The notes beneath the pieces are model-generated. The model was not told where the DNA came from, did no database searches, and saw only the letters and a program-made list of their open reading frames with translations. Shown in pieces: positions 1-39,822 of a DNA stretch of 39,822 nucleotides. Every line of letters begins with the position of its first letter. The stretch's first letter is position 1. The stretch covers positions 1 through 39,822 of the forward strand of contig JAFVVI010000019.1 of assembly GCA_017502265.1 (NCBI GenBank), read 5' to 3'. The position numbers were made by a program, and so were the translations under genes. This stretch comes from Oscillospiraceae bacterium (lineage in GTDB: Bacteria > Bacillota > Clostridia > Oscillospirales > Oscillospiraceae).

Positions 1-50
1 CGACCTACTGCTTAGAAGGCAGTTGCTCTATCCAGCTGAGCTACTGGCGC
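1..50 (-). tRNA. tRNA-Arg (anticodon TCT), 5' part only
   Basis: Read on the minus strand from position 50, this has an acceptor start GCGCCAG, a D arm with AGCTCAGCTGG, and an anticodon arm ACTGC-CTTCTAA-GCAGT, which gives anticodon TCT (arginine, AGA codons). The window edge cuts the gene before the variable loop, T arm and 3' acceptor. It follows tRNA-Gly by only 5 bases after that gene's CCA, so the two are one transcript. Confidence 0.93.
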
Positions 51-55
51 ATCTT

Positions 56-129
56 TGGAGCGGGTGACGGGAATCGGACCCGCGTATCCAGCTTGGAAGG
101 CTGGTGTTCTACCATTGAACTACACCCGC
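56..129 (-). tRNA. tRNA-Gly (anticodon TCC)
   Basis: A complete 74-base tRNA on the minus strand. The acceptor stem pairs GCGGGTG with CACCCGC, the anticodon loop is CTTCCAA (anticodon TCC), the T arm contains GGTCCGATTCC, and CCA is encoded at 56-58. It is the first gene of a tRNA-Gly/tRNA-Arg pair transcribed leftward from the promoter at 163-191. Confidence 0.96.
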
Positions 130-162
130 GAATCCGCCTGACATGTGCGATTCAGCTATAAG

Positions 163-191
163 ATAGTAGCACACCAATTCCAATCTGTCAA
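163..191 (-). promoter_or_regulatory. Sigma-A promoter for the tRNA-Gly/tRNA-Arg transcript
   Basis: On the minus strand a perfect -35 TTGACA (186-191) is followed by a 17-base spacer and a -10 TACTAT (163-168). The predicted start is near 155, about 26 bases before tRNA-Gly. The -35 covers the stop codon of the upstream HAD gene (188-190), so the tRNAs have their own promoter although they follow the lspA-rluD-HAD genes. Confidence 0.75.
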
Positions 192-1036
192 GGTAGATTC
201 CTAAGAATTTCGGGAATTTTTTCGTAAATTACATCTGCAACGGCCCCATCTGCGCACTTACACACGGTTTTATAGCGGTCAGCCACCACGCCGTCGGCAG
301 GACAAAAGGCATAGTCCGCCTCGTTCAGCATGGAGATATCGTTGTGGGCATCACCCACGCAAACGAGAATCTTTTTCCCCAACCGGGCCTGCAAAGTCCG
401 GGCGGCTGCGCCTTTGCTGACACCCTTGGCCTGCACATCCATGATCCGGGGCGCAGCCCGGAACACATCCACCTTGTCGCCCCAACGGCTGAGGATAAAG
501 TCGGTCATTTCTTGGAAACGGGCCTCGTCAGCATCGCTGCAGTCGAACATATCGGAATATGCCACATTGCGCACCGGGCCGTAGGCGGCGAATTTGATAA
601 AAGGTCCGTGGTCAGCGCCGTGGACAGCCGGTGCCCAACCCCAATGCATCTTGTTATACAGACCGATAAATTCTTCCCGGGGGTCGATCAGGTAATGGTT
701 GTCCACACCCTGAATCTCCAGGTTCATCTCGGGGAAGGCCTGCTGTACCGCATCCAGCGTCTCCCACAGGGGCAGGTCAATGAGCTGCAGGGGGGTCAGT
801 ACGCCGTTTTCCCAGGTGGCCGAGCCGTTGTACAGCAAAAAGGGCGCATTGACGGGGATAATATGAAACAGATCCCGCATGGTGGTGGTGCTGCGGCCGG
901 TATTTAATGTAAAGCTGCCGCCGTTTTCCGTAAAGTAGCGGATCGCCTCCAAATTCCGGGCGGGGATCTTGGAATCCGGGCCGGTGAGGGTGCGGTCGTG
1001 GTCCACGGTAAGCAAAATATCATCAAAAAGTGCCAT
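188..1036 (-). CDS. HAD-superfamily phosphatase, Cof type
   Basis: This 282-residue protein is a haloacid-dehalogenase hydrolase of the Cof (C2-cap) group. These are cytoplasmic magnesium-dependent phosphatases acting on sugar phosphates, nucleotides or cofactors; the substrate cannot be told from sequence. Motif I is DHDRT at residues 13-17, a variant of the usual DxDGT with both aspartates kept. Motif IV is GDAHND near residue 230. ATG at 1036 is preceded by AAAGGA. The gene starts 13 bases after the rluD stop, so it is probably the last gene of an lspA-rluD-HAD operon. Its stop codon lies inside the tRNA promoter. Confidence 0.88.
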   Translation of the reverse strand: MALFDDILLTVDHDRTLTGPDSKIPARNLEAIRYFTENGGSFTLNTGRSTTTMRDLFHIIPVNAPFLLYNGSATWENGVLTPLQLIDLPLWETLDAVQQAFPEMNLEIQGVDNHYLIDPREEFIGLYNKMHWGWAPAVHGADHGPFIKFAAYGPVRNVAYSDMFDCSDADEARFQEMTDFILSRWGDKVDVFRAAPRIMDVQAKGVSKGAAARTLQARLGKKILVCVGDAHNDISMLNEADYAFCPADGVVADRYKTVCKCADGAVADVIYEKIPEILRNLP

Positions 1037-1049
1037 AACGGGAGTCCTT

Positions 1050-1955
1050 TCATTCTATGGGGGTCAGTTTTTTCAGTACATTCTTAAAATAATCCGGCAG
1101 GTCAGCCATGACCATCACCGGATGGCCGTCCCGGGGGTGGGCGAAGCACAGAATGCCTGCGTGCAGGCATTGGCTGTCCTGCCCCAGCTCCGGCTTTTTG
1201 TGGCCGTAAACGGTGTCGCCTAAAATGGGATGGCCGATGCTTGCCATATGGACCCGGATCTGATGGGTGCGGCCGGTTTCCAGCCTACACCGGATGTGGG
1301 TATAGCCCCGGTAGCGGGCCACTACCTCCCAATGGGTCACAGCGCTCTTGCTGTTGCGCTGGGTGACGCACATCTTCTTCCGATCCGAGGGGTGACGGCC
1401 GATGGGTGCGTCCACCGTGCCGGAATCGGCTTTCAGATTGCCGCAGACAATGGCCTCGTAGGTCCGGGCCATGGAATGATCCTTCAGTTGGGATGCCAGT
1501 ACTGTGTGGGCAAGGTCGTTCTTTGCCACGGCCAAAAGGCCCGAGGTGTCCTTGTCGATGCGGTGGACAATACCGGGGCGCAGCTCGCCGTTGATGCCGG
1601 AAAGCTGATCTGCCCGGGCAAACAGCAGGCCGTTGACCAGGGTATCCTCCTGATGGCCGGCGGCGGGGTGGACCACCAACCCCTTGGGCTTGTTGATGAC
1701 CAGCACATCCGCGTCTTCATAGACGATTTCCAAAGGAATTTCTGTGGCGGGGATCTCCACTGGCTTGGCCTCTGGGATCTCCACGGAAATCTCGTCGCCC
1801 ATATTCAGTTTGTCATTTTTCTTTCCCGGCTTGCCGTTGCGGTTAACATAACCTTCCTCGATGAGCCTTTGGGCGGCGGAACGGGTCACGCCCTCAGCCA
1901 CCCGGGCCACAAAGGCATCCAGCCGCTCCCCGGAAATATCGGCGATGAAAATCAT
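1050..1955 (-). CDS. rluD: RluD-family 23S rRNA pseudouridine synthase
   Basis: This 301-residue protein belongs to the RluA/RluC/RluD family, which converts uridines in large-subunit rRNA to pseudouridine. An N-terminal S4 RNA-binding domain covers about residues 10-60. The catalytic motif HRIDKDTSGL is at 131-140, with Asp134 as the catalytic residue, and the C-terminal part has ETGRTHQIRVH. The frame is open further upstream, but ATG at 1955 is chosen: it overlaps the lspA stop as ATGA and gives a normal RluD N-terminus. The overlap implies translational coupling with lspA. The RluD versus RluC assignment is less certain than the family. Confidence 0.9.
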   Translation of the reverse strand: MIFIADISGERLDAFVARVAEGVTRSAAQRLIEEGYVNRNGKPGKKNDKLNMGDEISVEIPEAKPVEIPATEIPLEIVYEDADVLVINKPKGLVVHPAAGHQEDTLVNGLLFARADQLSGINGELRPGIVHRIDKDTSGLLAVAKNDLAHTVLASQLKDHSMARTYEAIVCGNLKADSGTVDAPIGRHPSDRKKMCVTQRNSKSAVTHWEVVARYRGYTHIRCRLETGRTHQIRVHMASIGHPILGDTVYGHKKPELGQDSQCLHAGILCFAHPRDGHPVMVMADLPDYFKNVLKKLTPIE

Positions 1956-2428
1956 TTTTTCTCTTCCTTCCAGAATGCCCGGTTGAAAAATACCAAGTGG
2001 GCGATGAGAACAATGCACCCGCAAGAGATAAAGCAGTCGGCCACATTGAACACGGGAAAATCCATAAATTGGGTCTGGATCATATCCACCACATAGCCAA
2101 ACCGCACCCGGTCGATCATATTGCCCAATCCGCCGCCGTAGATAGCGGCAATACACCACCATTCAAAGGTGGTGAATTTCATAGACCTTTTGCGGTATTC
2201 CCACACAATTGCCGCTGTGAACAGGATAAAAATCAAGGCAAACAGCCACTGCATTCCCTGAAAGGAGGAAAAGGCCGCGCCGTAATTGCGCACATAGGTC
2301 AGCCCAACCACACCGGGCAGTACTTCCACCTGACCGGCCAGGGGGATGTGGGCGACAACGAGATATTTGGTGATCTGGTCTGCCGCCACGATCCCGGCGG
2401 CAAACAGGGCCATAAACAGAGCCTGCAT
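1952..2428 (-). CDS. lspA: Lipoprotein signal peptidase (signal peptidase II)
   Basis: LspA is a membrane aspartyl protease that cleaves the signal peptide from prolipoproteins after lipid is added to the cysteine. The 158-residue protein has four predicted membrane segments. Conserved motifs are NYGAAFSSF at 48-56, GNMIDRVRFGYVVD at 102-115 and FNVAD at 127-131; Asp115 and Asp131 match the catalytic pair of the family. ATG at 2428 is chosen because GGAGGAG lies 5-11 bases upstream and the product starts directly with the first membrane helix. It is the first gene of the leftward operon with rluD and the HAD phosphatase, the same lspA-rluD order as in many Firmicutes. Confidence 0.95.
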   Translation of the reverse strand: MQALFMALFAAGIVAADQITKYLVVAHIPLAGQVEVLPGVVGLTYVRNYGAAFSSFQGMQWLFALIFILFTAAIVWEYRKRSMKFTTFEWWCIAAIYGGGLGNMIDRVRFGYVVDMIQTQFMDFPVFNVADCFISCGCIVLIAHLVFFNRAFWKEEKK

Positions 2429-2459
2429 AGGGTCTCCTCCCAAAGGACATAGTACCCAT

Positions 2460-2488
2460 AGTGTACCATTTTTTTGCCCACAAGTCAA
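2460..2488 (-). promoter_or_regulatory. Sigma-A promoter for lspA-rluD-HAD
   Basis: On the minus strand, -35 TTGACT (2483-2488), a 17-base spacer, then -10 TACACT (2460-2465) preceded by TGG. The predicted start is near 2453, about 25 bases before the lspA ATG. Confidence 0.7.
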
Positions 2489-2510
2489 ATCGTGCAAATC
2501 CCATAATCCG

Positions 2511-2598
2511 GGTCATTGCGAGGAGCGTCAGCGACGTGGCAATCTCCTGCCTAAGATGGGGATTCCCACGGCTTGCGAAGCAAGCCTCGGAATGACCG
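2511..2598. repeat. Family A palindromic repeat, copy 1
   Basis: An 88-base intergenic repeat that starts GGTCATTGCGA and ends GGAATGACC, with internal TGGCAATC and GGGGATTCCCAC. The ends are inverted copies (GGTCATT/AATGACC), and imperfect hairpins lie inside. Further copies are at 8195, 11779, 13790 and 34266. It lies between the divergent lspA and eutG genes. The rest of the gap, 2599-2669, is AT-rich; I could not identify a convincing promoter for the eut operon there. Confidence 0.85.
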
Positions 2599-2669
2599 TG
2601 GAAATAACGGAATTTTTGCACATACTTTTCCAAATTTGGGGAAAGGTAACCACAAAAGGCGGTGGATAT

Positions 2670-3749
2670 ATGGAGCGATTTTCCTGCAAGACAAAGATCA
2701 TCTCCGGCCCGGGGGCCATCTCGGCGTTGGGGGAACTGAAAGCGGGGCGGTTACTGTTGGTGGCAGACCCCTACTTTGCCGAGACCGACCTGCCCCAGCG
2801 CATCCAAAAGGCGGCGGGGGCAGAGGCTATGGAGACCTTTTTTCAGGTCAAGCCTGACCCGACCGCAGAACTGGCGGCCCAGGGGACGGCGGTGGTACAG
2901 GCGTTCAAGCCCGATGCTGTGGTGGCTCTGGGTGGCGGCAGCGCTATGGACTGCGCCAAGGCCATGGTGTATTTTTCCGGGCAAAAGGTGGCCTTTGCGG
3001 CCATTCCCACCACCTCCGGCTCCGGCTCGGAGGTGACAGATTTTTCCATTCTGACCCACGACGGGGTCAAGCACCCCCTGGTGGACGATGCTCTGTTGCC
3101 GGATATGGCTATTTTGGACGGCGACCTTTTGGCCACCCTGCCCAAAAGCCTTATTGCCGATGCCGGCTATGACATTCTGGCCCACGCGCTGGAGAGCTAT
3201 GTGGCCAAAAATGCCGGGGTGATCTCCCGGGCGCTGGCAGCGGAGGCGGTGGAAATTACCTGCCGTTTGTTGCCGGATTCCTTTGCCGGGGATACCGCTG
3301 TGCGGCAGGATATCCACTTGGCGGCTACTATGGCAGGGGTGGCATTCTCCCAAGCGGGCCTGGGCCTGTGTCACGCCATGGCGCATGCTCTGGGCGGCCG
3401 GTTTCACATTCCCCACGGAAGGCTAAATGCCATTTTGCTGCCGGCGGTGGTGGAGGCCAATGCAGCGGCCAATGCCCACTATGCCCAGCTGGCCCGGGCG
3501 GCAGGTATTGGCGGTGCGGCGGATACTGTAGCGGTGCGGAATCTGAAAAACACCCTCATCCGCCTGCGGAAGGAGCTGCGTCTGCCGTCTACCCTGGCCC
3601 AGGCGGGCATACCGCCCCGGCAGGTCCGGGAGGCAACAGACAGCTTGGTGCAGGCGGCCTTGGCTGACCCCTGCTGCGCCACCAATCCGGTGACCCCGGA
3701 CAGCGCCATGGTGCGGAAGGTCCTGCAGCAGGTGACGGGCATTGGATAA
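2670..3749 (+). CDS. eutG: Iron-containing alcohol dehydrogenase of the ethanolamine pathway (EutG)
   Basis: This 359-residue group III (iron-dependent) alcohol dehydrogenase probably reduces acetaldehyde to ethanol with NADH, recycling NAD for EutE. The NAD-binding GGGSAMDCAK lies near residue 90 and IPTTSGSGSE follows near 112. Metal ligands are in ADAGYDILAHALE, GLCHAMAHALGG and HIPHG, giving the expected Asp-His-His-His set. ATG at 2670 gives a normal family N-terminus, although the frame is open upstream; the ribosome binding site (AAAGGCGGTGG) is weak. The gene heads the eut operon and its end overlaps the eutA start by 8 bases. The EutG name rests on this context; the catalytic family itself is clear. 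Confidence 0.9.
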   Translation: MERFSCKTKIISGPGAISALGELKAGRLLLVADPYFAETDLPQRIQKAAGAEAMETFFQVKPDPTAELAAQGTAVVQAFKPDAVVALGGGSAMDCAKAMVYFSGQKVAFAAIPTTSGSGSEVTDFSILTHDGVKHPLVDDALLPDMAILDGDLLATLPKSLIADAGYDILAHALESYVAKNAGVISRALAAEAVEITCRLLPDSFAGDTAVRQDIHLAATMAGVAFSQAGLGLCHAMAHALGGRFHIPHGRLNAILLPAVVEANAAANAHYAQLARAAGIGGAADTVAVRNLKNTLIRLRKELRLPSTLAQAGIPPRQVREATDSLVQAALADPCCATNPVTPDSAMVRKVLQQVTGIG

Positions 3750-5106
3750 GCTGCTGAGCATCGGTCTGGATGTGGGGACGACCACCACCCAGCTGATCTT
3801 ATCGGAGCTGACGGTGGAGAACAAGGGCAATGCCTTTTCCGTGCCGGAAATGGTCATCGGCGACCGAAACATTCTCTACCAAAGCCCGGTGATCTTCACA
3901 CCGCTATTGTCCGACGAGCTGGTGGACGGGGAGGCCATCGCCCGGTGGGTGGGGGAGCAGTATACCGCCGCCGGCATCACCAAGGAGCAGGTGGATACCG
4001 GCGCGGTCATCATCACCGGGGAGACCTCCCGGAAGGAAAATGCCCAGGAGGTTCTCCATCATTTGGCTGGCTTTGCCGGAGATTTCGTGGTGGCCACCGC
4101 CGGGCCGGACTTGGAGAGCACCCTCTCGGCCAAGGGCGCCGGGGCGGTGGATTATTCGGAAAAGACCGGCAAAACGGTGCTGCATATGGACATCGGCGGC
4201 GGCACCAGCAACCTGTCCTTCATTGAAAACGGGCGTATCACCGCCACGGGCTGCTTGAATGTGGGCGGCCGTCTGGTAAAATTCTCCGAAACCGGAGAAG
4301 TGACCTATATTTCTCCGGTGCTGGAGGGCCTTTGCGGCTTATCGTTGGGGGAAATCCCCACCCCGGCCAAGCTGTCTGCAATCACAGAAATTCTCACCCA
4401 GGCGCTGGAAATGGCAGCCGATCTGCGACCGGCAACGGCACTGCTGGACAAGCTGACAACCAAAGAGAATATGGGCTTCTGGCAGCCGAAAAAGGCGGAG
4501 GTCATCTCCTTTTCCGGGGGCGTTGCTGACTGTATTGAGTCCACCCACCCGCCCTTTGCCTTTGGAGATCTGGGGGTGACGCTGGGGGCGGCCATCCGGC
4601 AAAGTAAGCTCTGCGGCGGCCAGTACCGTTTAGGAGAGCATACCATCCGGGCCACGGTGCTGGGGGCAGGCAGCCACAGCACCCAGCTGTCCGGCTCAAC
4701 GGTGTTTTTTGACGGGGTGCAGCTGCCCAAACAGAATCTGCCGGTGGCTATGCTGACCGAACCTATCACCGCGGAAAAGGTACGCAGCGCCTACGCCGGA
4801 CAGGACACAGACACGGTGGTGCTATCCTTCGCCGGCGAACCCGCCCCCACCTATGCCCGGGTGCAGGCGCTGGCAAGCACCATTGTATCCGGCAGCGGCA
4901 ACCGGGAGATATTCGTCTGCGTGGAAACGGATATGGCCAAGGCGCTGGGGAATGCCATTCGGTTGTTATCCCCCCAAACGCCCTGCCTGTGCATCGACAG
5001 GGTAAGAATGCAACCGGAAAGCTATCTGGATATCGGCTTGCCGGTGGGCCCGGCCCTGCCGGTGGTGGTGAAGACCCTGGTACTGGCAACAAAGAAGTCC
5101 CCGTAA
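3742..5106 (+). CDS. eutA: Ethanolamine ammonia-lyase reactivating factor EutA
   Basis: EutA is an ATPase of the actin/Hsp70 fold that removes damaged cobalamin from EutBC so that fresh adenosylcobalamin can bind. The 454-residue protein has the phosphate-1 motif GLDVGTTTTQL at residues 8-18 and the phosphate-2 motif DIGGGTSN at 150-157. The start is TTG at 3742, overlapping the end of eutG, with AGGTGA a few bases upstream; the product begins right at the nucleotide-binding motif as expected. It sits directly upstream of eutB, its usual position. Confidence 0.95.
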   Translation: MDKLLSIGLDVGTTTTQLILSELTVENKGNAFSVPEMVIGDRNILYQSPVIFTPLLSDELVDGEAIARWVGEQYTAAGITKEQVDTGAVIITGETSRKENAQEVLHHLAGFAGDFVVATAGPDLESTLSAKGAGAVDYSEKTGKTVLHMDIGGGTSNLSFIENGRITATGCLNVGGRLVKFSETGEVTYISPVLEGLCGLSLGEIPTPAKLSAITEILTQALEMAADLRPATALLDKLTTKENMGFWQPKKAEVISFSGGVADCIESTHPPFAFGDLGVTLGAAIRQSKLCGGQYRLGEHTIRATVLGAGSHSTQLSGSTVFFDGVQLPKQNLPVAMLTEPITAEKVRSAYAGQDTDTVVLSFAGEPAPTYARVQALASTIVSGSGNREIFVCVETDMAKALGNAIRLLSPQTPCLCIDRVRMQPESYLDIGLPVGPALPVVVKTLVLATKKSP

Positions 5107-5147
5107 GGGGAAGGCTTAACAGAAATTCTTTCAAAGGAATGAATGGA

Positions 5148-6512
5148 ATGAAACTAAAAACGACCCTGTTGGGAAAAACCTACACATTCAAGGATGTGAA
5201 AGATGTCCTTGCCAAGGCCAACGAGGAAAAGACCGGCGATAAGCTGGCCGGCCTTGCGGCCGAGACCGCCCAGGAGCGGGTGGCGGCCAAGGTGGTCCTG
5301 TCGGAATTGACGCTGAACGACCTGCGGGAAAATCCTGCCGTCCCATACGAGCAGGACGAAGTCACCCGCATCATTCAGGACGATGTGAACACCCCTGCCT
5401 ATGAAAAAATCCGGAATTGGACGGTGGCGGAATTCCGGGAATGGCTTTTGAACGAGAACACCACCGCCGATGACATCCGCAAGGCCAGCCGCGGCCTGAC
5501 CAGCGAGATGGTGGCGGCGGTGTGTAAGCTGATGAGCAATCTGGACCTGATCTATGCTGCGGCCAAGATTCCCGTCACCGCCCACTGCAACACCACCATC
5601 GGCTTGCCCGGCACATTGTCCTGCCGGCTGCAGCCCAACCACACCACCGACGACCCCGACGGAATCACCGCCTCCACCTTAGAGGGCCTTACCTTAGGCG
5701 CAGGCGATGCGGTCATCGGCCTGAATCCCGTCACCGATTCTCCCGAGCAGGTGGGCAAGGTGCTGCGGCGATTCCAGGAAATTAAGGAGCATTGGCAGAT
5801 TCCTACCCAAATTTGCGTTTTGGCCCATGTTACCGCCCAGATGAAGGCGGTGCGGGCCGGCGCGCCCTGTGACCTGATCTTCCAGTCCATCGCAGGCAGT
5901 GAGGCGGGCAACGCCGCCTTTGGCTTTAATGCCCAGACCCTCCAGGACGCAAGGGATTTGCTGCTCACCGACGGCACAGCCGAGGGCCCCAATGTGATGT
6001 ACTTTGAGACCGGCCAGGGGTCGGAGCTAAGCTCCAATGCCCACCACGGCACCGACCAGGTGACCATGGAGGCCCGGTGCTACGGCTTTGCCAAGCGATT
6101 CCAGCCTTTTTTGGTCAACACCGTGGTTGGCTTCATCGGCCCGGAGTATCTGTATGATGCCCGGCAGGTGACAAGAGCCGGCCTGGAGGACCATTTTATG
6201 GGCAAGCTCACGGGCATTTCTATGGGCTGCGACTGCTGCTATACCAACCATATGAAAGCGGACCAGAACGCCATTGAAAACTTAGCCACCCTTCTGACCG
6301 TAGCCGGGTGCAACTACTTCATGGGCATTCCCCACGGCGACGATATTATGCTGAACTATCAGACCACCGGCTTCCGGGAGACAGCCACCCTCCGGGAGCT
6401 GACGGGCAAGACCGCCATTCCGGAATTTGACCGGTGGCTGCACAAAATGGGCTTTCTGGAAAACGGCAAGTTGACGAAAAAGGCCGGCGACGGCTCTTGC
6501 CTGTTGTTTTGA
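5148..6512 (+). CDS. eutB: Ethanolamine ammonia-lyase large subunit EutB
   Basis: EutB is the catalytic, barrel-shaped subunit of adenosylcobalamin-dependent ethanolamine ammonia-lyase, which splits ethanolamine into acetaldehyde and ammonia inside the microcompartment. From ATG at 5148 the protein is 454 residues, the usual family length. It begins MKLKTTLLGKTYTFKDVK, a characteristic EutB N-terminus. ATG at 5148 is preferred over in-frame ATG 5139 because AAAGGA lies 9 bases before it. The interior matches EutB throughout, for example GCDCCYTNHMKADQN near residues 364-378. A repeat of about 115 bases separates it from eutC, although the two subunits form one enzyme. Confidence 0.97.
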   Translation: MKLKTTLLGKTYTFKDVKDVLAKANEEKTGDKLAGLAAETAQERVAAKVVLSELTLNDLRENPAVPYEQDEVTRIIQDDVNTPAYEKIRNWTVAEFREWLLNENTTADDIRKASRGLTSEMVAAVCKLMSNLDLIYAAAKIPVTAHCNTTIGLPGTLSCRLQPNHTTDDPDGITASTLEGLTLGAGDAVIGLNPVTDSPEQVGKVLRRFQEIKEHWQIPTQICVLAHVTAQMKAVRAGAPCDLIFQSIAGSEAGNAAFGFNAQTLQDARDLLLTDGTAEGPNVMYFETGQGSELSSNAHHGTDQVTMEARCYGFAKRFQPFLVNTVVGFIGPEYLYDARQVTRAGLEDHFMGKLTGISMGCDCCYTNHMKADQNAIENLATLLTVAGCNYFMGIPHGDDIMLNYQTTGFRETATLRELTGKTAIPEFDRWLHKMGFLENGKLTKKAGDGSCLLF

Positions 6513-6520
6513 CCGGGCAA

Positions 6521-6637
6521 AAAGCCTCCCCTGTGTAAGGGGAGGTGTCAAAAATCTATGATTTTTGACGGAGGGGTTGTAACAATCCCCCAGTCGTGCT
6601 TGGTAAGCACGACAGCCCCCTTTACACAAGGGGGCCG
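6521..6637. repeat. Family B palindromic repeat, copy 1, between eutB and eutC
   Basis: A 117-base element with inverted ends, each a hairpin (CCTCCCC/GGGGAGG at left, GCCCCCTT/AAGGGGGC at right). Inside are a hairpin GTCAAAAATC/GATTTTTGAC (6547-6569) and another, GTCGTGCTT/AAGCACGAC (6593-6613). Related copies are at 27826 and 36358. In eut mRNA it would form four or five consecutive stem-loops, which may affect read-through or mRNA stability between eutB and eutC. Confidence 0.85.
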
Positions 6638-6670
6638 TATACCTTGCAAAAGTAAGGGAAGGAGCGCATT

Positions 6671-7570
6671 ATGAACAAACAGGAACTAACCAATCTGGTA
6701 TCGGAGATTTTAAGCCAGATGAACGGCACTCAGCCCCAGGTGAAGGCCAGCGAGTATAAAACCGTGGTCTATAACGAAGACCGGCCGGACCCGGCAGGCG
6801 CAGTGGACGATGTGTCCAAGATCGACCTGCGAAAGCTGTATCTGGTGGAAGATCCGGCGGACGAAAAGGCCTTCCGCCGCTTAAAAGAACGCACCCCCGC
6901 CCGTCTGGGCAGCGGCCGGGCAGGCCCCCGGTACAAGACCTTAACCATGCTTCGCTTCCGGGCAGACCACGCGGCGGCCCAGGATGCGGTGTTTTCGGAG
7001 CTGCCGGAGGATTTTGGCCAGCAAAACGGCCTTGTTTCCGTGAAAACGGAGTGTAAGGACAAGGACGAATACCTCACCCGCCCCGATAAGGGCCGGCGGT
7101 TTGACAGCGAAAATGCCGCCAAGATCAAATCTGCCATTACCGGTACACCCCGGGTGCAGCTGGTGATTGGTGACGGCCTGTCCTCGGCGGCCATCGCAGC
7201 CAACGCTATGGACTGCGCCGCTGCCATCCGTGACGGTTTGAAGGTCCGGGGCATCGAACTGGGCCAGGGCATTTTCGTCAAATATTGCCGTGTTGGCGCC
7301 GGCGATGCCGTTGGTGACATCACCGGCTGCGAGCTGGTGTGCGTGCTGGTGGGCGAGCGGCCCGGTCTGGTGACAGACAAGAGTATGTCCGCCTATATCA
7401 CCTATAAGCCCCACACCGGGGTGTCGGAATCCGCCCGTACGGTGGTCAGTAATATCCACGCCCAGGGCACACCGGCGGTGGAGGCCGGCGCCTATGTTGC
7501 CGAGCTGATCGACACCATTTTGAAGCGAAAAGTTTCCGGCGTGGGCCTGCATACGGAGGAAGCCCAATGA
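6671..7570 (+). CDS. eutC: Ethanolamine ammonia-lyase small subunit EutC
   Basis: EutC is the small subunit of ethanolamine ammonia-lyase and helps bind adenosylcobalamin. The 299-residue protein has family motifs such as RTPARLGSGRAGPRYKT (about 73-89), IGDGLSSAAIAANA (about 169-182) and LVGERPGL (about 226-233). Residues 1-18 form an amphipathic helix (MNKQELTNLVSEILSQMN) followed by a loose linker, the layout of encapsulation peptides that direct enzymes into microcompartments. ATG at 6671 is preceded by AAGGGAAGGAG. It overlaps eutL by 4 bases (ATGA). Confidence 0.96.
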   Translation: MNKQELTNLVSEILSQMNGTQPQVKASEYKTVVYNEDRPDPAGAVDDVSKIDLRKLYLVEDPADEKAFRRLKERTPARLGSGRAGPRYKTLTMLRFRADHAAAQDAVFSELPEDFGQQNGLVSVKTECKDKDEYLTRPDKGRRFDSENAAKIKSAITGTPRVQLVIGDGLSSAAIAANAMDCAAAIRDGLKVRGIELGQGIFVKYCRVGAGDAVGDITGCELVCVLVGERPGLVTDKSMSAYITYKPHTGVSESARTVVSNIHAQGTPAVEAGAYVAELIDTILKRKVSGVGLHTEEAQ

Positions 7571-8190
7571 TCCCTGTAAAGATTTTGGCGGTGCGGTATT
7601 TGGCCAGCGCCACACCCACCCTGTGCAAAGAGTTGGGCGCGCCGGAGGGCTACCCCTGCTTAGGGCTCATCACCACCGATTGTGATGATGCCACCTATAT
7701 CGCCCTGGACGAGGCCACAAAGGCAGCCGATGTGCAGGTGTGCTTTGGCAGTAGTTTTTATGCCGGCGCGGCCAATGCATCCACCCCCAATGCCGGGGAG
7801 GTGCTGGGCATTTTATGCGCCGCTACCCCCGGCGCGGTGCGCAGCGGTATGGAAGCGGCGTTGGGCGCGCTGGAGCGGATCGGCTTTGAAGCGGCCGGGG
7901 AAGTGCCCTACCTTGCCTATACGGTCAGTAGCTGCGGCAGCTTTTTGGCCAAAGAGGCCGGGGTTACGGAGGGCAGCAGCCTTGCTTATTTGATTGCTCC
8001 GCCCTTGGAGAGTATGTATGCTATGGATTTTGCGCTGAAAGCGGCAGATGTAAAGTTATGTAAACTATACGCGCCCCCCAGCCCCACCAATTTCGGCGGC
8101 GGCCTGCTCACCGGCACCCGGTCGGCCTGCGCTGCGGCCTGCGCCGCCTTTGCAGAAGCCGTAGCCGAGGTCGCCCAAAGACCAAAATAA
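7567..8190 (+). CDS. eutL: Microcompartment shell protein EutL (tandem BMC domain)
   Basis: EutL is a trimeric shell protein with two BMC domains in one chain; it forms a facet tile with a central pore thought to pass larger molecules. The 207-residue product matches EutL over its whole length, including VCFGSSFYAGAANASTP near 52-68 and SPTNFGGGLLTGT near 175-187. The ATG overlaps the eutC stop (ATGA), so the two are translationally coupled. It is the only tandem-BMC protein in the cluster. Confidence 0.95.
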   Translation: MIPVKILAVRYLASATPTLCKELGAPEGYPCLGLITTDCDDATYIALDEATKAADVQVCFGSSFYAGAANASTPNAGEVLGILCAATPGAVRSGMEAALGALERIGFEAAGEVPYLAYTVSSCGSFLAKEAGVTEGSSLAYLIAPPLESMYAMDFALKAADVKLCKLYAPPSPTNFGGGLLTGTRSACAAACAAFAEAVAEVAQRPK

Positions 8191-8194
8191 CAGC

Positions 8195-8331
8195 GTCATT
8201 GCGAACCAGTCCGCAGACTGGTGTGGCAATCCCCCCAATTTAAGTGGTCATTACGAGGGAGCATCGCGACCGTGGCAATCCCCATCCTAAGAAGGGGATT
8301 CTTCGACTCGTTTCACTCGCTCAGAATGACC
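8195..8331. repeat. Family A palindromic repeat, composite copy 2, between eutL and eutE
   Basis: A 137-base composite: GTCATTGCGAACCAG with a short hairpin (CCAGTCCGCAGACTGG), then a second unit beginning GGTCATTACGAGG, and the usual right part GGGGATTCTTCG ending AGAATGACC. It appears to be one left half joined to a nearly full unit. It ends 25 bases before the TTG start of eutE. Confidence 0.8.
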
Positions 8332-8355
8332 GAAGAATGTAAAGGAGTTGATTCT

Positions 8356-9777
8356 TTGGATTTAGATAAGGACTTACAGGCCCGGCAGCAGGCAAGAGAC
8401 CTGGCCAAAGCCGCAGAATCTGCCCAGCAGATCCTGGCCCAGATGTCCCAGCAGCAGCTGGATACCATCGTTACGGCAGTTGCCAAGGCCTTTGCCGCCG
8501 CTGCCCCGGAGCTGGCGGAGATGGCCGTGCAGGAGACGGGCTTTGGCAATGTAAATGATAAGATCACCAAAAATGAATTTGCCTCCAAGCGGGTGTTGTC
8601 TGCCATCGAAAAGATGACCTGCGTGGGCGTATTAAAGGAAGATCCCCGGGAAAAACTATGGGAAATCGGTGTGCCTATGGGTGTGATCTGCGCCATCGTG
8701 CCCAGCACCAATCCCACCTCCACCGTGTGCTATAAGACCATGATTGCCCTGAAATCCGGCAACGCCATCGTCTTCTCTCCCCACCCCAAGGCCATCGCCT
8801 GCACCACCCGGGCGGCGAAGATCGTAGCCGAGGCGGCAGAGGCAGCCGGCGCGCCAAAGGGATCTGTTGGTTGCCTGTCCATCCCGGCTATGGCCGGATG
8901 CAAGGAGCTGATGGAAGCGCCTCAGACCCGGCTGATCTTAGCCACCGGCGGCCCTGCTATGGTAAAAGCCGCCTACTCCTCCGGCAAGCCGGCCATCGGC
9001 GTGGGCGCGGGCAACGGCCCGGTGTATATCCACCGCTCAGCCGATGTGGACAAGGCTCTGTCCTGCATTCTGCGGTCCAAGACCTTTGACTACGGTACGG
9101 TCTGCGCCTCGGAGCAGAGCATCATTGTGGAGGCGCCTATGGAGGCGCAGGTCAAGGAAAAAGCAAGCAAAATGGGCTTCTACTTTATGAACAAGGACGA
9201 GGCAGGATGTCTTGCCAAGCTCCTGTTTAAGCCCAACGGCACGCTGAATCCCGAGATCGTAGGCAAGGCCGCAACGGCGCTGGCAGAGAAGGCAGGCTTC
9301 TGTGTGCCTGCTACCACCAAGGTGCTGGTGGCTCGTGAGCAGGAGGCAGGCCCTACCCGGCCCTACTCCATGGAAAAGCTCTGCCCGGTGCTGGCGTTTT
9401 TCGTGATGGAAAACGAGGACGCGGTTCTGGCTAAGGCCATCGAGGTGCTGATCCACGAGGGCAGCGGCCATACCTTTGCTATGCACGCGGAAGACCGGGA
9501 GGTCATTCGCAAATTCGCTTTGCAGATCCCGGTGTCCCGGTTTTTGGTGAACACCCCGGCGGCGCTGGGGGGCATCGGCGCAAGCACAGGCTTGTTCCCG
9601 GCGCTGACCCTGGGCTGCGGCGCAGTGGGCGGCAGCTCCTCTTCCAATAACATTTCCCCTATGGATCTGATCAACATCCGTCGGGTGGCCTGGGGCACGG
9701 AGGAAGTGAAAAAGCAAACCGTGGATGCAGACCTTGTAGAAATCCTCACCGCAAAAATCTTAGAACGACTGAAATAA
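8356..9777 (+). CDS. eutE: Acetaldehyde dehydrogenase, CoA-acylating (EutE)
   Basis: EutE oxidises acetaldehyde to acetyl-CoA with NAD and CoA inside the microcompartment. The start is TTG at 8356: AAAGGAG lies 8 bases upstream, and the longer open frame runs back through repeat DNA. The 473-residue protein is an aldehyde-dehydrogenase fold with NAD-site [10 protein letters not shown] at 215-224 and catalytic Cys250 in [11 protein letters not shown]. The first 60 residues are helical and alanine/glutamine rich, consistent with a targeting tail, but this is inference. It is followed by eutM 13 bases later. Confidence 0.95.
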
Positions 9778-9790
9778 AGGAGTAAATGAT

Positions 9791-10096
9791 ATGAACACAA
9801 ATTCTTTAGGTATGATCGAAACCAAGGGCCTCATCGGCGCTATTGAGGCAGCCGACGCTATGGTCAAGTCCGCCAATGTGCAGCTGGTGGGCAAGGAGCA
9901 GGTAGGCGGCGGCCTGGTGACCGTTATGGTCCGGGGCGATGTAGGCGCAGTCAAGGCGGCCACCGATGCCGGCGCGGCCGCAGCGGAAAAGGTGGGCGAG
10001 CTGATCTCCGTCCATGTCATCGCCCGTCCCCACACCGAGGTGGACAACATCCTGCCCAAGGGCAAATCCTCCGGCTCTGCCCCTGCCGCTAAGTAA
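9791..10096 (+). CDS. eutM: Microcompartment hexameric shell protein EutM
   Basis: A 101-residue BMC-H protein; six copies make the hexagonal tiles that build the shell facets. The N-terminus ([20 protein letters not shown]) and [17 protein letters not shown] are diagnostic of the EutM/PduA/CcmK family; EutM is chosen from context. ATG at 9791 has AAAGGAG upstream. The last 10 residues are a flexible Gly/Ser/Ala tail. It is the only hexameric shell gene here, with no eutS or eutK. The stop overlaps the eutT start as TAATG. Confidence 0.95.
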
Positions 10097-10764
10097 TGCT
10101 CTGTAACCTTACTGCCGTCCGGGACAATATCCGTAACCGGGACGGCAAACGGGTATACTATCTGGCCAAGGGTGACCAGCTGACCTCCGATGCTCGGGAC
10201 TATCTGACCCGGGAACGGATCGAGATCCTCCCGGCCAGCCAGGCAAGACCGGAACGCTACCGCCTGCTCTCAGGCGGGTATATGGAAGATAAGCCGGAGC
10301 ATATGACCCACCTGAATGCCCAGATCCTTGTGGAAAAGACCCACCCCCGGATTCTCTTCCGGGGGGCGGTGGATACCTTAGAGGCAGAACTGCTGCTGGC
10401 CTGCGCGGCTGCCGACGGAGAGATCCGCAGGCAGTTGGAGGAGGCGTTGCGCTATGCCCGCACCCTTCTGCGCAATGAGGTTCTGGACGAGCAGGTGACG
10501 GTGGAGACCCTGGGAGGCATGGACGAAAAGGCCCTGCGGGCCCGGTCCCACCGACCCCAGGAATACTACGGCCAGCCCCATTTTATGCCGTCGCCTACGG
10601 ACGGTCTGCTGCTGTTGCAGGTGAATAAGGCGCGGTGCGCTGCCCGGGCAGCGGAGCTGAAAGCTGTGGCGGCCTTTCCCGCAGGCCGCGAGGATCTGCT
10701 CCGGGCCTTTAACCGGCTGAGCAGTTTCCTGTATTTAATTATGATCCAGCTGAAAACCCTTTAA
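10096..10764 (+). CDS. eutT: EutT-type ATP:cob(I)alamin adenosyltransferase
   Basis: EutT makes adenosylcobalamin, the cofactor of EutBC, from ATP and reduced cobalamin. The 222-residue protein has the family core HPRILFRGAVDTLEAELL at 83-100 and a helical C-terminal half. The first 60 residues are an N-terminal domain ending near RYRLLSGG. The CCxxC metal motif of the Salmonella enzyme is missing: the only cysteines are isolated, in MLCNL, LLACAA and KARCAA. That fits the metal-independent class of EutT known in Firmicutes such as Listeria. The start overlaps the eutM stop by one base, so it is translationally coupled. Confidence 0.88.
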   Translation: MLCNLTAVRDNIRNRDGKRVYYLAKGDQLTSDARDYLTRERIEILPASQARPERYRLLSGGYMEDKPEHMTHLNAQILVEKTHPRILFRGAVDTLEAELLLACAAADGEIRRQLEEALRYARTLLRNEVLDEQVTVETLGGMDEKALRARSHRPQEYYGQPHFMPSPTDGLLLLQVNKARCAARAAELKAVAAFPAGREDLLRAFNRLSSFLYLIMIQLKTL

Positions 10765-10775
10765 GGAGGGATACT

Positions 10776-11387
10776 TTGGACTTTGAAACCATTGCCCAGC
10801 AGGTGCTGGACAGAATTTTTATTGAATTGGAGGCCTCCGGCCGGCACGCCCATGTGACTGATGCCCAGGCCCAGGTGCTCTTCGGTCATAAGCTGACTCC
10901 CAAACGGGAGCTGTCCCAGCCGGGACAGTTTTTGGCCAATGAACGCCTTACCGTGGTGGGCCCCAAGGGGGAAATCGCCAATGTGGCGGTGCTGGGCCCG
11001 GAGCGGAGCGACGGACAGGTGGAGCTGTCTATGACCGATGCCCGGACTGTGGGGGTGGACGCGCCCATCCGTCTGTCCGGGGACATTGCAAACTCCCCCG
11101 GCATCACCCTCCGGGGAGAAAAGGGGCAGGTGGTCCTGCGGCAGGGGGCAATCGTTGCCAAGCGCCATATCCATATCACCCCGGCGGACGCAGAGGTGAT
11201 GGGGGTATCGGACAAGCAGGTGGTGCGCCTGCAGACCTATACGGACAGACCCATGATTTTTGACGATGTGGTGGTGCGGGTCAGCCCGGATTTTCAGTCC
11301 CGTGTCCATCTGGACTACGACGAGGCCAATGCCTGCGGCTTCCAAAAAGGCGATTTGGGGAGGATCCTCCAATGCGGGCAAAGCTGA
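10776..11387 (+). CDS. pduL: PduL-type phosphotransacylase (EutD role)
   Basis: This 203-residue enzyme exchanges CoA for phosphate on acetyl-CoA, giving acetyl phosphate and recycling CoA in the microcompartment. It is the zinc-dependent PduL family, unrelated to classical Pta/EutD. Paired metal histidines are SGRHAHV (residues 21-27) and AKRHIHI (128-134). The first 19 residues form an amphipathic helix before the first barrel, like the PduL encapsulation peptide. The start is TTG at 10776 with AAGGAGG 7 bases upstream. It overlaps the next gene by 16 bases. Confidence 0.93.
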   Translation: MDFETIAQQVLDRIFIELEASGRHAHVTDAQAQVLFGHKLTPKRELSQPGQFLANERLTVVGPKGEIANVAVLGPERSDGQVELSMTDARTVGVDAPIRLSGDIANSPGITLRGEKGQVVLRQGAIVAKRHIHITPADAEVMGVSDKQVVRLQTYTDRPMIFDDVVVRVSPDFQSRVHLDYDEANACGFQKGDLGRILQCGQS

Positions 11388-11764
11388 TGGGTACAGAGCC
11401 GCCCTGTGACTTGGGGTATACCTATACCGATGCGCCCCCCTATGATGCGGTGGTCATCGGCTCGCTGACCATTTCTCAGGCGCTGTGCTTTTGCCACGAG
11501 GAGGCGCTGCAGTTTTTGGCAGAGGGGAAAAGCGTGATATGCTATGCCCCGGGCTTTCCCGTGTCGCCGAAAAACCGGGCATTGGGGGCGGCGTTGGCAT
11601 CCGCCCGGCGGAATCTGAAAAATTTTGGCATTGTGTTTACCGATGGAGCCCAGAAGCGGCTCATCACCGCCGAGGAGGCAAGGGCCCTGCGGCAGGCAGG
11701 CAAACGGCCTGCCCCCGGCGCGGTACTAACGCCGTTAGCAAAGGAAATTTTGGAAAGCAAATAG
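11372..11764 (+). CDS. Conserved eut-operon protein of unknown function, 130 aa
   Basis: I recognise this only as a small protein found in Firmicute ethanolamine operons next to pduL, not in the proteobacterial ones; no function is assigned. It is soluble, with a central alpha/beta-looking stretch DAVVIGSLTISQALCF (about residues 25-40) and SVICYAPGFPVSP (about 54-66), then a basic C-terminal part. No signal peptide or membrane segment is visible. ATG at 11372 is chosen because GGGGAGG lies 8 bases before it; a second ATG at 11387, overlapping the pduL stop as TGATG, has no good ribosome binding site. A repeat follows before eutN. Confidence 0.8.
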   Translation: MRAKLMGTEPPCDLGYTYTDAPPYDAVVIGSLTISQALCFCHEEALQFLAEGKSVICYAPGFPVSPKNRALGAALASARRNLKNFGIVFTDGAQKRLITAEEARALRQAGKRPAPGAVLTPLAKEILESK

Positions 11765-11778
11765 CCCCCTTGTTCTAC

Positions 11779-11864
11779 GGTCATTCCGAGGAGCGGAGCG
11801 ACGTGGGAATCCCCATCATAACCGGGGGTTGCCACACCAGTGTGCGCACTGGTTCGCAATGACC
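11779..11864. repeat. Family A palindromic repeat, copy 3 (inverted), between the 130-aa gene and eutN
   Basis: An 86-base copy in the opposite orientation to copies 1, 2, 4 and 5: it ends TTCGCAATGACC, the reverse complement of their usual start. It contains the hairpin ACCAGTGTGCGCACTGGT, also found in copy 5. It ends 24 bases before eutN. Confidence 0.85.
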
Positions 11865-11888
11865 GCTATAAAGGGGTTGGAGGTAGTT

Positions 11889-12137
11889 ATGAAAATCGGA
11901 ACAGTAACAGGCGCGGTGTGGTCCACCCGGAAGGCAACCTGCCTGCAGGGACAGACCTTTTTGGTGGTGGACACCGTGTTAGGGCCGGTGGTGGCGGCGG
12001 ACCATGTAGGCGCCGGCAAGGGCGATAAGGTCCTGCTTGTCACCGGCACGGTGGCCAGCAAATTCTGCATGGAAGCGCCGGTGGACGCGGCGGTAGTAGC
12101 CATCATCGACCAGGAGGAGCACCATGTCAGCACCTGA
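11889..12137 (+). CDS. eutN: Microcompartment vertex protein EutN (CcmL/EutN family)
   Basis: An 82-residue BMC-P protein; pentamers of this family cap the vertices of the shell. It starts MKIGTVTGAVWSTRKA and contains LLVTGTVASKF, typical of EutN/CcmL. ATG at 11889 is used because GGAGGT lies 6 bases before it; the longer open frame upstream is repeat sequence. Its last 14 bases overlap eutH in another frame. Confidence 0.95.
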   Translation: MKIGTVTGAVWSTRKATCLQGQTFLVVDTVLGPVVAADHVGAGKGDKVLLVTGTVASKFCMEAPVDAAVVAIIDQEEHHVST

Positions 12138-13203
12138 AATATTGATCGGTATTATGGGTATATTTGCCGCCTTAGGCGCTCTTGACCGGATCTTCGGCAA
12201 CCGCTTGGGGCTGGGCCACCCCTTTGAAGAGGGTATTTTGGCCATGGGCACATTGGCCCTTGCCATGCTGGGTATTATCAGTCTTGCGCCGGTGCTGGCA
12301 AACATCTTAAACCCTGTGGTTGTGCCGGTGTATCGGTTTTTAGGCGCTGACCCGGCAATGTTTGCAGGCACGATCTTAGCCTGTGATATGGGCGGCGGCG
12401 CCCTGGCCCAGCAAATGTCCGCAGACCCCGATGCGGCGCTTTTGGGCGGTGTGCTCTGCGGCAGTATGCTGGGCGCTACCATCGTCTTTACCATCCCGGT
12501 GGCTCTGGGCATTTTGCAGGAGCAGGACCGGCCGGCTATGGCCAAGGGTATTCTGGCCGGCATTGTCACCGTGCCGGTGGGCGTACTGGCCGGCGGCCTG
12601 GTGGCAGGCTTTCCTCTTTTGATGGTCCTGCGGAATCTGATCCCCATTGTCCTCATCGGCGGTCTGATCGCCGTGGGACTTGTGTTTGCGGAAAGGGCTA
12701 TGATCAAGGGTTTTGGTATCTTCGGCAAGGGCGTCATCGCCCTGATTACCCTTGGTTTGGGCGCGGCGATTTTGGAGGAACTGACCGGCTTTACGGTGAT
12801 CCCCGGCTTAGCGCCCCTGCGCGAGGGTTTTGAGACCGTGGGCGCCATCGCCATCGTGCTGGCAGGCGCGTTTCCCTTGGTGCATATCGTCACCAAGCTT
12901 CTTCGCCGCCCTTTGATGGCGTTGGGTAAGGGCTTGGGCATCAACGAAGCCGCCGCCGGCGGTCTGATCGCCACCCTTGCCAATTCCATCGCCACCTTTG
13001 AGCGGGTGAAGGATATGGACGGCCGGGGCAAGGTGGTGAACATCGCCTTTGCGGTGAGCGCGGCCTTTGTGTTCGGCGACCATATGGGTTTCACCGCCGG
13101 TTTTGCGCCGGAAATGCTCCCGGCGATGATCGTGGGCAAGCTGGCCGGCGGCGTGACTGCCATCGCCGTGGCTCTGCTATTGACCCGGAAAAAGGATAAT
13201 TGA
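12124..13203 (+). CDS. eutH: Ethanolamine transporter EutH
   Basis: EutH is the membrane protein that brings ethanolamine into the cell, important when it is scarce or protonated at low pH. The 359-residue protein has about ten hydrophobic segments and conserved EutH stretches such as LACDMGGGALAQQMS (about 86-100) and NIAFAVSAAFVFGDHMGF (near 305-322). The start overlaps eutN by 14 bases with GGAGG just upstream. It is the last eut gene; the next promoter overlaps its stop codon. No eutV/eutW regulators, eutP, eutQ, eutS, eutJ or eutK are found in the window. Confidence 0.95.
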   Translation: MSAPEILIGIMGIFAALGALDRIFGNRLGLGHPFEEGILAMGTLALAMLGIISLAPVLANILNPVVVPVYRFLGADPAMFAGTILACDMGGGALAQQMSADPDAALLGGVLCGSMLGATIVFTIPVALGILQEQDRPAMAKGILAGIVTVPVGVLAGGLVAGFPLLMVLRNLIPIVLIGGLIAVGLVFAERAMIKGFGIFGKGVIALITLGLGAAILEELTGFTVIPGLAPLREGFETVGAIAIVLAGAFPLVHIVTKLLRRPLMALGKGLGINEAAAGGLIATLANSIATFERVKDMDGRGKVVNIAFAVSAAFVFGDHMGFTAGFAPEMLPAMIVGKLAGGVTAIAVALLLTRKKDN

Positions 13204-13228
13204 CAATCTCCCCTGTTTTTGGTATGCT
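13200..13228 (+). promoter_or_regulatory. Sigma-A promoter for dCMP deaminase
   Basis: A perfect -35 TTGACA (13200-13205), a 17-base spacer and -10 TATGCT (13223-13228). The -35 overlaps the eutH stop codon (13201-13203). The start would fall near 13235, inside the inverted repeat described in the next entry. Confidence 0.75.
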
Positions 13229-13248
13229 AAAAGCACCAAAAACAGGGG
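13210..13248 (+). promoter_or_regulatory. 14-bp inverted repeat overlapping the -10 region and the ribosome binding site
   Basis: Perfect arms CCCCTGTTTTTGGT (13210-13223) and ACCAAAAACAGGGG (13235-13248) with an 11-base loop. The right arm covers the AGGGGG ribosome binding site of the dCMP deaminase gene. Only read-through RNA from eutH contains both arms; RNA from the local promoter would begin at about the right arm. It could be a weak terminator, a translational block on read-through RNA, or an operator. It lacks a strong T run, so termination is the least supported. Confidence 0.65.
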
Positions 13249-13256
13249 GTTTGACT

Positions 13257-13748
13257 ATGAAACGCAAAGATTATATCACTTGGGACGAATATTTTATGGG
13301 CGTTGCCATGCTGGCGGCCCGTCGCAGCAAGGACCCCAGCACCCAGGTGGGCGCCTGCATCGTTTCCCAGGATAATATCATTATTTCCACCGGCTATAAC
13401 GGTATGCCCAAGGGCTGCAGCGACGATGAATTTCCCTGGGACCGCACCGGCGAGGATACCAAGTATCCCCATGTGGTCCACGCAGAGCTGAACGCCATTC
13501 TCAATGCCAACGGCCGTGACCTGCGGGGCAGCCGGATCTATGTGGCTCTGTTCCCCTGCAACGAGTGCGCCAAGGCTATTATCCAGAGTGGCATCCGGGA
13601 GATCTGCTACCTGTCCGATAAGTACGCCGACACCCCCACCACCAAGGCCTCCAAGCGGATGCTGGATGCCGCCGGCGTGCGGTATGTGCAGCTGCGCACC
13701 GATGTAAAGTCCATCACCTTGGACTTAGTCCCCGAAGAAGATAAATAA
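13257..13748 (+). CDS. dCMP/cytidine deaminase family protein (deoxycytidylate deaminase)
   Basis: This 163-residue zinc enzyme most likely deaminates dCMP to dUMP for thymidylate synthesis. The zinc site is HAE at residues 75-77 and PCNEC at 100-104, with the long insert between strand 2 and HAE (GYNGMPKGCSDDEFPWDR) typical of dCMP deaminase and the ComEB group. ATG at 13257 is preceded by the AGGGGG of the inverted repeat; the frame is open further upstream, but that stretch is promoter sequence. It is a one-gene unit ended by the terminator at 13751. Confidence 0.9.
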   Translation: MKRKDYITWDEYFMGVAMLAARRSKDPSTQVGACIVSQDNIIISTGYNGMPKGCSDDEFPWDRTGEDTKYPHVVHAELNAILNANGRDLRGSRIYVALFPCNECAKAIIQSGIREICYLSDKYADTPTTKASKRMLDAAGVRYVQLRTDVKSITLDLVPEEDK

Positions 13749-13750
13749 GA

Positions 13751-13778
13751 AAAGGAGCGTCGCAAGACGCTCCTTTTT
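13751..13778 (+). terminator. Rho-independent terminator after dCMP deaminase
   Basis: GGAGCGTC (13754-13761), loop GCAA, GACGCTCC (13766-13773), then TTTTT. The flanking A and T runs make it usable on both strands, so it may also help end thiN transcripts coming from the right. Confidence 0.9.
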
Positions 13779-13789
13779 CTCCTATATGG

Positions 13790-13877
13790 GGTCATTGCGA
13801 ACCAGCCAGCAGGCTGGTGTGGCATCTCCCTCTTAAAATAGGGATTCCTACAGGCGCTGTGTGCCCTGGGAATGGCC
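13790..13877. repeat. Family A palindromic repeat, copy 4
   Basis: An 88-base copy starting GGTCATTGCGAACCAG with the internal hairpin CCAGCCAGCAGGCTGG and a diverged right end GGAATGGCC. It ends exactly at the stop codon of thiN on the other strand, so it occupies the whole gap between the terminator and thiN. Confidence 0.8.
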
Positions 13878-14498
13878 TTAGGTTTCGTTGTTGCGGTCAT
13901 AAATGACCAAAAGACTGCCATTGTCCACAGAGATTTCCGCTTCCTGGCCGGTGAAGTGATTGCTGACACCTAAGGGGAAACCGGCGGTCAGCGTGCCCTT
14001 TTCCAAGGGATACTTTAAGCCCTTCAGGGTGACCCCGTGGGCATCTGCCCCCATGCAAAATACGGAAACAATGCCCGTTTGCCCGGCAGGGAAAGTAATT
14101 TTGCTGTTTTTCACCAGGGTGACCAGCTGGGTTTTGCCTACCAAAAGGCCTGTTGCCCCCCGGTCAGCCAGGTATTGCAGGGTTTGAAAATTGGCTACAC
14201 TATGGTCAAGCCGGGGGCCGTCCAGACTGCCGTAGAGCAAAAATTCCCGATAGCCCAGCGCCAGGCCCTTCTTTACCGCCAGCATGGCGTCGGTATCGTC
14301 CTTTTCCACGGGAAATACCGCGCTGTCCTCTGGTACATACCCTAAAGAATCGAAATCCCCCAAAATGAGATTGGGCGTCAATCCCAGGTTCTGTGTGTGG
14401 ACAAGGCCGCCGTCTGCGGCAATGATATAATCGTCAGCGGCGATGGGCGCTAAAAGACCCGCAAACCCGCCGGCGCAAAAAATCAGACATTTTCCCAT
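13878..14498 (-). CDS. thiN: Thiamine pyrophosphokinase
   Basis: This 206-residue enzyme transfers pyrophosphate from ATP to thiamine, giving the active cofactor thiamine pyrophosphate. Catalytic-domain motifs are GDFDSLG at 47-53, DDTDAM at 67-72 and GSLDGPRLDHSVAN at 90-103; the C-terminal thiamine-binding beta domain follows. ATG at 14498 is preceded by GGAGGATTTT. It is transcribed alone, divergently from prfA, from the promoter at 14527-14555. I saw no TPP riboswitch in the short leader. Confidence 0.93.
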   Translation of the reverse strand: MGKCLIFCAGGFAGLLAPIAADDYIIAADGGLVHTQNLGLTPNLILGDFDSLGYVPEDSAVFPVEKDDTDAMLAVKKGLALGYREFLLYGSLDGPRLDHSVANFQTLQYLADRGATGLLVGKTQLVTLVKNSKITFPAGQTGIVSVFCMGADAHGVTLKGLKYPLEKGTLTAGFPLGVSNHFTGQEAEISVDNGSLLVIYDRNNET

Positions 14499-14526
14499 AA
14501 AATCCTCCGGGGAATCGATTTTTTCT

Positions 14527-14555
14527 ATTATACCATAGGAATAGACAATTGTCCA
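14527..14555 (-). promoter_or_regulatory. Sigma-A promoter for thiN
   Basis: On the minus strand, -35 TGGACA (14550-14555), 17-base spacer, -10 TATAAT (14527-14532). It overlaps the prfA promoter on the other strand; its -35 lies inside the prfA spacer. Confidence 0.8.
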
Positions 14556-14570
14556 TTCTTGTGTTAAAAT
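14542..14570 (+). promoter_or_regulatory. Sigma-A promoter for prfA-tsaE-tsaB-upp
   Basis: -35 TAGACA (14542-14547), 17-base spacer, -10 TAAAAT (14565-14570), with a predicted start near 14577 and the prfA ATG 20 bases later. It shares 14 bases with the divergent thiN promoter, so the two should compete for RNA polymerase. Confidence 0.75.
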
Positions 14571-14596
14571 GTACCTATCTTATCAAGGAGAATGCT

Positions 14597-15655
14597 ATGC
14601 TGGATAAATTGCGGGCGGTGGAGAGCCGCTTTGAAGAGCTTTGCGCCCGGTCGGAGCAGCCGGATTTTTACAGTGATCCCAAGAAGGCCGCGGCCATTTT
14701 GCGGGAGCGGAACGATTTAGAGCCCATTATCGAGACCTACCGGGCCTATCGCCAGGCGGAAGCCGATATGGCCGATGCCCAGGAGCTGATGAGCGACCCG
14801 GAAATGAAGGAGTTGTGCCAGCAGACCTATCAGGAGGCCAAGGCTGCCATGGAGGAGCTCCACGGCAAGCTGCAGATCTTGCTCCTGCCCAAAGACCCCA
14901 ATGACGAAAAAAGCGTCATTATGGAGATCCGCGGCGGTGTTGGCGGCGAGGAAAGCGCCCTGTTTGCCCACAGCCTGTTCCGAATGTACTCCATGTATGC
15001 CCAGAAGATGGGCTGGTCCATTGAGCTGATGAACTATAACGATACAGAATTGGGCGGCGTAAAAGAGGCGGACTTCGTCATCAACGGCCGGGGCGCATAT
15101 TCCCGGCTCAAATACGAGTCCGGTGTGCACCGGGTCCAGCGCGTGCCGGAGACGGAATCCGGCGGCCGCGTCCACACCTCCACTGCCACCGTGGCGGTGC
15201 TGCCGGAGATGGAAGAGGTGGATGTGCAGATCAACCCTGCCGATATTGAAATGCAGGTGTACCGCGCCTCCGGCGCCGGCGGCCAGCATGTCAACAAGAC
15301 CTCCTCCGCGGTGCGGCTGATCCACAAGCCCAGTGGCATTGTGGTGGCCTGTCAGGAGGAACGCAGCCAGCTGCAGAACCGGGAAAAGTGTATGCGCATG
15401 CTGGCCTCCAAGCTCTATGAAATAGAGCAGGAAAAGCAGGACGCGGCCCTCACCGGTATGCGCCGCTCCCAGGTGGGCACCGGTATGCGCAACGAGCGCA
15501 TCCGCACCTATAATTTCCCCCAGGGCCGGGTCACAGATCACCGCATCGGCCTGACCCTTTACAAAATCGACCAGGTTATGGACGGCGCCATCGACGAGAT
15601 CATCGACGCGCTGGCCACCGCCGACCAGGCCGAAAAGCTGAAGAACAACAATTAA
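14597..15655 (+). CDS. prfA: Peptide chain release factor 1
   Basis: RF1 reads UAA and UAG stop codons on the ribosome and triggers peptide release. The 352-residue protein has the GGQ catalytic motif at 228-230 and the RF1-type PxT codon-reading tripeptide as PET at 184-186 (RF2 would have SPF). ATG at 14597 has AAGGAG upstream. No prmC is next to it; instead tsaE follows 19 bases after the stop, so prfA-tsaE-tsaB-upp is likely one operon. Confidence 0.96.
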   Translation: MLDKLRAVESRFEELCARSEQPDFYSDPKKAAAILRERNDLEPIIETYRAYRQAEADMADAQELMSDPEMKELCQQTYQEAKAAMEELHGKLQILLLPKDPNDEKSVIMEIRGGVGGEESALFAHSLFRMYSMYAQKMGWSIELMNYNDTELGGVKEADFVINGRGAYSRLKYESGVHRVQRVPETESGGRVHTSTATVAVLPEMEEVDVQINPADIEMQVYRASGAGGQHVNKTSSAVRLIHKPSGIVVACQEERSQLQNREKCMRMLASKLYEIEQEKQDAALTGMRRSQVGTGMRNERIRTYNFPQGRVTDHRIGLTLYKIDQVMDGAIDEIIDALATADQAEKLKNNN

Positions 15656-15674
15656 GAATTGAGAATTGAGAATT
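15656..15674. repeat. Short GAATTGA tandem repeat before tsaE
   Basis: GAATTGA repeated two and a half times, lying exactly between the prfA stop and the tsaE ATG. The only purine-rich stretch available as a ribosome binding site for tsaE is GAGAATT inside it, so it may set a low translation rate. Confidence 0.6.
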
Positions 15675-16109
15675 ATGGTATTTCTTACAAATTCACCGGA
15701 GGAAACGGAGGCCGTTGGTGAAAAGCTGGCCCATCAGCTGACGCCTGGAACGGTGATCGCCTACCGGGGTGACTTAGGCGCAGGCAAGACCGCCTTTACC
15801 CGTGGCCTGGCCCGGGGTCTGGGCTGTACCGAGCAGGTCACCAGTCCCACCTATACCATCGTCAATGAGTATGTAAGCGGCCGGATGCCCCTGTTTCATT
15901 TTGATATGTACCGCCTCCACTCTGCCGACGACCTGTTTGACATCGGTTGGGAGGACTATCTGGAGCGGGGCGGCGTGTGCGCGGTGGAGTGGAGCGAAAA
16001 TGTGGAAGACGCATTGGAAAACCCCATCACCGTCACCGTGGAGAAGCTGGGGGAGGATGCCCGGCGCATTACCCTGACAGGAGGCGAAATTTATGATCTT
16101 GGCCTTTGA
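15675..16109 (+). CDS. tsaE: tRNA threonylcarbamoyladenosine biosynthesis ATPase TsaE
   Basis: TsaE is the P-loop ATPase that works with TsaB and TsaD to place threonylcarbamoyl on A37 of ANN-decoding tRNAs. The 144-residue protein has Walker A GDLGAGKT at 32-39 and the TsaE motif SPTYTIVNEY following it, with HFDMYRL further on. ATG at 15675 is preferred over an in-frame TTG at 15666. It overlaps tsaB by 17 bases. tsaD is not in the window. Confidence 0.94.
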   Translation: MVFLTNSPEETEAVGEKLAHQLTPGTVIAYRGDLGAGKTAFTRGLARGLGCTEQVTSPTYTIVNEYVSGRMPLFHFDMYRLHSADDLFDIGWEDYLERGGVCAVEWSENVEDALENPITVTVEKLGEDARRITLTGGEIYDLGL

Positions 16110-16788
16110 AACATCCGCCAAGGCCGCGTCCGTGGCGTTGCTGGACGGCGGCATTTTGCTGGGGGAGAGCTATCAGAATACCGGCCTGACCCATTCCCAG
16201 ACCCTGCTGTCTATGGCCGAGGAACTGCTGAAGACCTGCGGCAAGACCCCGGCCGATGTGACCGCCGTGGCGGTGGCAAATGGCCCGGGCAGCTTCACCG
16301 GTGTGCGCATCGGCGTGGCAGCGGCCAAGGGTTTTGCCTGGGGCAAGGAGATCCCCTGCTACGGCGTGTCCACCTTGGAAGCCATGGCCCGGAATCTGGG
16401 CGTTTGGGAGGGAACGGTCGTCCCTGCTATGGATGCCCGCCGGAATCAGACCTATACCGCCATCTTCCGGGCAGAGGACGGCAAGCTCAGAAGAATGGTG
16501 GACGATTGCGCAATTTCCGTCGAAGAATTGGGAGAAAAATTAATTTATTGCAAAAAACCGATTTTTTTAGTTGGAGACGGGGCAGTTTTGTGCTATAATA
16601 TGCTAAAGGATCGGGTGCCCGGGCTGGTATTGCCCCCGGAGCATCGGCGTCATCAGCGGGCGGCAGGGGTTGCGCTCCTTGCCCAGGAACTGATGGATGC
16701 CGGCGTAGCCGGTGACGGCGCAAGCCTGACCCCCAATTATCTCAGACTTTCCCAGGCCGAGCGGGAACGGCTGGAAAAAGAAAAATAA
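16093..16788 (+). CDS. tsaB: tRNA threonylcarbamoyladenosine biosynthesis protein TsaB
   Basis: TsaB is a non-catalytic ASKHA-fold partner that bridges TsaD and TsaE in t6A synthesis. The 231-residue protein begins [16 protein letters not shown] and has the signature [17 protein letters not shown] near residues 60-76. The start lies inside the end of tsaE with GGAGG upstream. The stretch 16490-16610 is clearly more AT-rich than the rest of the gene and codes for a less conserved linker. Confidence 0.93.
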
Positions 16789-16804
16789 AAGGAGAGCATC
16801 AAAA

Positions 16805-17434
16805 ATGAGCGTTGTACACGAACTGAACCATCCTCTCATCCAGCATAAGCTGGCAATCCTGCGGAACAAGAAGACCGGCGTGAAGGAATTCCGTGAGCTG
16901 GTCGGTGAGATCTCCGGCCTGATGTGCTATGAGGCCACCCGGAATCTTCCCACCGAGGAAGTTATGGTACAGACCCCTGTGGCAAAGGCCAAGTGCTATA
17001 AGCTGGCCGGCAAGAAGCTGGCGATCATCCCCATTCTTCGGGCCGGTCTGGGCATGGTGGATGCGATGCTGGACCTGATCCCCTCTGCAAAGGTGGGCCA
17101 TATCGGCCTGTACCGGGATCCTGAGACCCATCAGCCTGTGGAATATTACTGCAAGCTGCCCGAGGATATCGGCAAGCGGCAGGTGTTCGTGGTGGACCCC
17201 ATGTTGGCCACCGGTGGCAGCGCCATTGCCGCCATCGATTTCCTGAAGCAGCACGGCTGTAAGCAGATCATCATGATGAATATCATCGGCTGCCCCGAGG
17301 GTGTGAAGGCCGTGCAGGATGCCCACCCGGATGTGGATATCTATGTGGCAGCCATTGACGAGAAGCTCAACGAGCACGCTTACATCGTACCCGGCCTGGG
17401 CGACGCCGGCGACCGGATCTTCGGCACAAAGTAA
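16805..17434 (+). CDS. upp: Uracil phosphoribosyltransferase
   Basis: Upp salvages uracil to UMP using PRPP. The 209-residue protein matches the family from end to end, including [12 protein letters not shown] (77-88), the PRPP-binding loop [11 protein letters not shown] (130-140) and the C-terminal uracil-contact segment [19 protein letters not shown] at 16805 has AAAAGGAGAG upstream. It starts 16 bases after tsaB and ends in front of a repeat and a strong terminator. Confidence 0.97.
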
Positions 17435-17507
17435 ATGCATAATTCATAATGCATAATGCAGAATGATTAGAATATAATTAAGCATTATGCATTCAGCATT
17501 CAGCATT
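17435..17507. repeat. AT-rich imperfect inverted repeat after upp
   Basis: Repeated ATGCATAAT-type units on the left (ATAATGCATAATGCAG) are mirrored on the right (GCATTATGCATTCAGC), forming an imperfect palindrome of about 70 bases directly before the terminator. This is a common kind of small intergenic repeat; no coding potential is seen. Confidence 0.7.
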
Positions 17508-17537
17508 AAAAAGACCTGCCTTTTGGCAGGTCTTTTT
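17508..17537. terminator. Bidirectional terminator between upp and the ABC exporter
   Basis: AAAAAGACCTGCC (17508-17520), loop TTTT, GGCAGGTCTTTTT (17525-17537). A run of T follows the stem on either strand, so it can end both the rightward upp operon and the leftward exporter operon. Confidence 0.93.
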
Positions 17538-17538
17538 G

Positions 17539-19434
17539 TTATTCCAATTCGAAGGCGCCGGTGTAGAGCTGATAGTAGGTGCCTTGCTGGGCGATAAGGT
17601 CGGCGTGGGTGCCGCGCTCGATAATCCTGCCGTGGTCCAGCACCATAATGCAGTCGGCGTTGCGCACGGTACTCAAACGGTGGGCAATGACAAAGGTTGT
17701 TCTGCCCTGCATCAGCGCGTCCATACCCTTTTGCACCAGGGCCTCGGTCCGGGTGTCGATGGAGGAGGTGGCCTCGTCCAGAATCATCACCGGGGGATCG
17801 GCCACCGCCGCCCGGGCGATGGCGATCAGCTGCCGCTGACCTTGGGAGAGCTGGGCGCCGTTGCCGGTGAGCATGGTTTTGTAGCCCTGGGGCAGCCGGG
17901 TGATAAAGTCGTGGGCGTTGGCGGTCTTGGCCGCGGCAATGCATTCTTCGTCAGTGGCATCCAGGTTGCCGTAGCGGATATTCTCCATCACCGTGCCGGT
18001 GAACAGGTTGGTCTCCTGGAGCACGATGCCCAGGGATTTCCGCAGATCGGCCTTTTTGATCTTGTTGATGTTAATGTTATCGTAGCGGATCTTGCCGTCG
18101 GCGATATCATAGAAGCGGTTGATGAGGTTGGTGATGGTGGTTTTGCCTGCGCCGGTGGCGCCTACAAAGGCGATCTTCTGGCCGGGGTTGGCGTACAGGG
18201 TCACATCGTACAGCACCTGCTTATCCGGCACATAGCCGAAGTCCACATTGAACATGGTGATGTCGCCCTTGACTTCTGTATAGGTGACTGTGCCGTCGGC
18301 CTGATGGGGGTGACGCCAGGCCCAGCGGCCGGTGCGCTCGGCGCATTCGGTCAGCGCGCCGTTTACTTCCTTGGCGTTGACCAAGGTCACATAGCCGTCA
18401 TCGGTTTCCACATCTTCGTCCATCAGCTCGAAAATTCGCTCCGCGCCGGCCAAAGCCATAACGATGGCGTTGATCTGGTTACTGACCTGGCCGATGGGCA
18501 TATTGAACTTCCGGCTCAGCAGCAAGAATGCCGCCAGGCCGCCCAATGTCAGCAGGTTGCCATTGGAGGAGATGGCCAGATAGCCGCCTACGATGGCCAG
18601 AATGGTGTACTGGAGATAGCCTAAGTTGTTATTCACCGGGCCCATCATATTGGTAAAGGCGCCGGCCTTAAAGGCGTTGACCCGCAGATCCTCGTTAATG
18701 GTGTTGAATTCGTTCTTGCAAGTCTTTTCCCGGCAGAACACCTTCACCACCCGCTGGCCGGAGATCATTTCTTCCACATAGCCGTTGACCTTACCCAGGG
18801 CCTTTTGCTGACCAATGAAGAACTTGGCGGAATTCATGGCAACGGCTTTGGTCACATAGAGAATGCCTGCAGCGGTAATCACCACCACAACCGTCAGAAT
18901 GGGCGAGGCCTTGATCATCAGGGCGAACACCGTCACAATGGTGGCAAGGGAGGAGATGCAGTTGGGCAGGGCCTGGGTGATCATCTGCCGCAGGGTGTCG
19001 ATGTCTGCGGTGTAGCGGCTCATCACATCGCCTGCCGGATGGGTGTCAAAGTAGCGGATGGGCAGACGCTGCATATGGCGGAACATATCGTCCCGGATCT
19101 GCTTTTGGGTACCCTGTCCCACCCGGACCATCAGGTAGTTATACAGGAACGAGGACACGATGCCCAGCGCATACACGATACCCATTCCCAAAAGGAATCG
19201 GATCAGGGGCATATAGTCCGGGTTTTCCTGCCCGGTGAGGGGCTTGATATAGTTGTTGATAAGGGGGTCGAGAGAGTAGCTGCTCAGGGCGGTAGCTAGC
19301 GAGCCGATGAGAATGCAAATGATGACCAGCGCCATGGTGCCCCGGTAGGGCTTCATATAAGAAAGCAGCCGCAGCAGGGTCTTTTTGGGATCTTTGGCCT
19401 TGCGGCCGTCGCCTTTCATACGGATAGGAGGCAT
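17539..19434 (-). CDS. Heterodimeric ABC exporter, subunit with the canonical Walker B glutamate
   Basis: This 631-residue half-transporter has six membrane segments and a C-terminal ATPase domain. Walker A GATGAGKT is at 425-432, the signature is LSQGQ (529-533, usually LSGGQ), Walker B ILDE has the catalytic glutamate at 554, and the switch histidine is at 585. An extra segment of about 50 residues (341-390) sits between the membrane and ATPase domains. It overlaps the upstream subunit by one base (TAATG). With its partner it should form one working and one degenerate ATP site, as in LmrCD or BmrCD type exporters. The substrate, possibly drugs, lipids or peptides, is unknown. Confidence 0.92.
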   Translation of the reverse strand: MPPIRMKGDGRKAKDPKKTLLRLLSYMKPYRGTMALVIICILIGSLATALSSYSLDPLINNYIKPLTGQENPDYMPLIRFLLGMGIVYALGIVSSFLYNYLMVRVGQGTQKQIRDDMFRHMQRLPIRYFDTHPAGDVMSRYTADIDTLRQMITQALPNCISSLATIVTVFALMIKASPILTVVVVITAAGILYVTKAVAMNSAKFFIGQQKALGKVNGYVEEMISGQRVVKVFCREKTCKNEFNTINEDLRVNAFKAGAFTNMMGPVNNNLGYLQYTILAIVGGYLAISSNGNLLTLGGLAAFLLLSRKFNMPIGQVSNQINAIVMALAGAERIFELMDEDVETDDGYVTLVNAKEVNGALTECAERTGRWAWRHPHQADGTVTYTEVKGDITMFNVDFGYVPDKQVLYDVTLYANPGQKIAFVGATGAGKTTITNLINRFYDIADGKIRYDNININKIKKADLRKSLGIVLQETNLFTGTVMENIRYGNLDATDEECIAAAKTANAHDFITRLPQGYKTMLTGNGAQLSQGQRQLIAIARAAVADPPVMILDEATSSIDTRTEALVQKGMDALMQGRTTFVIAHRLSTVRNADCIMVLDHGRIIERGTHADLIAQQGTYYQLYTGAFELE

Positions 19435-21161
19435 TATTCCTCGCCTCCTTTCACTTGAGATTCAAAGACTTCCCGGTAGATTTCCGAGGTCTGTAACAGT
19501 TGATCGTGGGTGCCCTGGGCGGCGATCCTGCCGCCGTCGATGACCAGAATCAGATCCGCCTCCTGCACGGAAGCCACCCGCTGGGCGATAATCAGCTTGG
19601 TGGTGCCGGGGATCTCCTGAGCAAAGGCCTTGCGGATCATGGCATCGGTGTGGGTGTCCACCGCGGAGGTGGAATCGTCCAAAATGAGGATCTTCGGCTT
19701 TTTCAGGAGCGCTCTTGCGATGCAAAGCCGCTGCTTCTGACCGCCGGATACATTGGTGCCGCCCTGCTCGATGTGGGTATCGTAGCCATCGGGGAAACCG
19801 GAGATAAAATCGTGGGCGCAGGCCAGACGGCAGGCCTTAATCATTTCTTCGTCGGTGGCATCGGGATTGCCCCAGCGGAGGTTATCCTTGATAGTGCCGG
19901 AGAACAGCACATTCTTCTGCAGGACCATGGAAACCGCGTCTCGCAGGGCGTGGATATCGTAATTGCGTACATCCACACCGCCAACCTTTACTGTGCCTTC
20001 GGTGGCGTCGTAAAGCCGGGGAATCAGCTGCACCAAGGTGGACTTGCTGGAACCGGTCACACCCAAAATGCCAACGGTCATACCCGCATCAATGTGCAGA
20101 TTGATGCCGTCCAGAGCGTTGCGGTCGGCGGTTTTGGAATAGCGGAAGGAGACGTTTTCAAAATCCACAGAGCCGTCGGCAACTTCCATAACGGGATTTT
20201 CCGGGCTTTGCAGGGCAGGCTCTTCCGTCAGCAGCTCGTAGGCCCGCTGCATAGGCGCGCGGCTCATGGTGAACATCACGAACACCATGGACATCATCAT
20301 CAGACCCATGAGGATCTGGCTGGTGTAAGTAAACATCGCTGTCAGGGCCGGAGTGTCGATCTGGCCGCCCACCACCAGCTTTGCGCCAAGATAGGAGATG
20401 ACGATGATGCTGGTGTAAACGGCAAACTGCATCAGGGGGTTATTGAAGGCCATGATCCGCTCAGCCTTGGTAAAATCCTTGTAGATGGCGTTGGAGGTCT
20501 CGTCAAACTTCTCGGTTTCCTTTTGCTCCCGGACGAAGGATTTCACCACCCGGATGCCCCGGACATTCTCCTGCACCACATTGTTGAGCTTGTCGTAGGT
20601 CTTGAATACTCGCTCGAAAATGGGGTGCACCAGCCGGATCAGCAGAAACAGGCCGAAAGCCAGCAGGGGCAGGGTGATGCAATAAATCACACTTAACCGG
20701 GGGCTGATGCGGAAGGCCATAATCAGCGCCATCACCAGCATCACCGGTGTGCGGAAGATCATTCGGATGGACATCTGGAAGGTCATCTGCAAAGTTGCCA
20801 CATCGGAGGTCAGTCGGGTGACGATGGAGGATGTGGAGAACTTATCGATGTTGGAAAAGTCGTAGGTCTGGACCTTGGCGAACATATCGTGGCGCAGATT
20901 CCGGGCAAAGCCGGTGCTGGCATAGGCGGCAAAAAATGCCGATGCCACGCCAAAGAGCAGACTGCACAAGGCGCACAGAGCCAAAAGTCCGCCGAATTTC
21001 CAAACCGCCGGCATATAGCCCGGCTCAATACCCTGCCGTAGCAGTTCGGCAAGGACCAGGGGAATGAAAATTTCCATGGTCACCTCGCCGATCATACAGA
21101 TGGGACTGCCGAGGGCGGCCCATTTGTATTCCCGGACGCACCGGGCCAATCGTTTTATCAC
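19434..21161 (-). CDS. Heterodimeric ABC exporter, subunit with the degenerate ATPase residues
   Basis: This 575-residue half-transporter is the first gene of the pair. Walker A is GVTGSSKST at 367-375 and the signature is VSGGQ at 471-475. After Walker B ILILD the catalytic glutamate is replaced by Asp496 (LDDSTSAVD), and the switch histidine is replaced by Gln527 (IIAQR). These changes mark the subunit that contributes the inactive Walker side in heterodimeric exporters. The start is GTG at 21161 with AAGGAGG 8 bases upstream. The TAATG junction with the second gene fits equal production of the two halves. Confidence 0.93.
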   Translation of the reverse strand: MIKRLARCVREYKWAALGSPICMIGEVTMEIFIPLVLAELLRQGIEPGYMPAVWKFGGLLALCALCSLLFGVASAFFAAYASTGFARNLRHDMFAKVQTYDFSNIDKFSTSSIVTRLTSDVATLQMTFQMSIRMIFRTPVMLVMALIMAFRISPRLSVIYCITLPLLAFGLFLLIRLVHPIFERVFKTYDKLNNVVQENVRGIRVVKSFVREQKETEKFDETSNAIYKDFTKAERIMAFNNPLMQFAVYTSIIVISYLGAKLVVGGQIDTPALTAMFTYTSQILMGLMMMSMVFVMFTMSRAPMQRAYELLTEEPALQSPENPVMEVADGSVDFENVSFRYSKTADRNALDGINLHIDAGMTVGILGVTGSSKSTLVQLIPRLYDATEGTVKVGGVDVRNYDIHALRDAVSMVLQKNVLFSGTIKDNLRWGNPDATDEEMIKACRLACAHDFISGFPDGYDTHIEQGGTNVSGGQKQRLCIARALLKKPKILILDDSTSAVDTHTDAMIRKAFAQEIPGTTKLIIAQRVASVQEADLILVIDGGRIAAQGTHDQLLQTSEIYREVFESQVKGGEE

Positions 21162-21200
21162 AGGTAATTCCTCCTTGGGATCATACTATTCTAACTTACT

Positions 21201-21228
21201 ATTTTACCAAAGCTTTCCGGCTTTGCAA
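21201..21228 (-). promoter_or_regulatory. Likely promoter for the ABC exporter genes
   Basis: On the minus strand, TTGCAA (21223-21228), a 16-base spacer and TAAAAT (21201-21206) preceded by TTTGG. The spacer is one base short of ideal. No operator-like dyad was noticed. Confidence 0.5.
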
Positions 21229-21244
21229 TAGGAATAGAAAAAAG

Positions 21245-21273
21245 TTTACAATTTTCCTTGGGTTTGGTATACT
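21245..21273 (+). promoter_or_regulatory. Sigma-A promoter for the amidohydrolase gene
   Basis: TTTACA (21245-21250), 17-base spacer, TATACT (21268-21273) with TTTGG in front. The predicted start is near 21280, only about 20 bases before the GTG start. Confidence 0.75.
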
Positions 21274-21299
21274 GAAAAAAGCAAAAAGGAGGTGTCATA

Positions 21300-22142
21300 G
21301 TGAGAGCGGACTGTCATATGCATATGGTGCTGGACGGAGTGGAGTGGAAATCCGCCATCGCCCGGCACAGCGGTGAGCCCGATGAGGCGTTTATCCGCAA
21401 GACCTTGGGCATCTACCGGGACTTGGGCTATACCTATCTCCGGGACGGCGGCGACCGCTGGGGCGTGGGGGCAAAGGCCCGGGAGCTGGCCCCGGACTAC
21501 GGCATCACCTACCGCACACCGCTGGCCCCATTATGTAAGGCCGGACACTACGGCAGCTTTATCGGCACGGCCTATGAAAATTTGAAAGAATACGCCGCGT
21601 TGGTGGTAAAGACCCGGGAGTCCGGCGGTGATTTTATTAAAATTATGATTTCGGGACTAATGGACTTTGACCGGTTTGGGGTGCTGACCCAGCCGGGACT
21701 TGCCCCCAAGGAGATCCGGGAGCTGATCCACATCGCCCACCAAGAGGGTATGGCCGTGATGGCCCACGCCAACGGGGCCCAAACAGTGCTGGCGGCGGCA
21801 GAGGCCGGTGTGGATTCCGTGGAACACGGGGCATATCTGAACGAAGATGCCCTGCATGCTATGAAAGAAAACGGCACAGTTTGGGTGCCAACCGTGTCCA
21901 CCGTGGGCAATCTCCGGGGCAAGGGTCGGTTTTCCGAGACGGATGTGGAAAAGATTCTAAAAAGCGCCCTTGCAAATGTGGCGGCTTTTCATAAAATGGG
22001 CGGCCTGATCGCCGCCGGTACCGATGCCGGCGCCTGGGCCGTACCCCACGGCAGCACCACCGAGGAGGGGTATCTTGCAGAGGCCGGCGTGGACGAATCC
22101 GCCCTGACCTGTGGCCTTTCCGCTATACAGGCAAAATTTTAA
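21300..22142 (+). CDS. Metal-dependent amidohydrolase, substrate unknown
   Basis: A 280-residue cytoplasmic TIM-barrel hydrolase of the amidohydrolase superfamily. Metal-site residues are visible in order: HMH at 6-8, Lys114 (FIKIMISG), His156 (VMAHANG), His176 (SVEHGAYL) and Asp242 (AGTDAG). The layout resembles the imidazolonepropionase/prolidase branch, but it begins right at the HxH motif and so lacks the usual N-terminal beta-sandwich half. The start is GTG at 21300 with AAGGAGG upstream. It has its own promoter and terminator and no pathway neighbours, so the substrate cannot be inferred. Confidence 0.85.
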   Translation: MRADCHMHMVLDGVEWKSAIARHSGEPDEAFIRKTLGIYRDLGYTYLRDGGDRWGVGAKARELAPDYGITYRTPLAPLCKAGHYGSFIGTAYENLKEYAALVVKTRESGGDFIKIMISGLMDFDRFGVLTQPGLAPKEIRELIHIAHQEGMAVMAHANGAQTVLAAAEAGVDSVEHGAYLNEDALHAMKENGTVWVPTVSTVGNLRGKGRFSETDVEKILKSALANVAAFHKMGGLIAAGTDAGAWAVPHGSTTEEGYLAEAGVDESALTCGLSAIQAKF

Positions 22143-22165
22143 GGACGCACAAATGGTGCGTCCTT
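22141..22165 (+). terminator. Hairpin terminator after the amidohydrolase
   Basis: AAGGACGCAC (22141-22150), loop AAATG, GTGCGTCCTT (22156-22165), then TGTTTC. The stem is perfect and begins within the stop codon; the T run is short. Confidence 0.7.
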
Positions 22166-22172
22166 GTTTCGC

Positions 22173-22245
22173 TTAACCAAACGGTTAAATATTTCTTGAC
22201 AGGCGCGTATCTGTGTGCTACACTATATTTAACCAATAGGTTAAA
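22173..22245 (+). promoter_or_regulatory. sdpRI promoter between two identical-type operators
   Basis: TTGACA (22196-22201), 17-base spacer and TACACT (22219-22224) form the promoter. A dyad TTAACC-AAAC-GGTTAA (22173-22188) lies upstream of the -35. A second, TTTAACC-AATA-GGTTAAA (22228-22245), covers the expected start site. The two dyads share the same half-sites and the same 4-base spacing. They are very probably binding sites for the ArsR-type repressor encoded just downstream, giving autorepression. Confidence 0.85.
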
Positions 22246-22260
22246 TGAAAGAGAGGCGAT

Positions 22261-22533
22261 ATGATGGGCATCCAAAAAACCATGAAAGCCCTGTCTGACC
22301 CTATCCGCCGGGAGATTCTGGAGCTTTTGAAATCCGGCCGGCTCTCTGCCGGCGAGATCACGGAGAAATTCCCTGTCACCGGCCCGGCGGTGAGCAAGCA
22401 CCTGTCGGTGCTGAAGGAAGCGGACCTGATCCGGGACACCCGGGAGGGTAAATTTATTTTCTATGAGCTCAACGCCTCCGTGCTGGAGGAAGTTATGCTG
22501 TGGCTGACTGGCCTGAAAGGAGATTCTAAATGA
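22261..22533 (+). CDS. sdpR: ArsR-family autorepressor, SdpR-like
   Basis: A 90-residue winged-helix repressor. The helix-turn-helix region runs through LSAGEITEKFPVTGPAVSKHLS (broken here for reading; about residues 36-57), followed by a wing at DTREGKFIFYELN. It has no cysteine metal site, unlike metal-sensing ArsR proteins, and matches SdpR, the repressor paired with SdpI in Bacillus subtilis. The ATGA overlap with sdpI means coupled translation. Two operators flank its own promoter. In B. subtilis SdpR is held at the membrane by SdpI when the SdpC toxin is bound; whether that applies here is inference. Confidence 0.87.
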   Translation: MMGIQKTMKALSDPIRREILELLKSGRLSAGEITEKFPVTGPAVSKHLSVLKEADLIRDTREGKFIFYELNASVLEEVMLWLTGLKGDSK

Positions 22534-23162
22534 TTAAGAAGAATTGGAAAGTTCTGGTCATTACATCGCTGATGATCCTGCTGCCCATCGTGGCGGGCGT
22601 GATCTTATGGGAGCAGCTGCCGGAGCGGATTCCCACCCATTGGAATGCTGCCGGGGAGATTGACGGCTGGAGCAGCAAGCCCTTTGCGGTGTTTGGTTTG
22701 CCCCTGTTTCTGTTGGGTATCCAGTGGCTGTGCGTACTGGGAACCGGCGCCGATCCCAAGAAGAAAAACCATCCCGAAAAGATTTTGCATTTGGTGTTAT
22801 GGATCATTCCAGTACTGAGTGGACTTTTGTCTGCGGTGACCTACGCCGTGGCTTTGGGCAAAGCGGTGCGGATGGAAGTGATTATGCCTGTGTTTATCGG
22901 CCTTGTGCTTGCCATTGTTGGCAATTACTTGCCCAAGTGCAAGCAGAATTACACCATCGGCATTAAAATTCCCTGGACGCTGAACAGCGAAGAGAACTGG
23001 AACAAGACCCACCGTTTTGCCGGCCGGCTTTGGCTGGTGTGCGGCCTTGTGATTGCGCTGACTGGTTTCTTTGGCGGCTTCATGATCTTCTTTGGGGTAG
23101 TGCTGCTGATGGTGCTCGCGCCGTGCATCTATTCCTACCTTCTCCACCGAAAAGGTATCTAA
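22530..23162 (+). CDS. sdpI: SdpI-family membrane protein (immunity/signal receptor)
   Basis: A 210-residue protein with five or six membrane segments. The N-terminal part has the DUF1648 motif IPTHWNAAGEIDGW (about 34-47). The C-terminal part has the SdpI signature GNYLPKCKQNYTIGIKIPW (about 131-149) and WNKTHRFAGRLW (about 157-168). SdpI gives immunity to the SdpC killing peptide in B. subtilis and also signals to SdpR. No sdpA, sdpB or sdpC toxin genes are present in the window, so this may be a defence-only or sensing pair. The start overlaps sdpR, with AAAGGAG upstream. Confidence 0.9.
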   Translation: MIKKNWKVLVITSLMILLPIVAGVILWEQLPERIPTHWNAAGEIDGWSSKPFAVFGLPLFLLGIQWLCVLGTGADPKKKNHPEKILHLVLWIIPVLSGLLSAVTYAVALGKAVRMEVIMPVFIGLVLAIVGNYLPKCKQNYTIGIKIPWTLNSEENWNKTHRFAGRLWLVCGLVIALTGFFGGFMIFFGVVLLMVLAPCIYSYLLHRKGI

Positions 23163-23169
23163 ATAAACA

Positions 23170-23195
23170 AAAGGGCGGCTATTTAGCCGCCCTTT
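23170..23195 (+). terminator. Terminator after sdpI
   Basis: AAAGGGCGGCT (23170-23180), loop ATTT, AGCCGCCCTTT (23185-23195). It starts 8 bases after the sdpI stop. Confidence 0.85.
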
Positions 23196-23218
23196 GTCAT
23201 TACATTGCGCCCGCTTTC

Positions 23219-23247
23219 TTGACAAAATACATACTGTAATATACAAT
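23219..23247 (+). promoter_or_regulatory. Sigma-A promoter for the MBL-fold hydrolase
   Basis: TTGACA (23219-23224), 17-base spacer, TACAAT (23242-23247). The predicted start is near 23254, giving a leader of about 27 bases with AGAGG as the ribosome binding site. Confidence 0.8.
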
Positions 23248-23280
23248 TAAAAAACAATAAAGCGAAAAGAGGTTGACAGT

Positions 23281-24159
23281 ATGCAGTGGTATGACGAATG
23301 GCAAGAGCAACACAAGCTGAAGTATCGTAAAAAACACGCCGCCTTTTATGCGGCACCGTCCATCGAGTATATTGCGCCATTCAAAATGGCCGATGATCTT
23401 TACTATGTGGGCGACCGGTTGGTATGCGTCCACTTAATCCGCACCGACGAAGGCCTGATCCTTTTGGACGCAGGTTATCCTTGTACAAGGCATCTTTTGA
23501 TGGCCAGTATTATTCGCTTGGGCTTTGATCCGGCTGATGTGCGCTGGATCATACTGACCCACGCCCACTTCGACCATTTCGGCGCAGCCAATGAGTTCCG
23601 GAATTTGTACGGTACAAAGGTAGCCCTCAGCGCTGTGGACACAGCCTCTATGCAGGAGAAGCCCTTCCGCGCGATTGGTGCCGCTCCCACCGAGAATCCC
23701 CCTGTCATCGACCGTACATTGGAAGATGGCGAGATATTCTCGTTCGGAGGCAAGGAAATCCGCTGCGTCCTGACCCCCGGTCACACCCTGGGTACTATGA
23801 GCTTTTTCTTCAATGTGACGGATCAGGGCAAAACCTATTTGGCCGGCCAGTTTGGCGGCGCTGGTGTAAATGCCTTGAAGCTTCCCTATATGCTGTACTA
23901 TCAGCTCCCCCTGGATATGGCTCAGCGAATGGTGGCATCTTTGGACCGCATCAAAGATGAACCTGTGGCGGTGCATTTGGGAAATCATCCTTATAATAGC
24001 CATACGCTTGAGAAGCGGGAACGCCAGCTGAAAGAAGGCGGTAATCCCTTTGTTGACACATCCACCTGGCCGGAATTTGTGGCAGATATCCGGAGAAAGA
24101 GCCTGAAGATCATCGCGGAAAACGAAGAATTGGCCCGGCAGCATCAAATTGACCTGTAA
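23281..24159 (+). CDS. MBL-fold metallohydrolase resembling subclass B3 beta-lactamases
   Basis: A 292-residue metallo-beta-lactamase-fold protein. The zinc site is HAHFDH at 94-99, His168 in TPGHTLGTMSFF and His236 in GNHPYNS, the arrangement seen in subclass B3 enzymes. There is no signal peptide, whereas true B3 lactamases are exported, so it is probably a cytoplasmic hydrolase of another substrate such as a lactone or thioester. It is a one-gene unit with its own promoter and terminator. Antibiotic resistance should not be assumed from this sequence. Confidence 0.87.
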   Translation: MQWYDEWQEQHKLKYRKKHAAFYAAPSIEYIAPFKMADDLYYVGDRLVCVHLIRTDEGLILLDAGYPCTRHLLMASIIRLGFDPADVRWIILTHAHFDHFGAANEFRNLYGTKVALSAVDTASMQEKPFRAIGAAPTENPPVIDRTLEDGEIFSFGGKEIRCVLTPGHTLGTMSFFFNVTDQGKTYLAGQFGGAGVNALKLPYMLYYQLPLDMAQRMVASLDRIKDEPVAVHLGNHPYNSHTLEKRERQLKEGGNPFVDTSTWPEFVADIRRKSLKIIAENEELARQHQIDL

Positions 24160-24166
24160 TACTTAC

Positions 24167-24197
24167 AAAAGCCTCCCTGATTCAAAGGGAGGCTTTT
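24167..24197 (+). terminator. Terminator after the MBL-fold hydrolase
   Basis: AAAAGCCTCCCT (24167-24178), 7-base loop, AGGGAGGCTTTT (24186-24197). It lies between the hydrolase and the spoIVB-like fragment. The GGGAGGCTTTT end is also found just before the second spoIVB fragment at 27952. Confidence 0.9.
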
Positions 24198-24200
24198 GCT

Positions 24201-24294
24201 TTAGGTAGCAGCGTCCAGCGTGTTTTCAATGAAAATGCCGTATCCCGTGGTGGGGTCATTGACCAGCATATAGGCGTAAGGATGATATCCGCAC
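24201..24294 (-). pseudogene. spoIVB 3'-end fragment (outermost copy)
   Basis: On the minus strand this reads into a stop codon at 24201-24203 after [15 protein letters not shown] and TLDAAT. That is almost the same as the C-terminus of the full SpoIVB at 29187 ([21 protein letters not shown]). Over the last 23 codons I count 12 base differences, most of them silent. Further upstream (GYHPYAYM) the similarity is lost, and the fragment stops at the cotH terminator hairpin. There is no start codon or catalytic region, so it is a remnant and not a gene. Confidence 0.75.
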
Positions 24295-24297
24295 AAA

Positions 24298-24330
24298 GAA
24301 ACGGAAGCTGTAATGCACAGCTTCCGTTTC
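24298..24330 (-). terminator. Terminator for the DUF4956-VTC-cotH operon
   Basis: GAAACGGAAGCTGT (24298-24311), loop AATGC, ACAGCTTCCGTTTC (24317-24330), a perfect 14-bp stem. On the minus strand it is followed by TTTGTG, a modest T run. It is 40 bases after the cotH stop. Confidence 0.75.
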
Positions 24331-24370
24331 GCTAATTTTAACAACAAATAACAAAGCTATTACTTGAAAC

Positions 24371-25888
24371 TTAATTATAATATTTATCTACAAAGGCAAG
24401 ACGAGCACAAACAAACGCTTTTAACGCACTTACGGTATCATCCCCACCATAACGATTTGACCATACAGAAATATCCCTTGCAATCGCACCGCTTGTGCTG
24501 AGTTTCCCATATAATTCATCAATATGGGCGAGGATATTTTCTTCGGTAAGTATTGTTTGGCGCAAATTGTTCCAGCGTTCAATCGCTTTTTGCTGATACT
24601 CGGGATAGGTTTTCTGCAAAGCAGGCGTTTCCATTCTGACGCCAAATTCCCCAAGGGACATTTGATAGTCATAACAAAAAGCATATTCTGCTTTCCATAC
24701 TACACCAAAGCTCTGATCTGTATCCCATGGAACCAAAAAATGCGCATAACCATCATCTGTTTTTTTGAGAACGTGGTACATGTTCTTTAAGGAAAAATTA
24801 TCCCGCGCGCTGGCCAGCTGTAGCATTAAATTTACATCAATTACATTGTATAAATTATAGCTGCTGGGTTCTTTTCCCTCAAAGACCCTCTGCATGATAG
24901 TATATATTTCTTCCGCATTCACTTTAGGCGTTACGAATTCATATGCTTCTTCCGCAGATGTTGCCTGATAATGTGTCACCTTTAAAAGCACATCTTCGTC
25001 CGACAGTTCCAGATATTTCGCGTCCAATCTGCGCTGCAGCAGGAATACTCCCATATATTTCCCGTTGATGACCGCTTCCACATATTCACCGGATGACATT
25101 TTATAATTATAATCTGTTCCTGCTGCAATTATGTTCCATAGATCCATAAACAGCTTTTCTTTTATTCGCGTATCATCCATCGTGAGACTGTTCAGAATCC
25201 AGTCATCATCTCTGCCTAAGCCCACTAACTCCACATTTTTATTCTCTCCACGTTCGTTCTTAAACGAAAGTTTCCAAGGATTCTTAGGCTCTGCGGCAGC
25301 ACTGTTTCCACGGACATGCCACTGTAAATCACTGGATATTGTGGAGTATGCCTCTGTAGAAGGATCAAAGCCCGACCAGATGGTAGCAAATCCGGAATAT
25401 ACAGCCCTACGCTCTTCGTCTTGATGTGTTACTGCGCCATCTATATTGATAACAGGAAGTGTGGTGATAACCACATTCACTAACTGACAGAGATCCTCTT
25501 CTACAATAACGAGAGATAGCGGTGTGCCGCTTTCAACTGCTGAGGAAATATCATTCAACGCAGTATTTTTTAGAAAAAACAACGTATAGGCAGGATTTGT
25601 GGATTTCAATTCTCCCTGCAATGAGGAATAATGAGACAATTTATCCGACGCCTGGGAAATATATATGGTATTGTTAGCTATATCGGCCGCAATTTTTTCC
25701 CCATTAAAGCGCAATTGCGAAATATCCAGAGTTGAGACTTTTGTATATTCGTAAATGTTGCTTTCAAGAATCAACGGAACATCCATACAATACTGTCGTT
25801 CAAGAAAAAGAAAAGCCCCGATAGCAAAGACCAACGCAAGAAGAGCGCACAAGAAAACTATGACTTTGTGATTTCTTCTGTCTAACAT
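24371..25888 (-). CDS. cotH: CotH-family kinase-like protein, membrane-anchored
   Basis: A 505-residue protein with one N-terminal membrane segment (about residues 9-29) and a large outside domain of the CotH family. In Bacillus, CotH is an atypical protein kinase acting on spore coat proteins. Visible family motifs: WHVRGNSA at 190-197, WKLSF at 205-209, LGRDDDWILNS at 224-234, YMGVFLLQ at 278-285, ARDNFSLKNMY at 361-371 and the metal-binding VPWDTDQSFG at 387-396. All expected kinase-like residues seem present. It is the last gene of a DUF4956-VTC-CotH operon, 18 bases after the VTC gene. Base composition is clearly lower in GC than in the eut region. Its target is unknown. Confidence 0.87.
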   Translation of the reverse strand: MLDRRNHKVIVFLCALLALVFAIGAFLFLERQYCMDVPLILESNIYEYTKVSTLDISQLRFNGEKIAADIANNTIYISQASDKLSHYSSLQGELKSTNPAYTLFFLKNTALNDISSAVESGTPLSLVIVEEDLCQLVNVVITTLPVINIDGAVTHQDEERRAVYSGFATIWSGFDPSTEAYSTISSDLQWHVRGNSAAAEPKNPWKLSFKNERGENKNVELVGLGRDDDWILNSLTMDDTRIKEKLFMDLWNIIAAGTDYNYKMSSGEYVEAVINGKYMGVFLLQRRLDAKYLELSDEDVLLKVTHYQATSAEEAYEFVTPKVNAEEIYTIMQRVFEGKEPSSYNLYNVIDVNLMLQLASARDNFSLKNMYHVLKKTDDGYAHFLVPWDTDQSFGVVWKAEYAFCYDYQMSLGEFGVRMETPALQKTYPEYQQKAIERWNNLRQTILTEENILAHIDELYGKLSTSGAIARDISVWSNRYGGDDTVSALKAFVCARLAFVDKYYN

Positions 25889-25906
25889 CTATTTGTCTCC
25901 TACGGT

Positions 25907-26614
25907 TTATAATGTAATAGGGAATTCTCCATTTACAGCCAGCCTTCCCAGATAATACTTTGAAAAAGCCGTTTGCTGCAGTTTTCCGATTTCTAATTGC
26001 TTAGCAATTACATCCGGAAGATACTCGTCGTATTTGACTTCCAGTATGTGCATTCCAACGGGCAATAGCGGAACCATTCCTTCTATACGGTCATCCAGAA
26101 AAGATGTGCACTTCCTACTTGCCATAATGTTGCGGTCAAAGGTAATGCGTACATTTCCGATAGGATGTACGAATGCGGTCCGTTCGTATGCAATGATAAC
26201 TTTAGGCTGCATTTCAGCGCAGCGCATTTGTAAAAGCAGCTGGTTTAAAGGTTTCTTGTCCCCAAATTCCAAATCATTTCCACCATCGATAATGCGGTCG
26301 TATTCACTGCGGGTAAGACGGCACGCTGTCTTCTTGGTCAAGCCGTTTTGTTTTGCCTTGATTTCCAAGTTGATGGGGGCGTTTCCCGATCCATAAGTAC
26401 GAATGCGGTACTTTTGGCGGCAATCAACGCCCGCATCATTCTCGTCCATACAGCGATCCCAAGCATCATCAAAATAGATGCTTCGAATTTCGTAACAGTC
26501 GCCTACCTGATGAATGTCCTGCTGCATAACTATGGACAGACGCTCAGCAATGACAGCAAGATCCAAATCAGAAACAAGATATTTATTCTCTACTCGGAAT
26601 TCGATATCGCTCAC
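25907..26614 (-). CDS. VTC-domain protein (polyphosphate polymerase-type tunnel enzyme)
   Basis: This 235-residue protein is a triphosphate-tunnel enzyme of the VTC family; yeast Vtc4 uses the same fold to make polyphosphate from ATP. The tunnel residues all appear in order: Lys11 (ENKYLVS), Arg70 and Arg72 (KYRIRTYG), Lys86 (LEIKAKQ), Arg145 (AYERTAF), Arg156 (VRITFDR), Glu192 and Lys194 (LEVKYDE) and Lys219 (SKYYLG). It is cytoplasmic, with no SPX domain or membrane segment. The start is GTG at 26614 with a weak ribosome binding site, 9 bases after the DUF4956 stop. Bacterial VTC proteins commonly sit beside DUF4956 and CotH genes; the product made is not established. Confidence 0.88.
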   Translation of the reverse strand: MSDIEFRVENKYLVSDLDLAVIAERLSIVMQQDIHQVGDCYEIRSIYFDDAWDRCMDENDAGVDCRQKYRIRTYGSGNAPINLEIKAKQNGLTKKTACRLTRSEYDRIIDGGNDLEFGDKKPLNQLLLQMRCAEMQPKVIIAYERTAFVHPIGNVRITFDRNIMASRKCTSFLDDRIEGMVPLLPVGMHILEVKYDEYLPDVIAKQLEIGKLQQTAFSKYYLGRLAVNGEFPITL

Positions 26615-26623
26615 CCCGTATCT

Positions 26624-27298
26624 TTAGAAACGAACGTCACCGTCGTGGGTCATAAGGTGCACAGAAGAAACTTTCTCCAGAGCAGCGATCTTCTGTACGA
26701 GGGAATCCTCATTGCAAATACGCATTTCCAAAATCCATTCCACACCGCGTTTGCTTACATTCCGACTACGGATAGCAACCGAACGGGAATGTTTCTTTGC
26801 AATAGCAATCAATTCCGACTCTATGGCAATATCCTCGCCGGATACTACCAGCAGGCAGGGAGCCCGGAAAGTGGGGAGTAAGTCCAGAGCAAACAGCAGC
26901 GCAGTAATGGCCAAGCTTAATAGAACGGCCAACTCAAACAAACCGGAGCCGACGACAATACCGATGCTGATGCTCCAGAACAAATATGTAAGGTCGATGG
27001 GGTTTTTAACCGCATTTCTGAAGCGGACAATGGACAGCGCACCTACCATACCTAAACTGATTGTAATATTGCTACCCATCGCCAACATAATGGCGGCCGT
27101 TACAACTGGCAATGCAGCCAAAGATTTGTTAAAGTCCCGGTTGTAAAAGCCACTTTTTGTACTTATGCGGTACACAAAGTAAATAAACACGCCTAATAAT
27201 ATTGCCATACCCAGAGTGACAGCGATGGATGTCGTAGTCAGGTCGCTTGCTTGAAACTTTTCAAGTACGGACTTTTTTATAACATCTGTAAAATTCAT
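26624..27298 (-). CDS. DUF4956 membrane protein
   Basis: A 224-residue protein with about four membrane segments in the first 140 residues and a soluble C-terminal domain of about 80 residues. The family signature is GALSIVRFRNAVKNPID (about 86-102) followed by LTYLFW. The C-terminal part has an alternating beta/alpha pattern ending SVHLMTHDGDVRF. ATG at 27298 is preceded by GAGGAG. It is the first gene of the operon with the VTC and CotH proteins and probably anchors or partners the VTC enzyme at the membrane; that role is inference. Confidence 0.85.
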   Translation of the reverse strand: MNFTDVIKKSVLEKFQASDLTTTSIAVTLGMAILLGVFIYFVYRISTKSGFYNRDFNKSLAALPVVTAAIMLAMGSNITISLGMVGALSIVRFRNAVKNPIDLTYLFWSISIGIVVGSGLFELAVLLSLAITALLFALDLLPTFRAPCLLVVSGEDIAIESELIAIAKKHSRSVAIRSRNVSKRGVEWILEMRICNEDSLVQKIAALEKVSSVHLMTHDGDVRF

Positions 27299-27349
27299 TT
27301 CTATTTCTCCTCTCTATAATGAAACACCGCTATTTTATTCCCCTAAAAT

Positions 27350-27378
27350 AAAAAGTGCGGCTACCGAAGTAACCGCAC
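27350..27378 (-). terminator. Attenuator-like hairpin in the DUF4956 operon leader
   Basis: On the minus strand GTGCGGTTAC (27378-27369), loop TTCG, GTAGCCGCAC (27364-27355), then TTTTTATTTT. The stem and T run form a good intrinsic terminator placed about 50 bases before the DUF4956 ATG. It could stop transcripts from the 61-aa gene upstream, or act as an attenuator for the operon. Confidence 0.75.
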
Positions 27379-27590
27379 AAAAAATGCAAACTCCGATAGT
27401 CACCAAACTAACGCAATGTGAAATAGGGCGCAAAAGCAAACACAAACAAAGAAGGAATTTGTTTTTTATCAAATTCACCATGTTGTATATGTTGAAATTG
27501 GCGCATTTATTCGAAAAAAGAAAAATACGCCCGATTTCACATGTATCAAGTCACTTTAGCATATTGTGTGCAGAATTGCAAGAGTAAAAA
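27379..27590 (-). other. AT-rich gap with nested inverted repeats upstream of the DUF4956 operon
   Basis: No gene is seen here. Arms TGTGAAATAGGGCG (27417-27430) and CGCCCGATTTCACA (27528-27541) match as an inverted repeat with one mismatch. Inside them, GAATTTG (27455-27461) and CAAATTC (27470-27476) form a small hairpin. This may be the structured 5' leader of the DUF4956 operon or a decayed small insertion element. I could not identify a convincing promoter. Confidence 0.5.
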
Positions 27591-27617
27591 CGGGCGGATG
27601 TGGGCATCCGCCCCTAC
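27591..27617. repeat. Family C short palindromic repeat, single unit
   Basis: A GC-rich palindrome, GGGCGGATG-TGGG-CATCCGCCC then CTAC, in an AT-rich setting. It lies 2 bases after the stop codon of the 61-aa gene. An inverted pair of the same family is at 29118. Confidence 0.75.
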
Positions 27618-27618
27618 A

Positions 27619-27804
27619 TTATTGCATTGTGTCGTTGGCGAGGTTGGCGACCAGGGTGTACATTTCCCGCTCGGAGCGGACATTGTGGGCCTTGGTGATG
27701 ATGGCCTTCTTTTGAGAATCGGTCATATGGGCGTAGCGGTTCATAGCGGCGGTGTTAGAGGACAACGCCAACCCGAATCCGATGGGAATGTTGTAGAAAT
27801 CCAT
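27619..27804 (-). CDS. Small conserved protein of unknown function, 61 aa
   Basis: A short acidic/basic soluble protein beginning MDFYNIPIGFGLALSSNTAA, with a helical part TDSQKKAIITKAHNVRSERE. Similar small proteins starting MDF-IP-GFG, with a helix ending in SEREM, are, to my recollection, common in gut Clostridia, but no function is known to me. The ribosome binding site AAAGGAGG is perfect and 7 bases before the ATG, which supports real translation. A family B repeat lies directly upstream and a family C repeat directly downstream. Confidence 0.75.
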   Translation of the reverse strand: MDFYNIPIGFGLALSSNTAAMNRYAHMTDSQKKAIITKAHNVRSEREMYTLVANLANDTMQ

Positions 27805-27825
27805 AGTGTTTCCTCCTTTCCAAGG

Positions 27826-27951
27826 ACCCCTTGTGTAAAGGGGGCTGGCAAAAATCTTTGATTTTTGACTGGGGGATTGTTGCGTATCGATGCCTTACAA
27901 TCCCTCCGTCTGCCCTTCAGGCAGCCACCTCCCTTTACACAAGGGAGGCTT
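27826..27951. repeat. Family B palindromic repeat, copy 2
   Basis: A 126-base copy with inverted hairpin ends (CCCCTTGTGTAAAGGGG at left, CCTCCCTTTACACAAGGG at right), the core CAAAAATC-TTT-GATTTTTG (27849-27867) and the hairpin CTGCCCTTCAGGCAG. It ends exactly at the stop codon of the spoIVB fragment at 27952. Confidence 0.85.
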
Positions 27952-28079
27952 TTATGCCGCTGCATCTAACATATTTTCAATAAAAATGCCGTAGCCGGTA
28001 GTTGGGTCGTTGACCAGCACATGGGTCACCGCGCCTACCAGTTTTCCGTCCTGTATAATCGGCGAGCCGGACACGCTGA
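27952..28079 (-). pseudogene. spoIVB 3'-end fragment (middle copy)
   Basis: On the minus strand this encodes the last 40 codons of a SpoIVB protein. It starts at [16 protein letters not shown], runs through [15 protein letters not shown] and ends MLDAAA with a stop at 27952-27954. The catalytic serine motif SGSP is present. Compared with the full gene at 29187 I count about 20 base differences in 123, but only 2 amino-acid changes in 40 (Met to Val and Ile to Val). It is cut off on its 5' side at 28079 by a small element with inverted repeats. It is therefore a remnant of a diverged but once functional spoIVB 3' end. Confidence 0.85.
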
Positions 28080-28187
28080 TGTCAAGTAGGGGACAAAAGA
28101 ATTTTGTGTTTTTCTGCGGTTTTTATGCGTATTTCGGGGTAAAAGGCAGGTCTTTACATACCTCAACCGTTGTCCTTAACTTGACAT
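28079..28187. mobile_element. Small inverted-repeat element (MITE-like) interrupting the spoIVB fragment
   Basis: A 109-base stretch with ends ATGTCAAGTAGGGGACAA (28079-28096) and TTGTCCTTAACTTGACAT (28170-28187). These are inverted repeats matching at 15 of 18 positions. It has no coding capacity, and no clear target duplication is visible. It begins exactly where spoIVB similarity ends, so it may have inserted there or marked a recombination point. Confidence 0.6.
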
Positions 28188-28195
28188 AGATGAAA

Positions 28196-28237
28196 TGTCG
28201 AAAAAGGAGACTTTTAATTTTCCTTGCCTTTTCGACA
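28196..28237. repeat. Inverted repeat TGTCGAAAA / TTTTCGACA
   Basis: Perfect 9-base arms at 28196-28204 and 28229-28237 with an AT-rich centre. It may be a hairpin or the remnant of another small element. The gap between 28079 and 28331 holds this repeat, the MITE-like element, the terminator at 28284 and no gene. Confidence 0.55.
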
Positions 28238-28283
28238 AATTCTGATTTCGGGGGATGCGCAAGTATCTACCTATCCAAGAACA

Positions 28284-28315
28284 AAAATGGAAGCCATTTT
28301 GATGGCTTCCATTTT
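28284..28315 (-). terminator. Terminator for the TPR protein gene
   Basis: AAAATGGAAGCCA (28284-28296), loop TTTTGA, TGGCTTCCATTTT (28303-28315). It lies 16 bases past the TPR stop codon on the minus strand, with T-rich sequence at its exit. Confidence 0.88.
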
Positions 28316-28331
28316 ATCGCCCAATGATCTC

Positions 28332-29060
28332 CTATTTAGGGAAAGCGGGATGTGTACCGCTTAAAATCTGTCCGGTCATTTGTTGGGTTTGAGCTACCCA
28401 AGCCGGGAATTTTTCTTTTAAGCTATTGATATGTTCGGCAGTTTTTTCTGCATTTCCCATAGCTGCATATAAAATAGCTGCTGTGGCATCTGCGCCGGGT
28501 TGGGCGGGATATTGCTGCGCTGTGTTCCAAGCCTTTTCTGCTTCTGCGTATCGATGGAGCATAGTCAGACAGGATGTTAAATTTGTATAAGCAGAGCCAA
28601 GTATAATTTCGTCCTTATCATTTTCAGACATTTCTAACAAGCAGTCGATAGCGGTTTGATAATAACCCTTTGCTTTTTCAAATTGTGCCGCTGTATGCGC
28701 AGCCTTGGCCAGCTTCAGATAGGGAAGATAAAACCGGTGGCCGAGTTCGCCTGCTTTCTCATACCATTCAAGCATTTGTTCCCGTGCGCCGCCCATTTCG
28801 AAACACAGACCTACAAAAAATGCCCAAGCAGCTTTATCTTCGTCATATATGCAGTGAGGATGGATCTCCTTTAGGATTTCCATACCCCGTTTTACTTCCC
28901 GTCTGCTGATATGGTTCAGGGCATTGATTAGCAAAATACGCACTTGCTGATTTTCAACAAATGCTGGCTCCAGTATGGGGCCAAAAGCCTGTCTATGGAT
29001 TTCCCAACTCTGCCGTAATGCAAATTCTGCGCTTTCAAAATCAATCGGTTGATTGCTCAT
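28332..29060 (-). CDS. TPR-like helical repeat protein, 242 aa
   Basis: A soluble, all-helical protein with tetratricopeptide-like units, such as GGAREQMLEWYEKAGELGH, AQFEKAKGYYQTAIDCL and HRYAEAEKAWNTAQQYP, whose Ala/Gly/Tyr spacing is typical of TPRs. Such proteins bind partner proteins; no enzymatic function is suggested. ATG at 29060 is chosen because AAAGGAGG lies upstream; the frame is open for 23 more codons with no ribosome binding site. Base composition is lower in GC than in spoIVB next to it. It is enclosed between the full spoIVB and the middle spoIVB fragment, which suggests that it arrived by insertion. Confidence 0.8.
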   Translation of the reverse strand: MSNQPIDFESAEFALRQSWEIHRQAFGPILEPAFVENQQVRILLINALNHISRREVKRGMEILKEIHPHCIYDEDKAAWAFFVGLCFEMGGAREQMLEWYEKAGELGHRFYLPYLKLAKAAHTAAQFEKAKGYYQTAIDCLLEMSENDKDEIILGSAYTNLTSCLTMLHRYAEAEKAWNTAQQYPAQPGADATAAILYAAMGNAEKTAEHINSLKEKFPAWVAQTQQMTGQILSGTHPAFPK

Positions 29061-29117
29061 TATTCCCGCCTCCTTTTTGTTTATCCTATCACAGGGCAAT
29101 GAAAATTGCAACAAAAA

Positions 29118-29186
29118 GCGGGCGAACACAGTTCGCCCCTACGGTGTGTATCGTTTCCGTTCGTAGGGGCGATCTGCGATCGCCCG
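29118..29186. repeat. Family C palindromic repeat, inverted pair
   Basis: Two units facing each other: GGGCGAAC-ACAG-TTCGCCC followed by CTAC at left, and GTAG then GGGCGAT-CTGCG-ATCGCCC at right. About 20 bases lie between them. The pair ends exactly at the spoIVB stop codon. Confidence 0.8.
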
Positions 29187-30152
29187 TTATGCCGCGGCGT
29201 CGAGCATATTTTCAATAAAAATGCCATATCCCGTGGTGGGGTCATTCACCAACACATGGGTGACGGCGCCGATGAGCTTGCCGTCCTGTATAATCGGCGA
29301 GCCGGACATGCCCTGTACGATGCCGCCGGTGGCTTCCAGCAGCGCCGGGTCTGTGATCCGCAGCAGGATGTTCCGGCCGGTGGCGCCTGCGGTGGGATAA
29401 ACCTTCAAAATCTCCACAGAATATTCCTGTACGGTGTCGCCCTGCACCGTGGAGCGAATGGTGGCCGGCCCTGTACGGACATCCTTTGCCGCAGCCAAGG
29501 GAATGGCTGTGCCGGACCAGCCTTTGTCAGTGGTGCCGAAAATGCCCCGGGTGGTATTTTTGTATAATGCGCCGATGGGCTCGGCGTCTTGTAATGCCCC
29601 CATGAGCTGACCGGGATTGCCGCAAGCGCCCTTGCGCACGGACACCACGCAGGCGCGATAGGCGTTGCCGGATACCATATTCAAAAGCTCACCCCGGGGA
29701 TTGTTGACTCCGTGACCCAGCGTGCCGAATTTGCCTGTGTCCGGGTCATACCAGGTGACCGTGCCGATGCCGGTGACCCCTTGTTTGAGATAAACCCCCA
29801 GCTTTGGGCCGTCGGTGGTGACAGCGGGGGTAAAGCGCAGGGTGTCGGATTTCTTATTCCGCTGGACCGTCAGCTCTACCACGCCCTCGGACCGCTCCAA
29901 GGCGTAACGCACATCGGCGGCGGTATGCACGGTTTTGCCGTTGACGGATAGGATCCGGTCGCCCACCTTCAAACCGGCTTGCTGGGCATCGGCTCCCAAT
30001 TCTTCGTCAAAAGCCGCAACGGTGACGGTATTATCCCCCAATTCCAGGCCGATGACCTGCCCCCCGGGGATCAGGCTCTGGGCGTTGGCAGCCACACACA
30101 TCAGCCATACACATATTATAAATGATCCTGTGCGATTCAAAAATTTTTTCAT
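29187..30152 (-). CDS. spoIVB: SpoIVB sporulation serine peptidase (family S55)
   Basis: SpoIVB is secreted from the forespore into the intermembrane space, where it signals for sigma-K activation by cutting SpoIVFA. The 321-residue protein has an N-terminal membrane/signal segment (about 9-24), a PDZ domain around VGDRILSVNGKTVHTAADV (63-81) and the S55 domain. His147 (LGHGV) and Ser283 (GMSGSP), with Asp268, match the known catalytic positions and spacing. It is about 100 residues shorter than the Bacillus protein, mostly at the N-terminus. ATG at 30152 has AAAGGAGGG upstream. Two extra copies of its 3' end lie downstream, at 27952 and 24201. I could not identify a sigma-F or sigma-G promoter. 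Confidence 0.94.
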   Translation of the reverse strand: MKKFLNRTGSFIICVWLMCVAANAQSLIPGGQVIGLELGDNTVTVAAFDEELGADAQQAGLKVGDRILSVNGKTVHTAADVRYALERSEGVVELTVQRNKKSDTLRFTPAVTTDGPKLGVYLKQGVTGIGTVTWYDPDTGKFGTLGHGVNNPRGELLNMVSGNAYRACVVSVRKGACGNPGQLMGALQDAEPIGALYKNTTRGIFGTTDKGWSGTAIPLAAAKDVRTGPATIRSTVQGDTVQEYSVEILKVYPTAGATGRNILLRITDPALLEATGGIVQGMSGSPIIQDGKLIGAVTHVLVNDPTTGYGIFIENMLDAAA

Positions 30153-30259
30153 AATCAGGCCCTCCTTTCGTCTGCTCTGTTAATATTCCTCGAACGCAAA
30201 ATAGTAACCGATGCAAAAGTCGAAAAAACTGGGAGAAATTTCTTATCGAAATGCGATCT

Positions 30260-30328
30260 ACCTATTGACACCATAGGTAAATGATGGTATATTACCCATA
30301 CAACAAGTAGGTAAATACCCGGAGGTAT
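30260..30328 (+). promoter_or_regulatory. Isc operon promoter with Rrf2-type dyads
   Basis: TTGACA (30265-30270), 17-base spacer, TATATT (30288-30293). A perfect dyad ACCTAT-N7-ATAGGT (30260-30278) overlaps the -35. Further half-sites are TTACC (30292-30296), TAGGTA (30308-30313) and a dyad ATACC-CGGA-GGTAT (30315-30328) over the ribosome binding site. The Rrf2/IscR-type protein encoded as the third gene of the operon is the obvious candidate to bind them. Confidence 0.75.
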
Positions 30329-30332
30329 CAAA

Positions 30333-31520
30333 ATGCAAGTTTACGCAGATAATGCTGCTACTACAAAAATCAGCGCGCACGCCCTGCAGGCGATGATGCC
30401 CTGTTTTGAAAAATTTTACGGAAACCCCTCTTCCTTGCACACCGTAGGTCAGGAGGCCAAGGAGGTTTTGGACGATGCCCGCGCCCGGATTGCCAAGTGC
30501 TTAGGCTGTGAAGCCAGAGAGATCTACTTCACTTCCGGCGGCAGCGAGGCGGACAACCAGGCTATTCGGTCCGCTGCCTTCTATGGCGCAAGAAAGGGTA
30601 AAAAGCATATTATTTCCACCGCCTTTGAGCATCACGCCGTGCTGCACACCTTGAATGCGCTGGAAAAAGAGGGCTTTGAAATCACCCTTCTGGATGTGAA
30701 AGAGGGCCACAACATTACCGCCCGGCAGGTCAAAGACGCCATCCGCGAGGACACCTGCCTGGTGACAACTATGTACGCCAACAATGAGATCGGCTCTGTG
30801 CTGCCCATCGCCCAGATCGGCGCGGTTTGCAAGGAAGCCGGCGTGCCCTTCCACACGGACGCGGTGCAGGTGGCCGGCCACCTCCACATTGATGTAAAAG
30901 CGCAGAACATTGATATGCTCAGCCTGTCCGGCCATAAGTTCCACGGCCCCAAGGGCGTGGGCGCGCTGTATGTCCGCCGGGGACTGCCCCTGGTGAACAT
31001 CATCGAGGGCGGCGCCCAGGAGCGTGGCAAGCGGGGCGGTACGGAAAACCTGCCCGGCATCGTGGGTATGGCCGCTGCGCTGGAAGATGCCTGCGCCAAT
31101 ATGGACAAGAACAACGCCAAGGTCATCGCCCTGCGGGACAAGCTTATCGCCGGCCTTTCCAAAATTCCCCACTGCGCCTTGAACGGCGACCCTGTCAACC
31201 GCCTGCCGGGCAATGTGAGCTTCTGCTTTGAGGGCATCGAGGGCGAAAGCCTGTTGCTGATGCTGGATGCTCAGGGAATCTGCGCGTCTTCCGGCTCAGC
31301 CTGCACCTCCGGCAGTCTTGACCCCAGCCATGTGCTGCTGGCCATCGGCCGGGTCCACGATGTGGCCCACGGCTCTCTGCGGTTGTCCGTATGTCACGAA
31401 AATACGGAAGAAGAAATCGACCATATCCTCACCGCCGTTCCCCAGGTTGTGGAGCTGCTGCGGAATATGAGCCCTGTGTGGCGTGACCTGCAAAACGGCA
31501 AGAGAGAATATATTCTGTAA
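30333..31520 (+). CDS. iscS: Cysteine desulfurase (IscS/NifS type)
   Basis: This PLP enzyme takes sulfur from cysteine and passes it to IscU for iron-sulfur cluster assembly. The 395-residue protein has the PLP lysine at 202 in SLSGHKFHG, His100-His101 in AFEHHAV, and the mobile sulfur-carrying Cys324 in ASSGSACTSGS. ATG at 30333 has GGAGG upstream inside a likely operator. It is the first gene of an iscS-iscU-iscR-rpe unit. In gut Clostridia this two-gene IscS-IscU set is usually the main cluster-building system; I infer that here. Confidence 0.96.
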   Translation: MQVYADNAATTKISAHALQAMMPCFEKFYGNPSSLHTVGQEAKEVLDDARARIAKCLGCEAREIYFTSGGSEADNQAIRSAAFYGARKGKKHIISTAFEHHAVLHTLNALEKEGFEITLLDVKEGHNITARQVKDAIREDTCLVTTMYANNEIGSVLPIAQIGAVCKEAGVPFHTDAVQVAGHLHIDVKAQNIDMLSLSGHKFHGPKGVGALYVRRGLPLVNIIEGGAQERGKRGGTENLPGIVGMAAALEDACANMDKNNAKVIALRDKLIAGLSKIPHCALNGDPVNRLPGNVSFCFEGIEGESLLLMLDAQGICASSGSACTSGSLDPSHVLLAIGRVHDVAHGSLRLSVCHENTEEEIDHILTAVPQVVELLRNMSPVWRDLQNGKREYIL

Positions 31521-31534
31521 TAAGGAGAAAGATT

Positions 31535-31963
31535 ATGGCATTATATAGCGAAGTAGTTATGGATCATTTTATGCACCCGAGAAATGTGGGTACAATCGAA
31601 AACGCCGACGGCATCGGCGAAGTGGGCAACGCCAAGTGCGGCGACATTATGAAGATCTATCTGAAAATTGAAAACGACATCATTGTGGATGTAAAGTTTG
31701 AGACCTTTGGCTGCGGCTCTGCCATTGCCTCCTCCTCTATGGCCACGGAGATGATCAAGGGAAAGCCCATTTCCGATGCTCTGAAGCTGACCAATGATGC
31801 GGTGGCCGAGGCCCTCCACGGCTTGCCTGCCCACAAGCTCCACTGCTCTGTGCTGGCAGAGGAGGCAATCAAAGGCGCGCTGAAGGATTACTACGATAAA
31901 AACGGCATCGAATACGACGCAAAACAATTCCCCGATTGCGCCCATTGCGACCACTGTCATTAA
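31535..31963 (+). CDS. iscU: Iron-sulfur cluster scaffold IscU
   Basis: IscU is the scaffold on which clusters are built. The 142-residue protein keeps Cys35, Asp37, Cys60 and Cys104, the standard ligands. It also has an unusual C-terminal tail, PDCAHCDHCH (133-142), with three more cysteines and two histidines; this may hold metal or sulfur, but that is only inference. ATG at 31535 is preceded by AAGGAGA and lies 14 bases after iscS. Confidence 0.95.
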   Translation: MALYSEVVMDHFMHPRNVGTIENADGIGEVGNAKCGDIMKIYLKIENDIIVDVKFETFGCGSAIASSSMATEMIKGKPISDALKLTNDAVAEALHGLPAHKLHCSVLAEEAIKGALKDYYDKNGIEYDAKQFPDCAHCDHCH

Positions 31964-31967
31964 GCCT

Positions 31968-32384
31968 ATGATCGTATCGACGAAAGGCCGCTATGCCCTG
32001 CGTGTGATGGTATGCTTTGCCATGAAAGGGGCAGGAGAATATATTCCTCTTAAGGAAATCGCCGAATCCGAAGGTATTTCCCAAAAATATTTAGAGTCCA
32101 TTATGACCGTGTTGAGCAAGGCCGGTTTTGTGGACGCGGTCCACGGCAAGGGCGGCGGCTACCGGCTCAACCGCAAGCCGTCGGAGTACACCGTGGGCAG
32201 CATTCTGAAATTGACGGAAGGGTCGCTGGCGGCGGTGTCCTGCACCAGCCAAGGGCCGTCGGCCTGCGGACGGTCTGCCTGCTGTCAGACCAAACCTATG
32301 TGGGATAAGCTGGACGCAATGATCGACAGCTTTTTTGAAGGCATCACTCTGGCAGATCTGCTGGAAAATAACGAAAAATTGTGA
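31968..32384 (+). CDS. iscR: Rrf2-family regulator, IscR-like, with cluster-binding cysteines
   Basis: A 138-residue winged-helix repressor. The DNA-binding part is at about 27-52 and the wing at GKGGGYRL (60-67). Cys92, Cys100 and Cys105/106 lie in the C-terminal loop, as in cluster-sensing IscR, although the spacing differs slightly from the enterobacterial protein. It probably senses iron-sulfur status and represses its own operon through the dyads at 30260-30328. It starts 4 bases after iscU. The order iscS-iscU-iscR puts the regulator after its targets, unlike the iscRSU order of E. coli. Confidence 0.9.
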   Translation: MIVSTKGRYALRVMVCFAMKGAGEYIPLKEIAESEGISQKYLESIMTVLSKAGFVDAVHGKGGGYRLNRKPSEYTVGSILKLTEGSLAAVSCTSQGPSACGRSACCQTKPMWDKLDAMIDSFFEGITLADLLENNEKL

Positions 32385-32395
32385 GGTAATGACTT

Positions 32396-33046
32396 ATGGC
32401 TATTTTAGCACCTTCTATTCTGTCCTGTGACTATATGAATATGCAGCGGGATTTTCAGGCCTGCAAGGAAAACGGCGTCAAGTGGCTCCATGTGGACATT
32501 ATGGACGGCCATTTTGTGCCCAACCTGTCCTTTGGCTACTCTTTGGTCAAGTCCATGCGGCCTGTCACCGACCTGGTGCTGGATGTACATCTGATGATCG
32601 ACACCCCCATCAAGTATGCCGAGAACTTCTGCAAGGCCGGCGCTGACTACTTAACCATCCATGTGGAAGCGGATACGCCCGAAAATATCCGCAAGACCCT
32701 GGAGCTGATCCGCTCTCTGGGTGTGAAGCCCGGTATTGTGGTCAAGCCCAAGACCCCTGCGGAAGCCATTGAAGAATACCTGCCCATGGTAGATATGGTG
32801 CTGGTGATGACCGTGGAGCCCGGCTTCGGCGGCCAGAAGTTTATGGCCGATATGATGCCCAAGGTCAAGAAATTGCGTGAGATGCTGGACAAGGTCAATC
32901 CCGATTGCCACTTAGAGGTGGACGGCGGCGTGGACCTGAACACCGTGGTCACCTGCAAGGAAAACGGCGCGGATGTATTCGTGGCCGGCTCTGCCTACTT
33001 CGGCGCAGCCGACAAAAAGGCCTTCACCGCCGAAATGGAGAAATAA
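32396..33046 (+). CDS. rpe: Ribulose-phosphate 3-epimerase
   Basis: Rpe interconverts ribulose 5-phosphate and xylulose 5-phosphate in the pentose phosphate pathway. The 216-residue barrel protein has LHVDIMDGHFVPN (about 31-43), VLDVHLMI (about 61-68) and MTVEPGFGGQKF (about 139-150), with the metal and catalytic residues. It follows iscR after 11 bases and so is likely co-transcribed with the Isc genes. It converges on rpiB, another pentose phosphate gene, across a shared terminator. Confidence 0.96.
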   Translation: MAILAPSILSCDYMNMQRDFQACKENGVKWLHVDIMDGHFVPNLSFGYSLVKSMRPVTDLVLDVHLMIDTPIKYAENFCKAGADYLTIHVEADTPENIRKTLELIRSLGVKPGIVVKPKTPAEAIEEYLPMVDMVLVMTVEPGFGGQKFMADMMPKVKKLREMLDKVNPDCHLEVDGGVDLNTVVTCKENGADVFVAGSAYFGAADKKAFTAEMEK

Positions 33047-33047
33047 G

Positions 33048-33078
33048 AAAATCGCCTGCCATTACGGCAGGCGATTTT
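33048..33078. terminator. Bidirectional terminator between rpe and rpiB
   Basis: AAAATCGCCTGCC (33048-33060), loop ATTAC, GGCAGGCGATTTT (33066-33078), then more T. It works for both converging units. Confidence 0.92.
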
Positions 33079-33088
33079 TGTTTTGGTT

Positions 33089-33529
33089 TTATTTTTCCAA
33101 CGCCATCATTTTGTCAATGCGGCGCTGATGCCGGGCTTCGCCGGAGAATTCCGTGCCCAGCCAGGTGTCGATGATCTCAAAGGCCAGCATCTGACCGGTG
33201 ACGGCTGCGCCGATGGCCATCATATTGGTATCGTTGTGCTCCCGGGTCATACGGGCGCTCATCACATCGCTCAGCAGCGCGCAGCGGATGCCGTCCACCT
33301 TGTTGGCGGTGATGGACACGCCGATACCGGTGGTGCAAAGGACGATGCCCTTGTCACACTCGCCGCTGGCAACAGCCTTGGCGGCAGCGCCGGCAAAGTC
33401 GGGATAGTCGCAGCTGTCCAATGTGTAAGTGCCGAAGTCCTTGACTTCAAAGCCCTTCTTTTCCAGGTGGGGGATCAGCGCGTTTTTCAGCGCCAGCGCG
33501 CCGTGGTCACAACCCAATGCAATTTTCAT
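33089..33529 (-). CDS. rpiB: Ribose 5-phosphate isomerase B
   Basis: RpiB interconverts ribose 5-phosphate and ribulose 5-phosphate. The 146-residue protein starts MKIALGCDHGALALKN and has GIVLCTTGIGVSITANK (about 61-77), the catalytic cysteine region. ATG at 33529 is preceded by TAGGAGG; the frame is open upstream into the reductase gene. It is the second gene after the SDR reductase, 20 bases downstream. Confidence 0.95.
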   Translation of the reverse strand: MKIALGCDHGALALKNALIPHLEKKGFEVKDFGTYTLDSCDYPDFAGAAAKAVASGECDKGIVLCTTGIGVSITANKVDGIRCALLSDVMSARMTREHNDTNMMAIGAAVTGQMLAFEIIDTWLGTEFSGEARHQRRIDKMMALEK

Positions 33530-33549
33530 AAGTAAATATCCTCCTAAAA

Positions 33550-34245
33550 TTAAATCACAAAGCCGCCGTTGACGGCCAAAACCTGTCCGGTGACAAAATC
33601 CGCGTCGGCAAGATAGAGCATTGCCTTGGCCACATCTGCCGGTGTGCCGGTGCGGCCGATGGGACTTTCTTCTTTCAGCGCCTGCATGATTTCCGGGGCA
33701 ACAGCAGCGCACATATCCGTTTCAATGACCCCCGGGGCCACGCAGTTGACACGAATACCCGCCGGTCCTAACTCCTGGGCCAATGCCTTGGTCAGGGCGA
33801 TCACTGCGCCCTTGGTGGCAGAATAGGCCGCCTCGCAGGAAGCGCCCACCTGTCCCCACATGGAGCTGACGGTGATGATTGCCCCTGCCTGTTTCTTCAG
33901 AAAATGGGGCATGGCGGCGTTCACACAATGGTAAATGCCCTTCACATTCACATCAAAAAGCCGATCCCACTGCTGCTCCGGTAGCTGGCTCAATAGCCCC
34001 GTGTGACAGATCCCGGCGTTGCAGATGAGAATGTCTACATCGGGAATTTCTGCAAATGCCTTTTGCACAGCCTGGCCGTTGGCCACATCGCAGTAGATGG
34101 CCGTGGCGCCGGTCTCGGCAGCCACAGCCTGGGCTTTTTGGTGTTCTTTTTCATACAGGAAATAGACCCGGTCGCCCCGGGCAGCAAACTGCCGGACGGC
34201 TTCGGCGCCGATTCCCCGGCTGCCGCCTGTAATTACAACGGTCAT
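33550..34245 (-). CDS. Short-chain dehydrogenase/reductase, FabG-like
   Basis: A 231-residue NAD(P)-dependent reductase. The nucleotide site is TGGSRGIG (6-13), followed by NAG at 76-78, catalytic Ser127/128 in VSSMWG and the YxxxK motif Tyr141-Lys145. The C-terminal part, TGQVLAVNGGFVI, is typical of FabG-type 3-oxoacyl reductases, but it is not next to fatty-acid genes, so the substrate is open. ATG at 34245 has TGGAGAT upstream; the longer open frame upstream runs into repeat DNA. It pairs with rpiB in a minus-strand unit. Confidence 0.88.
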   Translation of the reverse strand: MTVVITGGSRGIGAEAVRQFAARGDRVYFLYEKEHQKAQAVAAETGATAIYCDVANGQAVQKAFAEIPDVDILICNAGICHTGLLSQLPEQQWDRLFDVNVKGIYHCVNAAMPHFLKKQAGAIITVSSMWGQVGASCEAAYSATKGAVIALTKALAQELGPAGIRVNCVAPGVIETDMCAAVAPEIMQALKEESPIGRTGTPADVAKAMLYLADADFVTGQVLAVNGGFVI

Positions 34246-34265
34246 AAGTAAATCTCCAATTAACA

Positions 34266-34353
34266 GGTCATTGCGAACCAGTGCGCACACTGGTGTGGCA
34301 ATCCCCTTGATAAGATGGGGATTCCCACGGGCATAAATACCCTCGGAATGACC
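34266..34353. repeat. Family A palindromic repeat, copy 5
   Basis: An 88-base copy, GGTCATTGCGAACCAG to GGAATGACC, with the hairpin ACCAGTGCGCACACTGGT and the conserved GGCAATCCCC and GGGGATTCCCAC. It sits 9 bases after the yabR stop, between yabR and the SDR gene. Confidence 0.88.
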
Positions 34354-34362
34354 GCAAAACGT

Positions 34363-34782
34363 TTATCTTCTCCGGCTCTTGGTCCGATGGTCAGAATACT
34401 GACGGCAGGAAGAGATCTTGCTGTCGGACTCGGACATAAATGCCTTCAGCTTTTCTTCAAAGAGCTGGTCGGCGGTCTTGGGCGCGGGGGGAGGTGTGGG
34501 AGCATTGCGGGTGGGCGCAGGGCGCGGGGGACGGTCCTCTCGCTGAGGCTTTGCCTCCAGGCGCTTGATGGACAGATTCACCTTTCCGCCATCGATGCTC
34601 AGCACCAGAACTTTTACATCCTGTCCTTCGGTCAGATGCTGACGGACATCGCTGACATAGGTGTTGGCCACCTCAGAGATATGTACCAGACCGGTCTTAT
34701 TGTCCGGCAGGCTGATGAATGCGCCGAAATTGGTAATGGATTTTACCTTACCTTCCAGAATTGCTCCAACGGTTAACTCCAT
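34363..34782 (-). CDS. yabR: S1-domain RNA-binding protein (YabR-like)
   Basis: A 139-residue protein with one S1 domain (residues 1-75: VGAILEGKVKSITNFGAFI, then GLVHISEVAN) and a proline/arginine-rich, basic, disordered tail ending in a short helix. S1 proteins of this type bind RNA or ribosomes; the exact role of YabR is unknown. It is the last gene of a yabP-yabQ-divIC-yabR block, in the same order as in Bacillus subtilis. Confidence 0.9.
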   Translation of the reverse strand: MELTVGAILEGKVKSITNFGAFISLPDNKTGLVHISEVANTYVSDVRQHLTEGQDVKVLVLSIDGGKVNLSIKRLEAKPQREDRPPRPAPTRNAPTPPPAPKTADQLFEEKLKAFMSESDSKISSCRQYSDHRTKSRRR

Positions 34783-34803
34783 AAATTGAATACTTCCTCC
34801 ATT

Positions 34804-35115
34804 TTAGTTGCTTGGGGTAAAGAATTGACTGTCAGGATCCACCAGACCCAGCTCCAGCGTGGCGATGCGCTTGACGCTTTCCACGGTACCCAGCTCTGCG
34901 ATGTTGCGGGTGAGCTGATAATTTTCGTACTCTAACTGGGCGGCCTGTTCCTGCAGCTTCTGCTGCTGACCCTGCTGGGCCTGAATGCCGATCCGCAGCG
35001 CGATCAGCGCCAGGGTAGACAGTACGATGGCCACCAGCACCACGCATTTGGTCAGCGGGGAGCTGCGCCGATAAATAAACCGGATATGACCGAGGGGGTT
35101 TCTCTTTGTTTTCAT
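34804..35115 (-). CDS. divIC: Cell division protein DivIC (FtsB family)
   Basis: DivIC is a bitopic septum protein that works with FtsL and DivIB at mid-cell. The 103-residue protein has a basic cytoplasmic head, one membrane segment (about 23-41), a coiled coil (about 44-73, many glutamines) and a short outer domain. ATG at 35115 has AAAGGAG upstream. Almost the whole gene is overlapped in another frame by the open C-terminal part of yabQ. Position after yabQ and before yabR fits the conserved block. Confidence 0.9.
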   Translation of the reverse strand: MKTKRNPLGHIRFIYRRSSPLTKCVVLVAIVLSTLALIALRIGIQAQQGQQQKLQEQAAQLEYENYQLTRNIAELGTVESVKRIATLELGLVDPDSQFFTPSN

Positions 35116-35542
35116 GGCGTACTCCTTTGGTCTTGGCATCAGGTGAATTCTTTCTCCATTTTATTGTAACCCATTTTTTAGCGGTTGCAAGAATTTTTTT
35201 CGCAAAACGGAAAATTTTCTTAAAAATTTTCCCAAAAGGCCGAAGAAAACCGCCTACCAACCGCCAAAAGCCGTCAAAAACCGGCTGCAGCCACCGGCCG
35301 GGCAGGTTGTCCCAAAGCAGCCCGCCGGCCACCCCGGCCGCTAAATACGCCACCCGCAGATCTCCTTGGCATACCCCAAAGCCATAAAACAGGTAGACCC
35401 AAATTGCCGCCAGAGCAAAAATCAGATCGGCAAGCCAGGAAAGCTTCCGCTGCACCGGGCGGAGAAAACCGTAGAAGATTCCTACCCCCGCTCCAAGGGC
35501 CAGGCCTGTGATAAAACGCCCGAACTGGGCCGCCGGGGTCAT
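34832..35542 (-). CDS. yabQ: Spore cortex protein YabQ, with an unusually long overlap into divIC
   Basis: YabQ is a sporulation membrane protein needed for cortex formation in Bacillus. Residues 1-130 fit the family: several membrane segments (about 7-22, 35-60, 64-76), then a basic stretch with many Lys, Phe and Arg. From about residue 143 to the stop at 34832 (236 residues in all) the frame runs through divIC in another reading frame. That part is low-complexity (RAADRHSGPAG and similar) and looks like a shadow translation. Either the protein really has this tail or a stop has been lost by a small frameshift. ATG at 35542 overlaps the yabP stop as ATGA. Confidence 0.75.
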   Translation of the reverse strand: MTPAAQFGRFITGLALGAGVGIFYGFLRPVQRKLSWLADLIFALAAIWVYLFYGFGVCQGDLRVAYLAAGVAGGLLWDNLPGRWLQPVFDGFWRLVGGFLRPFGKIFKKIFRFAKKILATAKKWVTIKWRKNSPDAKTKGVRHENKEKPPRSYPVYLSAQLPADQMRGAGGHRTVYPGADRAADRHSGPAGSAAEAAGTGRPVRVRKLSAHPQHRRAGYRGKRQAHRHAGAGSGGS

Positions 35543-35814
35543 CCGCCCATCAGCCGCCGCCAAACAGAGCCGGCGGGGCGGGGCTCTTCATATACCAACG
35601 CGCTGATATGGCCCTCCACCGCAACCTGTCCCCCCTCCGGCAGCAGGGTCTTTAATTGCAGATCCTTGCCCTGCACCACCAATGTGCCACTTTCCGTCCG
35701 GGCGATCACCGCAGTGGCATCAAAGCTCAAGACCTCCGTCACCCCGGTGACGGTCAGGTGGCTGCGTTCGTTGAGAATCAGTTTGTGGGGCAGAGTCGGT
35801 TTTTGCTCCGTCAC
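35539..35814 (-). CDS. yabP: Sporulation protein YabP
   Basis: YabP is a sporulation protein needed for cortex assembly; its biochemical role is unknown. The 91-residue beta-rich protein contains LILNERSHLTVTGVTEVLSF, the core of the family, and later LVVQGKDLQLKTL. GTG at 35814 is chosen because GGAG lies 8 bases upstream and the residues before it are not conserved. A possible sigma-E-like pair, GGTATC (35861-35866) and CATATG (35839-35844) with a 16-base spacer, lies upstream on the minus strand, but it is weak. Confidence 0.85.
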   Translation of the reverse strand: MTEQKPTLPHKLILNERSHLTVTGVTEVLSFDATAVIARTESGTLVVQGKDLQLKTLLPEGGQVAVEGHISALVYEEPRPAGSVWRRLMGG

Positions 35815-35849
35815 ATATATCACTCCTCTCTGCTTATCCATATGCGCCG

Positions 35850-35877
35850 TTGACAAGAAAGATACCTGTGGTATACT
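35850..35877 (+). promoter_or_regulatory. Sigma-A promoter for the phosphopantetheinyl transferase
   Basis: TTGACA (35850-35855), 16-base spacer, TATACT (35872-35877) with TGTGG in front. It lies in the divergent gap shared with yabP. Confidence 0.7.
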
Positions 35878-35899
35878 TTTAATAAAAGGGGGAGTACCG

Positions 35900-36358
35900 G
35901 TGAAGCTCTTATATGAAAAGTTAAATGGCGCGGATGCCCATCAGGCAGGCCTGGCGCTTTTGGAAAAGCTGTACGGTGGCCCGCTGCCGGAGATTTGCAG
36001 GACGCAGCTGGGAAAGCCGTATTTTGCCGATTCGACCCTGCATTTTTCCATCTCCCATACCCCGGGTTATGTGTTTGTCGCCCTTTCGGAAAGGCCCATT
36101 GGCATCGACGCGGAGGAGATGGACAGGGATATCAAACTGTCGCTGGCGAAAAAAATACTCTCCCCCAATGAATTGGCCCAATTCGAAAAGGCCCAGGACA
36201 AGCGTCTTGCGCTGCTGAAATTCTGGGTACTGAAGGAGGCCGCCGGGAAATGTTCCGGGCAGGGCCTGCAGCTTTGGCCCAATCACACAGATTTTTCCCT
36301 CTCAGACCCCCGTGCGCAGGAAATTGCCGGCTGTTTTGTGGCCGTGATTGAAGAATAA
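35900..36358 (+). CDS. 4'-phosphopantetheinyl transferase, Sfp type, short form
   Basis: This enzyme attaches the phosphopantetheine arm of CoA to carrier proteins. The 152-residue protein has SISHTPG (50-56), the metal motif GIDAE (68-72) and FWVLKEAAGK (108-117). These mark the Sfp/Gsp group, although at 152 residues it is shorter than Sfp itself (about 220). GTG at 35900 is preceded by AAAGGGGGAG and by a good promoter; the frame is open far upstream over yabP, but that part is a shadow. No polyketide or peptide synthetase is nearby, so its carrier-protein partner is unknown. Confidence 0.85.
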   Translation: MKLLYEKLNGADAHQAGLALLEKLYGGPLPEICRTQLGKPYFADSTLHFSISHTPGYVFVALSERPIGIDAEEMDRDIKLSLAKKILSPNELAQFEKAQDKRLALLKFWVLKEAAGKCSGQGLQLWPNHTDFSLSDPRAQEIAGCFVAVIEE

Positions 36359-36480
36359 GGCTTCTCCTTGAGGAGAAGCTGGCAAAAATCTTTGATTTTT
36401 GACTGATGAGGTGGCTGAAAAAACAACACCTCATCCGCCCCGGCTTTGCCGGGTCACCTTCCCCTCAAGGGGAAGGCTTA
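36358..36480. repeat. Family B palindromic repeat, copy 3
   Basis: A 123-base variant with inverted ends (GGCTTCTCCTTGAGGAGAAGC at left is a hairpin; CCTTCCCCTCAAGGGGAAGG at right is another) and the core CAAAAATC-TTT-GATTTTTG (36383-36401). The hairpin CCCCGGCTTTGCCGGG lies near the right end. It fills the gap between the transferase and tatD. Confidence 0.85.
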
Positions 36481-36504
36481 ATTTGCTTGTTAAGGAGAAT
36501 TACC

Positions 36505-37269
36505 ATGTTATTTGACACCCATGCCCATTTAAATGACCCGGCCTTCGACCCGGACCGGGAGGAACTGATGAATGGCCTTGCCGCCAAAGGCATCGGCTAT
36601 GTGATGAACGCCGGCTGCTCCCTGCGCAGCTCCCGGGACATTGTGAAAATGGCGGAAGCCTACCCCTGGCTCTATGGCTCGGTAGGTTCCCACCCGGATT
36701 CTGCCGACGAGGTGAACGAAGAAGTAATCGAGGAATATCGCAAGCTGTGCCGCCACGAAAAGGTCAAGGCCATCGGCGAGATCGGTCTGGACTACTATTA
36801 CGAGGATATTCCCCGGGATATTCAGAAAAATGCTTTCCGTATGCAGATGGCATTGGCCAAGGAGCTGGATATGCCCGTCATCATCCACGAGCGGGAGGCC
36901 CACGATGACGGTATGCGCATCGTCAAGGAATTCCCTACGGTCACCGGCGTGTTCCATTGTTATTCCGGCTCGGCGGAGATGGCCCGGCAGTTGGTAAAAA
37001 TGGGCTGGTACATTGGCTTCACCGGTGTGCTTACCTTCAAAAACGCCCGCAAGGCGGTGGAGACCGCCGCCAGCATCCCACTGGATCGCATCGTTATTGA
37101 GACCGACTGCCCCTTCATGGCGCCGGAGCCTTACCGGGGCAAGCGGAATGACCCCGGTTACCTGCCCCGTATGGCGGAAAAGCTGGCGGAGATTCGCGGC
37201 ATCTCCCCGGAAGAAGCCGCCCGCATCACCACCGAAAACGCCAAACGGCTGTACCGCATCGAAGAATAA
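36505..37269 (+). CDS. tatD: TatD-family metal-dependent DNase
   Basis: A 254-residue TIM-barrel hydrolase with DNase activity in studied members. Metal-site motifs: DTHAH at 4-8, GEIGLDYYY (about 92-100), His in IIHEREAHDD (about 128-137), FHCYSGS (about 151-157) and ETDCPFMAP (about 201-209). ATG at 36505 has AAGGAG upstream; the earlier open frame is repeat DNA. It ends at a GC-rich hairpin shared with lysR. Confidence 0.94.
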   Translation: MLFDTHAHLNDPAFDPDREELMNGLAAKGIGYVMNAGCSLRSSRDIVKMAEAYPWLYGSVGSHPDSADEVNEEVIEEYRKLCRHEKVKAIGEIGLDYYYEDIPRDIQKNAFRMQMALAKELDMPVIIHEREAHDDGMRIVKEFPTVTGVFHCYSGSAEMARQLVKMGWYIGFTGVLTFKNARKAVETAASIPLDRIVIETDCPFMAPEPYRGKRNDPGYLPRMAEKLAEIRGISPEEAARITTENAKRLYRIEE

Positions 37270-37272
37270 GCA

Positions 37273-37296
37273 ACACCCCGGGATATCCCGGGGTGT
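37273..37296. terminator. GC-rich hairpin between tatD and lysR
   Basis: ACACCCCGGG (37273-37282), loop ATAT, CCCGGGGTGT (37287-37296). The stem is strong, but neither side has a clean T run, so it is a probable and not a certain terminator for the two converging genes. Confidence 0.65.
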
Positions 37297-37299
37297 ATA

Positions 37300-38202
37300 T
37301 TATATATCTGTATACCAGTTGTTGTTCTCTGCTTTCGGCTGACTGCGGAAGACCTTTACAAGTCCTTCGCAGAAGCCCCAAATGGGCGGCTCCAGCCATT
37401 TGTCGTATAAAATGCACATATACAGCGCCTGGTGCCAATTTTCCAGGGGTACGAATACAACACCCTCCCGGGGTTGTACGCAGCTTTCCGGCAGGAAGCA
37501 GAAACCAAACCCGGAAGCCACCATACTCAGGGCGGCCTGGGCAGTATTCACTGCGCAGACGTTTTTTTCGTCGTGGCCGGCGGCCCACTGCTCAAAGGTG
37601 TTGTCCACATCGTAGTGAAAAGTCACTTGGGGCTGCCCCTGCAGGTCCTGATAGAGGAGCCTGCTCCGGGAGGCATAGGGATGATCGGCGGGCAGGGCAA
37701 CATAGAAATTCTGCTCGCAGAGCTTGCGGAAGTGGAGGCTGCGATCGCGATTGGTGGTGTCCACCAGAGCCATATCCAATTTCTCCTGCCGCACCATATC
37801 CATCAGACTTTCGGCGGAGCTTTCCGTCAGCTGAAAGCGGACGCGGGGATTCTGCCGGGCATAGTTTGTGACCTCTTGGGACACCAAGCTATCCAGCGCC
37901 CCGGATACAAGACCCAGCCGAACCACCACGGGGGCGCTGTTCTTGCTTTCGTGGAGAGTCTGGGAGGCGTTGTGCAATTGCAGCAGCGCCGCATCCACCT
38001 GCTCCCGGTAATACCGGCCCTCTTCGGTGAGCCGGATATTTCTGCCCACCTTTTCAAAGAGCTTGACACCGCCCAGCTCGTCTTCCAGGGCGTGGATGGC
38101 GCTGCTCAGAGAGGGCTGGGAGATGCCCAGCCGGGCAGCGGCCAGAGTGTAATGCTCCACCTGAGCAAGGACAGAAAAGTATCGCAGGTAATTGTAGTTC
38201 AT
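37300..38202 (-). CDS. LysR-family transcriptional regulator
   Basis: A 300-residue LysR regulator. The winged helix-turn-helix is at about 1-60 (NYLRYFSVLAQVEHYTLAAA then LGISQPSLSSAIHALEDEL), and the effector-binding domain follows from about 90. ATG at 38202 has GAGGTG upstream. Its target is unclear: the divergent neighbour is the trigger-factor-like gene, and a LysR-type box lies in between. Resemblance to regulators of organic acid or amino acid genes is too general to name an effector. Confidence 0.92.
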   Translation of the reverse strand: MNYNYLRYFSVLAQVEHYTLAAARLGISQPSLSSAIHALEDELGGVKLFEKVGRNIRLTEEGRYYREQVDAALLQLHNASQTLHESKNSAPVVVRLGLVSGALDSLVSQEVTNYARQNPRVRFQLTESSAESLMDMVRQEKLDMALVDTTNRDRSLHFRKLCEQNFYVALPADHPYASRSRLLYQDLQGQPQVTFHYDVDNTFEQWAAGHDEKNVCAVNTAQAALSMVASGFGFCFLPESCVQPREGVVFVPLENWHQALYMCILYDKWLEPPIWGFCEGLVKVFRSQPKAENNNWYTDI

Positions 38203-38220
38203 AGCAGCACCTCGAAATCT

Positions 38221-38235
38221 ATAGATAGAAACTAT
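38221..38235 (-). promoter_or_regulatory. Candidate LysR binding box (T-N11-A)
   Basis: ATAG-N7-CTAT (38221-38235), a classical T-N11-A dyad, 19 bases upstream of the lysR ATG. LysR proteins usually bind such a site between themselves and a divergent target and repress their own gene. This is pattern-based only. Confidence 0.5.
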
Positions 38236-38318
38236 AAATAAAATACCACAACTATATTGGTTTTTGCAAGAAAAATTTGTATAATCCTCTTGTTGGCGGC
38301 GAAAAGCCAAAAGAAAGA

Positions 38319-38347
38319 TTGCGAACAGCCTGAAAATATGCTACTAT
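38319..38347 (+). promoter_or_regulatory. Possible promoter of the trigger-factor-like gene
   Basis: TTGCGA (38319-38324), 17-base spacer, TACTAT (38342-38347). A small inverted repeat CTACT-ATAAC-AGTAG covers the -10 and the start region (38341-38355). AAGGAG lies 11 bases before the ATG. Confidence 0.5.
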
Positions 38348-38380
38348 AACAGTAGTATATTGATAAGGAGACATAGACCT

Positions 38381-39328
38381 ATGAGCTTTACTTACAAGGG
38401 CCTGAAGGCCGAACTGACCAAACATACCGTGACCGACGAGGAGCTGGATAAGCAGATCGAGCGGGTACGGGCGCAGAACCCCCGCATTGCCGTCATCAAG
38501 GACCGTCCCACCGAGGCCGGCGATGAGGTGGTGCTGGACTACGCAGGCTTCTGCGACGGCGAGCAGTTTGCCGGCGGCACCGCAGAGAACCAGACCCTGG
38601 TGCTGGGCAGCGGTATGTTTATCCCCGGCTTTGAAGAGCAGCTGCTGGATAAGGTCTGCGAAGAGCCTGTGACGGTGGAGGTCACCTTCCCCACCGAGTA
38701 CCACGCCCCCGAGCTGGCCGGCAAGAAGGCGGAGTTCCGCTGCGTGATCCACGAGATCCGGGTCAAGACCCAGTACGAGCTGGACGATGTGTTTGCCCAG
38801 GAGATCGGCGGCTGCTATACCTTCCCCGAGATGCGGGAGCAGCTCCGCAAGAGCATGCAGGAATTTTCCGACGAGCGGGGCGAGATGGACCTGCAGGACC
38901 GCCTGCTCCGTCAGGCCGCAGCCACTTTGGAGTATACGGTCGATCCCGAGGAACTGGAAAAGGCTGTTAACGAGCAGTTGCAGAATCTGGAAGCCCAGCT
39001 GGCCCAGAAGGGTCTGAATCTGCAGATGTACTGCCAGTTTATGAACACCACCGAGGAGCAGCTGCGCAAGGATGCCTATCCCGCTGCCGAGGCTGCGATG
39101 AAAAATATTGCCGCTGTGAATAAGATCGCAGAGCTGGAAAAGATCGAACCCACCAAAGAAGATCTGGCCCAGGCCGTGGCGGTGATCGCCCGCAATAACG
39201 GTCTTACCGTCGAGCAGCTGAAAGACTACTACGACGAAGCGTTTGAAAAAGCGGTTATGAGAAGTGTGCTCACCAGTAAGGTCATGGCTTTCGTCCGGGA
39301 AGCCGCTGATGTTACGGTAGTATCATAA
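38381..39328 (+). CDS. Trigger-factor-like FKBP-type prolyl isomerase without the ribosome-binding domain
   Basis: A 315-residue protein matching trigger factor from just before the FKBP-type isomerase domain (about 45-128: [20 protein letters not shown], then [14 protein letters not shown]) through the long helical arms (about 130-310). Trigger factor normally has about 110 more residues at the N-terminus with the GFRxGxxP ribosome-docking loop. Here those are absent, and no matching sequence lies upstream, so the gene is not simply mis-started. It is probably a ribosome-independent chaperone/isomerase and a second gene may encode the full-length form. ATG at 38381 has AAGGAG upstream. Confidence 0.87.
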
Positions 39329-39381
39329 ATTATTGTAAGTATGCTGCAAAGCAGCACCACAAATTAAGGAGGAAACATATC

Positions 39382-39822
39382 ATGGCAATCGTATTCGACG
39401 AAAATGGCAAGTATGTGGACGAGAAGGGCCTGGTAAAGCTGGACCCCACCAAGTTCGCTGACTGGCAGATCGCAGAGGAAGCAGAGAAGACCCTGCCCTC
39501 CGTTGACTTCTTCCGTCAGAAGCTGGGCCTGCTGGAGGAGGAGATCATTCCCTACGGCAAGACCCCCAAGATCGACTTTATCAAGGTTATGAACCGTCTG
39601 AAGGATAAGCCCGACGGCAAGTTCATCGAGGTCACCGCTGTGACCCCCACCCCCTTCGGCGAAGGTAAGTCCACCGTTTCTCTGGGCCTGATCGAAGGTC
39701 TGGGCTACATCGGCAAGAATGCCGGCGGCGCTCTGCGTCAGCCCTCCGGCGGCCCCACCATGAACGTTAAGGGTACTGCAGCAGGCGGCGGCAACGCCCT
39801 GCTGATGCCCATGACCGAGTTC
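39382..39822 (+). CDS. fhs: Formate-tetrahydrofolate ligase, 5' part (runs off the window)
   Basis: Fhs makes 10-formyl-tetrahydrofolate from formate and ATP, for purines, initiator tRNA and, in acetogens, carbon fixation. The first 147 codons are present. The ATP-binding loop [17 protein letters not shown] and the following [20 protein letters not shown] are of the variant type with RQPSGGPT in place of the more common REPSLGPVFG. ATG at 39382 has AAGGAGG upstream. The gene continues beyond 39822. Codon choice is strongly biased (CTG, GGC, ACC), which suggests high expression. A small hairpin TGCTGC-AAA-GCAGCA lies in the gap after the isomerase gene. Confidence 0.93.

Follow-up and report, generated by a model that had tools for sequence, protein, structure and literature searches.

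SCC, with its Ccr serine recombinases, occupies the 3' end of the conserved gene rlmH and forms composite tandem islands, and the skin element sits in the sporulation gene sigK. A promoter on the Tn4451 circle was reportedly described by Lyras and Rood in 2000. The account of the ssrA islands of Dehalococcoides describes serine recombinases and islands arranged in tandem behind one gene, each with a copy of the gene's 3' end, and attributes the 15 of 31 islands without an integration module to accretion (PMC3146451). ICE/CIME accretion, as in ICESt1, is described as the stacking at a gene end of elements that have no integration genes and keep their att ends (PMC5704250). Streptococcal ICEs carry serine-integrase triplets at one end, whose members form clades by position, and target mutT, traG, and hsdM (PMC4701971).

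The spoIVB locus analyzed here shares with SCC its serine recombinases, the 3' end of a conserved gene, and composite tandem islands, but the target is spoIVB rather than rlmH. As with skin, an element lies inside a sporulation gene, although a different one, and programmed excision is putative here. As with Tn4451, a promoter is predicted from joined element ends, but here it would read into left-end genes and not recombinases. The tandem inserts marked by gene 3'-end copies and the serine recombinases resemble the ssrA islands; the target there is tmRNA with a 20 bp repeat, in contrast to a gene that encodes a protein and has a coding end of 40 codons, and spoIVB differs further in its two adjacent target sites, triplets of large serine recombinases (LSRs), and split genes (PMC3146451). 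Recombinase-less units stacked at a gene end, with an element end kept, recall ICE/CIME accretion, which is described for integrases in general, mostly tyrosine, whereas the left border of the spoIVB inserts is the gene end and not an element end (PMC5704250). Three tandem serine integrases, position clades, and a disrupted target are common to the streptococcal ICEs and the spoIVB elements, while the spoIVB target and a trail of gene-restoring inserts set the latter apart from those ICEs (PMC4701971). No report of spoIVB as an integration target was found in the literature searched.

The spoIVB region of the window

The window is a stretch of 39,822 nucleotides from an Oscillospiraceae bacterium (contig JAFVVI010000019.1). 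Three copies of the spoIVB 3' end lie in register on its minus strand, ending at 29187, 27952, and 24201 (Table 1). The original prediction of an intact spoIVB with two in-register 3'-end copies is exact, as is its count of 20 differences in 123 nt and 2 in 40 residues between the middle copy and the full gene. The residue changes are M281V, which falls within the junction codon itself, and I293V. The distal copy, residues 298–321, has 14 differences from the full gene in 75 nt. The two fragments match SpoIVB of the window's own genome with E values of 6.6e-19 and 5.3e-6, better than chance would give. A separate spoIVB 3' end is present in 21 of the 99 genomes searched, by our own count, which omits G011 and G042 as possible contig breaks.

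The inserts were predicted to be AT-rich, and their G+C content is 44.2% (28077–29186) and 43.0% (24275–27951) against 56.7% outside 24201–30152; the hand counts behind that claim also hold (25 of 60 at 24421–24480 and 34 of 60 at 12961–13020). None of the PF00239 or PF00589 matches of the genome lies on the window's contig, C19, bearing out the statement that the window has no integrase, and no autonomous element was seen in this contig. No Rfam families were found in 23500–30500. A single tRNA was found, at 56–129.

The small insert of the window reads, in order, restored spoIVB, TPR-like gene, element end, and displaced old end. Its span, 28072–29306, contains no integration or transfer genes, as would be expected of a CIME (cis-mobilizable element); the right end is present, and the left border is the spoIVB end rather than an element end. 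The class A right end and fragment are 77–89% identical in loci unrelated to L035 (L039, L040, L041, L046, and L163). Of the earlier gene labels, DUF4956, VTC, and CotH stand on Pfam matches, but TPR corresponds to one match below cut-off. In G034, a genome whose two SpoIVB proteins are 60–63% identical to that of the window, a site I fragment is followed by a homologue of the TPR-like gene (89% amino acid and 80% nucleotide identity).

The 61-aa protein has no Pfam match, and its gene, once counted as cargo, is not obviously so: it follows spoIVB directly in 4 of 10 undisturbed genes viewed (L060, L062, L066, and L068) and may be an old neighbor of spoIVB. Relatives in which the MBL gene directly follows an intact spoIVB, and relatives with other cargo between partial copies, had been proposed as support for insertion; the relatives compared speak in its favor, some having no extra end and others different cargo. 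The 61-aa gene stands 17–18 nt after spoIVB, by the script's measure, in relatives without an extra end (L062, L066, and L068), and occupied relatives have the insert, the displaced end, and, 15–16 nt on, the 61-aa gene (L322, L326, and L164). With other cargo, G059 keeps the same neighbors in the order nifS, spoIVB, displaced end, 61-aa gene, and MBL gene.

Table 1. Features of the spoIVB region and its flanks in the window
Feature	Position	Strand	Basis
Intact spoIVB (SpoIVB peptidase S55)	29187..30152	-	Pfam PF05580
Putative spoIVB mosaic: codons 1-281 resident, 282-321 from insert	29187..30152	-	inferred
Site I crossover codon, ATG of Met281, shared core TG	29307..29309	-	aligned junctions, split genes
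TPR-like protein, 242 aa from ATG, site I insert cargo	28332..29060	-	weak Pfam match below cut-off; G034 homologue
Class A right end of insert; core TTGTCCCCTACTTGACATCAGCGTG at 28072-28096	28072..28245	-	cross-locus comparison
ATGTCAAGTTAAGGACAAC, inverted-repeat partner of right end, resembles element left end (putative role)	28169..28187	-	read from sequence
Displaced spoIVB 3' end, codons 282-321, site I junction	27952..28071	-	sequence comparison
61-aa gene, probable old spoIVB neighbor	27619..27804	-	gene order in relatives
DUF4956 protein	26624..27298	-	Pfam, above cut-off
VTC-domain protein	25907..26614	-	Pfam, above cut-off
CotH-like kinase protein	24371..25888	-	Pfam, above cut-off
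Site II right end, degenerate GCGGATATCATCCTTACG	24275..24292	-	compared with L038, L058, L059
Distal displaced spoIVB 3' end, codons 298-321, site II junction	24201..24274	-	sequence comparison
MBL-fold gene, flank; directly after 61-aa gene in G059	23281..24159	+	Pfam, gene order
nifS-like gene, upstream flank; adjoins spoIVB in many relatives	30333..31520	+	Pfam, gene order

Two target sites and their recombinases

The copies begin at two precise positions. One of them, site I, is at Met281 (its TG), next to the motif GMSGSP; the other, site II, is near codon 300. In the window, the middle copy is a site I junction and the distal copy a site II right end. Stretches of genome contigs with the site I junction pattern number at least 117, against a chance estimate of our own of about 0.06, and the reversed pattern, used as a control, gave 0 matches in the genus and class genome sets. 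With one strict pattern, 23 of 136 genomes of the genus contain the junction, as do 7 of 393 of the class. Records titled Lachnospiraceae contain it as well, and isolates that have site I junctions include Faecalicatena contorta ET55 and Fusibacillus kribbianus YH-rum2234. The pattern loci analyzed number 120, and two of them, L250 and L266, gave no spoIVB match. Among 134 fragments classed as site I, a classing that itself relies on a TGACA-like motif, GTG is at the crossover in 131 and TTGACA is present in 92, a count conditional on that motif. Three plasmid records match a SpoIVB end (H8, H9, and H10), of which H8 (L354) holds a whole spoIVB and was set aside.

The recombinases of site I elements, where present, form a tandem triplet of LSRs at the right end, and the elements that have them split spoIVB. 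The triplet is present in a minority of loci only, abutting the junction in 7 of the 120 pattern loci as well as in L353 and L355 (LSR scan without L351), and its members group into position-specific clades. A split spoIVB with a conserved left end occurs in G385, G387, G386, G383, and G096, and in five genomes the gene stops after Met281, a disruption of the target. Both site I junctions lie on one contig in G385, 50.5 kb apart, and on separate contigs of assembled metagenomes in the other four. The split-gene genomes carry spoIVA, and G384 has the triplet together with an intact spoIVB. Conjugation genes were identified in the left part of G387 only, with TrbL_4, TraG P-loop, and T4SS-DNA_transf above cut-off and TrbC below it, the triplet being on another contig; in the 50.5 kb insertion of G385, most of whose genes fell outside the scan, none looked like transfer genes on inspection. 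At site II, a different LSR lies directly against the junction in G052 and G033, and a remnant is present in G124. Against the Ccr NCBIfam models, with cut-offs of 700–900, G128 and two site II LSRs score 50–90 bits.

The two ends of site I elements form an imperfect inverted repeat, like an LSR attP. Joined, the ends of five elements give TTGACA-17/18-TATAAT, as assembled by a script that sought ends holding TTGACA and TATAAT; among ends printed earlier without that condition, the G394 right end has no TTGACA. This arrangement is likely a promoter made by excision, as predicted from the sequence. Viral contigs gave no match to the joined attP, and a guessed 36-nt stretch found nothing in a DNA search of phages. 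The 92 viral-contig stretches matching a loose palindrome pattern were judged by eye to be mostly chance and were left unused.

Recurring junctions, AT-rich inserts, and recombinases at such loci support the earlier proposal of an integration hotspot, and it can be said with high confidence that serine-recombinase mobile elements use the spoIVB 3' end as a site-specific hotspot, LSR targeting included. The proposal had envisaged a single hotspot; the recombinases agree with it, but there are two target sites and the serine recombinases are distantly related.

Small inserts and the origin of their gene ends

Many inserts without a detected recombinase stand between an intact spoIVB and displaced ends, with the gene end on the left and the element right end on the right. 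The small inserts (73 unique, median 1363 bp) include a detected serine recombinase in one case and stand in tandem, with up to 5 ends per locus. Their cargo comprises 138 proteins and 93 Pfam families, in a scan that took in 134 of 172 insert ORFs, hand-picked with short ones mostly omitted; PADLOC matches among it, not resolved per gene, include many candidate models. The expectation that each element brings a new gene end fits the small inserts and the one single-recombinase insert, but triplet elements split the gene.

The best explanation as a whole is probably the hotspot, with the window holding the remains of two such events. Weighing against it are the lack of an integrase in the window and of an autonomous element in its contig, the small share of loci with a triplet, and the intact spoIVB that accompanies the triplet in G384. 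Its accretion-then-excision step is evenly balanced. An element beside older donor DNA would leave together with that DNA, and the block would enter a new host to give, in order, spoIVB 5' part, element, donor gene end, donor genes, right end, and resident gene end. Later excision of the LSR element alone would rejoin spoIVB to the donor end, the donor genes staying and the resident's own gene end remaining downstream. The TPR-like insert would have reached site I by this route; the stretch with DUF4956, VTC, and CotH lies in front of an older site II junction.

A possible but doubtful alternative is that the inserts are gene cassettes, circles with a composite site (right end plus spoIVB end) that LSRs recombine directly with spoIVB, integron-like and with no large element. 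Inserts so small and varied, their tandem arrangement, and the one insert whose solitary LSR is related to triplet member 2 would suit such cassettes, but attR-type by attB-type recombination would be required, which is not the standard reaction known for LSRs, and no circle was seen. Homologous recombination in the conserved gene end, its sharp borders marking where similarity stops, is very unlikely: the ends do resemble one another as DNA, with identity often near 80%, but the borders, instead of being scattered, are at the identical base in loci that are unrelated, following conserved element ends, and coincide with the insertion points of LSR elements.

Between intact genes and first displaced ends (45 pairs), third positions differ at 18.9 of 39 sites and the other positions at 8.8 of 78, and the ends therefore come from diverged functional genes; between ends of different loci, the values are 24.1 of 39 and 11.8 of 78. 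The window pair has 16 third-position and 3 other differences in 117 nt, in line with the original prediction that the middle copy came from a diverged functional gene and not from local duplication. Duplication of the gene end within the genome is thus highly improbable and was rejected: the copies are direct repeats on one strand, but mostly third-position differences with few residue changes are those seen between two functional genes, and 1 of the 45 pairs exceeds 95% identity (L334). Decayed remnants of further full spoIVB genes, suggested by more than one full match in some genomes (G034 and G043, for example), can practically be dismissed, as site I fragments have no 5' part and start at one codon behind an element end.

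Small tests bear on the putative mosaic. The body–end correlation of G+C3 is 0.70 in 32 single-copy genes and 0.38 in 50 occupied ones, with 0.56 for displaced ends. In an equally small test, third-position identities of body and end are 0.739/0.487 and 0.609/0.487 in two occupied close pairs, and 0.887/0.872, 0.748/0.744, and 0.622/0.564 in three single-copy pairs. Codons 282–290 have no special third-position conservation, and the coding end is therefore not claimed as a constrained recombinase site. The allele ATTATACAGGACGG occurs in 11 of 134 fragments, 3 of 56 occupied genes, and 0 of 29 single-copy genes, a distribution that is only suggestive.

Sporulation and gene transfer

A bolder and unlikely reading is a serine-recombinase gene-cassette system in gut Clostridia, in which cassettes restore SpoIVB and excision switches host states. 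If true, conjugative elements would insert at the codon that precedes the active-site serines of SpoIVB and thereby block sporulation, small coding-end cassettes would make the enzyme whole again, bring in genes, and displace the former end, and excision would also build a promoter for left-end genes. The host would then alternate between two states, one in which it transfers and does not sporulate and one in which it sporulates.

As a hotspot, the spoIVB 3' end would be a place where foreign genes repeatedly enter spore-forming gut bacteria, and it lies within a gene that these bacteria require to make spores. The gene ends suggest that the catalytic end of a conserved protein has been exchanged repeatedly between species. 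The junction would provide a sequence tag for collecting cassettes and new serine-integrase/attB pairs, and the locus would pose a testable conflict between transfer and sporulation.

Two insertion sites at the end of spoIVB

Alignment of spoIVB 3' ends from relatives defines two insertion sites. Fragments at site I start with the TG of the Met281 codon, immediately 5' of the serines of GMSGSP, which we take to be the catalytic-serine motif of SpoIVB, and follow a conserved foreign end with the typical form TTGTCC-N-TTGACA-N-CGTG. Of 134 unique fragments assigned to site I, 131 have GTG as the crossover triplet, two ATG and one CTG. Fragments at site II start at about codon 298, preceded by an end resembling GGGTATCATCAATACAC, and the matching left junctions read CATGTG-TGTGTG...GATGATACC. 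Displaced spoIVB ends (extra 3' ends downstream of an intact gene) in three genomes carry a recurrent insert (GGGGAGCGAT...GCAACAGG) at the same position. Several contigs of relatives have one end at the site II core, around codon 300 (L053, L054, L168, L035, L057), and L055 and L348 terminate exactly at site I; unresolved insertions may cause these breaks.

Coordinates of spoIVB copies and associated features in the window and other loci
Sequence	Feature	Position	Strand	Remark
Window	Intact spoIVB	29187-30152	minus	
Window	Middle copy of spoIVB 3' end	27952-28076		Site I right junction
Window	Distal copy of spoIVB 3' end	24201-24274		Degenerate site II right junction
Window	Class A right end	28072-28245		
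Window	DUF4956, VTC, CotH set	24371-27298		
L044 (G048)	DUF4956, VTC, CotH set	2538-5814		Opposite gene order
L167	Insert with solitary LSR	2187-9636		
L037	~110-nt insert	~6894-7012		Near codon 291
L048	~110-nt insert	~5316-5427		Near codon 291
L166	~110-nt insert			Near codon 291; two copies

The original prediction proposed the spoIVB 3' end as an integration hotspot. Its hand counts, 20 differences in 123 nt and 2 in 40 residues between the intact gene and the middle copy, and G+C of 25/60 (24421-24480) and 34/60 (12961-13020), were reproduced exactly on recomputation. G+C is 43-44% in the stretches separating the copies versus 56.7% in the window outside 24201-30152. The window is contig C19 of an assembly of 1.41 Mb in 55 contigs, 82% complete.

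A strict site I pattern, the element end followed by spoIVB codons 282-290, has a chance expectation of about 0.06 in the collection by our own estimate and matches at least 117 stretches in genome contigs, with three further matches in viral contigs. Among the matches listed, titles name Oscillospiraceae, Lachnospiraceae, Clostridia, Bacillota, Butyricicoccus, Frisingicoccus, Robinsoniella and Ruminiclostridium, and the isolates Fusibacillus kribbianus and Faecalicatena contorta appear. Within the genus, 23 of 136 genomes contain the pattern, as do 7 of 393 sampled across the class (the window's genome counted in both); its reverse occurs in none of either set. A looser right-end pattern matches 20 of 149 relatives; its reversed control gives two matches.

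Recombinases and split genes

To the extent that sequence evidence allows, site-specific integration by large serine recombinases (LSRs) is shown. An LSR profile search of the 120 strict-pattern loci finds two or three tandem LSR genes immediately upstream of the junction in seven (L261, L295, L317, L321, L339, L340, L341; the L339 and L340 triplets are near-identical). An eighth, L328, has a truncated LSR end, and a longer stretch of it, L353, holds a triplet; MT836038 (L355), human faecal and filed as phage, carries another with a spoIVB end. Members 1, 2 and 3 group in clades by position. The triplet of G362 (L192) joins the same clades, and the short flank examined beside it yielded no spoIVB end.

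At site II the recombinase is a different, distant LSR. It adjoins the junction in both G052 and G033, the two copies sharing 70% identity, and persists as a remnant in G124. In L191 (G051:C25), the sequence beyond a site II LSR remnant and right end yielded no spoIVB end, through either another target or later deletion.

In five genomes (G385, G387, G386, G383, G096), spoIVB is terminated after Met281 and followed by a conserved left end, GTGAGTTATAATARGGACAA. Both site I junctions of G385 occur on a single contig, separated by 50.5 kb, and the left part of G387 opens with T4SS-type genes. No intact spoIVB was found in these five draft assemblies; G384 has an LSR triplet plus an intact copy. 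All nine genomes searched, including these six, have spoIVA.

Joining the right and left ends of the five elements creates TTGACA-spacer-TATAAT in all five, at most four of them independent (the G386 and G387 ends are nearly the same) and four joined from different contigs. The spacer is 17 in three and 18 in two. The loci examined, 5.3 million strand-bases in all, contain 53 such pairs with spacers of 16-18. Integration places the two boxes at opposite ends of the element, and it is natural to infer that excision would form a promoter directed into the left-end genes. TTGACA is absent from the G394 right end.

Inserts, their cargo and the window

The 73 unique inserts, each bounded by a spoIVB end and a site I right end, span 243-10,688 bp (median 1363), and one contains an LSR match. 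This 10.7 kb insert, in G128, is flanked by intact spoIVB and a displaced end. Its one LSR is the sister of triplet member 2, and it also encodes Schlafen-AlbA2, Wadjet-type DUF2397 and DUF2398/DUF2399 proteins and IS21-like ORFs judged by eye. Over L167 2187-9636, the set of solitary LSR, Schlafen-AlbA2 and Wadjet-type DUF2397/DUF2398/DUF2399 proteins apparently has no SMC-like subunit.

Cargo is varied: 138 scanned proteins (from 134 of 172 insert ORFs, plus four genes of the window that follow the middle copy) between them match 93 Pfam families, Fic being most frequent (seven proteins), with AraC-type regulators, Schlafen-AlbA2, ribonuclease and barstar among the others. The frame is open through to a stop in 100 of the 134 unique site I fragments. 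Intact and first displaced ends (45 pairs) diverge almost as much as the ends of different loci, which suggests that the new ends derive from other lineages. Class A right ends, one type of element right end, have an inverted-repeat partner about 110 nt upstream that resembles the left end, as a MITE-like mini-element would have; L321 and L353 show a similar pair upstream of the right end.

The 61-aa gene lies, by script measure, 17-18 nt downstream of undisturbed spoIVB in L062, L066 and L068 and 15-16 nt downstream of the displaced end in L322, L326 and L164. It was not found in 6 of 10 undisturbed spoIVB genes viewed, and lies further away in other loci. In G050, which lacks a spoIVB fragment, both spoIVB and the 61-aa gene are present. 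G059, whose SpoIVB is 71-73% identical to the window's, has the order nifS, spoIVB, three ORFs (by eye Lrp-type regulator, peptidase-like and aminotransferase-like), class A right end, displaced end, 61-aa gene and MBL gene. The window's TPR-like gene occupies the place of this cargo, and an extra 3.4 kb, comprising DUF4956-VTC-CotH and the distal copy with its site II right end, separates its 61-aa and MBL genes. G034, whose SpoIVB is only 60-63% identical to the window's, carries a homologue of the TPR-like gene (89% aa, 80% nt) downstream of a site I fragment, and the DUF4956, VTC, CotH set recurs in an insert of another species, G048.

A proposed route from split genes to restored genes

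No report of spoIVB as an integration target was found in the literature searched. Serine integrase triplets (PMC4701971), tandem islands at one gene end (PMC3146451) and accretion (PMC5704250) are already known. Donor genes would join the large element by accretion, element and accreted DNA would transfer jointly, and the large element would then excise alone, leaving a gene-restoring insert. We infer, on an even balance, that these steps yield the anatomy of gene-restoring inserts from gene-splitting elements; mosaic-gene tests, which are small, point toward the accretion-excision step.
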